Shown here: positions 1 to 37,707 of the stretch, piece by piece
How positions within the stretch are numbered: the first letter of the stretch is position 1
How the letters are laid out: every line of letters starts with the position of its first letter
DNA from: a virus
IMG/VR virus record: IMGVR_UViG_3300014499_000012
Location: 1-37,707 of that record
DNA: 37,707 nucleotides
Direction: 5' to 3' (one strand)
Program-made: the position numbers and the translations under genes
Notes under the pieces: generated by a model
Seen by the model: the letters and a program-made list of their open reading frames with translations, nothing else
Told to the model about the DNA's origin: nothing
Database searches by the model: none

Positions 1-252
1 GCCGGATACCCGGGCCGAGCCGGATACCCAGGCCGAGCCGGATACCCAGGCCGAGCCGGATACCCGGGCCAAGCCGGATACCTGGGCCACGCCGGATACC
101 CGGGCCGAGTCATATACCTGGGCCAAGCCGGATACCTGGGCCGAGCCATATACCTGGGCCAAGCCGGATACCTGGGCCGAGCCGGATACCTGGGCCAAAC
201 CGGATACCTGGGCCGAGCCGGATACCCGGGCCGAGCCGGATACCTGGGCCTC
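1..252. repeat. 18-bp tandem repeat, 14 copies
   Basis: Fourteen consecutive 18-bp units of consensus GCCGGATACCYGGGCCRA run from the window edge to 252 with only a few substitutions per copy and no length change. Each unit is one hexapeptide codon block of the beta-helix gene on the minus strand, so unit gain or loss keeps the frame. The array probably continues beyond the window. Confidence 0.95.
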
Positions 253-405
253 ATCAAATACCCAACATGCTCCTTCTTGGCTTAAATTTTCCTCTTTTTC
301 AATCCAACCACCTAATCGGCCATCAGACAATCGTTTTATTCTTTTTAGAGTTATAGTATCTATAGTCTTTGTTTCACCTGTAAACTCATACTTTTTAATG
401 CTCAT
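1..405 (-). CDS. Hexapeptide-repeat left-handed beta-helix protein, partial
   Basis: The frame opens at an ATG at 405, preceded by GGAGG nine bases upstream, and stays open to the window edge (135 residues seen, C-terminus missing). Residues 1-52 form a conserved head that includes YEFTGETK and GGWIEKEENLSQ. After that come about 14 hexapeptides of the form A-(Q/R/W)-V-(S/Y)-(G/D)-(S/L). This head plus AxVxGx hexads is a recognisable family of phage and prophage proteins predicted to fold as a left-handed parallel beta-helix (LpxA-like, three hexads per coil), so about 4.7 coils are visible. Function in phages is unknown; acyltransferase activity should not be assumed because no catalytic His is seen. 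It is the most distal visible gene of the leftward operon, one base after the preceding stop codon. Confidence 0.8.
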   Translation of the reverse strand, partial: MSIKKYEFTGETKTIDTITLKRIKRLSDGRLGGWIEKEENLSQEGACWVFDEAQVSGSARVSGSAQVSGLAQVSGSAQVSGLAQVYGSAQVSGLAQVYDSARVSGVAQVSGLARVSGSAWVSGSAWVSGSARVSG

Positions 406-406
406 C

Positions 407-628
407 TTATTTATCCTCCATAGAGTCCATAGCTTTATCTATAACAGCGCCTGGGTCTTCTTCGTGCCCACAATTAATACAGATACCGTGATCTCGTTCG
501 TCTGAATGGGGACAACAAGCCTGACAATCAGGGATACAACAATATGTTTTACCTGACTCGATTTCATTACCATCCTCACAGGTATTAGGGCCATCTAATT
601 GTTTTACATTTATAGTTGTTGTGCTCAT
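407..628 (-). CDS. Small Cys-rich putative zinc-binding protein
   Basis: A 73-residue acidic protein. The middle has two adjoining CxxC-type clusters, CCIPDCQACC (residues about 30-39) and CINC (about 50-53), with nearby His residues, consistent with a zinc ribbon or double knuckle. I do not recognise the family and no enzymatic motif is visible. The ATG directly follows the upstream stop (TAAATG), with AAGGGG eight to ten bases before it, so translation is probably coupled. It sits in the leftward accessory operon. Confidence 0.65.
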   Translation of the reverse strand: MSTTTINVKQLDGPNTCEDGNEIESGKTYCCIPDCQACCPHSDERDHGICINCGHEEDPGAVIDKAMDSMEDK

Positions 629-820
629 TTACTTTCCCCTTGATACTGGCAAGAATATTAGAAGGGGGGCTCCTTGGGTGGTAGAAATGTCCACCACACA
701 ATAATCTTTTTTACTTCTACCCATTGCTCTTATTTCTACCACTCTTCCAGCACCATAAGCTGTATTAATCTTAGAGCCTAAAGTAAATCGGTCCATTGAT
801 TCCTTCTTTGTTCGGTCCAT
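629..820 (-). CDS. Small protein with duplicated start region
   Basis: A 63-residue protein, or 55 if the second start is used. The body after MDRFTLGSKINTAYG reads like a small beta-rich domain (GAGRVVEIRAMG, DYCVVDISTT, PLLIFLPVSRGK) similar to the short SH3- or KOW-like barrels common among phage small proteins; this is an inference from pattern only. Two ATGs at 820 and 796 each have their own Shine-Dalgarno (GGAGGA and GAAGGA) because a 24-bp segment carrying RBS and start is duplicated in tandem. Confidence 0.6.
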   Translation of the reverse strand: MDRTKKESMDRFTLGSKINTAYGAGRVVEIRAMGRSKKDYCVVDISTTQGAPLLIFLPVSRGK

Positions 821-836
821 TGATTCCTCCTTTGTT
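789..836. repeat. 24-bp tandem duplication of an RBS and start codon
   Basis: Positions 789-812 and 813-836 are two 24-bp units differing at one base. On the minus strand each contains an SD-like purine run, then ATCAATGGACCG, so the gene below has two in-frame starts. Confidence 0.9.
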
Positions 837-854
837 TAATATAAATTTAAATTG

Positions 855-932
855 TTAAGCAATTATGTATTTACATAAACCAGTAGTGGCGTTTCCATTC
901 TCACCTGCTAAGATCTTGGTAAGATTACTCAT
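855..932 (-). CDS. Possible 25-residue microprotein
   Basis: A short frame (MSNLTKILAGENGNATTGLC, then KYIIA) starts at an ATG overlapping the stop of the lipoprotein gene as ATGA, an arrangement used repeatedly in this phage. No strong SD precedes it, so it would rely on coupling. It has no recognisable domain. It partly fills the gap between the lipoprotein gene and the next gene, and could equally be non-coding. Confidence 0.3.
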   Translation of the reverse strand: MSNLTKILAGENGNATTGLCKYIIA

Positions 933-1099
933 TTACATACCCCAGATGTGGTATAAATATTATACTGAGAATAGTGTGTACAGCTAGATTGACTTGGTGC
1001 ACTTGAGCACCCAGTAAGAACGCAAATAGCTATAAGAAAGCAAATATCTAAAAGTATAACCAACAAACATAGTCCAGACATAATTCGCTCTTTACTCAT
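929..1099 (-). CDS. Small lipoprotein
   Basis: A 56-residue protein. A basic N-terminus (MSKER) is followed by a hydrophobic stretch (residues 9-29) and a lipobox LTGC with Cys31 as the predicted lipidation site, then a 25-residue Ser/Thr/Tyr-rich mature peptide with two further Cys (40 and 55). This predicts a lipoprotein anchored in the inner or outer membrane. Phage lipoproteins of this size include o-spanins and superinfection-exclusion proteins; the mature part is not Pro-rich, so o-spanin is not favoured. The ATG overlaps the upstream stop by 8 bases (ATGAGTAA), with GGAGGA in range. Confidence 0.7.
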   Translation of the reverse strand: MSKERIMSGLCLLVILLDICFLIAICVLTGCSSAPSQSSCTHYSQYNIYTTSGVCK

Positions 1100-1301
1100 T
1101 ATTTTTTCCTCCTGCTATAAGGGTAAACCTATCGCGTCTTTCAGCCAATCTCCTGCATTGTGCCACTACAAATACCGTACACTCTTCCCAAGATCCTCTA
1201 CAAACTCCTTGGCCCCTACAAGTTACTAGCCAGGTATTCGCGGTGGGGGATACATTATTGTGTAAAATGAATGGACCAAACTTATATTTTTTATTACTCA
1301 T
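1092..1301 (-). CDS. Small hypothetical protein
   Basis: A 69-residue protein, MSNKKYKFGPFILHNN then a core with Cys residues (TCRGQGVCRGSWEECTVFV) and a basic stretch (CRRLAERRDRF). I do not recognise a family. The start ATG overlaps the stop of the upstream gene as ATGA (1298-1301), so the two are coupled in the leftward operon; its own 3' end overlaps the lipoprotein start. Confidence 0.6.
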   Translation of the reverse strand: MSNKKYKFGPFILHNNVSPTANTWLVTCRGQGVCRGSWEECTVFVVAQCRRLAERRDRFTLIAGGKNNE

Positions 1302-1498
1302 TTTACCCTCTTAATTAATTCATTCGGTACCCAACTTACCTCATCATTAGCAAACAACACCTTGGTCATACCAGCCACAGTCTCTAGTCCTAGGCCCCTT
1401 CGGCCTCGGTAGTACAGATGAAAGGTTCTGGGCTTGACTAAGACTTGTGTTGGTTTTGAATCACTTTGAGGTCCCACTAAAGCCCTAAAAACAGCCAT
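1298..1498 (-). CDS. Small hypothetical protein
   Basis: I take the start as the ATG at 1498 (MAVFRALVG) because AGGAGAG lies seven bases upstream; a longer frame from 1552 begins within the preceding hairpin and has no SD. The 66-residue product has a central RTFHLYYRGRRGLGLETVAG segment and no membrane span once the false extension is removed. No family is recognised. It is the first gene after a terminator-like hairpin and is coupled to the next gene by ATGA. Confidence 0.55.
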   Translation of the reverse strand: MAVFRALVGPQSDSKPTQVLVKPRTFHLYYRGRRGLGLETVAGMTKVLFANDEVSWVPNELIKRVK

Positions 1499-1550
1499 AA
1501 TTATCTCTCCTAGTAAGGCACATCCAATTAAATAACTTATAAAATGAAAC

Positions 1551-1600
1551 AAGCCCTACCTCCTATACAGTAGATGCTACCGTAAGGCTGTAGGGCTTGT
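1551..1600 (-). terminator. Hairpin, possible terminator or attenuator
   Basis: CAAGCCCTAC (1551-1560) and GTAGGGCTTG (1591-1600) are perfect 10-bp inverted repeats. The 30-base apical region contains a small nested hairpin (GTAG-ATG-CTAC). On the minus strand the stem is followed by TTTCATTTTA. It lies between the 1628-2131 gene and the next gene, so it probably divides the leftward operon into two expression levels. The large loop makes it weaker than a textbook terminator. Confidence 0.55.
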
Positions 1601-1627
1601 CAAGGAGGCAAATAAGGGGGAACTTAG

Positions 1628-2131
1628 TTACTTTACTTTTTCTTTTACTTCTTTAACTAACTCTTTAAATCTATCCTGTAGGTTGCCTGAAATCTGCTTC
1701 TCTGGGGGCGGAGCGTAACGTTTATTATTTAATATCCACTTTCCTACCCTAGCTAGCAGCTTATCTTCTTGATTATTCCTACTGGCCAACCAATCTTCTA
1801 CCTTAAGCTCCATCAACTGCTCTGGAGTCATAAGCATAAGCTCTATGCCGCGCTCTGTGAGTTTCTTTTCCTTTTCGATACGTCTAGCATCAACCAAGGC
1901 AATAGCCCTAAGCATTGACTCTTTGTTGGCATGCACTGTAACAATTGCATCCCCAACCCTATAAGACTCCCCTGGCTTAAAAGCTGTGTGCTTATCTAGT
2001 TGGTATTGGTGTCGGATGGTAACATTACCAACCTTATCTCCCAATCTGACGGAGGGCTTTGTACGGCCATCTTGAGTTTGTTCAGCCTTTTTAAATAAAC
2101 CTTTAAGAAAAGACTTAAGCTTTTGTAGCAT
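1628..2131 (-). CDS. Lys-rich hypothetical protein
   Basis: The start at 2131 (MLQKLKSFLKGLFKK) has GGAGG six bases upstream; a longer frame from 2158 has no SD. The 167-residue product begins with an amphipathic basic helix. A beta-rich middle follows (VRLGDKVGNVTIRHQYQL, SYRVGDAIVTVHANKE), then a long charged helical C-terminus with two heptad-like stretches. The family is not recognised. It overlaps the upstream gene by 17 bases. Confidence 0.6.
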   Translation of the reverse strand: MLQKLKSFLKGLFKKAEQTQDGRTKPSVRLGDKVGNVTIRHQYQLDKHTAFKPGESYRVGDAIVTVHANKESMLRAIALVDARRIEKEKKLTERGIELMLMTPEQLMELKVEDWLASRNNQEDKLLARVGKWILNNKRYAPPPEKQISGNLQDRFKELVKEVKEKVK

Positions 2132-2342
2132 CCTGTGCCTCCAGTACAATAACCTCAATCATTTGACTTGGCACAATACATTCTAAGCCATTGGCGAATG
2201 TTACAAATGCTCCAAGGGGGTGTAACGCCATTTTAATTCCGGGGTGAAATTGCTGGTTCAAGGTGCGTTGGCTTAGCTCTTTGTATCCTGGGATAAAGAG
2301 AGCCTTGGTTAATTGACAATGCAAGATATTTCTGGGTTTCAT
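2115..2342 (-). CDS. Small hypothetical protein
   Basis: A 75-residue protein with the segment HPGIKMALHPLGAFVTFANG followed by CIVPSQMIEVIVL. This looks like a compact beta domain of the kind seen in small phage proteins, but no function can be given. The start is TAATG-coupled to the capsid-like gene upstream, with AAGGAG at good spacing. Confidence 0.6.
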   Translation of the reverse strand: MKPRNILHCQLTKALFIPGYKELSQRTLNQQFHPGIKMALHPLGAFVTFANGLECIVPSQMIEVIVLEAQDATKA

Positions 2343-2650
2343 TAGTACTCCTTAAGGTATTTTTGGTTTAGTGCCCAGTCTAGAACAGTAGTTTGAGGTT
2401 TATTCATGTCCTTAAAAGCTACATACATTCCTTTAGGAAGTTCATCACTTGGTACAACTAGTGCCTTATTGCCTAATTGTATAGCCCTATATTCTATCTC
2501 TTCTGTTTTAATATCACAGTACTGCACAGAAGAACCAAGAGAATCCTCTAATGCTCTATAATCCTCAAAAGAGCATACTATTAAATGTATATGGAGACCT
2601 AAATTTAGTATAGCCTCTCTAATTGGAACATTATTATTAAATTGTTTCAT
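2342..2650 (-). CDS. Capsid-domain-like small protein
   Basis: A 102-residue protein. Residues 28-51 align without gaps to residues 325-348 of this phage's major capsid protein (30124-31449) with 14 of 24 identities: F..Y.ALE..LG..VQY.DIK..E. Flanks also fit: REAILNLG here versus EEGVVNALG there, and ALVVPSDELPKG here versus LTVYADRNQLPQQ there. So nearly the whole protein matches the C-terminal capsid segment of about 90 residues and lacks the N-terminal arm, E-loop region and inserted domain. It could be a decayed duplicate, a capsid-interfering or size-control protein, or a regulator binding the shell; the sequence alone does not decide. It is embedded in the small-gene operon far from the structural genes. 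Confidence 0.7.
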   Translation of the reverse strand: MKQFNNNVPIREAILNLGLHIHLIVCSFEDYRALEDSLGSSVQYCDIKTEEIEYRAIQLGNKALVVPSDELPKGMYVAFKDMNKPQTTVLDWALNQKYLKEY

Positions 2651-2970
2651 TTTATTTCCTTTAATAGTTTACTAGCAATGCCTAATTCTTCAGACCGCCA
2701 TGGGAGTTTAACGTAAACAAAAGGAGTTTGTCCATCTGTAAAAGCGTATCCTAATATAACGTCTGGGTCTTCTTCTAGACAAGCCACTAAGAAGTTATTC
2801 TTAGCAGACTCACTATGCATTAAGTCTTCTATCCGCTTATGTTGAAGCTTAGACCAGGTTGATCTTTTTAAAGTAGTTTTATTGCCTTTATCAAACCACT
2901 TATTTCTTAAATAAGTAGCAAAGATAAAGGCATGGTCAGACTCGACAATAGGCCTAATTTGAATCTTCAT
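2647..2970 (-). CDS. GNAT-like acetyltransferase family protein
   Basis: A 107-residue protein beginning IRPIVESDHAFIFATYLRNKW, a typical GNAT strand 1 and helix 1. It continues with VACLEEDPDVILGYAFTDG (strands 2-3) and PFVYVKLPWRSEELGIASKLL, which resembles strand 4 plus the acetyl-CoA pyrophosphate loop (R/Q-xx-G-x-A, here EELGIA). It ends soon after, so the C-terminal half of the GNAT fold is missing. Short GNAT-like proteins like this are common in uncultured phage genomes; the substrate is unknown. GAGAGG precedes the ATG and it overlaps its upstream neighbour by 17 bases. Confidence 0.6.
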   Translation of the reverse strand: MKIQIRPIVESDHAFIFATYLRNKWFDKGNKTTLKRSTWSKLQHKRIEDLMHSESAKNNFLVACLEEDPDVILGYAFTDGQTPFVYVKLPWRSEELGIASKLLKEIK

Positions 2971-3358
2971 TAAGCCTCTCCCTTAAGTATATAGAAAATT
3001 GACGTTTACCTCTAGTCAAGAGAGTTCTGGTAGTAAAAACAGAAATGTTTAAATCTTTAGCAGTCTCTCTAATAGACTTACCTTCAGCATGCAATTGCCA
3101 CACCTTCTTCTCCAACTCCCAGTAAGGCTCGTTTAGAAAGTGCTCAGCGTAGATGTAATAGTCCCTAATACCCTCAAAAGTACCCTCAGAACTTGGCTGC
3201 CTTACCTGGGAGCTATTGGTAGTCTTCCACTTAGGCCTAAGTAGGTTCAAGAAATCTGTGCCATGTCCTTGGTACTCAATATCATCAAATCCAGAATCCT
3301 TGAGCTTCTTATACCACTTATCCTGTAAACTCTTAAGTTGTTTCTTTGAGCGATGCAT
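2954..3358 (-). CDS. Helix-turn-helix phage protein
   Basis: A 134-residue protein. The N-terminus (KSLQDKWYKKLKDSGFDDIE) is a signature I associate with a widespread phage family. The C-terminal half, EKKVWQLHAEGKSIRETAKDLNISVFTTRTLLTR, is a clear helix-turn-helix of the sigma region 4 or resolvase type. It is probably a DNA-binding protein: a transcription regulator or a small-terminase-like factor. No other small terminase candidate is visible, but the gene is far from the large terminase, which weakens that reading. Confidence 0.65.
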   Translation of the reverse strand: MHRSKKQLKSLQDKWYKKLKDSGFDDIEYQGHGTDFLNLLRPKWKTTNSSQVRQPSSEGTFEGIRDYYIYAEHFLNEPYWELEKKVWQLHAEGKSIRETAKDLNISVFTTRTLLTRGKRQFSIYLRERLNEDSN

Positions 3359-3623
3359 TTATAGTAGTATCCTTTACAACTTGAGCAGACACTTGCATAG
3401 CAGCTGCCTTTACCAATTGTTTTGAGATAAACCTAGGAGATACGTAAAATACATTTGTAGGTAAATGTAAGATAAACTGTGCCGTAAGGTTTTTGGTACT
3501 TGTATTATATGGAAGACCCGATATATCTACAATTTCGCCTACCAAAGTATTAAACTCTGCCATACCTCTAGGCAAACGTTGTGGAATAAATCCCCAGATA
3601 AAGCTACTCAGCTTCTTTAACAT
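3333..3623 (-). CDS. Conserved phage hypothetical protein
   Basis: A 96-residue protein with the pattern LPRGMAEFNTLVGEIVDISGLP, AQFILHLPTNVFYVSPRFISK, then QLVKAAAMQVSAQVV. I recognise this as a small helical family frequent in podophage accessory regions, usually next to a coiled-coil gene as here. The function is unknown. AGGAG precedes the ATG by six bases; it overlaps the upstream gene by 20 bases and the HTH gene downstream by 26 bases. Confidence 0.65.
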   Translation of the reverse strand: MLKKLSSFIWGFIPQRLPRGMAEFNTLVGEIVDISGLPYNTSTKNLTAQFILHLPTNVFYVSPRFISKQLVKAAAMQVSAQVVKDTTINASLKETT

Positions 3624-3888
3624 CCGTAGCTCCTTTCTCCACCGTGGCCTTTACCTCTTCTTGAATTTTAATTTTAAGCTTGGCTGCCTCAACTCCCATT
3701 TTGTCAAGCTTCTGAGTTTGAGAGTTGATCTCACTATCAATAGCTGCAATATTTTCCTTAATCATATGTTTTCGGTAAAACATGTTACCTAGCTCAAACA
3801 GAGCTTGATTAAAGTCTTGTTGAAGCTGTTGAAGGTTTTGTGAAGGTTGTTCTGGATTAACATTTTGTTTCTTTTTAAAAGGAATCAT
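3604..3888 (-). CDS. Coiled-coil hypothetical protein
   Basis: A 94-residue, mostly helical protein: a basic start (MIPFKKKQN), a Gln-rich linker and a long heptad-patterned segment (LQQDFNQALFELGNMFYRKH, later DSEINSQTQKLDKMGVEAAK). It belongs to a small family often paired with the gene that follows it. It is the first gene of the leftward operon, about 35 bases below the predicted promoter, with GGAGAA before the ATG. Confidence 0.65.
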   Translation of the reverse strand: MIPFKKKQNVNPEQPSQNLQQLQQDFNQALFELGNMFYRKHMIKENIAAIDSEINSQTQKLDKMGVEAAKLKIKIQEEVKATVEKGATDVKEAE

Positions 3889-3925
3889 TAGTAATTCTCC
3901 ATCTGTAAAGGATACATCTACCTAT

Positions 3926-3954
3926 AATATAGCACCAGCTTTTACATAAGTAAA
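3926..3954 (-). promoter_or_regulatory. Leftward sigma70-like promoter
   Basis: On the minus strand TTTACT (3954-3949) is separated by 17 bases from TATATT (3931-3926), a good host-type -35/-10 pair. It would give an mRNA starting near 3919, about 30 bases before the first gene of the leftward operon. The rightward promoter on the other side shares the same TTTACT box and 17-base spacing. Confidence 0.55.
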
Positions 3955-3972
3955 GGGAATAATACAAATAAT

Positions 3973-3993
3973 TATCCCGCGATTCGCGGGGTA
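3973..3993. promoter_or_regulatory. GC-rich palindrome in the divergent region
   Basis: CCCGCG-ATT-CGCGGG (3976-3990) extends outward by A-T, T-A and one G-T pair. It stands out in an AT-rich stretch, is upstream of both divergent promoters and has no T-run on either side, so it is unlikely to be a terminator. An operator or cruciform-type site is more likely. Confidence 0.5.
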
Positions 3994-4031
3994 TTCATAC
4001 CTCTTATCTGTTACAGTTGTATAGGTCCGGA

Positions 4032-4066
4032 GCCGTAATGTCCAGGCTATCACATTAGTCAATACT
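4032..4066. repeat. 35-bp element, copy 1
   Basis: GCCGTAATGTCCAGGCTATC and the bases that follow recur at 36319-36354 in the same orientation with two mismatches and one inserted base. Both copies are intergenic and upstream of an operon start. On the minus strand both contain TTGACT. A protein-binding or promoter role is inferred. Confidence 0.75.
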
Positions 4067-4078
4067 AAATTATTATTC

Positions 4079-4107
4079 TTTACTAGTAAAGTGTTTTCTT
4101 TTATTAT
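4079..4107 (+). promoter_or_regulatory. Rightward sigma70-like promoter
   Basis: TTTACT (4079-4084), 17 bases, then TATTAT (4102-4107). The predicted transcription start falls at about 4113-4115, on the ATG of the first rightward gene, which also lacks an SD, so the first message may be leaderless. Confidence 0.5.
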
Positions 4108-4113
4108 ATATGT

Positions 4114-4302
4114 ATGCATAAACTATCTAGAGAGGCTAGGTTAGCTTATTTAATAGAATTATTGAATAAAAGGTTTAGGGCCCATAGGTCAACAGTTTCT
4201 GATATAAAGAGAATAAACTCCTTGAGGATAATTTATTCAGCTGAAAAAGACTATAAATCTGGATTTTTAGTAAACAACAAGTTTATAAAGAGAATAAAAT
4301 GA
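4114..4302 (+). CDS. Small basic hypothetical protein
   Basis: A 62-residue Lys/Arg-rich protein (MHKLSREARLAYLIELLNKR and on), predicted mostly helical. No family is recognised; its charge suggests nucleic-acid binding. It is the first gene of the rightward replication operon. No SD precedes the ATG, which coincides with the predicted transcription start. The stop overlaps the next start as ATGA. Confidence 0.55.
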   Translation: MHKLSREARLAYLIELLNKRFRAHRSTVSDIKRINSLRIIYSAEKDYKSGFLVNNKFIKRIK

Positions 4303-5231
4303 AAAGGATAATAACTAATAAGTTAAACCTCCCAGAAGCTTATGTATTTTCTGTTCAAAATGACCCATATGACCCAGATGATGGGGGAGAGAGAAGTGAT
4401 TACACTATAACAGGCCTATTAAAGCCTCCAAGAGCAGCACAAATTGAAAGAACCAATACACTTGAAGTAGACGCAGCAGATATGTTGGCTCTTTTACAAG
4501 GCCAGCTTATCCATTATATGTTAGAGAGGGCGAAACCAGAGTTAGAGGCTCGGGGTTTTATTATTGAGAAAAGGTTTTATAAAAAATACTCAGTAAACAT
4601 GCCAGATGGAACTATTAGGATATTTAATATATCTGCTAAGATAGATGTATTCGATCCTGTTAATGGTAGGCTATCCGACTATAAATATACTTCAACCTCT
4701 TCAGCTTCCTATGGACTCAAGGAGGAGCACAGGCTACAAGTCAATTTCCAAAGTATGCTTGTTCGTAATGCAGGGTTCAAGGTTGTTCAAGCTGAGACAG
4801 TGATGTTAATGAAAGACTGGTCCCCTATGAAGTTATTTGGAAGTTATCCAACGGCCCCTACTGCCCTCCATCCTGTGCCATTTATGAAAGATGATGAGAT
4901 CGATCATTATATAATAGAACGCATTAAAGCCCATGAGGCAGCCAAAGTTACCCTGCCCCTATGCTCGGATGAAGAAAAATTTAATAGACCTTCTTTTGCA
5001 GTTATTAAGGGAGGGCAAGCAAAAGCAGTAAGAGTTTTTAAGTCTGAAAAAGAGGCTAATACATTTATTTCTGCTATTGACTTCATCTCCTTTGACAAGT
5101 ATTCTATTGTAAAGAGACCTGGAACAAACATTAATTGCCTTCACTATTGTCCCGCTCGTTCCATATGTGAACAGGCTAAGGCAGATAGACCGGCAGTTAT
5201 TCTGGATGAAGACGGGTTTGTAAAAGTATGA
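4299..5231 (+). CDS. PD-(D/E)XK nuclease, RecB/Cas4-like
   Basis: A 310-residue protein with the ordered motifs of the RecB/Cas4 exonuclease fold. GQLIHYMLE carries the motif I His (H72). KIDVFDPVNGRLSDYKYT has the acidic D116 and the D127-x-K129 pair. EEHRLQVNFQSML is the QxxxY-like helix (Q147). A C-terminal CLHYCPARSIC supplies three Cys, as in the iron-sulfur end of Cas4 and AddB, but no partner Cys is seen near the N-terminus, so a cluster is uncertain. Proteins like this process DNA ends during phage replication or recombination. It is the second gene of the rightward operon, followed by an ATGA-coupled microprotein. Confidence 0.85.
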   Translation: MKRIITNKLNLPEAYVFSVQNDPYDPDDGGERSDYTITGLLKPPRAAQIERTNTLEVDAADMLALLQGQLIHYMLERAKPELEARGFIIEKRFYKKYSVNMPDGTIRIFNISAKIDVFDPVNGRLSDYKYTSTSSASYGLKEEHRLQVNFQSMLVRNAGFKVVQAETVMLMKDWSPMKLFGSYPTAPTALHPVPFMKDDEIDHYIIERIKAHEAAKVTLPLCSDEEKFNRPSFAVIKGGQAKAVRVFKSEKEANTFISAIDFISFDKYSIVKRPGTNINCLHYCPARSICEQAKADRPAVILDEDGFVKV

Positions 5232-5317
5232 TAAATTATATACTGATAAATGTGTTGTGTATATTAGGAATATTATTATTATCTTTTATGTTCTATACAC
5301 AAGGGTGTATAGTATAA
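5228..5317 (+). CDS. Possible 29-residue membrane microprotein
   Basis: An ATG overlapping the nuclease stop (ATGA) opens a 29-residue frame, MINYILINVLCILGILLLSF and a short tail, which is a single hydrophobic helix. The stop lies inside the TATAAT box at 5313-5318. Overlap coupling and the composition support translation, but AT-rich intergenic DNA can give such frames by chance. Confidence 0.35.
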   Translation: MINYILINVLCILGILLLSFMFYTQGCIV

Positions 5318-5318
5318 T
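5293..5318 (+). promoter_or_regulatory. Palindromic operator with TATAAT box
   Basis: CTATACACAAGGGTGTATAG (5293-5312) is a perfect 8-bp inverted repeat around a 4-base centre, directly abutting TATAAT (5313-5318). No good -35 hexamer is present 16-18 bases upstream, so the palindrome may bind a repressor or an activator. The start site would fall at the 5' edge of the structured RNA. Confidence 0.6.
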
Positions 5319-5319
5319 A

Positions 5320-5505
5320 AATAGTAGCGGCGTGGAGCAAAGTCCTATATGGTAATGCGAAGGGTATTGGTTGGAGTCGTTTCCAACATGTAAGCTAACC
5401 TTACAAGTTCACCCGAGGACACGCAAGCGATGATCCCCTATACTCGATATATGGTGGGGAAATACAAGCTGTCGAGGTAGCCAGAATCAAGCCTGGCCTA
5501 CTATT
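5320..5505 (+). ncRNA. Structured RNA of unknown class
   Basis: Hand folding gives a closed, multi-branched structure. The terminal helix is AATAGTAG (5320-5327) with CTACTATT (5498-5505), stacked on a hairpin GCCAG/CTGGC (5480-5497). Inside are GCGT/ACGC (5330-5333 with 5421-5424) and GTCC/GGAC (5342-5345 with 5417-5420). Two hairpins follow: GTTGGA/TCCAAC (5370-5387) and TGTAAG/CTTACA (5389-5405). A last one, TCCCC/GGGGA (5434-5460), has a CTCGA in its apical region that can pair with TCGAG (5472-5476) as a pseudoknot. The block is GC-richer than its flanks, has no ORF, and sits between a TATAAT box and the SD of the ssDNA-binding protein gene. It may be a cis-acting leader, a riboswitch or ribozyme, or an independent RNA. 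It matches no class I can name. Confidence 0.65.
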
Positions 5506-5534
5506 AAAGTTTAATTAAAAAACAAGGAGACCTA

Positions 5535-6005
5535 ATGCCTAAAAATAATACAAAGTCCTTCGCGGAAGAAGGATTGGAAGCAGTTCTAGAAGAAACCCCA
5601 CAAGCTGAAGCTGCAGTTGAGACGCTTCAGCCGGTAGATGGAGAAGATGAGTTTAAGCAGGTTGGAGGGCTTGAGCCAGTTGCTTATTTCCTTCGTACTT
5701 CAGCCCCTAAGAAGCCTCAGAAAAGCCCATTCAAGATTCTCCAAACTGGAGAAACTATCTTGGGCACCTACGAACGTAGCTTCATTTCTGGTAAATTCCA
5801 GAAGCCTAGTTACTTGGTTCGTCTTGCCACTGGTGAGCTCATTGGGTTGCCTTCTGCGGGTAGCTTAGACAAGGCAATGGCTAAGCTCGCTGAAGGCTCC
5901 AAGGTTAAGATTACCTATGATGGAATGCGAGCCATTAAGGGCGGACAATGGGAAGGCACTGATGCCCATGTGTTCACTGTGTTTGGAAGCAAGTTGAAAG
6001 CTTAG
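5535..6005 (+). CDS. OB-fold single-stranded DNA-binding protein
   Basis: A 156-residue protein: an acidic, disordered N-terminus (residues 1-50), then a compact beta-rich domain. The segments FKILQTGETILGTYERSFIS, KPSYLVRLATGELIGLP, GSLDKAM and GSKVKITYDGMRAIKGGQ, then HVFTVFG, follow the five-strand OB pattern I associate with phage single-strand binding proteins. It would coat unwound DNA for the polymerase encoded next. GGAGACCTAATG gives a clear start. Two structured RNA segments flank the gene, suggesting expression control. Confidence 0.7.
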   Translation: MPKNNTKSFAEEGLEAVLEETPQAEAAVETLQPVDGEDEFKQVGGLEPVAYFLRTSAPKKPQKSPFKILQTGETILGTYERSFISGKFQKPSYLVRLATGELIGLPSAGSLDKAMAKLAEGSKVKITYDGMRAIKGGQWEGTDAHVFTVFGSKLKA

Positions 6006-6012
6006 TAGTTTG

Positions 6013-6160
6013 GAAAAGCAGGACAACTCTGAGGCTTTTCTCCCGTTAGGCCGTTTGCCGAGGCAAGGGTTATATATCGGCTTCCTCGTCACCTGGGGGT
6101 AAATAAGTGGTGAGGTTGGCTGGCTTCTAAGCCCGTGATCCCGTGGGTTGCCATTACGGG
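6013..6160 (+). ncRNA. Structured leader of the DNA polymerase gene
   Basis: The 174 bases between the ssDNA-binding gene and the polymerase SD hold five consecutive hairpins. They are GAAAAGC/GCTTTTC (6013-6040); GCCG/CGGC (6050-6081) enclosing TTGC/GCAA (6055-6066); TCACC/GGTGA (6089-6113); GGCT/AGCC (6122-6133); and CCCGT/ACGGG (6140-6160). The last is followed by TATATTTTT (6162-6170) and then the SD GGAGGA. ACGGG could instead pair with an earlier CCCGT at 6132-6136, disrupting the GGCT/AGCC hairpin. The layout is that of a leader ending in an attenuator-like hairpin; the ligand or factor is unknown. Confidence 0.5.
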
Positions 6161-6179
6161 GTATATTTTTGGAGGATTT

Positions 6180-8243
6180 ATTAAAGTAACAGATATACAA
6201 GACCAAGTGCTCTATACAGCTGCTGCTGTTGAGCAATTCTTTACATCTATAGATGCCGATTGGCCTCTAGTAGCTGACGTAGAGACTTTTGGGACTGACC
6301 CGGCTAATGGGAAGCTCCTGGGCCTGGCTTTGTGTTCCGTTGCTTCTCCTTTAAAACCTGTTTATATTGCCCTACAATGGTATGAGTTTAATACCTCTAC
6401 CTGGAGGGTTAATAATGAATTTGAATTGATTATAACGTCAATTAAAGCTCATTTAAGCTATTGTGAATTAGTGGGCCATAATTATGCTTATGATAAGTTA
6501 TGGCTTGATACAGTTCTCAAGATTGAGACTAGCTGGCATGCCTGTACTCGCCTTATGTGGCACATGGCATCTGCCCCCTCTGGCCCCAAAGGCTATGGAC
6601 TTAAAGACGCCCAAATTGAAGTCCTAGGCTGGGATAAGCGTGGAAGTGATGAACTAGAAGCGCAGGTCCAAGCCAGAGGGGGAAAGCTAAAGGAAGGTGG
6701 ACATTATTTAGCAGATGTGGGTGTCTTGGGGCATTATGCATGTTTAGATGGTAGCTCCACAGCGATGCTATATAATGAGTTAAAAAGATTTTTTGATCTG
6801 TATGATTATTGGTGGATGCTTGAAAAGATGGTAGCCTATTCCTGGCTGCTTCAGGTTAACACTACTGTTGGCATACGTGTGGACCTTGACCGTCTTGAGA
6901 AGACTATTGAGACATTACAGGACACTAAGGCTGCTTATGGGGCAGCTTTTCAAGAGCTAGCCAGTTCCCACATCACCCGCCTAGAGCGCATATGGCGGGA
7001 TGATAGAGCGGCTAAATACACCCTGCCAGCAGCTAAGGAGCGTTTCTTGTCTGACTGGAGCATGCAAAAGAAGTTTAATTTGTCGTCTGACAAGGATAAG
7101 AGAGAATTATTCTACACCTCGATGGGGTTGCCAGTGGTTGTGGAGACCGATGGGGGTAAGGGGTCTACAAGTCTAGACGGACTGCGACTCGCGATTCGCG
7201 ATTCACATAAAGAAGACTTAAAGGAATTATTGGAGATTTATGAAGAAGCAGAGTCTTGTGATACACTTCTTAGCAGTTTTGCTAAACCTTGGCTTGCTGC
7301 TAGCACTAGCGGACGCCTTAACCCACGATTCAACCCATGTGGAACTGTGTCTTATCGGTTGTCTGGGTTTAAGCCGTATCTGCTTAATGCTCCTTTCTCG
7401 GAATATGAGCTAATGTCATGCCTAACCTGTGATGAAGGTTGGGTTGGATTACATGCCGATTTTGTTTCTGTTGAGCCGGCCGTCACGGCTCATTACAGTC
7501 AGGACCCGTCCCTCCTTAAAGTGTTCCGGGATGGGTTGGGAGATGTTTACCTGGACCTTGCCTTGACTCTTTTTCCTCGTGATGAGGCCTTGAAGGCTGA
7601 ATATAACCCCTACCTCCCGGTCACTTCGGCTGTTAAGTCTGAGTTTAAAAAGGTTAGGGATATTGGAAAGCTTATTCATTTGGCAGTACAGTATACCGGC
7701 AAGGAATATACGGTACAGAAAAACTTGGATTATGCAGGGTACCCTACTACTTTAGAGGAAGCCCGTACCATGGTCGCTGACTACTGGAAGCATTTTCATA
7801 AGGTCGCTGTAATGAATGAGACCTTATTCAGGATGTTTGGTAGGAAGGGATACCTGCGAAACGCAGTAGGACGGGTTATCAGGGTTCCCACCCATGTTGA
7901 CATCCCGATGCGAGACGGAACCATCTGGCATAAGGAGATACCTAGGTTTAAGGATTTGCCTAGCCGCTTCATTCAGAGCAGTGCCCATGATATATTAAGC
8001 TTTTGGGTGTTGATTATTGCCCGTAAAGTTAAGGAACAAGGGCTTAAAGCCAAGCCAGTTATTATTGATTGCCATGACAGTACCAGTTGGCAGGCCCCCC
8101 AGGATGAGATTAATGCTTTAGAAGTTATCTTTAAAGAAGCCCTGACAGAGTTGAATCAGGGGATTAGACTCAGTGTACCGGTTAAAGTGGAAATGAAGAG
8201 ATTTCATACTTTAGCTGGCTTGAAAGGCCAGGAGGATTTATGA
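6180..8243 (+). CDS. Family A DNA polymerase with proofreading domain
   Basis: 687 residues from a probable ATT start at 6180. GGAGGATTT precedes it, exactly as it precedes ATG at 8240; the frame upstream to GTG 6135 has no SD and lies in hairpins. The exonuclease domain is intact: D33/E35 (VADVETFG), N101/D105 (GHNYAYD), Y186/D190 (YACLD). Polymerase motif A is DFVSVEP (D427, E432). Motif B is R493...K497...L501...Y505, where the usual Phe or Tyr of the O-helix is Leu. Motif C is CHDS (H632, D633, S634), where the usual HDE glutamate is Ser. Both catalytic Asp remain, so the enzyme is probably active but divergent. It should be the replicative polymerase, working with the adjacent primase and ssDNA-binding protein. 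Confidence 0.92.
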   Translation: MKVTDIQDQVLYTAAAVEQFFTSIDADWPLVADVETFGTDPANGKLLGLALCSVASPLKPVYIALQWYEFNTSTWRVNNEFELIITSIKAHLSYCELVGHNYAYDKLWLDTVLKIETSWHACTRLMWHMASAPSGPKGYGLKDAQIEVLGWDKRGSDELEAQVQARGGKLKEGGHYLADVGVLGHYACLDGSSTAMLYNELKRFFDLYDYWWMLEKMVAYSWLLQVNTTVGIRVDLDRLEKTIETLQDTKAAYGAAFQELASSHITRLERIWRDDRAAKYTLPAAKERFLSDWSMQKKFNLSSDKDKRELFYTSMGLPVVVETDGGKGSTSLDGLRLAIRDSHKEDLKELLEIYEEAESCDTLLSSFAKPWLAASTSGRLNPRFNPCGTVSYRLSGFKPYLLNAPFSEYELMSCLTCDEGWVGLHADFVSVEPAVTAHYSQDPSLLKVFRDGLGDVYLDLALTLFPRDEALKAEYNPYLPVTSAVKSEFKKVRDIGKLIHLAVQYTGKEYTVQKNLDYAGYPTTLEEARTMVADYWKHFHKVAVMNETLFRMFGRKGYLRNAVGRVIRVPTHVDIPMRDGTIWHKEIPRFKDLPSRFIQSSAHDILSFWVLIIARKVKEQGLKAKPVIIDCHDSTSWQAPQDEINALEVIFKEALTELNQGIRLSVPVKVEMKRFHTLAGLKGQEDL

Positions 8244-8287
8244 CTAAAGCTTACTTGGGGCTTATAATGATTGTGAAAAAAATCTAG
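8240..8287 (+). CDS. Possible 15-residue peptide
   Basis: An ATG overlapping the polymerase stop as ATGA, with a strong GGAGG four bases upstream, opens a 15-codon frame (MTKAYLGLIMIVKKI). The SD is convincing, the peptide is tiny and hydrophobic, and no function can be suggested. The remaining 49 bases before the next gene hold a small hairpin (AGCAT/ATGCT). Confidence 0.3.
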   Translation: MTKAYLGLIMIVKKI

Positions 8288-8336
8288 AGCATAGATTAAT
8301 GCTATTAACAATTATATATGAGATGGGAGATAAGGT

Positions 8337-8654
8337 ATGACATTCAGGGAAGCATATAACACTGGGAAAGTATTTGCTATAGTGTATAATACTTATAGTT
8401 ATATTTATTACAGAAGCTGCACTGTCGCAGAACATGGCAGGGGCGGGCAAACCATACACCCCGCAGTGGATTTGAACACATATAACCAAAGCGAACTGGA
8501 CACGGAAGACCCTAATCTGGAAATACTGGAACACTCGGTTCTTAGTTATGTTAAATCCCCTACTATGAGTCCCAGCATTGATAGTGTAGGGGACTGTACT
8601 TGTGATTTCTACTCAGTAATTCTAAGGTCCGGGTGTAAGTGTGGAGGTAAATAA
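8337..8654 (+). CDS. Hypothetical protein with Cys-rich C-terminus
   Basis: A 105-residue protein beginning MTFREAYNTGKVFAIVYNTY, which resembles small phage proteins with an N-terminal FxxAYxxG pattern. The end, CTCDFYSVILRSGCKCGG, has two CxC pairs (four Cys) that could bind zinc. There is no recognised function. The stop forms TAATG with an ATG in another frame; the primase start lies five bases further. Confidence 0.55.
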   Translation: MTFREAYNTGKVFAIVYNTYSYIYYRSCTVAEHGRGGQTIHPAVDLNTYNQSELDTEDPNLEILEHSVLSYVKSPTMSPSIDSVGDCTCDFYSVILRSGCKCGGK

Positions 8655-8658
8655 TGAT

Positions 8659-9441
8659 ATGGACAGCTTTATCTATCGGATTGGTTCTAGCGACAATATT
8701 CTTGGTCGTCCTCCCCGGTTTTACTCTAGTACTGACCTTGCTGGTAGCGGTTGTAGATTCGCTTCAGTCTATGCAGTCCGCAAAGAAGATGCAGAAGCAA
8801 TTGAAACCACGTCCGGCACTGCGGCTGGTTTCAAAGGGATCGTGTGGTCACAAAAACTGTGGGTCGACTTCGATACATACGAAGCAGCCTCAGAAGCCGA
8901 AAAAACCTTAGATAAGTTAGGATTAGGATATGTCGTTTATGATACAGGCGGGCGTGGCAAGCATATTGGGATTAATAGGGATACTAAACCTAGCCATACT
9001 TTGCCAGGACAAGACAAGGCTTGGGTACAAGCTAACTTGGTTGGGGCGGATCTTAGCCTGTATTGGCACCTTCATCTTATTCGGCTGCCGGGAGCAGTCC
9101 ATGAAAAGACCGGTGGGATCAAAAAGCTTATTAAGCGGAAAGAAGGGAATAGTGTACAGCTCGGGCAGCCTAAAGAGAACGAGGCAGTCTCAGTTTCTGA
9201 GGTCACTACATCACCCGGGGCCCGTAATTCCATATTTGGGACGTGGTCGGTAATGTCAAATATCACCCCCACTGGGCACAGGAGGCAGCTTGTAGAGCTC
9301 GCTGTGGCCCTTCAAAGGGATGTTGGTGTAACAACTGAGGAGGCCACTTGGGTGCTACTGGAAGTGAATCGCGGGTTTAATGTACCAAGGGATGTTGATG
9401 AGATAGAGAGAATTGTGGCATGGGCCTATGAAACAAAATGA
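8659..9441 (+). CDS. Archaeo-eukaryotic-type primase (AEP)
   Basis: 260 residues from the ATG at 8659 (MDSFIYRIGSSD). Motif I hhDxD is WVDFD (D70, D72). DTGGRGKHIGI (95-105) supplies motif II with H102. RLPGAVHEKTG (142-152) follows as the third conserved block. The C-terminus, RRQLVELAVALQRDVGVTTE and on, resembles the PriCT-type helical domain of primase-helicases. It would synthesise primers for the family A polymerase encoded upstream. No helicase domain follows. Start choice is uncertain: GGAGG lies 11 bases upstream and is better spaced for an ATG at 8654 in another frame; GTG 8641 is also in frame. Confidence 0.75.
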   Translation: MDSFIYRIGSSDNILGRPPRFYSSTDLAGSGCRFASVYAVRKEDAEAIETTSGTAAGFKGIVWSQKLWVDFDTYEAASEAEKTLDKLGLGYVVYDTGGRGKHIGINRDTKPSHTLPGQDKAWVQANLVGADLSLYWHLHLIRLPGAVHEKTGGIKKLIKRKEGNSVQLGQPKENEAVSVSEVTTSPGARNSIFGTWSVMSNITPTGHRRQLVELAVALQRDVGVTTEEATWVLLEVNRGFNVPRDVDEIERIVAWAYETK

Positions 9442-9478
9442 TCCAGGACTAGTAATAACTTATATATGAAGGAAGGTT

Positions 9479-9745
9479 ATGAAAAAATTAATTAATGTTC
9501 AAGAAGTCGAAGGCGAAGGTTTGGAAGCCCTATTAGGAGAAAAGGTTACTATTTTCTGTATGAATTATATTTATACGGGGAAGCTAATTGGAGTAAATAA
9601 AACATGTGTTTTATTAGAAGACCCCGCCATTGTTTACTCAACTGGAGACTTTGCTAGCAAGGTATACTCAGATGTCCAGTCTTTACAAGTAAAGACATTC
9701 TATGTACAAACCTCTTCTATTGAAAGCTTTGGAGTACTTAAGTAA
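9479..9745 (+). CDS. Small conserved phage protein, possibly Sm-like
   Basis: An 88-residue protein. The core GLEALLGEKVTIFCMNYIYT, then GKLIGVNKTCVLLEDPAIVYSTG, ending with YVQTSSIESFGVL, is a pattern I recognise from many phage genomes. The spacing (TGKLIGVNKTCVLLED) resembles an Sm-like strand order, but this is inference only. GAAGG lies just before the ATG. It sits between the primase and the HNH gene. Confidence 0.6.
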   Translation: MKKLINVQEVEGEGLEALLGEKVTIFCMNYIYTGKLIGVNKTCVLLEDPAIVYSTGDFASKVYSDVQSLQVKTFYVQTSSIESFGVLK

Positions 9746-9874
9746 ATGAGAGCATTTAAACATAAATACAGGTCGAGGGCGTGGTCGTGGTGGGTGTCGG
9801 GGTCGGGGTGGGGGTCGTGGTCGGGGTCGGGGTCGGGGTCGGGGTCGTGGTCGCGGTCGCAGTCGGGGTCATGA
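9746..9874 (+). CDS. Ser-Gly/Ser-Trp repeat peptide
   Basis: An ATG directly after the previous stop (TAAATG) opens a 42-residue frame whose stop overlaps the HNH start as ATGA. The first 12 residues are basic (MRAFKHKYRSRA). The rest are Ser alternating with Gly or Trp, encoded by the G-rich repeat. Both ends are coupled to neighbours, which argues for translation, but no SD is obvious and the repeat could generate the frame by itself. It may act only as a translational relay to the HNH gene. Confidence 0.35.
   Translation: MRAFKHKYRSRAWSWWVSGSGWGSWSGSGSGSGSWSRSQSGS
9776..9870 (+). repeat. GGGGTC hexamer repeat, quadruplex-prone
   Basis: About 95 bases are made almost wholly of GGGGTC, GGTCGT and related hexamers, with many G3-G5 runs separated by two or three bases on the plus (RNA-like) strand. 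It ends exactly at the HNH ATG. The composition differs sharply from the flanks (about 45% GC), consistent with recent hexamer expansion. G-quadruplex formation is inferred. Confidence 0.85.
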
Positions 9875-10308
9875 AGCCCAAGAAACCAATAACCGACTGG
9901 GACAAATTTAGAGACCAGTTCGTAAGAGAAACCCTGCGCAAGGCATCCTTTAGATGGCCTCCAAGAGCACAGGCTCTTAAAGAAGCCAGGGTTTACCAAA
10001 AGCCAAACCCCGAAACGGGTAGGATATGTTGGTGGGTGGCATGTGCTACCTGTCCAACGCATATGTTAGAAAGAGATGCGAGGTTAGATCATGTCGAACC
10101 AGTTGTACCAGTTAACTTGTCAGAAGTGCGGGAACCCTTTTACGACAGCACTAGCAATGCGCTTCGGCTTGGGTCTTTTGTGTACCGAATGTTCCCAGAG
10201 TCCTTCGGTTACCAATGTCTCTGCACTCCCTGTCATGATGCAAAAACAGCAGCAGAGCGAGCAGCCAGGGCAGAATACACTAGAAAACAAAAAGGGAGCT
10301 CTTCATGA
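9871..10308 (+). CDS. HNH endonuclease
   Basis: 145 residues from the ATG at 9871 (MKPKKPITDWDKFRDQF). The long Val/Gly N-terminal extension in the same frame is repeat DNA and is excluded. A zinc pair CATC (C58, C61), the catalytic LDHVEPV (D73, H74) and CTPCHDAKT (C118, C121, H122) give the HNH treble-clef order found in phage HNH enzymes. It could be a free-standing homing nuclease or a packaging or replication nuclease; being far from the terminase favours the former or a recombination role. There is no good SD; it is probably coupled to the peptide frame upstream. Its last 218 bases overlap the next gene in another frame. Confidence 0.75.
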   Translation: MKPKKPITDWDKFRDQFVRETLRKASFRWPPRAQALKEARVYQKPNPETGRICWWVACATCPTHMLERDARLDHVEPVVPVNLSEVREPFYDSTSNALRLGSFVYRMFPESFGYQCLCTPCHDAKTAAERAARAEYTRKQKGSSS

Positions 10309-10669
10309 TCAATTGGAAGTTAGTCTATCCACCAACCCCCCAAGAGAAACATTTAAGAAGGATGCTGGAAAGATTCGTTACACACTTATTCCGGTTGATG
10401 CCATGGAAGAAGTTGTAAAGGTCATGGAGACCGGGGCCAACAAGTATGGCCCTGATGCTTGGCGTAAGACTGAAGACTTTGATTGGACTCGCATCATCAA
10501 TGCCCTTGAGAGACACCTTGCAGACTTGAAGCGTAGTGTGGATAAGGATAGTGAGTCTGGGCTTCTCCACGCGGCTCATATAGCCTGTAATGCCTTGTTT
10601 TTGACTGAGTATATGTTGCATGGGCTGGGCAGAGATGACCGGTTCAAGTATAAAAAGGAGGTTAAATGA
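10091..10669 (+). CDS. dATP/dGTP diphosphohydrolase-like, MazG superfamily
   Basis: The conserved part begins at about residue 88 (KKDAGKIRYTLIPVDAMEEV) and continues NKYGPDAWRKTEDFDWTRI, ALERHLADL and SGLLHAAHIACNALFL. This is the DUF5664-type all-alpha pyrophosphohydrolase pattern that hydrolyses dNTPs to dNMPs. The start at 10091 has GAGG seven bases upstream and adds a zinc-ribbon-like N-terminus (CQKCGNPF...LLCTEC) plus a Gln-rich linker, overlapping the HNH gene by 218 bases in another frame. A shorter product from TTG at about 10314 is possible but its SD is poorly spaced. It heads a nucleotide-metabolism group with the two genes that follow. Confidence 0.7.
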   Translation: MSNQLYQLTCQKCGNPFTTALAMRFGLGLLCTECSQSPSVTNVSALPVMMQKQQQSEQPGQNTLENKKGALHDQLEVSLSTNPPRETFKKDAGKIRYTLIPVDAMEEVVKVMETGANKYGPDAWRKTEDFDWTRIINALERHLADLKRSVDKDSESGLLHAAHIACNALFLTEYMLHGLGRDDRFKYKKEVK

Positions 10670-11106
10670 AAAAGGTTTACTTATGCTCTAGGGTGGCCTA
10701 TGACGCCAGGCCCCAAAATGATGTGGTAGCTAAGTCCCTCCGCGACGCTGGTTTTGAGGTGTATGTGCCTCACGAGCAAGCACCCAACAACCTCTCAACC
10801 GAGGATATGGAAGCAGGCCGCTTCGACAAAGAAACTATCTTTAAGATGGACTTTGCTGCAATGAAAGCAGCAGACCTCTGTGTTGTGGTGGGTCGGGTCG
10901 GAAAGGATTGTGCCTGGGAGATTGGCTGGTTTTACGCAAGAAGTATTCCCATCCACTTTGTCCCTTGTGGGGATATAACTTGGGAAACCTCTCCTATGCT
11001 TATTCCATCTCTTAATGAATCAATTATATTTCAACCGGAACTAACTGGACAAATTATCAAAGAAGTGTCTATTCCGTTACGGTTGTGGAGGCCTGACTAT
11101 AAATGA
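10666..11106 (+). CDS. Nucleoside 2-deoxyribosyltransferase-like protein
   Basis: A 146-residue protein with the NDT/DNPH1 fold pattern: KKVYLCSRVAY at strand 1, GFEVYVPHEQAP, then DFAAMKAADLCVVVGRVGKD and AWEIGWFYARSIPI. E85 of WEIGW is the expected nucleophile; D62 and D70 match the acidic positions. The family swaps bases on deoxyribonucleosides or hydrolyses deoxynucleoside monophosphates. Beside a dNTP diphosphohydrolase and a kinase, it probably reshapes the dNTP pool. GGAGG lies four bases before the ATG. It overlaps both neighbours by ATGA. Confidence 0.78.
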   Translation: MKKVYLCSRVAYDARPQNDVVAKSLRDAGFEVYVPHEQAPNNLSTEDMEAGRFDKETIFKMDFAAMKAADLCVVVGRVGKDCAWEIGWFYARSIPIHFVPCGDITWETSPMLIPSLNESIIFQPELTGQIIKEVSIPLRLWRPDYK

Positions 11107-11594
11107 TTACCAAGCTTATTGAGATATATGCTGGCCCTGGGGCGGGTAAGTCTACCTTAGCAGCACAGCTATTTACTAGGTATAAAACCTTTTCTACCTA
11201 TTCTGTAGAGTTAGTTCAAGAAGCAGCAAAGGAACAGGCTTGGCTTGGCCACCCTATATGTCAATCAGACGTGTTTTTTGAGCAGGCTAGGAGAGTGGAT
11301 CGGTTGATGGGTAATGTAGATATTATTATTACTGATAGTCCCCTGGCTTTGTCAGGGTATTATGGCGGGTCAAAATGGGATGAATTGGCCGACTCAATAT
11401 ACCAATCATGGCTCCGAGAGCAGCACACCATAACTAAGGTGTTCCTGTCTAGAACCAAGCCTTTTGATCCCAGAGGCCGATACCAAACGGAAGAGCAGGC
11501 AACACAAGTGTGTGAAGCATTAAAAACTATGCATCGGTTTCACCATGTTGGAGATGCTACCTCTATTATCGAGTTTTTAGGAGAGAAGAAATGA
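11103..11594 (+). CDS. P-loop nucleotide/nucleoside kinase-like ATPase
   Basis: A 163-residue protein. Walker A is GPGAGKST (11-18). DIIITDSPLALSGYY is a Walker B-like strand with the DxP signature of deoxynucleoside or nucleotide kinases. VFLSRTKPFDPRGRYQTEEQ resembles a lid with the DxxGR motif common in phage NMP-kinase-like AAA proteins. The substrate is not determined. Its place after the transferase suggests phosphorylation of the nucleosides produced. ATGA overlaps at both ends. Confidence 0.75.
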   Translation: MITKLIEIYAGPGAGKSTLAAQLFTRYKTFSTYSVELVQEAAKEQAWLGHPICQSDVFFEQARRVDRLMGNVDIIITDSPLALSGYYGGSKWDELADSIYQSWLREQHTITKVFLSRTKPFDPRGRYQTEEQATQVCEALKTMHRFHHVGDATSIIEFLGEKK

Positions 11595-12316
11595 AAAAGC
11601 TTAAGATTTTGTTCTATGACATTGAAACTAGCCCAAATATTGCCTATACCTGGGGGAAATGGAAGCAAGATGTCCCGGCCTTCTTAAAGGAACGGGAACT
11701 TCTATCTATTTCTTGGGCTTGGAATGATGGTCCTATTAAGGTTGCCTCAAGAAAGGGCCTAAATTCGGATAGAAGATTAGTTAGTCTTGCGGGGGCTCTT
11801 CTGAGTAAAGCAGACCTTACTGTGGCTCATTATGGGGACAAGTTTGATAGAAAAATTATTAAGACCAGAATGCTCAAGCATAGACTAAATGCACTGAAGC
11901 ATAATTTATCTGTAGACACTAAGATTGCTTCATCGACCTATTTTGGTTTTAATAGCAATAGTCTACAGGATGTATGCAATTATCTAAATATCGGCAAGAA
12001 GATGCCCAACCCCGGCATCCAAATGTGGATTGATTGCATGGCCAATGATACAAAGGCCTGGGGCATCATGTGTAAGTATAATAAACATGATGTTTACTTG
12101 CTTAGAGAGTTATATAAGAAAATACTTCCTTGGATTGAGAACCACCCCAACTTATGGAGGCTAGTTAACCCAAATCACAAGGGCTGTCCTCAATGCTCTT
12201 CCTCCAATACAATTAAGTTTGGGTTTAGAGCCACAGCGCGGGGGATTTCCCAGAGAATGGTTTGTCAAGATTGTGGCAAAAACTTTCTAACTTCTATTGA
12301 CAAGAGGGCCAAATGA
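11591..12316 (+). CDS. DEDD-family 3'-5' exonuclease with zinc ribbon
   Basis: A 241-residue protein. ExoI is FYDIETSP (D10, E12). ExoII is AHYGDKFDRKII (D85). ExoIII is YNKHDVYLL (Y162, D166), so DEDDy type. The C-terminal CPQC...CQDC (C198, C201, C224, C227) is a zinc ribbon that may bind DNA. It resembles the YprB-like RNase H-fold exonucleases. As the polymerase has its own proofreading domain, this enzyme more likely acts in repair or end processing. ATGA overlaps link it to both neighbours. Confidence 0.8.
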   Translation: MKKLKILFYDIETSPNIAYTWGKWKQDVPAFLKERELLSISWAWNDGPIKVASRKGLNSDRRLVSLAGALLSKADLTVAHYGDKFDRKIIKTRMLKHRLNALKHNLSVDTKIASSTYFGFNSNSLQDVCNYLNIGKKMPNPGIQMWIDCMANDTKAWGIMCKYNKHDVYLLRELYKKILPWIENHPNLWRLVNPNHKGCPQCSSSNTIKFGFRATARGISQRMVCQDCGKNFLTSIDKRAK

Positions 12317-12555
12317 AGATTAAATTAGGTGATGAAGTGAAGCTTACCTTCTTGGACCACACTAAGACACTTGACGGCACCCTAGGCACTCCTGTGGAAT
12401 GCACTGTAAGGGGTCAGGTTAGACATATTACAAAGTTATATGTGTCCTTAGTGACTTGGGATGTGGTTGGGGAAGAAGAGCTTGAGCAGACTCCTAATCG
12501 CGAGGGGTTTGCTATCTTAAGGTCTTGCATTACTAAGACTAAGGTGTTTAAATGA
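12313..12555 (+). CDS. Small conserved phage protein
   Basis: An 80-residue beta-rich protein: VKLTFLDHTKT, ECTVRGQVRHITKLYVSLVTW and NREGFAILRSCI. I recognise the FLDH...VTW...NxExFxILR pattern from other phages but know no function. It overlaps both neighbours by four bases. Confidence 0.65.
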   Translation: MKIKLGDEVKLTFLDHTKTLDGTLGTPVECTVRGQVRHITKLYVSLVTWDVVGEEELEQTPNREGFAILRSCITKTKVFK

Positions 12556-12857
12556 AGTTTGCTGAAGGTCCTTATAGTGTAAAAAGGGTTTATCACGAGC
12601 CAGATGTAATAACCTATGAAGTCAGTGCTGGTGGTAATGAGTCTGGGTATCACGTGATATTTGATGAAGATAACTGTTTAGATTTAGGAATTAGTGCCAA
12701 AGAACAAGCAGAATTATATGCAGCTTCTCCTGATCTTTATAATGCCCTAGAAGTTGCAAAGATTTTTTTAGAGCAAATAGCAGACTCGCATAACGTACTA
12801 ATACACGGAACCTCCTACTATAATCAAATTTGTAGAGCATTAGGAAAATTAAAATGA
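12552..12857 (+). CDS. Small conserved phage protein
   Basis: A 101-residue protein with the widespread segment KEQAELYAASPDLYNALEVA, seen in many phage and prophage small proteins of unknown role, preceded by a beta-rich half. Overlapping starts and stops place it in the same transcript as the spanin-like gene that follows. Confidence 0.65.
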   Translation: MKFAEGPYSVKRVYHEPDVITYEVSAGGNESGYHVIFDEDNCLDLGISAKEQAELYAASPDLYNALEVAKIFLEQIADSHNVLIHGTSYYNQICRALGKLK

Positions 12858-13099
12858 TTGCCTGGTTGAGTGATTTAAAGTTAAGTTTGTCTCAGTGGCT
12901 CCTCCTCCTCCTAGCCACGTGTGTTGGGGGCCTTGTGGTTGCATTGAAGCTACAAGGCTCTCAGCTCCACAAAGCTCAGGTCGAGTTGCTCAGTTCCCGC
13001 GTAAAGCAAACCACTGATGTTGACAATGAAGCCCGGAAGGAAGTCCTGGACACTTTCCAGGCGGCTTATAAAGCTTATATAGGCGCTAAGCATGTATAA
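12854..13099 (+). CDS. Membrane coiled-coil protein, i-spanin-like
   Basis: An 81-residue protein with one N-terminal transmembrane helix (about residues 14-32) and then a helical, charged domain (33-75) with heptad spacing. This is the topology of an inner-membrane spanin (Rz type), but the length is short and no family motif proves it. Located at the end of the rightward operon, 8 bases overlapping the next membrane protein gene and facing the endolysin cluster. Confidence 0.5.
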   Translation: MIAWLSDLKLSLSQWLLLLLATCVGGLVVALKLQGSQLHKAQVELLSSRVKQTTDVDNEARKEVLDTFQAAYKAYIGAKHV

Positions 13100-13349
13100 A
13101 GCATGCTTACTGGCACTCATGGCCCAAGCGGTTGCTGTGGGCCAGCCCCCTACATGTGATGTGGTACTTACGGCCTGTAAAGCCGTAGTAGACCAGGACA
13201 CGACCCAACTGACCCACATGAACCAGTCCATTAAGGACTTGGAAGACCAGTTGGCTAAAGACGAAAAAACCCCGCTACTGCCTTGGTGGGCTGTGGCGGG
13301 GCTATCGGGCTTTGTAGCCGGTATGTTGCTGGGTAGCAAGCTTAAGTAG
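13092..13349 (+). CDS. Secreted membrane protein with coiled coil
   Basis: An 85-residue protein: signal-like N-terminus (residues 1-17), two Cys (22, 29), a coiled coil (32-58) and a C-terminal transmembrane segment (WWAVAGLSGFVAGMLLGSKLK). Proteins of this layout are frequent next to phage lysis genes, and I would place it as a second spanin-like component. It is not a lipoprotein, since no lipobox is present. The 3' end overlaps the oppositely oriented rhomboid gene by 8 bases. Confidence 0.5.
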   Translation: MYKACLLALMAQAVAVGQPPTCDVVLTACKAVVDQDTTQLTHMNQSIKDLEDQLAKDEKTPLLPWWAVAGLSGFVAGMLLGSKLK

Positions 13350-13908
13350 ATTTCTTTTGCTTACCTGCCATTAGGAATAGGCCCATAAGGACTCCCCCTA
13401 TATGGGCAGCATAGGCGATGTTTCCGCCTAATAAAGCCATGCTCAACCCCTGAAGGTTGGGAACAGTAGATAAAAATAGTAACCCAAGAGAAAGGGCTCC
13501 CAATAGGGGGCCTTTTTTCATTATGGCGCATGAAGCAGCGAAGCAGCCCATTATAGCACCACTAGCCCCAATCATAACTCCCTGGCTGAGAGGCATGCAG
13601 CATTCTGTGCCCAGGGCAGCTAGGCCGCAAAGCAGGTAAACCTGTAGCAATCTAACGCTTCCCATTTTATGCTCTAGGAACAGCATTACGGGAACCCCAA
13701 GCATCATGTTACCCAGCAAGTGCTGAAACCCGGCATGAGAGAACATATGTGTAAATATGGTGATAACGGCCAGGGGCAACAAGGTTGGGCTAAGAAAGTT
13801 GGATAAGTCAAATGCCTGAAGAGGGGTAATGGCAGGACAAAGGGATTGGAGACACTGCAGGGCTACACAAACAGCTACGATTGTAGCGGTCATTTTATAA
13901 TGCTTCAT
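13342..13908 (-). CDS. Rhomboid intramembrane serine protease
   Basis: A 188-residue polytopic membrane protein with all rhomboid hallmarks. FTHMFSHAGFQHLLGNM carries the HxxxN oxyanion motif (H63, N67). IGASGAIMG has the nucleophile S116. AAHIGG has the base H169. The length equals a minimal six-helix core. Rhomboids cut transmembrane substrates near the membrane surface. The gene follows endolysin with a 14-base overlap and AAGGA five bases before the ATG, so it is co-translated with the lysis cassette. Possible substrates are phage membrane proteins (holin, the spanin-like pair, the lipoprotein, the 15669-15932 protein) or a host membrane protein. Activity is predicted; the role is inferred. 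Confidence 0.88.
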   Translation of the reverse strand: MKHYKMTATIVAVCVALQCLQSLCPAITPLQAFDLSNFLSPTLLPLAVITIFTHMFSHAGFQHLLGNMMLGVPVMLFLEHKMGSVRLLQVYLLCGLAALGTECCMPLSQGVMIGASGAIMGCFAASCAIMKKGPLLGALSLGLLFLSTVPNLQGLSMALLGGNIAYAAHIGGVLMGLFLMAGKQKKST

Positions 13909-14341
13909 TTGGGTCCTTTAAAAAGAGAGCCTTTTCAGCATCTCTACGTTTGGTTAGGCCAGGGGAAACGTACATACCAATATGGTTCCACAACGGAAAC
14001 TGCTCGGAGGCTGAGGCGAACTGGGAGCGGTTGAGGAGTTTGAGAAGGCCGCTCTTCGCGAGGTTACTAGCACCTAGGTTATAGGTGAATGAACACAAAG
14101 CTGCCATCTGGTTCACATTAACCGGGACCTTCACTAAAGACTCGACCTGCCCCACAACCCCGCTTATATCAGCCGCTAAAGCCTCATCAGCCTGCTGCTC
14201 CGACCACACTGTGCCAAGTTGCACATTCCCGGTATGCCCATACCCTATGGTAACTCGGCCCCCCTGGTCGGTGTAGGCTGTGAGCTTGCATCCTTCCCAT
14301 TCCTTTAAGAATGGAACCAATACATCATTAAGCTGCATCAT
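13895..14341 (-). CDS. GH24 endolysin (lysozyme)
   Basis: A 148-residue protein. The catalytic triad has T4-lysozyme spacing: E16 (EWEG), D25 (YTDQGG) and T31 (VTIGYGHT). NQMAALCSFTYNLGAS and LTKRRDAEKALF are further GH24 signatures. It cleaves peptidoglycan glycan strands. No signal peptide or signal-anchor is seen, so it should depend on the holin encoded just upstream, with which it overlaps by 14 bases. Confidence 0.92.
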   Translation of the reverse strand: MMQLNDVLVPFLKEWEGCKLTAYTDQGGRVTIGYGHTGNVQLGTVWSEQQADEALAADISGVVGQVESLVKVPVNVNQMAALCSFTYNLGASNLAKSGLLKLLNRSQFASASEQFPLWNHIGMYVSPGLTKRRDAEKALFLKDPNEAL

Positions 14342-14780
14342 TAGGCCCCTTGGTGATTACTGTCTCACTGGTCTCCTCAACCACTGTGGTTGCTACGACC
14401 GGCTGGTCTGGAGCTAGTTTCTTCAACAGAGAACCAAATAGAGCATTTCCGCCTAACTCATCCAGGTGCTCTAGGCAGCTTTTAAGCTCTGTCATGCCGA
14501 TCAAACCTGTGACCATCTTTACCGCTGGAACTAGTCCATCCAGTAGAGAGGTTTCAGTTACGTAGGCAAAGATTGTAGCAGCCTCATACATCATGATCTT
14601 GGCTATAGTTCGTTTAAGCCCTGCCGATGTTATTGGCTTGTTCTGCTTCTTAGCAATTAGAAGGGCAAATACTAGGTCCACTAGGGGCAGACTCATTACA
14701 CTTATTAGCGCGGGGTGAATAGGAACTAAGGCAACCCAAGCTGCTACACAAACATATTTAAGTACATCAAGGAGTTTCAT
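14328..14780 (-). CDS. Phage holin
   Basis: A 150-residue protein with an N-terminal helix (VCVAAWVALVPI), a second after a short turn (ISVMSLPLVDLVFALLIAKK) and a third weaker one (IMMYEAATIFAYVTE). A helical charged tail follows. The LVDLVFALLIAKK...TSAGLKRTIAKI pattern matches the phage holin 4-type family. It would permeabilise the inner membrane for the endolysin encoded next. It starts four bases after a fibre gene. Confidence 0.75.
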   Translation of the reverse strand: MKLLDVLKYVCVAAWVALVPIHPALISVMSLPLVDLVFALLIAKKQNKPITSAGLKRTIAKIMMYEAATIFAYVTETSLLDGLVPAVKMVTGLIGMTELKSCLEHLDELGGNALFGSLLKKLAPDQPVVATTVVEETSETVITKGPNDAA

Positions 14781-14784
14781 ATAT

Positions 14785-15660
14785 TTAGTGAAAGAATGGG
14801 ATGTATCCAGTTACACCGTTAATGACAACCTTAATATAGGTCGGTGAAACTCCAACTCCAGCTGGGAGATTGGTTATTGTGGCTACCCCAGATGCAGGAG
14901 TTCCAAGAGTGGTTGTAGGTAAATTTAGCACACCATTTAAATATGTCGCCACGGTAGTACTATTTCCAATTGAAGCTGTATTACTGGCTGGGGCACTACA
15001 CTGATACCCTATAGCTATAGCATTGCTTACGTTTGAAGCACCACCAGCATTGGAGCCAATAAAGGTATTTTGGCTCACTCCTGTTAGTTGAGCTCCTGTA
15101 TTCGCCCCGATGAAAGTGTTATCGGAGTCTGCATTAGCCAAATTGTCCCCAGATGTATTGCCTATTAATGTGTTATTATTACCAGTAGAAAAGATGGCTC
15201 CCACATCGGTTCCAATCGCTATATTGCCTGATCCAGAGGATAAACTTTCAAGAGGGTATCCAATATTAAGCTGTTGTCCTATGGCAACGTTGCCCGCGCC
15301 TGTTGTTAATGATGACAGTGTGCCTCCACCTAAGCCAAAATTTCCTTGGCCTGTTAGTGTGAAGTTGCCTGCAGATCCCGCAGAAGGCCCACCGATAAAG
15401 AGGTTATCGGTACCTCCTCCACTACCAAAGGTACTAAATATGCTGGTTCCATTTTGAAATATCTGGCCTTGGTTAGGTGCAGTGGTAGAAAGAGGAAGCA
15501 GTAAGTTCCCAACAGAGAAGTTACCCGTGCCTCCTCCAGCAGAAACAGCTGTTGTAGCTATAGTTCCTGTGCCAGAGCCTGTGACGTCGCCTGTTAGGGT
15601 TGTTGTCCCACCCCCTCCTCCACCATTACCGGGACCAATATATTTTGAATAGATAGACAT
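14785..15660 (-). CDS. Tail fibre with YadA-head-like repeats
   Basis: A 291-residue Gly/Thr/Ser-rich protein. The N-terminus SIYSKYIGPGNGGGGGG and TTLTGDVTG resembles the 17332-17934 protein, suggesting a shared virion attachment. The middle has about six repeats of the GNVAIG / NTFIGANTGAQ type, typical of trimeric adhesin heads (YadA-like) and phage fibres. A C-terminal domain (VSPTYIKVVINGVTGYIPFF) closes it. Likely a host-receptor-binding protein. It lies directly upstream of holin. Confidence 0.75.
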   Translation of the reverse strand: MSIYSKYIGPGNGGGGGGTTTLTGDVTGSGTGTIATTAVSAGGGTGNFSVGNLLLPLSTTAPNQGQIFQNGTSIFSTFGSGGGTDNLFIGGPSAGSAGNFTLTGQGNFGLGGGTLSSLTTGAGNVAIGQQLNIGYPLESLSSGSGNIAIGTDVGAIFSTGNNNTLIGNTSGDNLANADSDNTFIGANTGAQLTGVSQNTFIGSNAGGASNVSNAIAIGYQCSAPASNTASIGNSTTVATYLNGVLNLPTTTLGTPASGVATITNLPAGVGVSPTYIKVVINGVTGYIPFFH

Positions 15661-15668
15661 AATAACTC

Positions 15669-15932
15669 CTATAAGAAATGAATAAAAAGGTGTAGAACTA
15701 AGCTAGCACCTATAGCTAATAACACTTTGTGGTCTCTTTTAAGTTTGGCAGGTTTAGTGCCAATTATATTTCCCTGAACCCACATATGGGGAGGCACCCC
15801 TTGTGGAATGACTGGATTAATTAACACATCTTTTCTACCTGCGTAATCATCAGGATTAATTCCATGATAAATTTTAACATTTCCGTTGCTTCCAAATACC
15901 ACAGCTACATTATCAATAATTTTATTTGACAT
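15669..15932 (-). CDS. Small C-tail-anchored protein
   Basis: An 87-residue protein: a soluble part (VVFGSNGNVKIYHGINPDDY and on) and a C-terminal hydrophobic helix after a basic stretch (KLKRDHKVLLAIGASLVLHL). Predicted tail-anchored or holin-accessory type membrane protein, or a virion protein with a membrane-active tail. The family is not recognised. It sits between two fibre genes. Confidence 0.55.
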   Translation of the reverse strand: MSNKIIDNVAVVFGSNGNVKIYHGINPDDYAGRKDVLINPVIPQGVPPHMWVQGNIIGTKPAKLKRDHKVLLAIGASLVLHLFIHFL

Positions 15933-15934
15933 TG

Positions 15935-17332
15935 TTATTCCTCAGTCCACTCAATATCAACACTAAGGCTGCCACCGGTAACTGTTATAGTGGCCATCGA
16001 TATGGCAATAACTTCTGTGGCACCCCTTAGTACTAAAGCTTGAGAAGGCCTAATACCAAAATCCCACACAACTATAGGAGAAGTGTCAGAAGCAGTTAAA
16101 CCAAAGTTTACTTTGTCTGCCCTCAAAGCGCCTACCGTAGTCCCTAAAGTTGCTGGGTTGGCGGTATAGGAAACACATGTAGCTGTGGCAGTTGCATTGG
16201 TTGAATCATGAGGTACGGCCGTATTTGTTGATATAGTGCCACCAGTGTTTACAGAAGCTCTTTTAATTAATTGTACGGGAACAGTGATTGCAGTTGTTGC
16301 AAGGCCTGAAAGCCTAATTAATGTGATACGGATAGTTTTTGAAGCACTTCCGGTTAGTGTAAATACATCAGTGGCGCTGGCAGCCAGTGGCAGTGTGCTA
16401 GCGGCTGAGTATGTTTGCCTACATCCATCAAGGGGGGTCATTTGCTGGGCCCCTCGGACATCTAACTGAATATCCCCTCTGTTTCCTGCCGATAAAGATG
16501 GTACCGTGGTATTGTATACACCTGAAACTTTAACTCCGTTTCCAGAGTCTGCTGACCCGGCAGCCACGTTACCTACAACTGCACCTATTACGTTTGCGCC
16601 AGCAGGTAAAGCATTTGTAAGGTAAACATTTAAAGCATTTGAAGTGGAGTTTAATGCGTTTCCAGATGCATCATTTAGATAAGACGTAACGAGAACGTTT
16701 GCGGCATTGGCAGAATAGGGTTGTACTATATATGGGGCCGTAGAGCCATAAATATTTATTGTTGCGCTGCCGGAAGTATAAGCACTAAATTGCACTTGGA
16801 TGGTGCCTGATGTTGGAATTCCAACAATCCTGTAGTTTCCATTGGTCGTTATTGAACTTGCGATAGCGCTGGCATTTAAAGCGAACACTCCTAATGTTCT
16901 AGCAGAAGAAGGTGTGTTTTCTGAAACGGTAATAGTGCCTACAAATCCCGGCCCAGATACGTCAACGTTTACAGAAGCTGTACCTTGAAGTGTAAGTGAA
17001 ACTGTTTGCCCAGTTCCAGTTAAAGTACCGGTAGATAATAAGTTTGAGGGTGGTGTAGTAGCAGCAACACTCACTGGAATAGTTGATTGGTTAGAAGCAA
17101 TGACCACGGGAACAGAAACAGCCATTGTAGCTTGACCCAAAGCGGGGGTTTTACTGTCAATGCTGCTTAATGAAATGTTGCCAGTAGTTTGCAGTGCAGA
17201 GGTACTAGCCCCCGCTGGTAGCGGTAATGAAGCATTGCTTACAGGCAAAGTAGGCTGGTTAGATGCAATTACTACAGGAGCTGAGTTAGCCGATGTAGCT
17301 TGCCCATTTGGGTTATTAGGGTTATAGGCCAT
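15935..17332 (-). CDS. Virion surface or tail fibre protein
   Basis: A 465-residue beta-rich, Ser/Thr/Ala-rich protein with almost no charged residues in long stretches. Near the N-terminus there is an internal repeat: GQATSANSAPVVIASNQPTL and GQATMAVSVPVVIASNQSTI, each followed by PVS. This repeat is a pattern I associate with phage head-fibre and tail-fibre proteins. The C-terminus (VTGGSLSVDIEWTEE) looks like a jelly-roll end. Function by context: receptor binding or virion decoration. Confidence 0.65.
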   Translation of the reverse strand: MAYNPNNPNGQATSANSAPVVIASNQPTLPVSNASLPLPAGASTSALQTTGNISLSSIDSKTPALGQATMAVSVPVVIASNQSTIPVSVAATTPPSNLLSTGTLTGTGQTVSLTLQGTASVNVDVSGPGFVGTITVSENTPSSARTLGVFALNASAIASSITTNGNYRIVGIPTSGTIQVQFSAYTSGSATINIYGSTAPYIVQPYSANAANVLVTSYLNDASGNALNSTSNALNVYLTNALPAGANVIGAVVGNVAAGSADSGNGVKVSGVYNTTVPSLSAGNRGDIQLDVRGAQQMTPLDGCRQTYSAASTLPLAASATDVFTLTGSASKTIRITLIRLSGLATTAITVPVQLIKRASVNTGGTISTNTAVPHDSTNATATATCVSYTANPATLGTTVGALRADKVNFGLTASDTSPIVVWDFGIRPSQALVLRGATEVIAISMATITVTGGSLSVDIEWTEE

Positions 17333-17934
17333 TAAATAATCATCCAGTTAGTTCCATTAGACACTAGGTCAAGGGAAGTGTTTGATACAGGTAAAGAGAC
17401 GGTTGTAGACCCATCAATTGTTTGATTTGAGGTAGTAGCTATAGTAACAGTGCTAGAACCAACATTCTTAACCGTGTAAAGGTTGGTATTTCCCACAGCG
17501 GTTGGCAATGTAACAGTAGTAGTGCCACTTACTGCATAAACATAATCGGTCCTAGCGGCCGCTCCCAACGTAGTAGGAGCGGAAACCAGAGTTATTACCC
17601 TAGTTCCACTAATAATAGAGGGGTTAAGATTAAAGGTAAGCGTCTTAGTGACACTGTTACCGGTAATTATCACATTCCCATCAGTATTGGCAAATGTTAG
17701 GGTATCTGTGGGGCTAGTAGCTGTGGGAGACGTCCCATTAGGCGGTTGCATAATGGTGAAGCTATTAGTCACCTGAGCAGTATTGGAAATGGTAGTGGTT
17801 CCACCAGCTGTAGCTACAGAGATGCCTGATCCACCAACTATAGCTTGAGCCTGGGAGGTATCTCCGTTAAGGCTTGTGATACCTCCACCATAAAGTCCAT
17901 TTCCAATATATTTTGAGTATATTGGAGTAGCCAT
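17332..17934 (-). CDS. Tail fibre or receptor-binding protein
   Basis: A 200-residue protein with the N-terminal IYSKYIGNGLYGGGITSLNG motif shared with the 14785-15660 fibre. Beta-strand repeats follow, and the C-terminal YTVKNVGSSTVTIATTSNQT then IDGSTTVSLPV is a common tip pattern of phage fibres. It overlaps both neighbours by one base. Confidence 0.7.
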   Translation of the reverse strand: MATPIYSKYIGNGLYGGGITSLNGDTSQAQAIVGGSGISVATAGGTTTISNTAQVTNSFTIMQPPNGTSPTATSPTDTLTFANTDGNVIITGNSVTKTLTFNLNPSIISGTRVITLVSAPTTLGAAARTDYVYAVSGTTTVTLPTAVGNTNLYTVKNVGSSTVTIATTSNQTIDGSTTVSLPVSNTSLDLVSNGTNWMII

Positions 17935-18320
17935 TATTGCACTTTACCTGCTAAGGTGGCCGTAAAAGTTCCTCCCGAACCAGAAGTGTGAACAAAGTGT
18001 AAACGAATCCAAGCAGCAGAAACACCTACAATGTCGATATACGCAGTGTTTGCTGTGCCAGTGGAAGTGACAGGGACTGTAAGGGTTAAGGGAACCCAGG
18101 TCCCAGATTGTGTCGAAACGGGAACAGTGTTTCCAGGAGGAATAACGTGGTCGTTACAGACTTCAACCTGAAATGTCCCAGATGCTCCATTAGTCCACGA
18201 GATGTTATATCCCACAGCACTGATGTTGTTGATGTTGGTGTCTAAAGAGAATCCGTCAGCACTCATGCTGACAGGCACTGGAGTTACATTCTGAGGTGTT
18301 AAGAGAGGACGACTGGACAT
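17934..18320 (-). CDS. Small beta-sandwich virion protein
   Basis: A 128-residue protein. NISWTNGASGTFQVEVCNDH, WVPLTLTVPV and AYIDIVGVSAAWIRLHFVHT with the GSGGTFTATLAGKVQ end form a jelly-roll-like pattern seen in small phage tail or head-decoration proteins. It is probably the base of the fibre cluster. There is a CACAAGGAAG purine-rich SD upstream. Confidence 0.6.
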   Translation of the reverse strand: MSSRPLLTPQNVTPVPVSMSADGFSLDTNINNISAVGYNISWTNGASGTFQVEVCNDHVIPPGNTVPVSTQSGTWVPLTLTVPVTSTGTANTAYIDIVGVSAAWIRLHFVHTSGSGGTFTATLAGKVQ

Positions 18321-18354
18321 TTGGTGCTTCCTTGTGGGTTAAGGCCTTGTGAGC

Positions 18355-20334
18355 CTAAGCCTTAGAGAGAGCCTCTATACGAGAGGCTTCGGGGGTTTGA
18401 GCTAGTTTGGCGGTTTTGCCAAGTTTTGCAGTGTTTGTTTTAGGACCCGGTTTGCCTTTTTGAGGGGCTGGAGGGGGCATAAAGGTTGCTTGAGCAGCCA
18501 TGATTGACATGGGCATCATTGTTGAGTCAAGGGGCTGCTCCATAAATTTTGAGAGACTGCCTCTAAGCTTGTACGGTATTGGATTTTGCTTAGATAGGTG
18601 GTCCACCATAGCATTGTGTACTTTTTGCACAAGCTGTTGGTGTAAAGCTGGGTAGATGGCTTTTAGGTCCTGCACATCTTTTTGCTTTAGGGTACCCTGC
18701 TTTAGATAATTTAAAACTGACAAAGGTTGTTGGGCAATAGCGAGCGTGCGGTTATAGGCAGACTCCTGGGCAGGACTGGGCGGTATTTCCCGGTCAAGTA
18801 TGCCCAGTTTCATCCCCCTAGGCTTCTGCGAAGATAGGTAGTTAACGGCATTCTGGGCCATGGCTGCCAGGGCAGTTTGATGCTGAGGCAAGTAATGGCC
18901 CAGGTCCCCTCCAATTGTGCTCATCATATTGGGAGCCATCTGAGCTTCTTGAACGTGTAAGTCTAGTTTATGTAGGGTCTTGTCGTCTGGGATAGCATTT
19001 TGCAGAACAGCATTAGACCCGGTTTCAAATACGCCCTCCGCAGCTTTGCCAATTAAAGACTGTCCCTTGGCAATGGCCTGAATGCCTTCTACAGCCGCTC
19101 TAAGCCCCAAGGCTGAAGCGGGATTCTCAAGGAGGGGCTTGATAAGGGTGGGCATTATAGTTGATAGGAAGGGCTTTAAAAGCTTGTTTCCAAGCATTCC
19201 ACCCAAGGTGCCTCCCATTGGAATACCAGTTAAGTGTCCAAGGGCTGAGCCCAAGCCTGTTGCCACTGCTTTTGTGGCATATTCTTCTGCCTTATTGGTA
19301 ATGAAGTCAGCTGCCTTGCTCCCTTTCAAGGGGGAGGGGCCTTCTTCAACCGTTTCAGCTGGAGCAGGAGTAAAATGAGGTAGATTTATATCATTTTCAG
19401 GGCGGGGGGTGCCCATCTCAATCGCTCTAGCGCGTCCTTCTGGAGTAGCCTTGCTTCCACCAAAGATAGACTCTGAGGGGTTTTGAGGAACTTCTCCTTC
19501 TGGGCGAACTAAGGGCTTGCTTGTGGCCTCTAAGTCTGTTGAGGCTTGTTTTAGGCGGTCTGTGAAGTCCTTTGTAAACTCTTCAGCTGTATTGCCAAAC
19601 TTACTCATCCACAATTCACTGGCCTTGCCTAATGGATAACCCACCCCCGCCCCTAACAACCCACTTAATCCTGTGTGGACTGCAGCAGTTTGAATACTGT
19701 CTGGGCTGCCATTAATTGCCTTGGAAACTTCATCCCCTAAAGTAAATAAGGCGTTCTCTACGCCCATCTTCACAGCTGTGCCAACAGCACCTTCTGCGCC
19801 AACTAGCTTAGCAGCATCGGCACCAGCTTGTCCCAGTACACCAGCTTGAGAGAGCTCGGAAGCTCCACCGGTTAGCAGGGCAGGGCCAATTAACCCAGCA
19901 GCTTCGGATGTATAATGGGTAACGGGGTTGGCAGCCGCTCTACCTTCTACATCTTCTCCTGGCACCCCTAGGGCCTTTTCAGCCGCTGTAGCGGCTGGGC
20001 CTGCGAGGCCTTTAGCAGCACCCTCTAAAGCTGCAATGCCTTGTTGTCCAGGGCTACCATACTTATCTTGTAAGGCGGCATCTTGATTATCTGGAGTAAA
20101 GTCTATTCCATCAGTAGAGGTTGGTGAAGAGGTGGCGGGTACTGGCTCTGGGTCTGGGGTGAAGTCAATGCCTCCACCATCCGCGAAATAGAAGCAGGAC
20201 TGGGCATGTTCTCTATTAGAAGAACAAAAGTTTTCAATATCTCCACCCTTGGCCATCTGAGTATGGCACATGCAATTGGGGTGAGACTTCCCGTAAGACT
20301 TGCAGCTAGGATTGAGACAAACTGGGTAATCCAC
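18355..20334 (-). CDS. Large internal virion protein with Cys-rich N-terminus
   Basis: A 659-residue protein. The first 52 residues carry a Cys-rich block, CLNPSCKSYGKSHPNCMC and CSSNREHAQSC, with two GG tags (MAKGGD, FADGGG), a combination known from other uncultured podophages. The remainder is Ala/Gly-rich and helical, with membrane-like stretches (LGSALGHLTGIPMGGTLGGM). This suggests an ejection protein that interacts with the cell envelope, comparable in position to the internal head proteins of podoviruses. It lies between the fibres and two other internal proteins. Confidence 0.55.
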   Translation of the reverse strand: MDYPVCLNPSCKSYGKSHPNCMCHTQMAKGGDIENFCSSNREHAQSCFYFADGGGIDFTPDPEPVPATSSPTSTDGIDFTPDNQDAALQDKYGSPGQQGIAALEGAAKGLAGPAATAAEKALGVPGEDVEGRAAANPVTHYTSEAAGLIGPALLTGGASELSQAGVLGQAGADAAKLVGAEGAVGTAVKMGVENALFTLGDEVSKAINGSPDSIQTAAVHTGLSGLLGAGVGYPLGKASELWMSKFGNTAEEFTKDFTDRLKQASTDLEATSKPLVRPEGEVPQNPSESIFGGSKATPEGRARAIEMGTPRPENDINLPHFTPAPAETVEEGPSPLKGSKAADFITNKAEEYATKAVATGLGSALGHLTGIPMGGTLGGMLGNKLLKPFLSTIMPTLIKPLLENPASALGLRAAVEGIQAIAKGQSLIGKAAEGVFETGSNAVLQNAIPDDKTLHKLDLHVQEAQMAPNMMSTIGGDLGHYLPQHQTALAAMAQNAVNYLSSQKPRGMKLGILDREIPPSPAQESAYNRTLAIAQQPLSVLNYLKQGTLKQKDVQDLKAIYPALHQQLVQKVHNAMVDHLSKQNPIPYKLRGSLSKFMEQPLDSTMMPMSIMAAQATFMPPPAPQKGKPGPKTNTAKLGKTAKLAQTPEASRIEALSKA

Positions 20335-21948
20335 TTATTGTACCTGTTTATAGCCTTTAGCTATAGCCTGTTGAAGTTGGGATTGTGGGATTTTCCCACT
20401 TTTACCATTTGGAGCAATTACAGTGACCTGGTCATTAGCATTCACATTTACAGGAATGCGCTTTAGGCGATAGAAGATATTAATAGCGTCATCATTACTT
20501 TTTTGAAGCTCCTGGACCTTACGTTTGTCTGCGTCTGTGAAGTGTGTTCCAGTTAGGTCTGGCAAAGCCTTGTCATATCGGCCTAGCATCGCGGGGTTGG
20601 CTCTAGCGAAATCTGATAGCTCCCCTTGTCGGCCTAGGATATTGTTTTGTAGGGTTGTGGCAGCTGCTCTATTAGCTGTAAAAGGGATCGTTCCAATCTT
20701 GCCCGACTTATCAATCATATCATTGGCTCGGCCTAGTAAGTCCCTCAGCTCATACTGCTTTTGGAGCATGTCACGATCTTTAGGCTCTAATGGCACCGAG
20801 GCAACTCCAACCCCTGGAACATAATGCTTCTCAAAATCTTCCTTACCTGCCTTGTCTCCCGTTAAATCAGCAACCTGCCTATAAAGGTTAGCTTTTGCAT
20901 CAATATCAGCTGCGGAGGGGGCATTATTAATACTGTTCTTTAGGCCGATAATATCAGCTTGACGCTTGTAAAGAGCCGCTTGCTGTTGTAATTGGGCCAT
21001 GCCAGCTTGCCCATTAACCTTAGCCATTGCAGACGTGTTATTAGCCGCTGCTTGTCCAAGTTGGTCTGCCAGGTGATTGGTTAGGATGGCTTGCCCCATC
21101 TTATAAGCTTGCTCTTTATCTCCATATTGTTGTTCAAGGGCAGAGAGCAATGTATGTTTATTTTCAACATTTAACTGTTGTGCTTTTAAGTTCCTATCAA
21201 TCTGAGATTGAAGGAACTGCATCGCTGGATTGGGTTGCCCGGTTTTAGCAGAACTAATCCCGCCCAAAAGCAACCCAATACCTGTGGCAATCTTTTGACC
21301 AGTTGACATATTCTCTTGATATTGCTTTGGGTCAATATGCCCATGTAGTAGATCTTGTGTTATCTGGTCAACAGTCTGTCTGTTATTAGCAACACTTGTC
21401 TGGAAGTCTTTAAATGCTCTAGCTTGAGCATCTGAGGCAGCTTTATAGGCATTTGCCTGGGCTTGTCCTAAAGCTGTACCAGCCTGTACACTTCCTTGGT
21501 TGGCCGCTAGGGAGTTATCTCCACCAGGAAGGCTTAGGGCGGGGTTTTGGTAGGGCTGTGCACCCATCCCTGCAGGGGCATCTGGGGCTGTTGGGCCTTC
21601 TGTGGGTTGGATGTTACGGGCTTCTGCAACTTCCTCAGGAGTGTGTTGAGGTTCTGGGGGGATATTGCTTTGATCAACAGTTTCATCTGTGAGTTGTTGG
21701 ATAGCCTTCAACTCAGATTCTTCATTAGATGGGGAGGATAAAGGCTTCCCACTACCAGCTGGGTCTCCCATTGGATCAATCACCACATCTTCTGGGTCCG
21801 ATTGGTGTAGGGGAAGCTTACTTAACATCTTCTGGTTGGCAGGAGTAAGTGCACCCTTCACAACTTGAATCTTGTGCCCATCCTTATGTGTAAGCGTGGC
21901 CGTCTTACCATCATCAGCTGTCTTTTTGAAAGATTTAAAATCAATCAT
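20335..21948 (-). CDS. Helical internal virion protein
   Basis: A 537-residue protein. Residues 1-30 form a small beta element (KTATLTHKDGHKIQVVKGAL), then a Pro-rich acidic linker. The rest is a long Gln/Ala-rich helical region with coiled-coil character (LQSQIDRNLKAQQLNVENKH). A second beta element lies at the end (NDQVTVIAPNGKSGKIPQSQ). By size, composition and context it is probably a DNA ejection or internal core protein. It is separated by one base from the next gene. Confidence 0.55.
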   Translation of the reverse strand: MIDFKSFKKTADDGKTATLTHKDGHKIQVVKGALTPANQKMLSKLPLHQSDPEDVVIDPMGDPAGSGKPLSSPSNEESELKAIQQLTDETVDQSNIPPEPQHTPEEVAEARNIQPTEGPTAPDAPAGMGAQPYQNPALSLPGGDNSLAANQGSVQAGTALGQAQANAYKAASDAQARAFKDFQTSVANNRQTVDQITQDLLHGHIDPKQYQENMSTGQKIATGIGLLLGGISSAKTGQPNPAMQFLQSQIDRNLKAQQLNVENKHTLLSALEQQYGDKEQAYKMGQAILTNHLADQLGQAAANNTSAMAKVNGQAGMAQLQQQAALYKRQADIIGLKNSINNAPSAADIDAKANLYRQVADLTGDKAGKEDFEKHYVPGVGVASVPLEPKDRDMLQKQYELRDLLGRANDMIDKSGKIGTIPFTANRAAATTLQNNILGRQGELSDFARANPAMLGRYDKALPDLTGTHFTDADKRKVQELQKSNDDAINIFYRLKRIPVNVNANDQVTVIAPNGKSGKIPQSQLQQAIAKGYKQVQ

Positions 21949-21949
21949 A

Positions 21950-23473
21950 CTATTTCCGCTTTAATCCTTGTTTAGCCTGGATGGCTTGTACAAACGCCAA
22001 GGCCTTCTTAGGGGCGTCCTTCCCTTGGGTAATATGACGGGGAATGACAATTCCACCCTCATCCAAGGCTTTTGGCACAATATCATTCTTTAGGCTGTCA
22101 CCCTTAACTTTGGCTTTTCCTGGAATATGCTCTCCAGCCTTAATTGGGTTAGCTCCCTTGGCAGCAACCTCTTTAACCTTTGAGGCAGGTAAATAAACTT
22201 CTCCTGGACTTACCATAGCGGGGACTTTACCTCCTTTAGCTAGGGAGCTAAACAGGCTTTGTATTCCTCCTGACCCTGCCAAGTTTTTACCAGCTTGTTC
22301 AAAACCTTGCCCAACATTTACCTGGGAGGCAGTGCTGGAGGGTAAGGCTGTGGCAGCAGCAGGTGTGGCAGCAGGGGTTGAGCTAGGTTGTCCAATGTTA
22401 CTGGCAGTTCCATTTAAGAACTTGCCAACCCAGGATATTGGTCCTGAGCCGGTAGAGGCCGAAGGGGTTCCAGTTACAATTGGGGCAGCGGGGGTCTCAC
22501 TGTCAGTGCCTAAAGTTGCTTGTGCCATCCCACCTGAATCAAAGTGTTTGACTTCCCCACCATGAGCTAACAAGGCTAAAAGACTGGAGGCCCCTCCTAG
22601 TAGGCCTCCCGTGGATTGGGCTACCGAATTGGTATTATTCTGAGCCACACTAGCATTGATGCCCTGAGCATTTCCATAGTTTGTTACAAGGTTGGCGTTC
22701 TGAGCATTGCTGGCACCCGTGGCACCTGAGAATAGCTGGTTATTGACTTGTTGCTCATTGGTGACTTGATTGCCAATCTGACCTTGTAGGGCTGCTGCGC
22801 CTTGCTGTGCCGCTAACTGTTGCTGGGCACCCAATGTAGCTGCTTGGCCTACAGAGGCTTGCTGGGTTGCTGCACCTTGTTGGCCTGCTTGTCGCGCAAT
22901 GAGTCCAGCATTGGAGGAAGCCCCGCGTTGGCCAGCCGCTAATGCCGCCTGGTTCTGGACATTTTGTCCAGTTGTCTGGTTTAGCTGGGCTAAAGCAGGA
23001 TTAGGACCCTGCCCATTGCCCTGGTTAATTAACTGTTGTTCAAGGTTTTGTTCATTACCAATATTGCTTTGAAGTTGTCCATAACCTGCTTGGGACTGCC
23101 CAGCTGAGCTACCAATAACCCCGCTATAATCTAAATTAGATGTAGGGGCTAGAGAGGCCTGGTATTGATTTTGAGGAGTAAATGCTGTTCCAATTCCTTG
23201 GAACACTCCACCAACATTATTAGCTACGCCTTGTATTCCTTGATTGAGGGGGGCCTCAAAGTTATTAGTGGCACCTACGGCGCTATTGAAAGCGGAGGAG
23301 CCTGGATTAGTAACCCCCGATGTCGGTGTGCCTGGTTGATTAGGGGCGGAAACCGTTGTAGGTTGGGTAAGGGGGGCTGGGCTTGTCGGCCCACCAAGAT
23401 CAAAATACTTCATTCCACCTTTAGCTTTTACAGCATTTACAAAGGCATTACTGGGTTTATAGTCTTTAGGCAT
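21950..23473 (-). CDS. Internal virion / DNA transfer-like protein
   Basis: A 507-residue protein. A disordered Pro/Asn-rich N-terminus is followed by a long Gln/Ala-rich helical region with many AAQQGA-type repeats (about 130-290) and a conserved C-terminus. That C-terminus (KVPAMVSPGEVYLPASKVKE and on to LDEGGIVIPRHITQ) is a signature of podophage internal proteins I recognise. Four GG tags (AKGG, AHGG, AKGG, DEGG) punctuate the domains. It is probably packaged in the head and ejected. Confidence 0.6.
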   Translation of the reverse strand: MPKDYKPSNAFVNAVKAKGGMKYFDLGGPTSPAPLTQPTTVSAPNQPGTPTSGVTNPGSSAFNSAVGATNNFEAPLNQGIQGVANNVGGVFQGIGTAFTPQNQYQASLAPTSNLDYSGVIGSSAGQSQAGYGQLQSNIGNEQNLEQQLINQGNGQGPNPALAQLNQTTGQNVQNQAALAAGQRGASSNAGLIARQAGQQGAATQQASVGQAATLGAQQQLAAQQGAAALQGQIGNQVTNEQQVNNQLFSGATGASNAQNANLVTNYGNAQGINASVAQNNTNSVAQSTGGLLGGASSLLALLAHGGEVKHFDSGGMAQATLGTDSETPAAPIVTGTPSASTGSGPISWVGKFLNGTASNIGQPSSTPAATPAAATALPSSTASQVNVGQGFEQAGKNLAGSGGIQSLFSSLAKGGKVPAMVSPGEVYLPASKVKEVAAKGANPIKAGEHIPGKAKVKGDSLKNDIVPKALDEGGIVIPRHITQGKDAPKKALAFVQAIQAKQGLKRK

Positions 23474-23477
23474 TTAA

Positions 23478-26400
23478 TTATCCAATTTGCTGGTTGGAGT
23501 TGATTGGGGCGTATGCCTTTTTCACTCCAACAATGCAGTTTAATCCTGAAAGGGTCAATCCGGGTCCGGCTACTGTGCCAAACGTTGGGTCAAAAACTTC
23601 TGTAATGGTTATCTGGAAAGCCTTACAGCGCTCCCTAACTAGAAAGACTCTCCAGTTTTCTAAAGAGGGTGGGCCTCCATAGGGCGTTGAGCCGTTACCC
23701 CCATAATAAGGATCGCTTCCATAAGGAGGGGCATAATTCAGTGGGGGGACTAAATCACTCTGCTCGGGAGAAGAATTATAATCATAAGCTATAGAACAAT
23801 TCAGTTTATGTGGACTTAAATAGGTACCAAGAAAGTAGAACCAGTAAGCTCTCATATACCCGCGTAGCCCGGCCACCTGTAGCCAAGAGGTTGTGAAAGA
23901 CATTAGAACAGGGTTTGAGCCATCCAGGTATGTGCCTGGGACTTCTTGGAATACCTGTCCATACTCATCTACAAAAGTGTGTGCTGCATTATAGAGGGTG
24001 CTAGACACCATTGGGATGCCATCAAACTCTCCCCATTGGCTGACAAAGTAGTCATACATTAGGGTTACACCATTACTAAGTGAGAAACGAATCTGATTGG
24101 TGTTAGGCACTGACACAGCAGAATTAACCAAGAAACCATTAAAATCCTCTACAGCTGCTCCAATGTAGGAAGTTGAGAGATCCCGGCCAAGTAGCCAAAT
24201 ACCTTTACTACTCTGAAACATCAAACCATTAGGCATCAAGACGATAGAGCGGGGATTGGCACATCCAACCGAAGAGGTTACAAAAATAGGCTGGCTATAT
24301 TGACTATTGCTTCCAGTATTATCAGGACCAGTTCCATTAATGTAATAGATAGCATTTCCCTTAAAGATGACGAGTTTATCATCCATAGGGGCAAGAGCAG
24401 TGATATTTCCAGTAGAACCTTGCGCACCAGTTGAGGGAGCCACATAGAAAGTAAATAGGTCAGACATCTCTACCGGAGTGGTCTCAATGACTTGTTTAGA
24501 GAACCAAAGGAGGTTGCGATCCTCCGCATCCACTAACCAGAGACGATCATCAAACAAGCACATTATGTCTGAGGCGGGGGCAGCTATATCTTCTACAACC
24601 CCGCCTGTTGTGTACAGGATGTTATTGCCTAAAATTGTAGCATCTGAGGAAGTGTCCGTGAAGGTTATATAGTCAGCTGTGGTGTCGTTTAAGGTAAGCG
24701 GGTTTAGGGTAGTGAAGGTTAGGTTTGTAACCTGATAATACACCTGCTGTGCTGTGGACCAGCGGTATATACAAATCTTTACTGGATTCTCTACTTTATA
24801 TGTTAATCGCAGGGTTGGGACATTTACAGTGACTGAAGTGTCTGAAGTAAGAGTAACTGAAACAGGTATACTAGGAGCAGACTTAAAAATATTACCCTGA
24901 TTATCTGCCCACTCATAAGTCACTTGATAAAAATATTGCTGGGCTGTCATCGACCCAGAAGTAGATGAGCCAGCTACCTCCACCGAGTCAGGCCATAGCA
25001 AGAAGTTATGCTCTACAGGCAGGTACCCATCATACATCCAAAATAGTCCGCCAGAGAGATGTAAGTCATTCCCAGTCTCAGTCCCTACAAGCCCCAATGT
25101 GTCAAAGGAAAACGTAGCTAAGTTTATGCCTAGTTGAGAGTAAATACCATTTACTTGGCTGCCAGAGGGCACGTTGGTATTCTTATTCACTGCTTGTACA
25201 AGATCTTTGTACAGATAAGGTGTACTAGCATTGGTGCCATTAATAGTGACAGAGGGAAGGCCAGTAGATAGGTAACCTCCACCATTACTATAAGCAACCT
25301 TTCCAATAACTGTAGGGTTAAGATCTGTGCTTATGGTTCCATTAATAAGAAAATAAGAAGGCTGGTAGGGAGATTGGTAGGCGGCTAGGTAATAAGCAAT
25401 CCCATTAAGTAAGAAGGCTTTACTAGCCAGCCCGACAGATAAAGCTGACTTTACTGCTGTCCCAACGACCCCTGCTTGGGTAATTGTGTTTGTATCCACA
25501 TAGTGTGTTGGAATACTTGAGTCATACCCATAATTGTTGGACACTTCATAGAATACAGTATTTACCATACTCTGGGCAACAGAGGTAAGATTTAAGATAG
25601 TTCCACTAGTGATAAATTCTGTAGGGGCTTGAATAGTTGCTAGGGTGCTTCCATTTAGTGCAAATGTGTATCCAGTCGAGGTCCCAGAGTTGTAGTAAGA
25701 CACCCAAACTATGGAAGTGCCTTGGGTAGTGTCAACCGTAACACTCATCAATGTGGCAGAATGGCTGGAATCTGGATTAACTGTAGAGGACTCTACAAGG
25801 CCTGTTGTAAGATATAGAACTTTAATACCTGAGCTCGATCCCCCATTCCAGGCGACATATAGAGTGCCGTTGGCCACAAAAGCGTCATAGGCTAGCCCGG
25901 TGGAATTAGCAAAAGATGTAGACAGGTCTGTATTAGCCCGAACAATGGCCCCAGTGATAGAAGACACGGCTACATACTGTAGGTGCTGCACACCAGATAT
26001 TAGATTCTCAAACATCAATATAAAATTGTTTCCCAGTAGGAACACTCTGGGAGCGTTTGTCACTACACCGGTTGCAACGGGTATTGGTGTAGGTGCAGTT
26101 ATATTCTGTCCAGTTACTGAATCAGCTAAGGCGTATTTATAGGTTGTCCCAGAGACGCCAGCTTCAGTATAGACTGTACAGACAACTCCATTTGGTGCTA
26201 TTGCACAGTCTGCTTGGGTTTGATTAACCGAATTACGGATAAGCGGTAATGTATTTAAGCGGAGGGGGTAGGTCGAGCCCTTATTGATCCACTTGGACTG
26301 ACCAGCCGAATAAGAATAAATGTCCTGTCCTAGAGCCTGTAAGTCATTATTAAATGTAGTGAGGTAAGAAGTGGTATCTACCGGGAGAGGTGTTAGGTAT

Positions 26401-26555
26401 GGGAAGCCGTTACGTTTTGTCAGACGACCAACCTTATCAAATACTGAATTAACTAGAGACAGGAAATTCCCAACAGGTACTTGATATGGGTCTACCTTAA
26501 GGTTTAAGCCCTTGCTAAAGTCAATATTGATAGGCTGTTTAATGGGTTGGGGCAT
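23478..26555 (-). CDS. Large tail protein, stabilisation/hub-like
   Basis: 1025 residues, the largest gene. The start INIDFSKGLNLKVDPYQVPV followed by FDKVGRLTKRNGFPYL resembles the N-terminus of podophage DNA-stabilisation or tail-hub proteins. The rest is beta-rich, with several six- to seven-strand blocks, including DIMCLFDDRLWLVDAEDRNL and LFQSSKGIWLLGRDLSTSYI typical of a beta-propeller in this family. It likely forms the lower tail that closes the portal channel. TAATG-coupled to the preceding gene. Confidence 0.65.
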   Translation of the reverse strand: MPQPIKQPINIDFSKGLNLKVDPYQVPVGNFLSLVNSVFDKVGRLTKRNGFPYLTPLPVDTTSYLTTFNNDLQALGQDIYSYSAGQSKWINKGSTYPLRLNTLPLIRNSVNQTQADCAIAPNGVVCTVYTEAGVSGTTYKYALADSVTGQNITAPTPIPVATGVVTNAPRVFLLGNNFILMFENLISGVQHLQYVAVSSITGAIVRANTDLSTSFANSTGLAYDAFVANGTLYVAWNGGSSSGIKVLYLTTGLVESSTVNPDSSHSATLMSVTVDTTQGTSIVWVSYYNSGTSTGYTFALNGSTLATIQAPTEFITSGTILNLTSVAQSMVNTVFYEVSNNYGYDSSIPTHYVDTNTITQAGVVGTAVKSALSVGLASKAFLLNGIAYYLAAYQSPYQPSYFLINGTISTDLNPTVIGKVAYSNGGGYLSTGLPSVTINGTNASTPYLYKDLVQAVNKNTNVPSGSQVNGIYSQLGINLATFSFDTLGLVGTETGNDLHLSGGLFWMYDGYLPVEHNFLLWPDSVEVAGSSTSGSMTAQQYFYQVTYEWADNQGNIFKSAPSIPVSVTLTSDTSVTVNVPTLRLTYKVENPVKICIYRWSTAQQVYYQVTNLTFTTLNPLTLNDTTADYITFTDTSSDATILGNNILYTTGGVVEDIAAPASDIMCLFDDRLWLVDAEDRNLLWFSKQVIETTPVEMSDLFTFYVAPSTGAQGSTGNITALAPMDDKLVIFKGNAIYYINGTGPDNTGSNSQYSQPIFVTSSVGCANPRSIVLMPNGLMFQSSKGIWLLGRDLSTSYIGAAVEDFNGFLVNSAVSVPNTNQIRFSLSNGVTLMYDYFVSQWGEFDGIPMVSSTLYNAAHTFVDEYGQVFQEVPGTYLDGSNPVLMSFTTSWLQVAGLRGYMRAYWFYFLGTYLSPHKLNCSIAYDYNSSPEQSDLVPPLNYAPPYGSDPYYGGNGSTPYGGPPSLENWRVFLVRERCKAFQITITEVFDPTFGTVAGPGLTLSGLNCIVGVKKAYAPINSNQQIG

Positions 26556-27613
26556 TATATGATTTCAGTAACCACTAGTTTACAGTTATTAACAAACACA
26601 AAAGCAGCATTGGTGCTAGCCAATGCCTTAAGTACATAGGTATGAGACCCAGCTGTAGGAGTCTCAATGGCTGTTATGCAGCCAGGTGGGGTGGCTGTCA
26701 CCTGCCCAGAGGGGGCATATGCTGTGTACCCCATTTGATTTATTTGGCTTCCATCCCTAAAAATACCAAACGCCACCGCTCCCAATCCTGTTGCAATAGT
26801 AGATAATGCAATATCAGCGGAGGCATTACTATTATCGGGGATAAGCTCTACTTTTACTGGATTACCTGAAGTAGTGATAGTTACCGATAAGTTTGTTACA
26901 GCCACAAAGATTCCGCCAATTGCCTCGAAGTTCCCACAACTAGAGCTAATAACTTGGTTTGGGGCTACTGCGGTAGAGGTTGATAGTTGTCCCGCACTAT
27001 TAATAGTCAAGAAGGAGTTAACTGAGGGTAGGGCAGCAGGGAAGGTAATAGCAAAGCCAGATGCAAGAGAGCTGGGGGCCTGAAGCGCTATATAATCACC
27101 GGAAGGACTAGGATAACCCGTAGAAGGGTAACGAAGTATGTAGGTCGCTGCGTCCATATTAGCAGCTATATTGGAACCACTTTGCCAAACAAAAGTATCT
27201 GTGAGGGCCACATAGGTGGCAGAAGCTGGAGATGCTAAGCCCGAAATAGAGCCTGGGGTTCCGGCAATACCCCCTGACTGGGTAAGTCTAATTTGATTAC
27301 CATTCCCATCAACCACATAGAAATCAACCCCGCTAACAAGAATGCAGTCTGTGTCGGCCCCTGTTAGGCTGCCTAAAGAGATTGGACTGAATCTAGCGGT
27401 ACGTAGGTTGGTAGCGTTGTTTTGTAAAAACGATAAGTCAGAGCTAATGTTAAGCCCGGCTGGGGTAATGGGAACCCCGCTACCTGGGGCGTGATTGTGT
27501 TGGTCAAGAGTTGTAAAATTGGCATTTAGAATGAGAGCCCATGAGGGGCTTAGAGTGCCCCCAACAGTTGGCTCAGTAAGAGACATATTTGGAGTTACAA
27601 AAGGAATAGCCAT
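26555..27613 (-). CDS. Tail fibre or spike protein
   Basis: A 352-residue protein. The N-terminal block VGGTLSPSWALILNANFTTL, then DQHNHAPGSGVPITPAGLNI, is the adapter commonly found at the start of podophage fibres and tail needles. The middle is Ser/Gly-rich, and the C-terminal beta domain (TPTAGSHTYVLKALASTNAA) resembles a fibre-tip jelly roll. It sits between the two small tail genes and the large hub gene. Confidence 0.65.
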   Translation of the reverse strand: MAIPFVTPNMSLTEPTVGGTLSPSWALILNANFTTLDQHNHAPGSGVPITPAGLNISSDLSFLQNNATNLRTARFSPISLGSLTGADTDCILVSGVDFYVVDGNGNQIRLTQSGGIAGTPGSISGLASPASATYVALTDTFVWQSGSNIAANMDAATYILRYPSTGYPSPSGDYIALQAPSSLASGFAITFPAALPSVNSFLTINSAGQLSTSTAVAPNQVISSSCGNFEAIGGIFVAVTNLSVTITTSGNPVKVELIPDNSNASADIALSTIATGLGAVAFGIFRDGSQINQMGYTAYAPSGQVTATPPGCITAIETPTAGSHTYVLKALASTNAAFVFVNNCKLVVTEII

Positions 27614-27614
27614 A

Positions 27615-27908
27615 TTAAAAGACCCAAAGGTTTACAGTACAGGCAGCGTTAGAGACTAATACCAGCGTGGTTTGTGGGGTTTGATTCATGGTTTGTGAAT
27701 CATAAATTGTAGCAGCTGCATTAATGCCCACTACGAACCATCCGACAAGATTGCGGCCCAGCTTATGGTTAACAACGGTGGTGCCGTTAATTAAGGAAAC
27801 TTGACTAAGCAGCTGCCCTTGTAAAAGAGGGTTTACTAAGACTGGATCGATCTGGCTCTTCCACTTAGTCTGAGCTTGGTCCCATGGAAGCTGTAAAGGA
27901 AGTGCCAT
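27615..27908 (-). CDS. Small conserved tail-associated protein
   Basis: A 97-residue protein from the ATG at 27908 that overlaps the previous stop (TAATG); a longer frame is an artefact. The pattern PVLVNPLLQGQLL, TVVNHKLGRNLVGWFV and YDSQTMNQTPQTTLVLVS, ending NLWVF, is a well-conserved podophage family near tail genes, of unknown exact role. Confidence 0.7.
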   Translation of the reverse strand: MALPLQLPWDQAQTKWKSQIDPVLVNPLLQGQLLSQVSLINGTTVVNHKLGRNLVGWFVVGINAAATIYDSQTMNQTPQTTLVLVSNAACTVNLWVF

Positions 27909-29152
27909 TACCAGCCATACCCTTGAGTGCCGCCCCAACCGCCGCCTGATGAACCGTCTGGGCCATACCCTTGAGCACTCCTGGCGTCGGAGATCGTGTC
28001 GGCCTGACCTTCATCACGATTGGGAGCAGCTCCCTCAATACGTGTCTTTAAAAATAATAATTCACTGTCTAGCTTAGTTGTGTCTGATTCTTCTTTATCA
28101 AGAGCGTATTTAGCCGCTCTGACAATGACGTATCTAATCCAGCCGTTGTAGCCTTCGCTAATATCTGTGTCTTGCAGGAGTTGCACACGCCTCGGGATGT
28201 ACCAGATGCCAATAGGTTGGGAACTAGAAGGCTGCGGTATGAAGCGAATCGTGTTACCCAGAAATCGGTATTGCAGACCAAACACTCCATAGATTGTAGA
28301 AGCTGTATTCGGGAACACGTACCGGTTTCTATCAATGAAGTTGTACTTGCTAACCGTAACAAATCCGTTTGGGGCATTATTGAGGCCAAGGTCAATTCCT
28401 GAAAGCTTATAAATTGGGGCTGGAATTACTGTATTCCCTGCAGCATCTTGAAAGGGACTAACACCATCGGGCATTGGGTAAACAGATGAGGTACCGGAAA
28501 TGGCTACTGTTCCTGTGCCCGGCAAGTTAGTTGTCTGGGTGGCTACAAACTGAGCTCCTACAAAAGCTGTTCCAGGAAAGCCTAGGGAGTTCCACTGGGC
28601 ATTAGTAGTGGTTCCAAGGGAGGAGATTGTATAGGTAACCCCCATCGCCACTGAAGTTTGTACCGGCCCCCCACCAGTAGTAAAATACACTGGCTGAGCC
28701 ATTTGATAGTCTTCATATACTGTAGTGACTAAGTCATATAATTCATCAGCTGCTAGGTTAATAAAGGTATTCCATTCGGGCATGGAAACGAAATTACTGT
28801 TAACCCTGTCACACATCTGTTGGGCTGATAGTCGCAGGGAGTACAGAGACATTTGGCCAGAGACGGTGGGTATTTCCATGGCCGGTAGGCCATTAGCTTG
28901 GACGGTTTGATAGTTTGAAAAGGTGATCCCATCTGAGCTGGAGGCTACTTGATAAAAATATTGGACACCTGTTAATACTGATGTGTCTAAGTATTTATTG
29001 GTAGTGGGAGTTGCTAAAGTAGTGAAGTTGACCCCATCAGTGGAGCGCTGAACAGAATAAGAAGTAGCACCGGGAACCAGGTTCCAGGTTAAGAGAATCT
29101 GTGCATTACCCATCTGCACATAAAAGTTCCCAGGGACTGCGGGGGTAGCCAT
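27908..29152 (-). CDS. Head-tail adaptor-like protein with FN3 domain
   Basis: A 414-residue protein. Residues about 4-85 are a fibronectin type III domain (LTWNLVPGATSYSVQRSTDG, YFYQVASSS). After it, a helical adaptor region (QMCDRVNSNFVSMPEWNTFI, NLAADELYDLVTTVYEDY). Then a beta module (YTISSLGTTTNAQWNSLGFP) shared with the 29239-29922 protein. The C-terminal half (RVQLLQDTDISEGYNGWIRY, AAKYALDKEESDT) fits podophage connectors, ending in a Gly-rich tail. FN3 in a connector suggests surface exposure. Start after AGGAG at the base of a terminator. Confidence 0.6.
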   Translation of the reverse strand: MATPAVPGNFYVQMGNAQILLTWNLVPGATSYSVQRSTDGVNFTTLATPTTNKYLDTSVLTGVQYFYQVASSSDGITFSNYQTVQANGLPAMEIPTVSGQMSLYSLRLSAQQMCDRVNSNFVSMPEWNTFINLAADELYDLVTTVYEDYQMAQPVYFTTGGGPVQTSVAMGVTYTISSLGTTTNAQWNSLGFPGTAFVGAQFVATQTTNLPGTGTVAISGTSSVYPMPDGVSPFQDAAGNTVIPAPIYKLSGIDLGLNNAPNGFVTVSKYNFIDRNRYVFPNTASTIYGVFGLQYRFLGNTIRFIPQPSSSQPIGIWYIPRRVQLLQDTDISEGYNGWIRYVIVRAAKYALDKEESDTTKLDSELLFLKTRIEGAAPNRDEGQADTISDARSAQGYGPDGSSGGGWGGTQGYGW

Positions 29153-29161
29153 AAAGCTCCT

Positions 29162-29197
29162 AAAGAAAGGGCGGTTAGCGTTTTAAGCCAACCGCCC
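29162..29197 (-). terminator. Intrinsic terminator
   Basis: On the minus strand an 11-bp stem (GGGCGGTTGGC with GCTAACCGCCC, one G-T pair) and a 7-base loop are followed by TTTCTTT. The stem ends just before the SD of the next gene. It lies between the 29239-29922 gene and the adaptor gene. Confidence 0.8.
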
Positions 29198-29238
29198 CAG
29201 TTTGTGCCAGGACTGGACCATGGCACGGAAGGCTAGTC

Positions 29239-29922
29239 TTACTGACCAGAAACAGCAACAGAACTGTTGCTTAGGTAGAAACTTAAAGAGACAGTTGTAC
29301 CATCTGCAGGTGCCGTGGGCGTTCCATTTAGGAGGGCTTGCATAACAATTTGCATTCCGCCTTGAGCATACATATTAGAGCTTTGGCTCGTAGCATTGGG
29401 ATCACCAATCACTTCGATGTGGTCAATACCAGAACTGCTTGTAGCTTCAACTGTACCCGTACCACCCAATGAACCAGTAGCTGTAGCGACAAAAGCTGCC
29501 CCAACCGAAGGGACAAAATTAGATGGGAAGCCTTTTGCTTGAAATTGAGCGGCTGTCGTGGTACCTAAGCTTGTGATGACGTAGGCTGTGTGCTGGGTTA
29601 CTGAGGTGAGGGGGGTTCCACTTACTGGAGAGACTTGACCGCTGAATCCACCTAAATAACGATTAAAGTTATTCTGGAGGGTTAGGAGGATAACTCCCGT
29701 TGCGGGGTTAGGATTGACAGTGCCGTACGGGGTTGTACCTGGGGTTGCCGATGTATGCATGAAAACAGTAGCGATACCTGCACCCTTAAGGGAACGAATA
29801 CCAAAACCATTTCCATTGGTTGAGTCAACAATAAAGTTACAGCTCAAGAGAACTGGGTAGGCTTCATATTGATAAAGCTTATTATTGGGATAATTAAAGA
29901 TGGGAGCGAAGGGGTTGGCCAT
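29239..29922 (-). CDS. Virion protein, probable decoration or head-fibre
   Basis: A 227-residue protein. The first half is beta-rich (YPVLLSCNFIVDSTNGNGFG, VILLTLQNNFNRYLGGF). The module YVITSLGTTTAAQFQAKGFP to GTGTVEA (about residues 113-160) also occurs in the adaptor protein. It is encoded directly after the capsid gene, with a dedicated leader and terminators on both sides, so it is probably a high-copy capsid-associated protein. The leader contains AAGGA before the ATG. Confidence 0.6.
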   Translation of the reverse strand: MANPFAPIFNYPNNKLYQYEAYPVLLSCNFIVDSTNGNGFGIRSLKGAGIATVFMHTSATPGTTPYGTVNPNPATGVILLTLQNNFNRYLGGFSGQVSPVSGTPLTSVTQHTAYVITSLGTTTAAQFQAKGFPSNFVPSVGAAFVATATGSLGGTGTVEATSSSGIDHIEVIGDPNATSQSSNMYAQGGMQIVMQALLNGTPTAPADGTTVSLSFYLSNSSVAVSGQ

Positions 29923-29942
29923 TAGAGGGTTCCTTAGATTAT

Positions 29943-29970
29943 GCCTGTTTTTTGTTCCCCAGCAACAGGC
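29943..29970 (-). other. Leader hairpin before the decoration-like gene
   Basis: GCCTGTT (29943-29949) and AACAGGC (29964-29970) form a 7-bp stem about 20 bases upstream of the 29922 start on the minus strand. No U-run follows on that strand. It may stabilise the 5' end of an mRNA starting from the upstream motif. Confidence 0.4.
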
Positions 29971-30035
29971 TATACAGGCAAACCTGGCGAGAAGACCTCT
30001 AGGCTAACTCTAAGGAGTTACACCCAAGGGCCTAT

Positions 30036-30057
30036 ACAAAGATAGGATTGTGTGGGA
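30036..30057 (-). promoter_or_regulatory. Candidate late promoter motif, copy 1
   Basis: On the minus strand TCCCACACAATCCTATCTTT plus GT. It lies just after the capsid terminator and before the leader of the next gene, exactly where a promoter is needed. The same motif occurs at 36150-36171 and 32228-32245 on the same strand. No sigma70 -35 is suitably placed, so recognition by a phage factor is inferred. Confidence 0.55.
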
Positions 30058-30061
30058 CTAG

Positions 30062-30098
30062 ATAATAGAAAACCCCTGGAACCAACGGCCCCAGGGGT
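30062..30098 (-). terminator. Intrinsic terminator after the capsid gene
   Basis: On the minus strand ACCCCTGG and CCAGGGGT (30098-30091 with 30079-30072) form an 8-bp stem around an 11-base GC-rich loop, followed by TTTTCTATT. It begins 25 bases after the capsid stop. Confidence 0.75.
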
Positions 30099-30123
30099 CA
30101 ATTCTATTAAATATATCTTAAGC

Positions 30124-31449
30124 TTATGCGCTTAAGTTAACACGGAGGTTCAGACCAGGCGCATTACACGTATAGTTGTAGTATGTTCCAATTCGGACTT
30201 CCAACGCATCGCTATTACCAACACGGAGACCTTCAAGTCCTTCAAGACCATAGGTCAAGATGTGTGGGGCTTTATCTAGCGACCGAAGCTTCCAAGTGTC
30301 CATCGTCAAGCAGAGAGCTTGCTGAGGCAACTGGTTGCGATCCGCATACACAGTCAAGTAGCCATATGCGCTGTGGAAACGAATTCCTTCAAACGCAACA
30401 TCAGCTTCTTGATGCTTAATATCAACATATTGGACCTTTGCTCCGAGAGCATTTTCAAGGGCCGTGTAACTGTTGAAGTTAAGAACCATTACGTCTGGGT
30501 CCGCGCCTTCACGGTTAGCGAATCCAAGAGCATTAACAACACCTTCTTCAATTGTATAAGAGGCTGCATTGAAACGGAGTCCGCCCAAACGGGTAGGATC
30601 TGTTCCACGGTTAACTCCCCAGTAGCTATCGGTAGCGATGTTGGGGTCCGTTAAAGGAATCCAAGCTCCGAAGCCGGAAGCTGCCAAGTAAGAGCCGGTC
30701 TGTCCAATAGGACCAAAACCCGATCCACCTGCAGGAGGAATGTCACCCTGTACAGTGACTGCGTAAGTAGCAAGCCAATCTGTTTGAGGGGCACCCTGTG
30801 CTACAGTGAAAAGGACCGTTCCGGTATCTCTCTGGACACCAGTGATGGTTCCGAGGTCAGGAGTAGCGGGGGTTCCCGTGGGAACTACTGCTCCACCATC
30901 CGTAGCGGAAGCTTGGATGGTCATACCAACTTCAAAGTTAACAACCTGCTGAGGATTGCTTAACGTGAACTGATAGGTAGTACCAGAATTCAAGGTAACG
31001 CCACCAGCTCCGATAAAGCCGCGAGTGGCAGTTCCCGAACCAAACTGTTCAAACGCCATGTTGTTGGACAGGTTCTTAATTCCGCCGTCCATCTCACGCT
31101 TCATTTCATCAACAAAGCTTCCAGCATTCGAGCGAGTCTGTTCAATAAGCAAGTTCGTGATCGTTACGAGTTGATAATCTTGGATGATGTAAACGAAAAA
31201 CGAATCGTATTGGTTTGGTGTCTGATTGCCTTGGGCATTCAGAAACGTGTGCGAACGACCCTGGGGATCGCCGAACTGAATAGGACACGGAATGTACTTA
31301 CCAGAGAGACCATCAACCGATTCATCCTTGGGGATGAGTGACATCGAAGGATTTTTGGCGTACACTAAGTCCTTCATAAAGGACTGGTCATCAATATACA
31401 ATTCCTTAAGAACTGAAATTGACGATGTACTTGTTGCAAAAGTTGCCAT
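30124..31449 (-). CDS. Major capsid protein
   Basis: 441 residues from the ATG at 31449 (MATFATSTSSISVLKELYID), 7 bases after the scaffold stop; a frame from 31500 lies inside the scaffold gene and is excluded. An N-terminal arm and E-loop-like region (FMKDLVYAKNPSMSLIPKDE) is followed by a helix (TNLLIEQTRSNAGSFVDEMK). An inserted beta domain (about 140-265) follows, then a C-terminal HK97-type core (DPDVMVLNFNSYTALENALG, LTVYADRNQLPQQALCLTMD). Position after scaffold and before a strong terminator fits high-level expression. Residues about 299-388 are matched by the small protein at 2342-2650. Confidence 0.85.
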   Translation of the reverse strand: MATFATSTSSISVLKELYIDDQSFMKDLVYAKNPSMSLIPKDESVDGLSGKYIPCPIQFGDPQGRSHTFLNAQGNQTPNQYDSFFVYIIQDYQLVTITNLLIEQTRSNAGSFVDEMKREMDGGIKNLSNNMAFEQFGSGTATRGFIGAGGVTLNSGTTYQFTLSNPQQVVNFEVGMTIQASATDGGAVVPTGTPATPDLGTITGVQRDTGTVLFTVAQGAPQTDWLATYAVTVQGDIPPAGGSGFGPIGQTGSYLAASGFGAWIPLTDPNIATDSYWGVNRGTDPTRLGGLRFNAASYTIEEGVVNALGFANREGADPDVMVLNFNSYTALENALGAKVQYVDIKHQEADVAFEGIRFHSAYGYLTVYADRNQLPQQALCLTMDTWKLRSLDKAPHILTYGLEGLEGLRVGNSDALEVRIGTYYNYTCNAPGLNLRVNLSA

Positions 31450-31456
31450 TATCTTA

Positions 31457-32587
31457 CTATTTCCTGTTTCTAGAGTCAATAGCCTGTTGCACCTTTGCAA
31501 TGGCTCTCTCTCTAGGAGTTAGTTGTCTCTGGACTGACCCAGAGTTTGTTAAAGTATTAATGCGGGGTTGATCTTGCTGCTCGGTATTCGCTTCTGACAT
31601 CTCTGATGTCTTCCCTAAACGAGACTTAATCTTGTCGTATTTACTGATTCGCTCATATTGTGAGTACAAACGATCAATGAGTTTATTCTCAACAAGTCCG
31701 GCTGCCTCTTCTACATCAAGGACAATGCCTTCCTCATCAAATACTGCAGTAATAAGCTCTACTACATCTTCAACTTTACCTTCAGATGCAATAGTCCCGT
31801 ATTCAGGGTTGGATTCGACCAAAAGCTTTGCATCACTTCTAATCTGCGATACCGCTGAATCATAGGCTTGTTTATCACGTTGAGCCAACGCACCGGTTTC
31901 AGGGTCATCAATACCCTTCAGCCGATTCTCTAATTCTGCAATTCTATTTAGGAGGAGTTGTTGGGGGTCGTTAGCGGTAGCCTGGTTAATCTGTAGTTCA
32001 ACCAGTTTGTCAGGAGTAATGCCTGCTTCAGAAAGAACCTTTAGCGTTTCAGTCGTAAGCTGTTGCTTCGGGATGTAACTAGCTTGTTCTTGCTTCCAAG
32101 CATCCTGTTGCGCTCTTAGTTCTTGCTGGGCTTTCCTAAGTTGTCGCTCTTTTCGGGCTAAGGCGACAAATTGAGGGCTGAGAGACTCGTTATTTGCTTC
32201 AACGGTAGGCTCAGGTGCCTCTGTATTAAGATAGGATTGTGTGGGTGGGACTGATCCAGGGGCTAAACCTGAGGGAGGGGCTTCAATGCTGTTTAAATCA
32301 GTGGGGGCTACTCGGGCTGAGGTTCGTGGAGTAATTTGGGGCTTGGGTTGAGGAGCAACTGGTGCATATTTATTAAGATTTCCCATCTCTTCTCGTCTAG
32401 CCGAAGAGCCTGCTGGCCTTGGGGCTACCGGTTGGGTGGGAGGTTTGCCTGCCAATCGATCTTTTAGGGCCTTGGCACGTGCTGTAGAGGGGTTAGGGCG
32501 AGAAACAGACACTTCTGGCCTATTAATTACCCTTGAGGGGGTGTTAGAAGTAGAGGAACCTGCTTTAGGAGTCGTGATTAAGGGCAT
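31457..32587 (-). CDS. Scaffolding protein
   Basis: A 376-residue protein: a Pro/Ser/Arg-rich, probably disordered N-terminus (1-135). A long charged coiled coil follows (FVALARKERQLRKAQQELRA and RIAELENRLKGI), then an acidic helical middle and a basic C-terminus (PRERAIAKVQQAIDSRNRK). This composition and the position just before the major capsid gene are typical of podophage scaffolds. AAGGA precedes the ATG. The gene contains one copy of the candidate late promoter motif. Confidence 0.8.
   Translation of the reverse strand: MPLITTPKAGSSTSNTPSRVINRPEVSVSRPNPSTARAKALKDRLAGKPPTQPVAPRPAGSSARREEMGNLNKYAPVAPQPKPQITPRTSARVAPTDLNSIEAPPSGLAPGSVPPTQSYLNTEAPEPTVEANNESLSPQFVALARKERQLRKAQQELRAQQDAWKQEQASYIPKQQLTTETLKVLSEAGITPDKLVELQINQATANDPQQLLLNRIAELENRLKGIDDPETGALAQRDKQAYDSAVSQIRSDAKLLVESNPEYGTIASEGKVEDVVELITAVFDEEGIVLDVEEAAGLVENKLIDRLYSQYERISKYDKIKSRLGKTSEMSEANTEQQDQPRINTLTNSGSVQRQLTPRERAIAKVQQAIDSRNRK
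32228..32245 (-). promoter_or_regulatory. Candidate late promoter motif, internal copy
   Basis: An 18-base stretch identical to part of the 30036-30057 element (CCCACACAATCCTATCTT on the minus strand) lies inside the scaffold gene, about 780 bases before the capsid start. An internal promoter boosting capsid expression is possible; because the segment is coding, it could also be a chance or recombination relic. Confidence 0.35.
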
Positions 32588-32637
32588 GTTTTATCCTTTT
32601 TGGTCATTGCTGGACCTGAGTTATGCGTTGCTGCGCT

Positions 32638-32895
32638 TTAGGGGTATTTGGACATGTAAGAAAGTAAGATATCTACAAAGTATCTATGTTCTCTTTTACG
32701 GGTTTTATATTTGGGCTTGGTTTTACCATGAAAACCTCGCCTTTTAGCGTTCTCACCTCTGTTTGGAGGACAAACAGAGCATTTGAGGGGAAATCTTAAG
32801 ATTCTATTAAAAAGTGTGGAGTTAGGGGCATGAGAATCGCAATAATCCTCTAGGCCACACGGATTTTCACAAATAATGCACAGATTTTGTGACAT
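32638..32895 (-). CDS. Small Cys/His and Lys/Arg-rich protein
   Basis: An 85-residue protein: CIICENPCGLEDYCDSHAP, later KCSVCPPNRG, then a very basic segment (KRRGFHGKTKPKYKTRKREH). Two CxxC pairs with a His suggest one treble-clef zinc site; the basic half suggests nucleic-acid binding. It may be the shortened relative of an HNH protein, but no catalytic HNH residues are evident. It starts directly after the portal stop (TAAATG). Confidence 0.55.
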   Translation of the reverse strand: MSQNLCIICENPCGLEDYCDSHAPNSTLFNRILRFPLKCSVCPPNRGENAKRRGFHGKTKPKYKTRKREHRYFVDILLSYMSKYP

Positions 32896-34821
32896 TTACT
32901 GTTGTGAGGGTCCATTAGGAACTAGAGGGGATTGTTGCTGGGGCATTGGGGCTGCTTGAGGCACTGGTTGGGCGGGTTGTGGGGGCATTGCCTGTTGTTT
33001 CAGGGATTGAATCTCTGTAAACCAATCTCTAAGCATCTGCATCTTGTTATCTTCAAGTTTGCATTGGGAATAAAGATTAATATACTGCACCACAATGGTC
33101 TCAGCTTTTGAAGCTTGCCCATTAATTGGCATTATAGGCATAAACTGGTCTGGGGGCTCATACTTGCCCTTTTCTACAATGTCATCAAGGTACATATAGA
33201 TTCGTTCTTCAGCTGCATTAGCTAATGTCTCTATCTGGCCCAAGTCTGGGAAGTCTAAGAGCCTGCGACCTTCTTGTATATCAATCATACCAGATTGAAT
33301 CATCTCAGTAATCTTCTGAAGACGGCCTGCTGGGTCCTTAGGAAGAGAGGATTCAACATAGGCTTGGATTACATAAGTATCATCAAGGGCTTTAAGATTA
33401 TTGAGTGTAATATCCCGTCTACCCTTTTTCCTGTCCACAAACACGGTCTCGTAAGAGCCAATTTCCTGAATAACTTCTTCTACCGTCTCCATAAAGAGGT
33501 AGGCGCAGTCTACGTAATAATTAGACCATCTCTTCTCAAGGGCTGCAAACCGCTCCGAATTGATGTCCTGATAGACGCGCTGTGCTTCTCCAGAATCTAA
33601 TCCTTCCGGCTTCTCAGATGTAGCAGACAATTCAGAGGCACCTTCGGCCTTATACATCCTGGCAATAATGCTATCCCGCTCAGCATACATCTCGGCTGGG
33701 ACACAGTTAGATACTTCTACGGTTGGCTTTGTTCCTTGGTAGGGAATAAGAATACCAATTTTATTACTGAAGGATGCTTTGTTTACCTTAGATCCCATCT
33801 CATAGAAAACTCGGGGAACGCCAGTTAACTTGATTGACTTTGATATTGTGTCTAGAAGTCCGTTCAATTCTAACTGACTCCCCATTTGAGCTTCTGCAAT
33901 GCTCATCGACCAAAAGCCGAGAGCACGCTTGTGATGGTGCATAAAAACAAAAGGAAAGTGATCTTTTTCCCAAGGCTCGCTAAATAACTCACCACTAGAA
34001 CAAGCAATAGTGTGAAGGCCATCATTGGCGTCAGGACCTGAAGGAAGAGACCAACCCTCAACTACCATAACCAGGTCCGATACCGTCTTAGATGAAACAG
34101 ATGATTTATCAACTGTGGCCTTTTCTGCTGTCTGAATAAACTTTTTTGCTTTGGGAAACAAAGTCTCTAGAACTTCTCTGTCGTACAGGGCAACCTCATA
34201 CATTCGTCTTGGGTCCCCAAAGGCGGATTCTTGTAGGTCAACAAAGATATTGGTTATCAGTTTACGTTCAATAGCAACCTTATTGTCCTTTTTAAAAACT
34301 TTAAGGCAACCGGTTCCAGCCCAGCCCAGTGCATCAGTGAGCACGTACTCAGACACTGCATAAAGGTTGGTACGAAAGAATTCACCTAAGATAAAGCTAT
34401 TGAGCTTCTTAGCTAGGTTACGTTGCTTGTAATCTCCATTGTCTGTGAGGAAGACAGGGGCGGGTCTGTTCTGGGTAAGGCGGGATACTAGAGTGTCTGT
34501 TATGGACTTAATGGCATTGTAGACTGGTCTATTAGGGGCGAGGGGGGAATACTGGTCCATTAGGGACATGTTTGCCCCTACAAAGCTAAATAAAGCTTGA
34601 CCACTATAAAGTCTGGCACAAACTGCTGCTTGTCGTAACCGGGCAGACTGTCCTTGCTTTAGGTAAGCAAACGTAGCGCATAACTGAGAGGCTCTTATAG
34701 CTTCATTTTTCTCTTCCCACCATCTGTAGCCTTGGTTGGCTTGGTTAAGGGAGGAGTTCTGAGTCTTAAAGACTTGAGTTACCCGGGTAGGTTTTTCTTT
34801 GGGGGTAGTTTTAAAGCTCAT
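32896..34821 (-). CDS. Portal protein
   Basis: A 641-residue protein. RPVYNAIKSITDTLVSRLTQ then NRPAPVFLTDNGDYKQRNLA is the signature N-terminal portal core of podophages. The centre has ALGWAGTGCLKVFKKDNKVA and FPFVFMHHHKRALGFWSMSI, and the C-terminus is a Pro/Gln-rich tail. It forms the dodecameric DNA channel and docks the terminase. No clear SD precedes the ATG at 34821, so it may be coupled to the gene five bases upstream. Confidence 0.85.
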   Translation of the reverse strand: MSFKTTPKEKPTRVTQVFKTQNSSLNQANQGYRWWEEKNEAIRASQLCATFAYLKQGQSARLRQAAVCARLYSGQALFSFVGANMSLMDQYSPLAPNRPVYNAIKSITDTLVSRLTQNRPAPVFLTDNGDYKQRNLAKKLNSFILGEFFRTNLYAVSEYVLTDALGWAGTGCLKVFKKDNKVAIERKLITNIFVDLQESAFGDPRRMYEVALYDREVLETLFPKAKKFIQTAEKATVDKSSVSSKTVSDLVMVVEGWSLPSGPDANDGLHTIACSSGELFSEPWEKDHFPFVFMHHHKRALGFWSMSIAEAQMGSQLELNGLLDTISKSIKLTGVPRVFYEMGSKVNKASFSNKIGILIPYQGTKPTVEVSNCVPAEMYAERDSIIARMYKAEGASELSATSEKPEGLDSGEAQRVYQDINSERFAALEKRWSNYYVDCAYLFMETVEEVIQEIGSYETVFVDRKKGRRDITLNNLKALDDTYVIQAYVESSLPKDPAGRLQKITEMIQSGMIDIQEGRRLLDFPDLGQIETLANAAEERIYMYLDDIVEKGKYEPPDQFMPIMPINGQASKAETIVVQYINLYSQCKLEDNKMQMLRDWFTEIQSLKQQAMPPQPAQPVPQAAPMPQQQSPLVPNGPSQQ

Positions 34822-34826
34822 AAAGT

Positions 34827-35072
34827 TTAGACATCAGTGGGGCCGGGACCAGTTCCATTAATATAAGCCTCAACTTCTTCCATTGTAGGCATATCATCTG
34901 GGAGGCCTGGGTCCTCTTCAGGGGCTACGAGCTCTGATTGAGCTTTACGGGTATTTATGGGTGCGTTTTCGGATAATATTAACTGTAGGTCAGTTGAATT
35001 GTACTGCAGGACACCTTGGCTACGTAGAAGCTTTAGGAGCTCCTTAAGGGCTTTAATGTCTGGTAATTGCAT
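34827..35072 (-). CDS. Small hypothetical protein
   Basis: An 81-residue protein: a helical N-terminus (IKALKELLKLLRSQGVLQYN) and an acidic Pro-rich C-terminus ending in EEVEAYINGTGPGP. I recognise similar small proteins directly upstream of podophage portals, with no known role. The start overlaps the preceding stop as TAATG. Confidence 0.6.
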   Translation of the reverse strand: MQLPDIKALKELLKLLRSQGVLQYNSTDLQLILSENAPINTRKAQSELVAPEEDPGLPDDMPTMEEVEAYINGTGPGPTDV

Positions 35073-35335
35073 TATATACCATCAATTCTAGTATTCCCAT
35101 AATAGCTACAGATATAACCAGAGAAACGACCACCTAAATTGGATCTAAGTAGTTGTAACTTTAAGGGGTTTATTTTGAGAGAAGTGGGAGTATGGCCACG
35201 TCTACCAAGCCAGTTAAGGACAATAACAATACGTTCCTCAATTGACAGAGATAAAACTTGTTGCCTGGTTAACTTAGGAAAGGGGATAGAAGCATTACTA
35301 TCCTCACATCGGCACCTTCCAAAAAATAATCCCAC
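35072..35335 (-). CDS. Small hypothetical protein, GTG start
   Basis: An 87-residue protein starting at GTG (35335), with AGAGG five bases upstream, inside the end of the previous gene. The middle reads LTRQQVLSLSIEERIVIVLN, WLGRRGHTPTSLKINPLKLQ; predicted helical with a basic end. No family is recognised. It is one base from the upstream stop and TAATG-coupled downstream. Confidence 0.55.
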   Translation of the reverse strand: MGLFFGRCRCEDSNASIPFPKLTRQQVLSLSIEERIVIVLNWLGRRGHTPTSLKINPLKLQLLRSNLGGRFSGYICSYYGNTRIDGI

Positions 35336-35336
35336 T

Positions 35337-36047
35337 TTAACCTCTGCGGCGGTTCTTACGATCCTTTAGAATCTGAGCAACTAAGCTAGCATCACTGGTG
35401 TCATGCTCATCATCAGTCATGGTGTGGGCATACTCTAGATCAAGGCCTCTTGAATCTCTGCCATCTTCCATGGGAACAGGCTTTTCGTCAGAGTCATTGG
35501 TTTCATACATTTCATCGGTTTCATCCGTGGGACCATGTAACGTGCCAACTCCAATAGACTTATAGTCAGGCTTTACTGGGACAGAACCACCCTTTGCAAA
35601 CTTTCTAAGCTTCCGGTCTTTCATGATCTCGGCGGCTAGGGATAGGCTTTCAGATACCTTAGGGAGGTCTTTCTCAGAATCAGAATAATCTTCTTGTACA
35701 TTCCCATCTTCTTGAGGCATATACATATGGTCCTGTTTTCCCGGGTATTCATCCTCCGAGTCACCAGGACGGGCTGACTTCTGCTTTAGGGGAGCCATAT
35801 CATCAACCATCCCGCCTTCTGCATACATAGCAAAGTCGGAGTTATCCTCAGCTTGGGTCTGCCCACCGTGAGCTACACATTTGCCCCCAATATCCGTACA
35901 ATCAGGGCACATTCCGCCCTTGGACATGTTCTTACGTTTCATACCGTAGGCAATTGCTAGAGCTTGTTTTTGGGGCTTACCGTTTTTCATTTCAGTCTTT
36001 AGGTTCTTCTTAAAGGCCTTGTCAGAGCCGGATTTGACTAAGGGCAT
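35337..36047 (-). CDS. Conserved protein with GG tags, structural region
   Basis: A 236-residue protein. The start MPLVKSGSDKAFKKNLKTEM and KPQKQALAIAYGMKRK form a family I recognise at this position in many uncultured phages. A short Cys-rich piece follows (MCPDCTDIGGKCVAHGG), then an acidic disordered body with four tags of the A/S-charged-G-G form (MSKGGM, VAHGGQ, YAEGGM, FAKGGS). The function is unknown; a virion or assembly role fits the location before the portal. It is the first gene after the 36.05-36.4 kb control region. Confidence 0.6.
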   Translation of the reverse strand: MPLVKSGSDKAFKKNLKTEMKNGKPQKQALAIAYGMKRKNMSKGGMCPDCTDIGGKCVAHGGQTQAEDNSDFAMYAEGGMVDDMAPLKQKSARPGDSEDEYPGKQDHMYMPQEDGNVQEDYSDSEKDLPKVSESLSLAAEIMKDRKLRKFAKGGSVPVKPDYKSIGVGTLHGPTDETDEMYETNDSDEKPVPMEDGRDSRGLDLEYAHTMTDDEHDTSDASLVAQILKDRKNRRRG

Positions 36048-36149
36048 GGGTTATACCTTAATAATTCAATGTAGGGGCTTTTAGGGCCCTTTAAAGGGAA
36101 TACTGTAGATTAACTCTACCCAATGTTGTCAAATGTGAGCTTATCCCTT

Positions 36150-36171
36150 ACAAAGATAGAAATGTGTGGGA
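36150..36171 (-). promoter_or_regulatory. Candidate late promoter motif, copy 2
   Basis: On the minus strand TCCCACACATTTCTATCTTT plus GT, matching the 30.0-kb copy at 20 of 22 positions. It is about 100 bases upstream of the first gene of the portal-capsid block. Confidence 0.55.
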
Positions 36172-36318
36172 AGCTTTAGCTGCTACGACAGATAGTCGCA
36201 GGGGGTATAGTGTTGTAAGGAGCTGTACCTGCTACGAATGTTGGTTTATCATTACGTAGTCTTACTAGTCTAAAATGCTCCTACCCTGAACCGGTTTGTA
36301 GAGGTATACTTGTCCCGC

Positions 36319-36354
36319 GCCGTAATGTCCAGGCTATCACACTAAGTCAATACT
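36319..36354. repeat. 35-bp element, copy 2
   Basis: Matches 4032-4066 with two substitutions and one extra base, same orientation. It lies about 50 bases after the terminase stop and upstream of the late block. Confidence 0.75.
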
Positions 36355-36406
36355 CTACACCCTTCCATTTAATAAAGCAATACTTATTTTATATAATTGT
36401 CAATTA

Positions 36407-37707
36407 TTATTTAGGGGGCATCTTTTTATTATTAAATCTAGCTTGATAGCGTAAAGGCGGTCTATCTAAATCTTGCAGGTTATCAATATCTATTGCCACA
36501 AACTCATCCTCATCATCCCCGTTCTCTTCTTTAGCTTCTTGAAGCCGGGCCAATGTGGCATTATACATCTTGTCTGTCTCAGCATCCCCCCAGAGCTTAG
36601 AGCCATAGATGGGGCGCTGGGCCTCTGGCTGGTAGCTATAACTATAGCTCTCCCTCCAAGCGTAGAGAACAGCTTCACATATATCTGAATGGAAGCGCTT
36701 ACTTATAACTCTTTTATCAGGGGTGCTGTGATCATGGTCCCATTCAACCTTCTGGGCATCGTGGGCGAATAGGCTATTAGCTTTAACTAATAATCTCCCA
36801 GTTCGTAGGGCATCATTCATTAACTCAATATATTCTACTTTTCTATTCTTCTCAGCAGCTTGCATTGGGATTGTGTATCTCTTCCCAATCTCCTCAGCTA
36901 TTTTTTTACCGAGACCCCCCGTATCGACCACAATCTTACTGATGGGATAGAGCCCTTTAAGTCTATCGATTTGTTTGCAAAGGGTGGAGATGTCTTGGCG
37001 GCGCTCGACAACCTCCTCAACCAGGTAAGTCTGAGGTGTCCTGTCAGAATAGCAGAGGACGGCGAGGGCGTCGGCGTCGTTGAATCCGAGATCCACGCCC
37101 AATATGTATGTCCAATTTCCTTCGGTTGGTAAGCTGGCATAATCGTTAATCTCCTTGTTGTATCTATAGACCAGACTATTCTCATCAACAACCCATTGAC
37201 CGAACCATTCGCGCAAGATGGAGGGGTCATTTCTATCCACCCCCCGGCGAGTCAGCTCTCTGTCAAGCATATCCTGGTGGGTCAACCCCTTCAATAGAAA
37301 AGGAAGCTTTGGATTATCAAAGAAAGACCATGTATGATGAGACCAGTTCTTATTCTTAGTAAGCTCATAAAAATAGCCAGATGGGATTGGTCCAGGCGTC
37401 CCGATAAGTATAAGCTGACCAGCAAAGTCCATAAGAGCTGGGCCCAACACATCATCAATAAGCTGTTCGATATAAGCCGGGAAGCTCTGGCTTTCGTCCA
37501 GGTAAACCTTCTTAATGGCAAGACCTCTAAAGTCTTCAATACTAGCACGATCGCTAGCGCCAAGCAGGTACACCATGCTTCCATTTGGAAAACGAATAGA
37601 CAGGTCACTTTCGTTGGGCTCCCCTTGCAAGTTGAATAAAGAGTTGATACGCTTAAACTCAGGCCACACCAAACGTTTAGCATTCTTTCGGCTTAGGGTG
37701 ATGTATA
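36407..37707 (-). CDS. terL: Terminase large subunit, N-terminus missing
   Basis: The frame is open to the window edge, so the Walker A region lies outside; the apparent TTG start at 37672 is only an in-frame codon. Visible parts are KKVYLDESQSF (Walker B with catalytic Glu) and LILIGTPGP (coupling motif III). The RNase H-like nuclease domain follows with YILGVDLGFNDADALAV (first Asp), KIVVDTGG (second) and FHSDICEAVLYAWR (third). It pumps DNA into proheads through the portal and cuts the concatemer. No small terminase gene is visible next to it. About 433 residues are seen. Confidence 0.92.
   Translation of the reverse strand, partial: YITLSRKNAKRLVWPEFKRINSLFNLQGEPNESDLSIRFPNGSMVYLLGASDRASIEDFRGLAIKKVYLDESQSFPAYIEQLIDDVLGPALMDFAGQLILIGTPGPIPSGYFYELTKNKNWSHHTWSFFDNPKLPFLLKGLTHQDMLDRELTRRGVDRNDPSILREWFGQWVVDENSLVYRYNKEINDYASLPTEGNWTYILGVDLGFNDADALAVLCYSDRTPQTYLVEEVVERRQDISTLCKQIDRLKGLYPISKIVVDTGGLGKKIAEEIGKRYTIPMQAAEKNRKVEYIELMNDALRTGRLLVKANSLFAHDAQKVEWDHDHSTPDKRVISKRFHSDICEAVLYAWRESYSYSYQPEAQRPIYGSKLWGDAETDKMYNATLARLQEAKEENGDDEDEFVAIDIDNLQDLDRPPLRYQARFNNKKMPPK

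Follow-up and report, generated by a model that had tools for sequence, protein, structure and literature searches.

Both accessory homologues of capsid proteins and proteins that redirect capsids are known. P4 Sid and SaPI CpmA/CpmB redirect capsid size or interfere with capsid formation, and they are scaffolds or capsid binders; as small accessory proteins whose target is capsid assembly they illustrate one possible role for the protein described here, but they are not pieces of a major capsid protein (MCP). Fv1 and enJSRV Gag are capsid-derived proteins turned against the assembly or entry of a relative; compared with our protein they are eukaryotic and much larger, and serve as an analogy only. 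Passages of published reports describe the MCP as a trigger of CapRel (PMC9712102, PMC11578894) and of staphylococcal Thoeris (PMC12578639), and the first of these also mentions Lit, PifA and T5/Pycsar. As given in such passages, the MCP-ThsB1 subcomplex of Thoeris requires that the E-loop be intact and ThsB2 recruitment depends on the P-loop (PMC12578639), and CapRel is touched both by a capsid protein (the MCP Gp57 of SECPhi27) and by a separate small protein (Gp54 of Bas11; PMC9712102, PMC11578894). In a passage of the 2024 CapRel paper Gp54 is called unrelated to the MCP, whereas the small protein reported here is an MCP homologue. No description of stand-alone capsid pieces in tailed phages was found in the open-licence literature, which we searched by titles and abstract beginnings and which omits most subscription papers, and detached single MCP segments, found repeatedly at different sites within one phage family, appear to be new.

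The window, i.e., the whole stretch of 37,707 nt that was analysed (IMG/VR record IMGVR_UViG_3300014499_000012), belongs to an uncultivated phage. Its accessory operon carries a gene for a 102-aa protein, P0001 (Table 1, in which L numbers are loci of related phages; G numbers below are related records). We are highly confident that P0001 is the detached A-domain core (helix-strand-helix-strands) of an HK97-fold MCP, very divergent, probably of foreign lineage, seated in a variable slot of the operon, and one case of a family-wide habit. A sequence-only reading had described the gene as intact, with a good start, and coupled to its neighbours in an accessory operon, and the ORF and its overlaps bear this out: it begins with ATG, has AAAGGA upstream, shares 4 nt (ATGA) with the preceding gene, and ends in a TAA stop that has 1 nt in common with the next ATG.

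The same reading had noted 14 of 24 identical positions, without gaps, between P0001 residues 28-51 and the MCP, with flanks in the same order. The count is exact, and the matching MCP segment begins at residue 342 of the ORF-list product P0002 (TTG start), which is residue 325 counted from the ATG. The flanks are indeed collinear, since hhalign against 40 MCPs aligned P0001 residues 8-89 (E 1e-9), and the proposed profile alignment to capsid families also succeeded, in that an MCP profile built without P0001 recovered it (E 4.7e-7, residues 18-61 corresponding to profile positions 299-344). By BLASTP, P0001 and the MCP of the window shared 15 of 31 residues (E 4e-8 as a single comparison, 7.9e-5 in a search of the ORF set). 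When 36 related records were searched with P0001, matches occurred in 24, of which 23 were MCPs and one was the copy of P0001 in L001. Chance as the cause of the similarity was rejected, because the non-capsid ORFs compared reached at most 10/24 ungapped identity to the 24-residue core and shuffled ORFs gave 0 matches at E 1e-3. Homologues in phages with dissimilar capsids, which would have spoken against the reading, were not found: the sole copy was that of L001, the same virus, and the other P0001 matches inspected were MCPs. Pfam, PHROGs and PADLOC returned no family for P0001, and NCBIfam gave one at chance level. Judged by its sequence, P0001 is a stand-alone segment of a capsid protein, and the observation is a real one.

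The MCP of the window, whose phage belongs to a podovirus-like family, matched PHROG 9953 'major head protein' (E 2.9e-4) and NCBIfam capsid_maj_Podo (E 3.7e-18, below the curated cut-off). Its AF2 model (pLDDT 82, pTM 0.81) had SU10, Pa223, HK97 and other phage capsids as the best PDB matches in Foldseek; a profile search of PDB sequences gave no match. In this model the segment of about residues 298-381, counted from the ATG, consists of H300-313, E320-323, H325-338, E341-346, E351-360, E363-369 and E377-381, and from HK97 topology we take it to be the A-domain. The AF2 model of P0001 (pLDDT 59.7, pTM 0.52) consists of H10-17, E23-27, H28-41, E43-48, E53-59, E63-68 and E76-78, so that the order H-E-H-E-E-E-E in this low-confidence model is that of MCP residues 300-381. 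Foldseek with the same low-confidence model returned nothing significant; moreover, the alignment behind it was otherwise made up of capsid segments, which biases the model topology towards capsid, and the A-domain fold of P0001 is therefore supported by sequence, without independent support from the model. P0001 is homologous in sequence to the HK97-fold MCP and has the same predicted order of helix, strand, helix and strands, but it covers only the A-domain part; it lacks the N-arm, E-loop, spine helix and P-domain and, unlike an HK97-fold MCP, it cannot alone form a shell subunit. Nor is its gene placed behind the scaffold-like gene of the head module; it sits in the accessory operon upstream of terminase.

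Locus L001 comes from the same virus: window positions 1-9873 are 99.8% identical to L001:946-10818, with an identical P0001 gene, and positions 34065-37707 are 100% identical to L001:12814-16456. The 1,995 bp that join the two ends of the window are absent from it and are supplied by L001; they hold the beginning of terminase and a repeat protein. The genome is thus circularly permuted, and with the window ends bridged the MCP gene is reached about 10.5 kb downstream of the P0001 gene on the same strand, so the distance of nearly 28 kb given earlier was an artefact of the contig ends. The tandem repeats at window:1-260 (L001:10414-11496) leave two frames open, giving ORFs of 360 and 239 aa in L001. 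Among 27 non-identical records of the operon, the two genes that flank P0001 abut or overlap in 20 and stand 182-482 nt apart in seven, the virus of the window (as L001) being one of these seven. The nearest relative (G017/L093) lacks the P0001 gene, its two flanking genes sharing 4 nt, and in G004/L081 the slot is occupied by a different gene of 159 aa. The P0001 gene is thus sporadic and was found in one virus only.

That P0001 corresponds to the phage's "own" capsid protein could not be upheld. Over 91 aligned columns the own MCP shared 24 identical positions with P0001 and ranked 58 of 87, and the MCP of L221 shared the most (33). In a scan with query A11 the MCP of L215 was 39% identical over P0001 residues 27-100 (E 7e-10), and the MCPs of L218, L221, L225 and L227 matched from residues 6-8 onward, the own MCP covering less. 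A tree of 88 A-domain rows placed P0001 on a very long branch nearest the L228-type MCPs, without starred support, and grouping with own-type MCPs gave p 0.06 in the AU test, i.e., was not firmly rejected. The donor probably belonged to a different MCP lineage from that of this phage.

Detached MCP segments are recurrent in related phages as separate accessory ORFs away from the MCP gene, as identified by homology searches. They fall into three types: the N-terminal arm with the base of the E-loop, the A-domain, and a zinc ribbon with the C-terminal half (Table 1). Read from the MCP model, the N-terminal pieces would hold the arm and the first E-loop strand. Profile searches of whole records (47 + 30) gave clear pieces in 8 of 77, namely G001, G010, G015, G037, G061, G065, G076 and G077, which together with the window make seven distinct viruses (G001 counted with the window, and G076 with G077, whose protein is identical); many of the 77 records are fragmentary, so that absence is weak evidence, and further loci were screened only in the retrieved stretch. 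The window itself holds a second, weaker candidate with the A-domain helix-strand-helix, whose 87-aa product is 38% identical to the L106:15949-16209 protein (E 6.5e-6); this pair aligned with the MCP by hhalign at E 1e-5, and the candidate alone reached only E 0.61 against the MCP profile. The zinc-ribbon/MCP genes of L197 and L198, which share synteny and 33% identity, lie between putative RecA-like and putative DNA polymerase genes, together with a short ORF. We read their CxxC...CxxC N-terminus as zinc-ribbon-like. The same type of N-terminus (CxxC...GKEF(Y/F)YCRxC) is also present in L207:9986-10465, L209:1936-2547 and L211:403-639, fused to non-MCP sequences; joined to an MCP half in two phages and to other partners in three, it looks, from these sequences, like a mobile module. 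L106:3417-3710 and L090:18861-19142 each extend over the beginning of a downstream gene that contains cysteine motifs, and a weak HNH match, below cut-off, was obtained only for L106:3023-3430.

Table 1. Positions of the P0001 gene, its surroundings, the MCP gene and the related pieces (unprefixed positions are those of the window).
Feature	Position	Strand	Basis or remark
Accessory operon	407..4119	-	upstream of packaging and head genes, same strand, ends bridged by L001
Conserved gene next downstream in the operon, 75 aa, bounding the slot on one side	2115..2342	-	slot survey
Stand-alone MCP A-domain segment, P0001, 102 aa	2342..2650	-	BLASTP, profile, hhalign
Conserved gene next upstream in the operon, 107 aa, bounding the slot on the other side	2647..2970	-	used as query A1
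MCP gene	30124..31449	-	ATG at 31449; ORF list starts at TTG, 31500; homologous segment roughly 30286-30579
Second, weaker candidate piece, 87 aa, A-domain helix-strand-helix, near portal gene	35072..35335	-	relative L106:15949-16209
N-terminal piece	L076:11491-11865 (same as L015:2582-2956)		residues 86-122 vs L022 MCP 25-64, 52%, E 4e-9
N-terminal segment	L090:18861-19142		BLASTP/profile screens
N-terminal segment	L106:3417-3710		BLASTP/profile screens
A-domain piece	L106:15949-16209		44-47% to MCP over 45 aa, E 7e-5 to 1e-4
N-terminal segment	L194:225-548 = L195:3994-4317		E 3.6e-7
Zinc-ribbon-like N-terminus with MCP C-terminal half	L197:5361-6173, L198:5279-5968		jointly hhalign E 1.4e-25
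MCP intervening-sequence regions	L024:10097-11566, L026:10216-10429, L021:8285-8486, L007:3686-3893, L174:9341-9994		

Other gene families were screened in the same manner with 13 family profiles against 15,339 non-redundant ORFs, counting ORFs of up to 300 aa that lay away from a full copy. The MCP gave eight short ORFs, or seven after L018:125-931, an MCP truncated by the contig start, was dropped, and portal gave 0. Seven short terminase ORFs proved to be cut genes, each starting within 325 nt of a sequence edge and holding the C-terminal part, which left 0. With portal and, after inspection, terminase both at 0, generic fragmenting of all genes was rejected. Shuffled ORFs in this screen gave 0 for all 13 families, and an earlier BLASTP screen had found five pieces of the MCP and none of portal, terminase, 31457 or 27908. 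Families near or under 300 aa (31457, 27908, 29239, 4299 and most of 26555) yield whole orthologues in the profile screen and are uninformative there. The records had been fetched mostly via the MCP, but portal and terminase were amply covered as well, portal, terminase and MCP having 105, 80 and 113 hits in the screen, respectively. Several further candidates were set aside: L226 and L254 are frameshifted MCP genes; the short ORFs of L174, L178 and L282 lie at the MCP start; L201:6186-6389 (GLQDWLP...DNYFGVNRS), next to portal, is suggestive only (profile E 0.083-0.91; hhalign E 1e-4 over 13 columns); and L199:4689-5312, a cysteine-rich protein with C-terminal TNGTNPFIALIPKK (NPFIALIPKK motif), was weak (E 0.0067) and not counted. 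No match came from tblastn searches of INPHARED in which P0001, MCP, portal, an L221-type MCP and the zinc-ribbon/MCP gene served as queries; DNA polymerase matched 1007 INPHARED records, so the search itself works. A scan of genome contigs with the MCP likewise found no relative.

Intervening sequences, about 185-215 nt long (654 nt in L174), break up the MCP genes of relatives at several codons, with up to four in one gene (L023/L024). Their conserved blocks resemble group I intron P7, and Rfam returned no intron family for them (eight sources at gathering thresholds, one 2-kb stretch at E <= 1). MCP residue 77, the site of the L026 intervening sequence, lies close to where several of the N-terminal pieces stop.

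The pieces might be debris or cases of gene birth, i.e., MCP fragments spread by illegitimate recombination, perhaps via intron-homing breaks, and of no selected function. Besides the intervening sequences carried by the MCP genes of this family, this account could draw on the fact that P0001 spans the sites 353/354 and 364/365 and the N-terminal pieces cover 49/50 and 77/78 (P0002 numbering), and on the very long branch of P0001; we nevertheless consider it distinctly unlikely, as the ORFs are intact and coupled, synteny and 33% identity link the two zinc-ribbon/MCP genes, portal and terminase are without comparable pieces after inspection, and the similarity survives in protein and not in DNA. 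Indeed, the P0001 gene showed no significant similarity to MCP genes at the DNA level, and within the 24-residue core only 2 of the 14 identical residues use the same codon (40 of 72 nt identical), which suggests that protein sequence was kept, although the synonymous change may lie mostly on the MCP side. The recurring pieces suggest repeated recruitment to separate use, perhaps as decoys or blockers. As regards the phage's own shell, the sequence-only reading had considered size control, and a piece setting the size or timing of the own capsid would agree with the predicted MCP sub-domain topology of P0001, with the position of the operon, which precedes the packaging and head genes and shares their strand, and with the other pieces that adjoin the portal gene. 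We regard such a modulator as very unlikely, because the gene is sporadic: its absence from the nearest relatives, including the close relative L093 (portal 96%, MCP 88% over the part available), speaks against a needed role in shell assembly, and the similarity to the own MCP is low.

Our best explanation as a whole, that a detached piece of foreign lineage acts as a capsid mimic in conflict, has in our judgement somewhat less than an even chance of being right. For its functional part, we infer only tentatively that P0001 is a capsid mimic used in conflict, and among such roles we favour a decoy for capsid-sensing immunity; P0001 would then be expressed, fold, meet a binding partner and bring a benefit to the phage. 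Such a decoy would offer one MCP recognition surface without the remaining MCP, could occupy a capsid-detecting host sensor and leave its activation incomplete, and in a Thoeris-type case a single piece would be unable to bridge two sensor subunits. Against the decoy, the A-domain differs from the regions implicated in passages of the cited reports for CapRel (P-domain) and for Thoeris (E-loop and P-loop); the A-domain is not named there as a contact for either, which weighs against this specific analogy. Ranked second among conflict roles is a dominant-negative blocker that co-assembles with, or caps, the MCP of a co-infecting relative and poisons its shell. A blocker nearer to other-lineage MCPs (33/91) than to its own (24/91) would spare the own shell, and the gene is sporadic and lies in an insertion slot; however, the AU test (p 0.06) did not firmly reject an own-type donor and the N-terminal pieces elsewhere are not clearly closer to foreign MCPs, and we consider the blocker unlikely. 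In its widest form the decoy reading would have the family repeatedly detach MCP recognition segments as accessory decoys that blunt capsid-sensing immunity, the set of pieces reading out the watched surfaces, which we think rather doubtful.

As capsid proteins are triggers of several bacterial immune systems, separate copies of its segments would point to the capsid surfaces that are recognised. If the pieces are decoys, they would represent a simple counter-measure to capsid sensing; alternatively, they may reflect capsid-level warfare between phages, and under either reading they are small, ready-made and testable proteins.

Follow-up and report, generated by a model that had tools for sequence, protein, structure and literature searches.

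To our knowledge, phage lysis is generally described in terms of holins, endolysins and spanins, with no protease step. Rhomboids carried by phages are already known. Stenotrophomonas phages DLP5 and DLP3 carry a rhomboid membrane protein (gp93 of DLP3, 175 aa), whose gene is listed as accessory (a moron) and lies near genes for sugar modification, away from the lysis genes (PMC5834331, PMC7326821). A tblastn search with the rhomboid described here gave no match to the DLP5/DLP3 rhomboid. Rhomboids of jumbo phages (LR745206, LR756502; L126, L134) are likewise phage-borne, and that of LR745206 is 37% identical to the protein under study; in the trees, however, they formed a branch (98) separate from the eight phage rhomboids considered below, and neither a holin nor a lysozyme was seen beside those inspected (L002, L126, L134). 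At L126:685–1698 and L128:1182–2195 (both on the minus strand), a large-phage rhomboid gene is followed directly by the gene of a small protein that has a signal peptide and a membrane segment at its C-terminus; immediately upstream is an ECF-sigma-like gene. The search of predicted viral structures yielded seven matches at probability 1.00, six of them named rhomboid-like; since there were only seven, viral rhomboids exist but are scarce, in agreement with the preliminary description, in which rhomboids were called unusual in phages. The placement of a rhomboid in a lysis cassette is, as far as found, unreported: an open-access search for literature linking rhomboids with holins or lysis, endolysins or superinfection exclusion returned nothing relevant, which is not proof of novelty.

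The window, i.e., the whole stretch of DNA analyzed, comprises the 37,707 bases of a virus record. The gene of the rhomboid intramembrane serine protease occupies positions 13342–13908 on the minus strand (no strand had been given previously), starts with ATG and encodes 188 aa with six predicted membrane helices. The product matched the Pfam Rhomboid family (PF01694) with E = 7.9e-23 and a score of 81.7 bits (cut-off 22.6), and contained the motifs of the S54/PF01694 family, namely, GxSx with the Ser, AHxxG with the His and HxxxN with the oxyanion His and Asn. The equivalents of GlpG residues H150 (oxyanion side), N154 (oxyanion hole), S201 and H254 are, respectively, H63 (codon 13720–13722), N67 (13708–13710), the catalytic S116 within GASG at residues 114–117 (13561–13563) and the catalytic H169 within AAHIGG at residues 167–172 (13402–13404), all encoded on the minus strand and each invariant in 8/8 phage homologues. 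The complete rhomboid signature claimed in the preliminary description was thus found at exactly these positions. In the AlphaFold model, built on an alignment of 58 rhomboids (A9), the mean pLDDT was 92.9 and the helix order was that of GlpG; S116 opened helix 116–129, H169 was located in the last helix, and the leading PDB matches were all GlpG structures, with a TM-score of up to 0.77. Profile search and structure prediction, both proposed earlier as checks, therefore agreed on a rhomboid. The ORF is not a chance one, because its model folds as a rhomboid and homologues occupy corresponding positions in other phages; its product is almost certainly a rhomboid protease. With the fold, the Ser–His dyad and the oxyanion residues complete, the enzyme is predicted to be catalytically competent.

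Compared with E. coli GlpG (MEROPS S54, PF01694), the phage protein shares the six-helix core, the Ser–His dyad and the oxyanion His/Asn (TM-score 0.77), whereas the cytosolic N-terminal domain is missing and the gene is phage-borne and overlaps lysis genes. It is not a GlpG equivalog (27.3 bits against a cut-off of 335 for NF008155 and 25.3 against 250 for TIGR04239). Rhombosortase (TIGR03902) is likewise a small single-domain rhomboid, and this family was the best NCBIfam match for five of the six phage rhomboids scanned (E = 7.2e-10 for that of the window); membership was rejected at 39 bits against an equivalog cut-off of 84.

The order of genes on the minus strand of the window is holin, lysozyme, rhomboid. 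The holin gene (14328–14780) overlaps that of the lysozyme-type endolysin (13895–14341; PF00959, 2.2e-39) by 14 nt. The holin assignment is marginal (PF05105, 1.3e-4, just above the cut-off; PHROG holin, 7.9e-4), and homologues of this protein fill the equivalent slot in other phages; no match to it was found in the phage collection. The endolysin/rhomboid overlap of 14 bases and the separate Shine–Dalgarno sequence reported earlier were both seen: the two genes share positions 13895–13908, and a Shine–Dalgarno-like AAAGGA is located at 13914–13919 (minus strand), inside the end region of the lysozyme gene, 5 nt upstream of the rhomboid ATG. Two small genes lie on the plus strand. P4 (12854–13099) encodes a protein with an N-terminal membrane segment that is inner-spanin-like by layout only, and overlaps P5 (13092–13349), which encodes a type I protein with a signal peptide, a coiled coil and a C-terminal Pro/Gly-rich membrane segment; the P5 gene converges with the rhomboid gene with an overlap of 8 nt.

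Relatives were found using the DNA polymerase, rhomboid, lysozyme, exonuclease and holin of the window and a rhomboid DNA motif. A scan of viral contigs with the single rhomboid sequence gave no match, whereas the alignment, motif, polymerase, lysozyme, exonuclease and holin scans succeeded; it should be noted that seed-pattern searches miss distant members. The resulting set comprised eight rhomboid phages: the window, G011, G002, G016, G019 and G017, and the more distant G013 and G018. All are uncultivated contigs with shared ancestry, so counts among them are not independent. The polymerases of G011 and G002 were 64% identical to that of the window. Contig L005 (IMGVR_UViG_3300037100_000043) encodes a polymerase 100% identical to that of the window and gave no rhomboid match within its 16.5 kb, the contig probably ending short of that region. 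The best-covering matches listed for the window polymerase (6135–8243, plus strand) in the phage collection showed 22–25% identity; the window phage is only distantly related to isolates.

In six of the eight phages, window included, the rhomboid gene is directly beside the holin and/or lysozyme gene, in three gene orders: holin–lysozyme–rhomboid (window and G011), holin–rhomboid–lysozyme (G002, G016 and G019) and rhomboid–holin–gap–lysozyme (G017). The rhomboid gene of G018 comes after genes for small membrane proteins of 51 and 73 aa, and that of G013 adjoins similar genes and a lipoprotein gene; assignment to a lysis module is weaker in these two phages because no endolysin was identified beside their rhomboid. 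The predicted rhomboid gene overlaps a neighbor by 1–47 nt in 8/8 phages, the start codons being predictions. The survey for endolysin–rhomboid adjacency suggested in the preliminary description thus revealed a holin and/or lysozyme neighbor in most of the set, and the decay and unlinking in relatives that would have spoken against the proposal were not observed, the catalytic residues being intact in all eight phages and the linkage present in six. The association of the rhomboid with lysis genes is real and has persisted over evolution, and the rhomboid is very probably a genuine lysis-module gene.

Pairwise identity among the eight phage rhomboids was 22–63%, and H58, H63, N67, G114, S116 and H169 were present in all of them. 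For the closest pair, G016 and G019, the rhomboid had a dN/dS of ~0.17, the holin one of 0.12 and P5 one of 0.21, which are rough values (dS ~1.9, near saturation) but suggest purifying selection on the rhomboid in this pair. The eight sequences clustered apart from the sampled cellular rhomboids with SH-aLRT support of 93–98 in a rapid tree and support of 90/95 in a more careful one; this support is good but not decisive, long branches being present. Within the rhomboid tree, the copy of the window sided with G016/G019, and the grouping seen for the polymerase (window, G011 and G002) was rejected (AU test, p = 0.018). Therefore, either the rhomboid gene or its cassette has undergone exchange or relocation, and the gene is nevertheless still found in the module. 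The search for a donor by phylogeny, also proposed earlier, indicated none: the best-scoring cellular rhomboid among those fetched was 33% identical, and no cellular group was certainly adjacent in the tree.

The holin, lysozyme and P4/P5 recur in a sister clade, for which no rhomboid was found in the records searched, two of them 37–38 kb long. Thus, lysis of this type does not depend on a phage rhomboid, nor does any of these four proteins; the gene is an add-on that is useful to, and maintained by, some of these phages, whereas others dispense with it. On the polymerase tree, the presence and absence of the rhomboid require one change (support 73/84), which tentatively reads as a loss with G013 and G018 as the outgroup, although the outgroup branch is very long and the change may instead be a gain. 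In this rhomboid-less sister clade, a gene encoding a secreted lipoprotein-like metalloprotease with HExGHxxGxxH (L022:2760–3257, minus strand; Pfam Peptidase_M57, 8.2e-6) adjoins the P5 gene, with homologues in L304, L316, L320, L322, L303 and L315. The metalloprotease is absent from all rhomboid phages and from the rhomboid-less G020 and G012. It is a possible functional substitute for the rhomboid, the clade counting as one event and G020 and G012 having neither enzyme.

Several phage membrane proteins had been put forward as substrates. For the spanin-like pair at 12854–13349, conservation was confirmed, but the pair was conserved equally in rhomboid-less relatives: profiles found P4/P5 in most of those whose contigs reach the region, so the pair does not travel only with the rhomboid. 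One correction concerns the strand: P4 and P5 lie on the opposite, convergent one and are therefore not in the rhomboid transcript. Nor is it a canonical Rz/Rz1 spanin pair; reading of the sequence by eye gave no clear lipobox in P5, the second protein, which ends in a membrane segment. As conserved targets, two further candidates lacked support: none of the phages compared has a homologue of the lipoprotein at 929–1099, and the only homologue of the tail-anchored protein at 15669–15932 was found in the rhomboid-less G020. The tail-anchored protein (minus strand) has 87 aa and a membrane segment at its C-terminus. In the comparison of presence and absence, the rhomboid was the sole family found in all rhomboid-bearing and in no rhomboid-less genomes, and no membrane protein tracked it; a dedicated phage substrate gene was thus rejected, the rhomboid being alone in this distribution. 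The target may be a shared protein that is cleaved only in phages possessing the enzyme; otherwise, it would be a host protein. Few substrates of bacterial rhomboids are known, and orphan type I proteins with Pro-containing segments are removed by such enzymes (PMC7232013). In the P5 membrane segment, Pro64 is near-invariant and G73 and G77 (GxxxG) are invariant, the Pro/Gly segment being kept equally in rhomboid-less phages; the structural model of P5 had low confidence (64.9). Because its Pro and GxxxG segment and its topology fit the known bacterial substrates, P5 (13092–13349) is the most plausible candidate for a target encoded by the phage.

The rhomboid probably acts at the membrane at a late stage of infection. 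The best explanation of the data as a whole, to which we assign a probability of roughly 0.42, is a late-acting membrane protease within the lysis module that tunes lysis. The rhomboid would be made together with the holin and lysozyme and would insert in the host inner membrane late in infection, where it would cut a single-pass membrane protein of N-out/C-in topology; cleavage may then adjust membrane disruption or envelope breakdown. The protein cut would most plausibly be P5 among those encoded by the phage, with a host membrane protein as the main alternative. That the target is a phage lysis protein is a tentative proposal, and the more specific one, that this phage-specific lineage is an enzymatic regulator whose cleavage of P5 or the holin sets or triggers membrane breakdown, is rather unlikely. 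A role in lysis, like the timing of lysis and the block of superinfection proposed in the preliminary description, is thus a hypothesis.

Late operons can also carry superinfection or anti-host genes, which counts against a role in lysis. The rhomboid could accordingly ride the late lysis operon for its expression while cutting a host membrane protein late in infection, such as one of a receptor pathway, of the envelope-stress response or of a membrane-anchored defence. The failure of any phage membrane protein to track the rhomboid is consistent with such a factor, as are its absence from some close relatives, typical of accessory genes, and its apparent exchange between phages. However, across several gene orders the gene remains within the cassette or adjacent to it and overlaps its neighbors, an arrangement tighter than that typical of accessory genes, and the DLP3/DLP5 rhomboid, placed among accessory genes elsewhere, demonstrates that a location among lysis genes is not obligatory for a phage rhomboid. 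This anti-host or superinfection reading is somewhat unlikely, though it is the main alternative. It is considerably less probable that the enzyme performs membrane quality control. It would then resemble GlpG and Rhom7, which clear orphan respiratory subunits: by removing small membrane proteins, encoded by host or phage, that are orphaned or in excess while late genes are overexpressed, it would preserve membrane integrity up to lysis. A phage copy would be redundant in this task: hosts usually carry their own rhomboids, and the Pfam rhomboid family was matched in 14/14 control genomes. Dispensability in relatives fits a helper role, however, and the removal by bacterial rhomboids of orphan type I proteins with Pro segments (PMC7232013) is a precedent. 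Finally, a recently captured cellular gene, functionless in the phage, would fit the universality of rhomboids in cells and the rhomboid-less sister clade, but is very improbable given eight diverged homologues that cluster and keep every catalytic residue, the low dN/dS of the G016/G019 pair and the absence of a close cellular sequence among those fetched.

If the reading of this rhomboid lineage as an enzymatic regulator of lysis is true, it would place a protease layer on top of the holin–endolysin scheme. A rhomboid that is small by nature and has few candidate substrates would be useful in itself, few bacterial substrates being known (PMC7232013), and a lineage retained in lysis modules offers a concrete and cheap test of the control of lysis by regulated intramembrane proteolysis.
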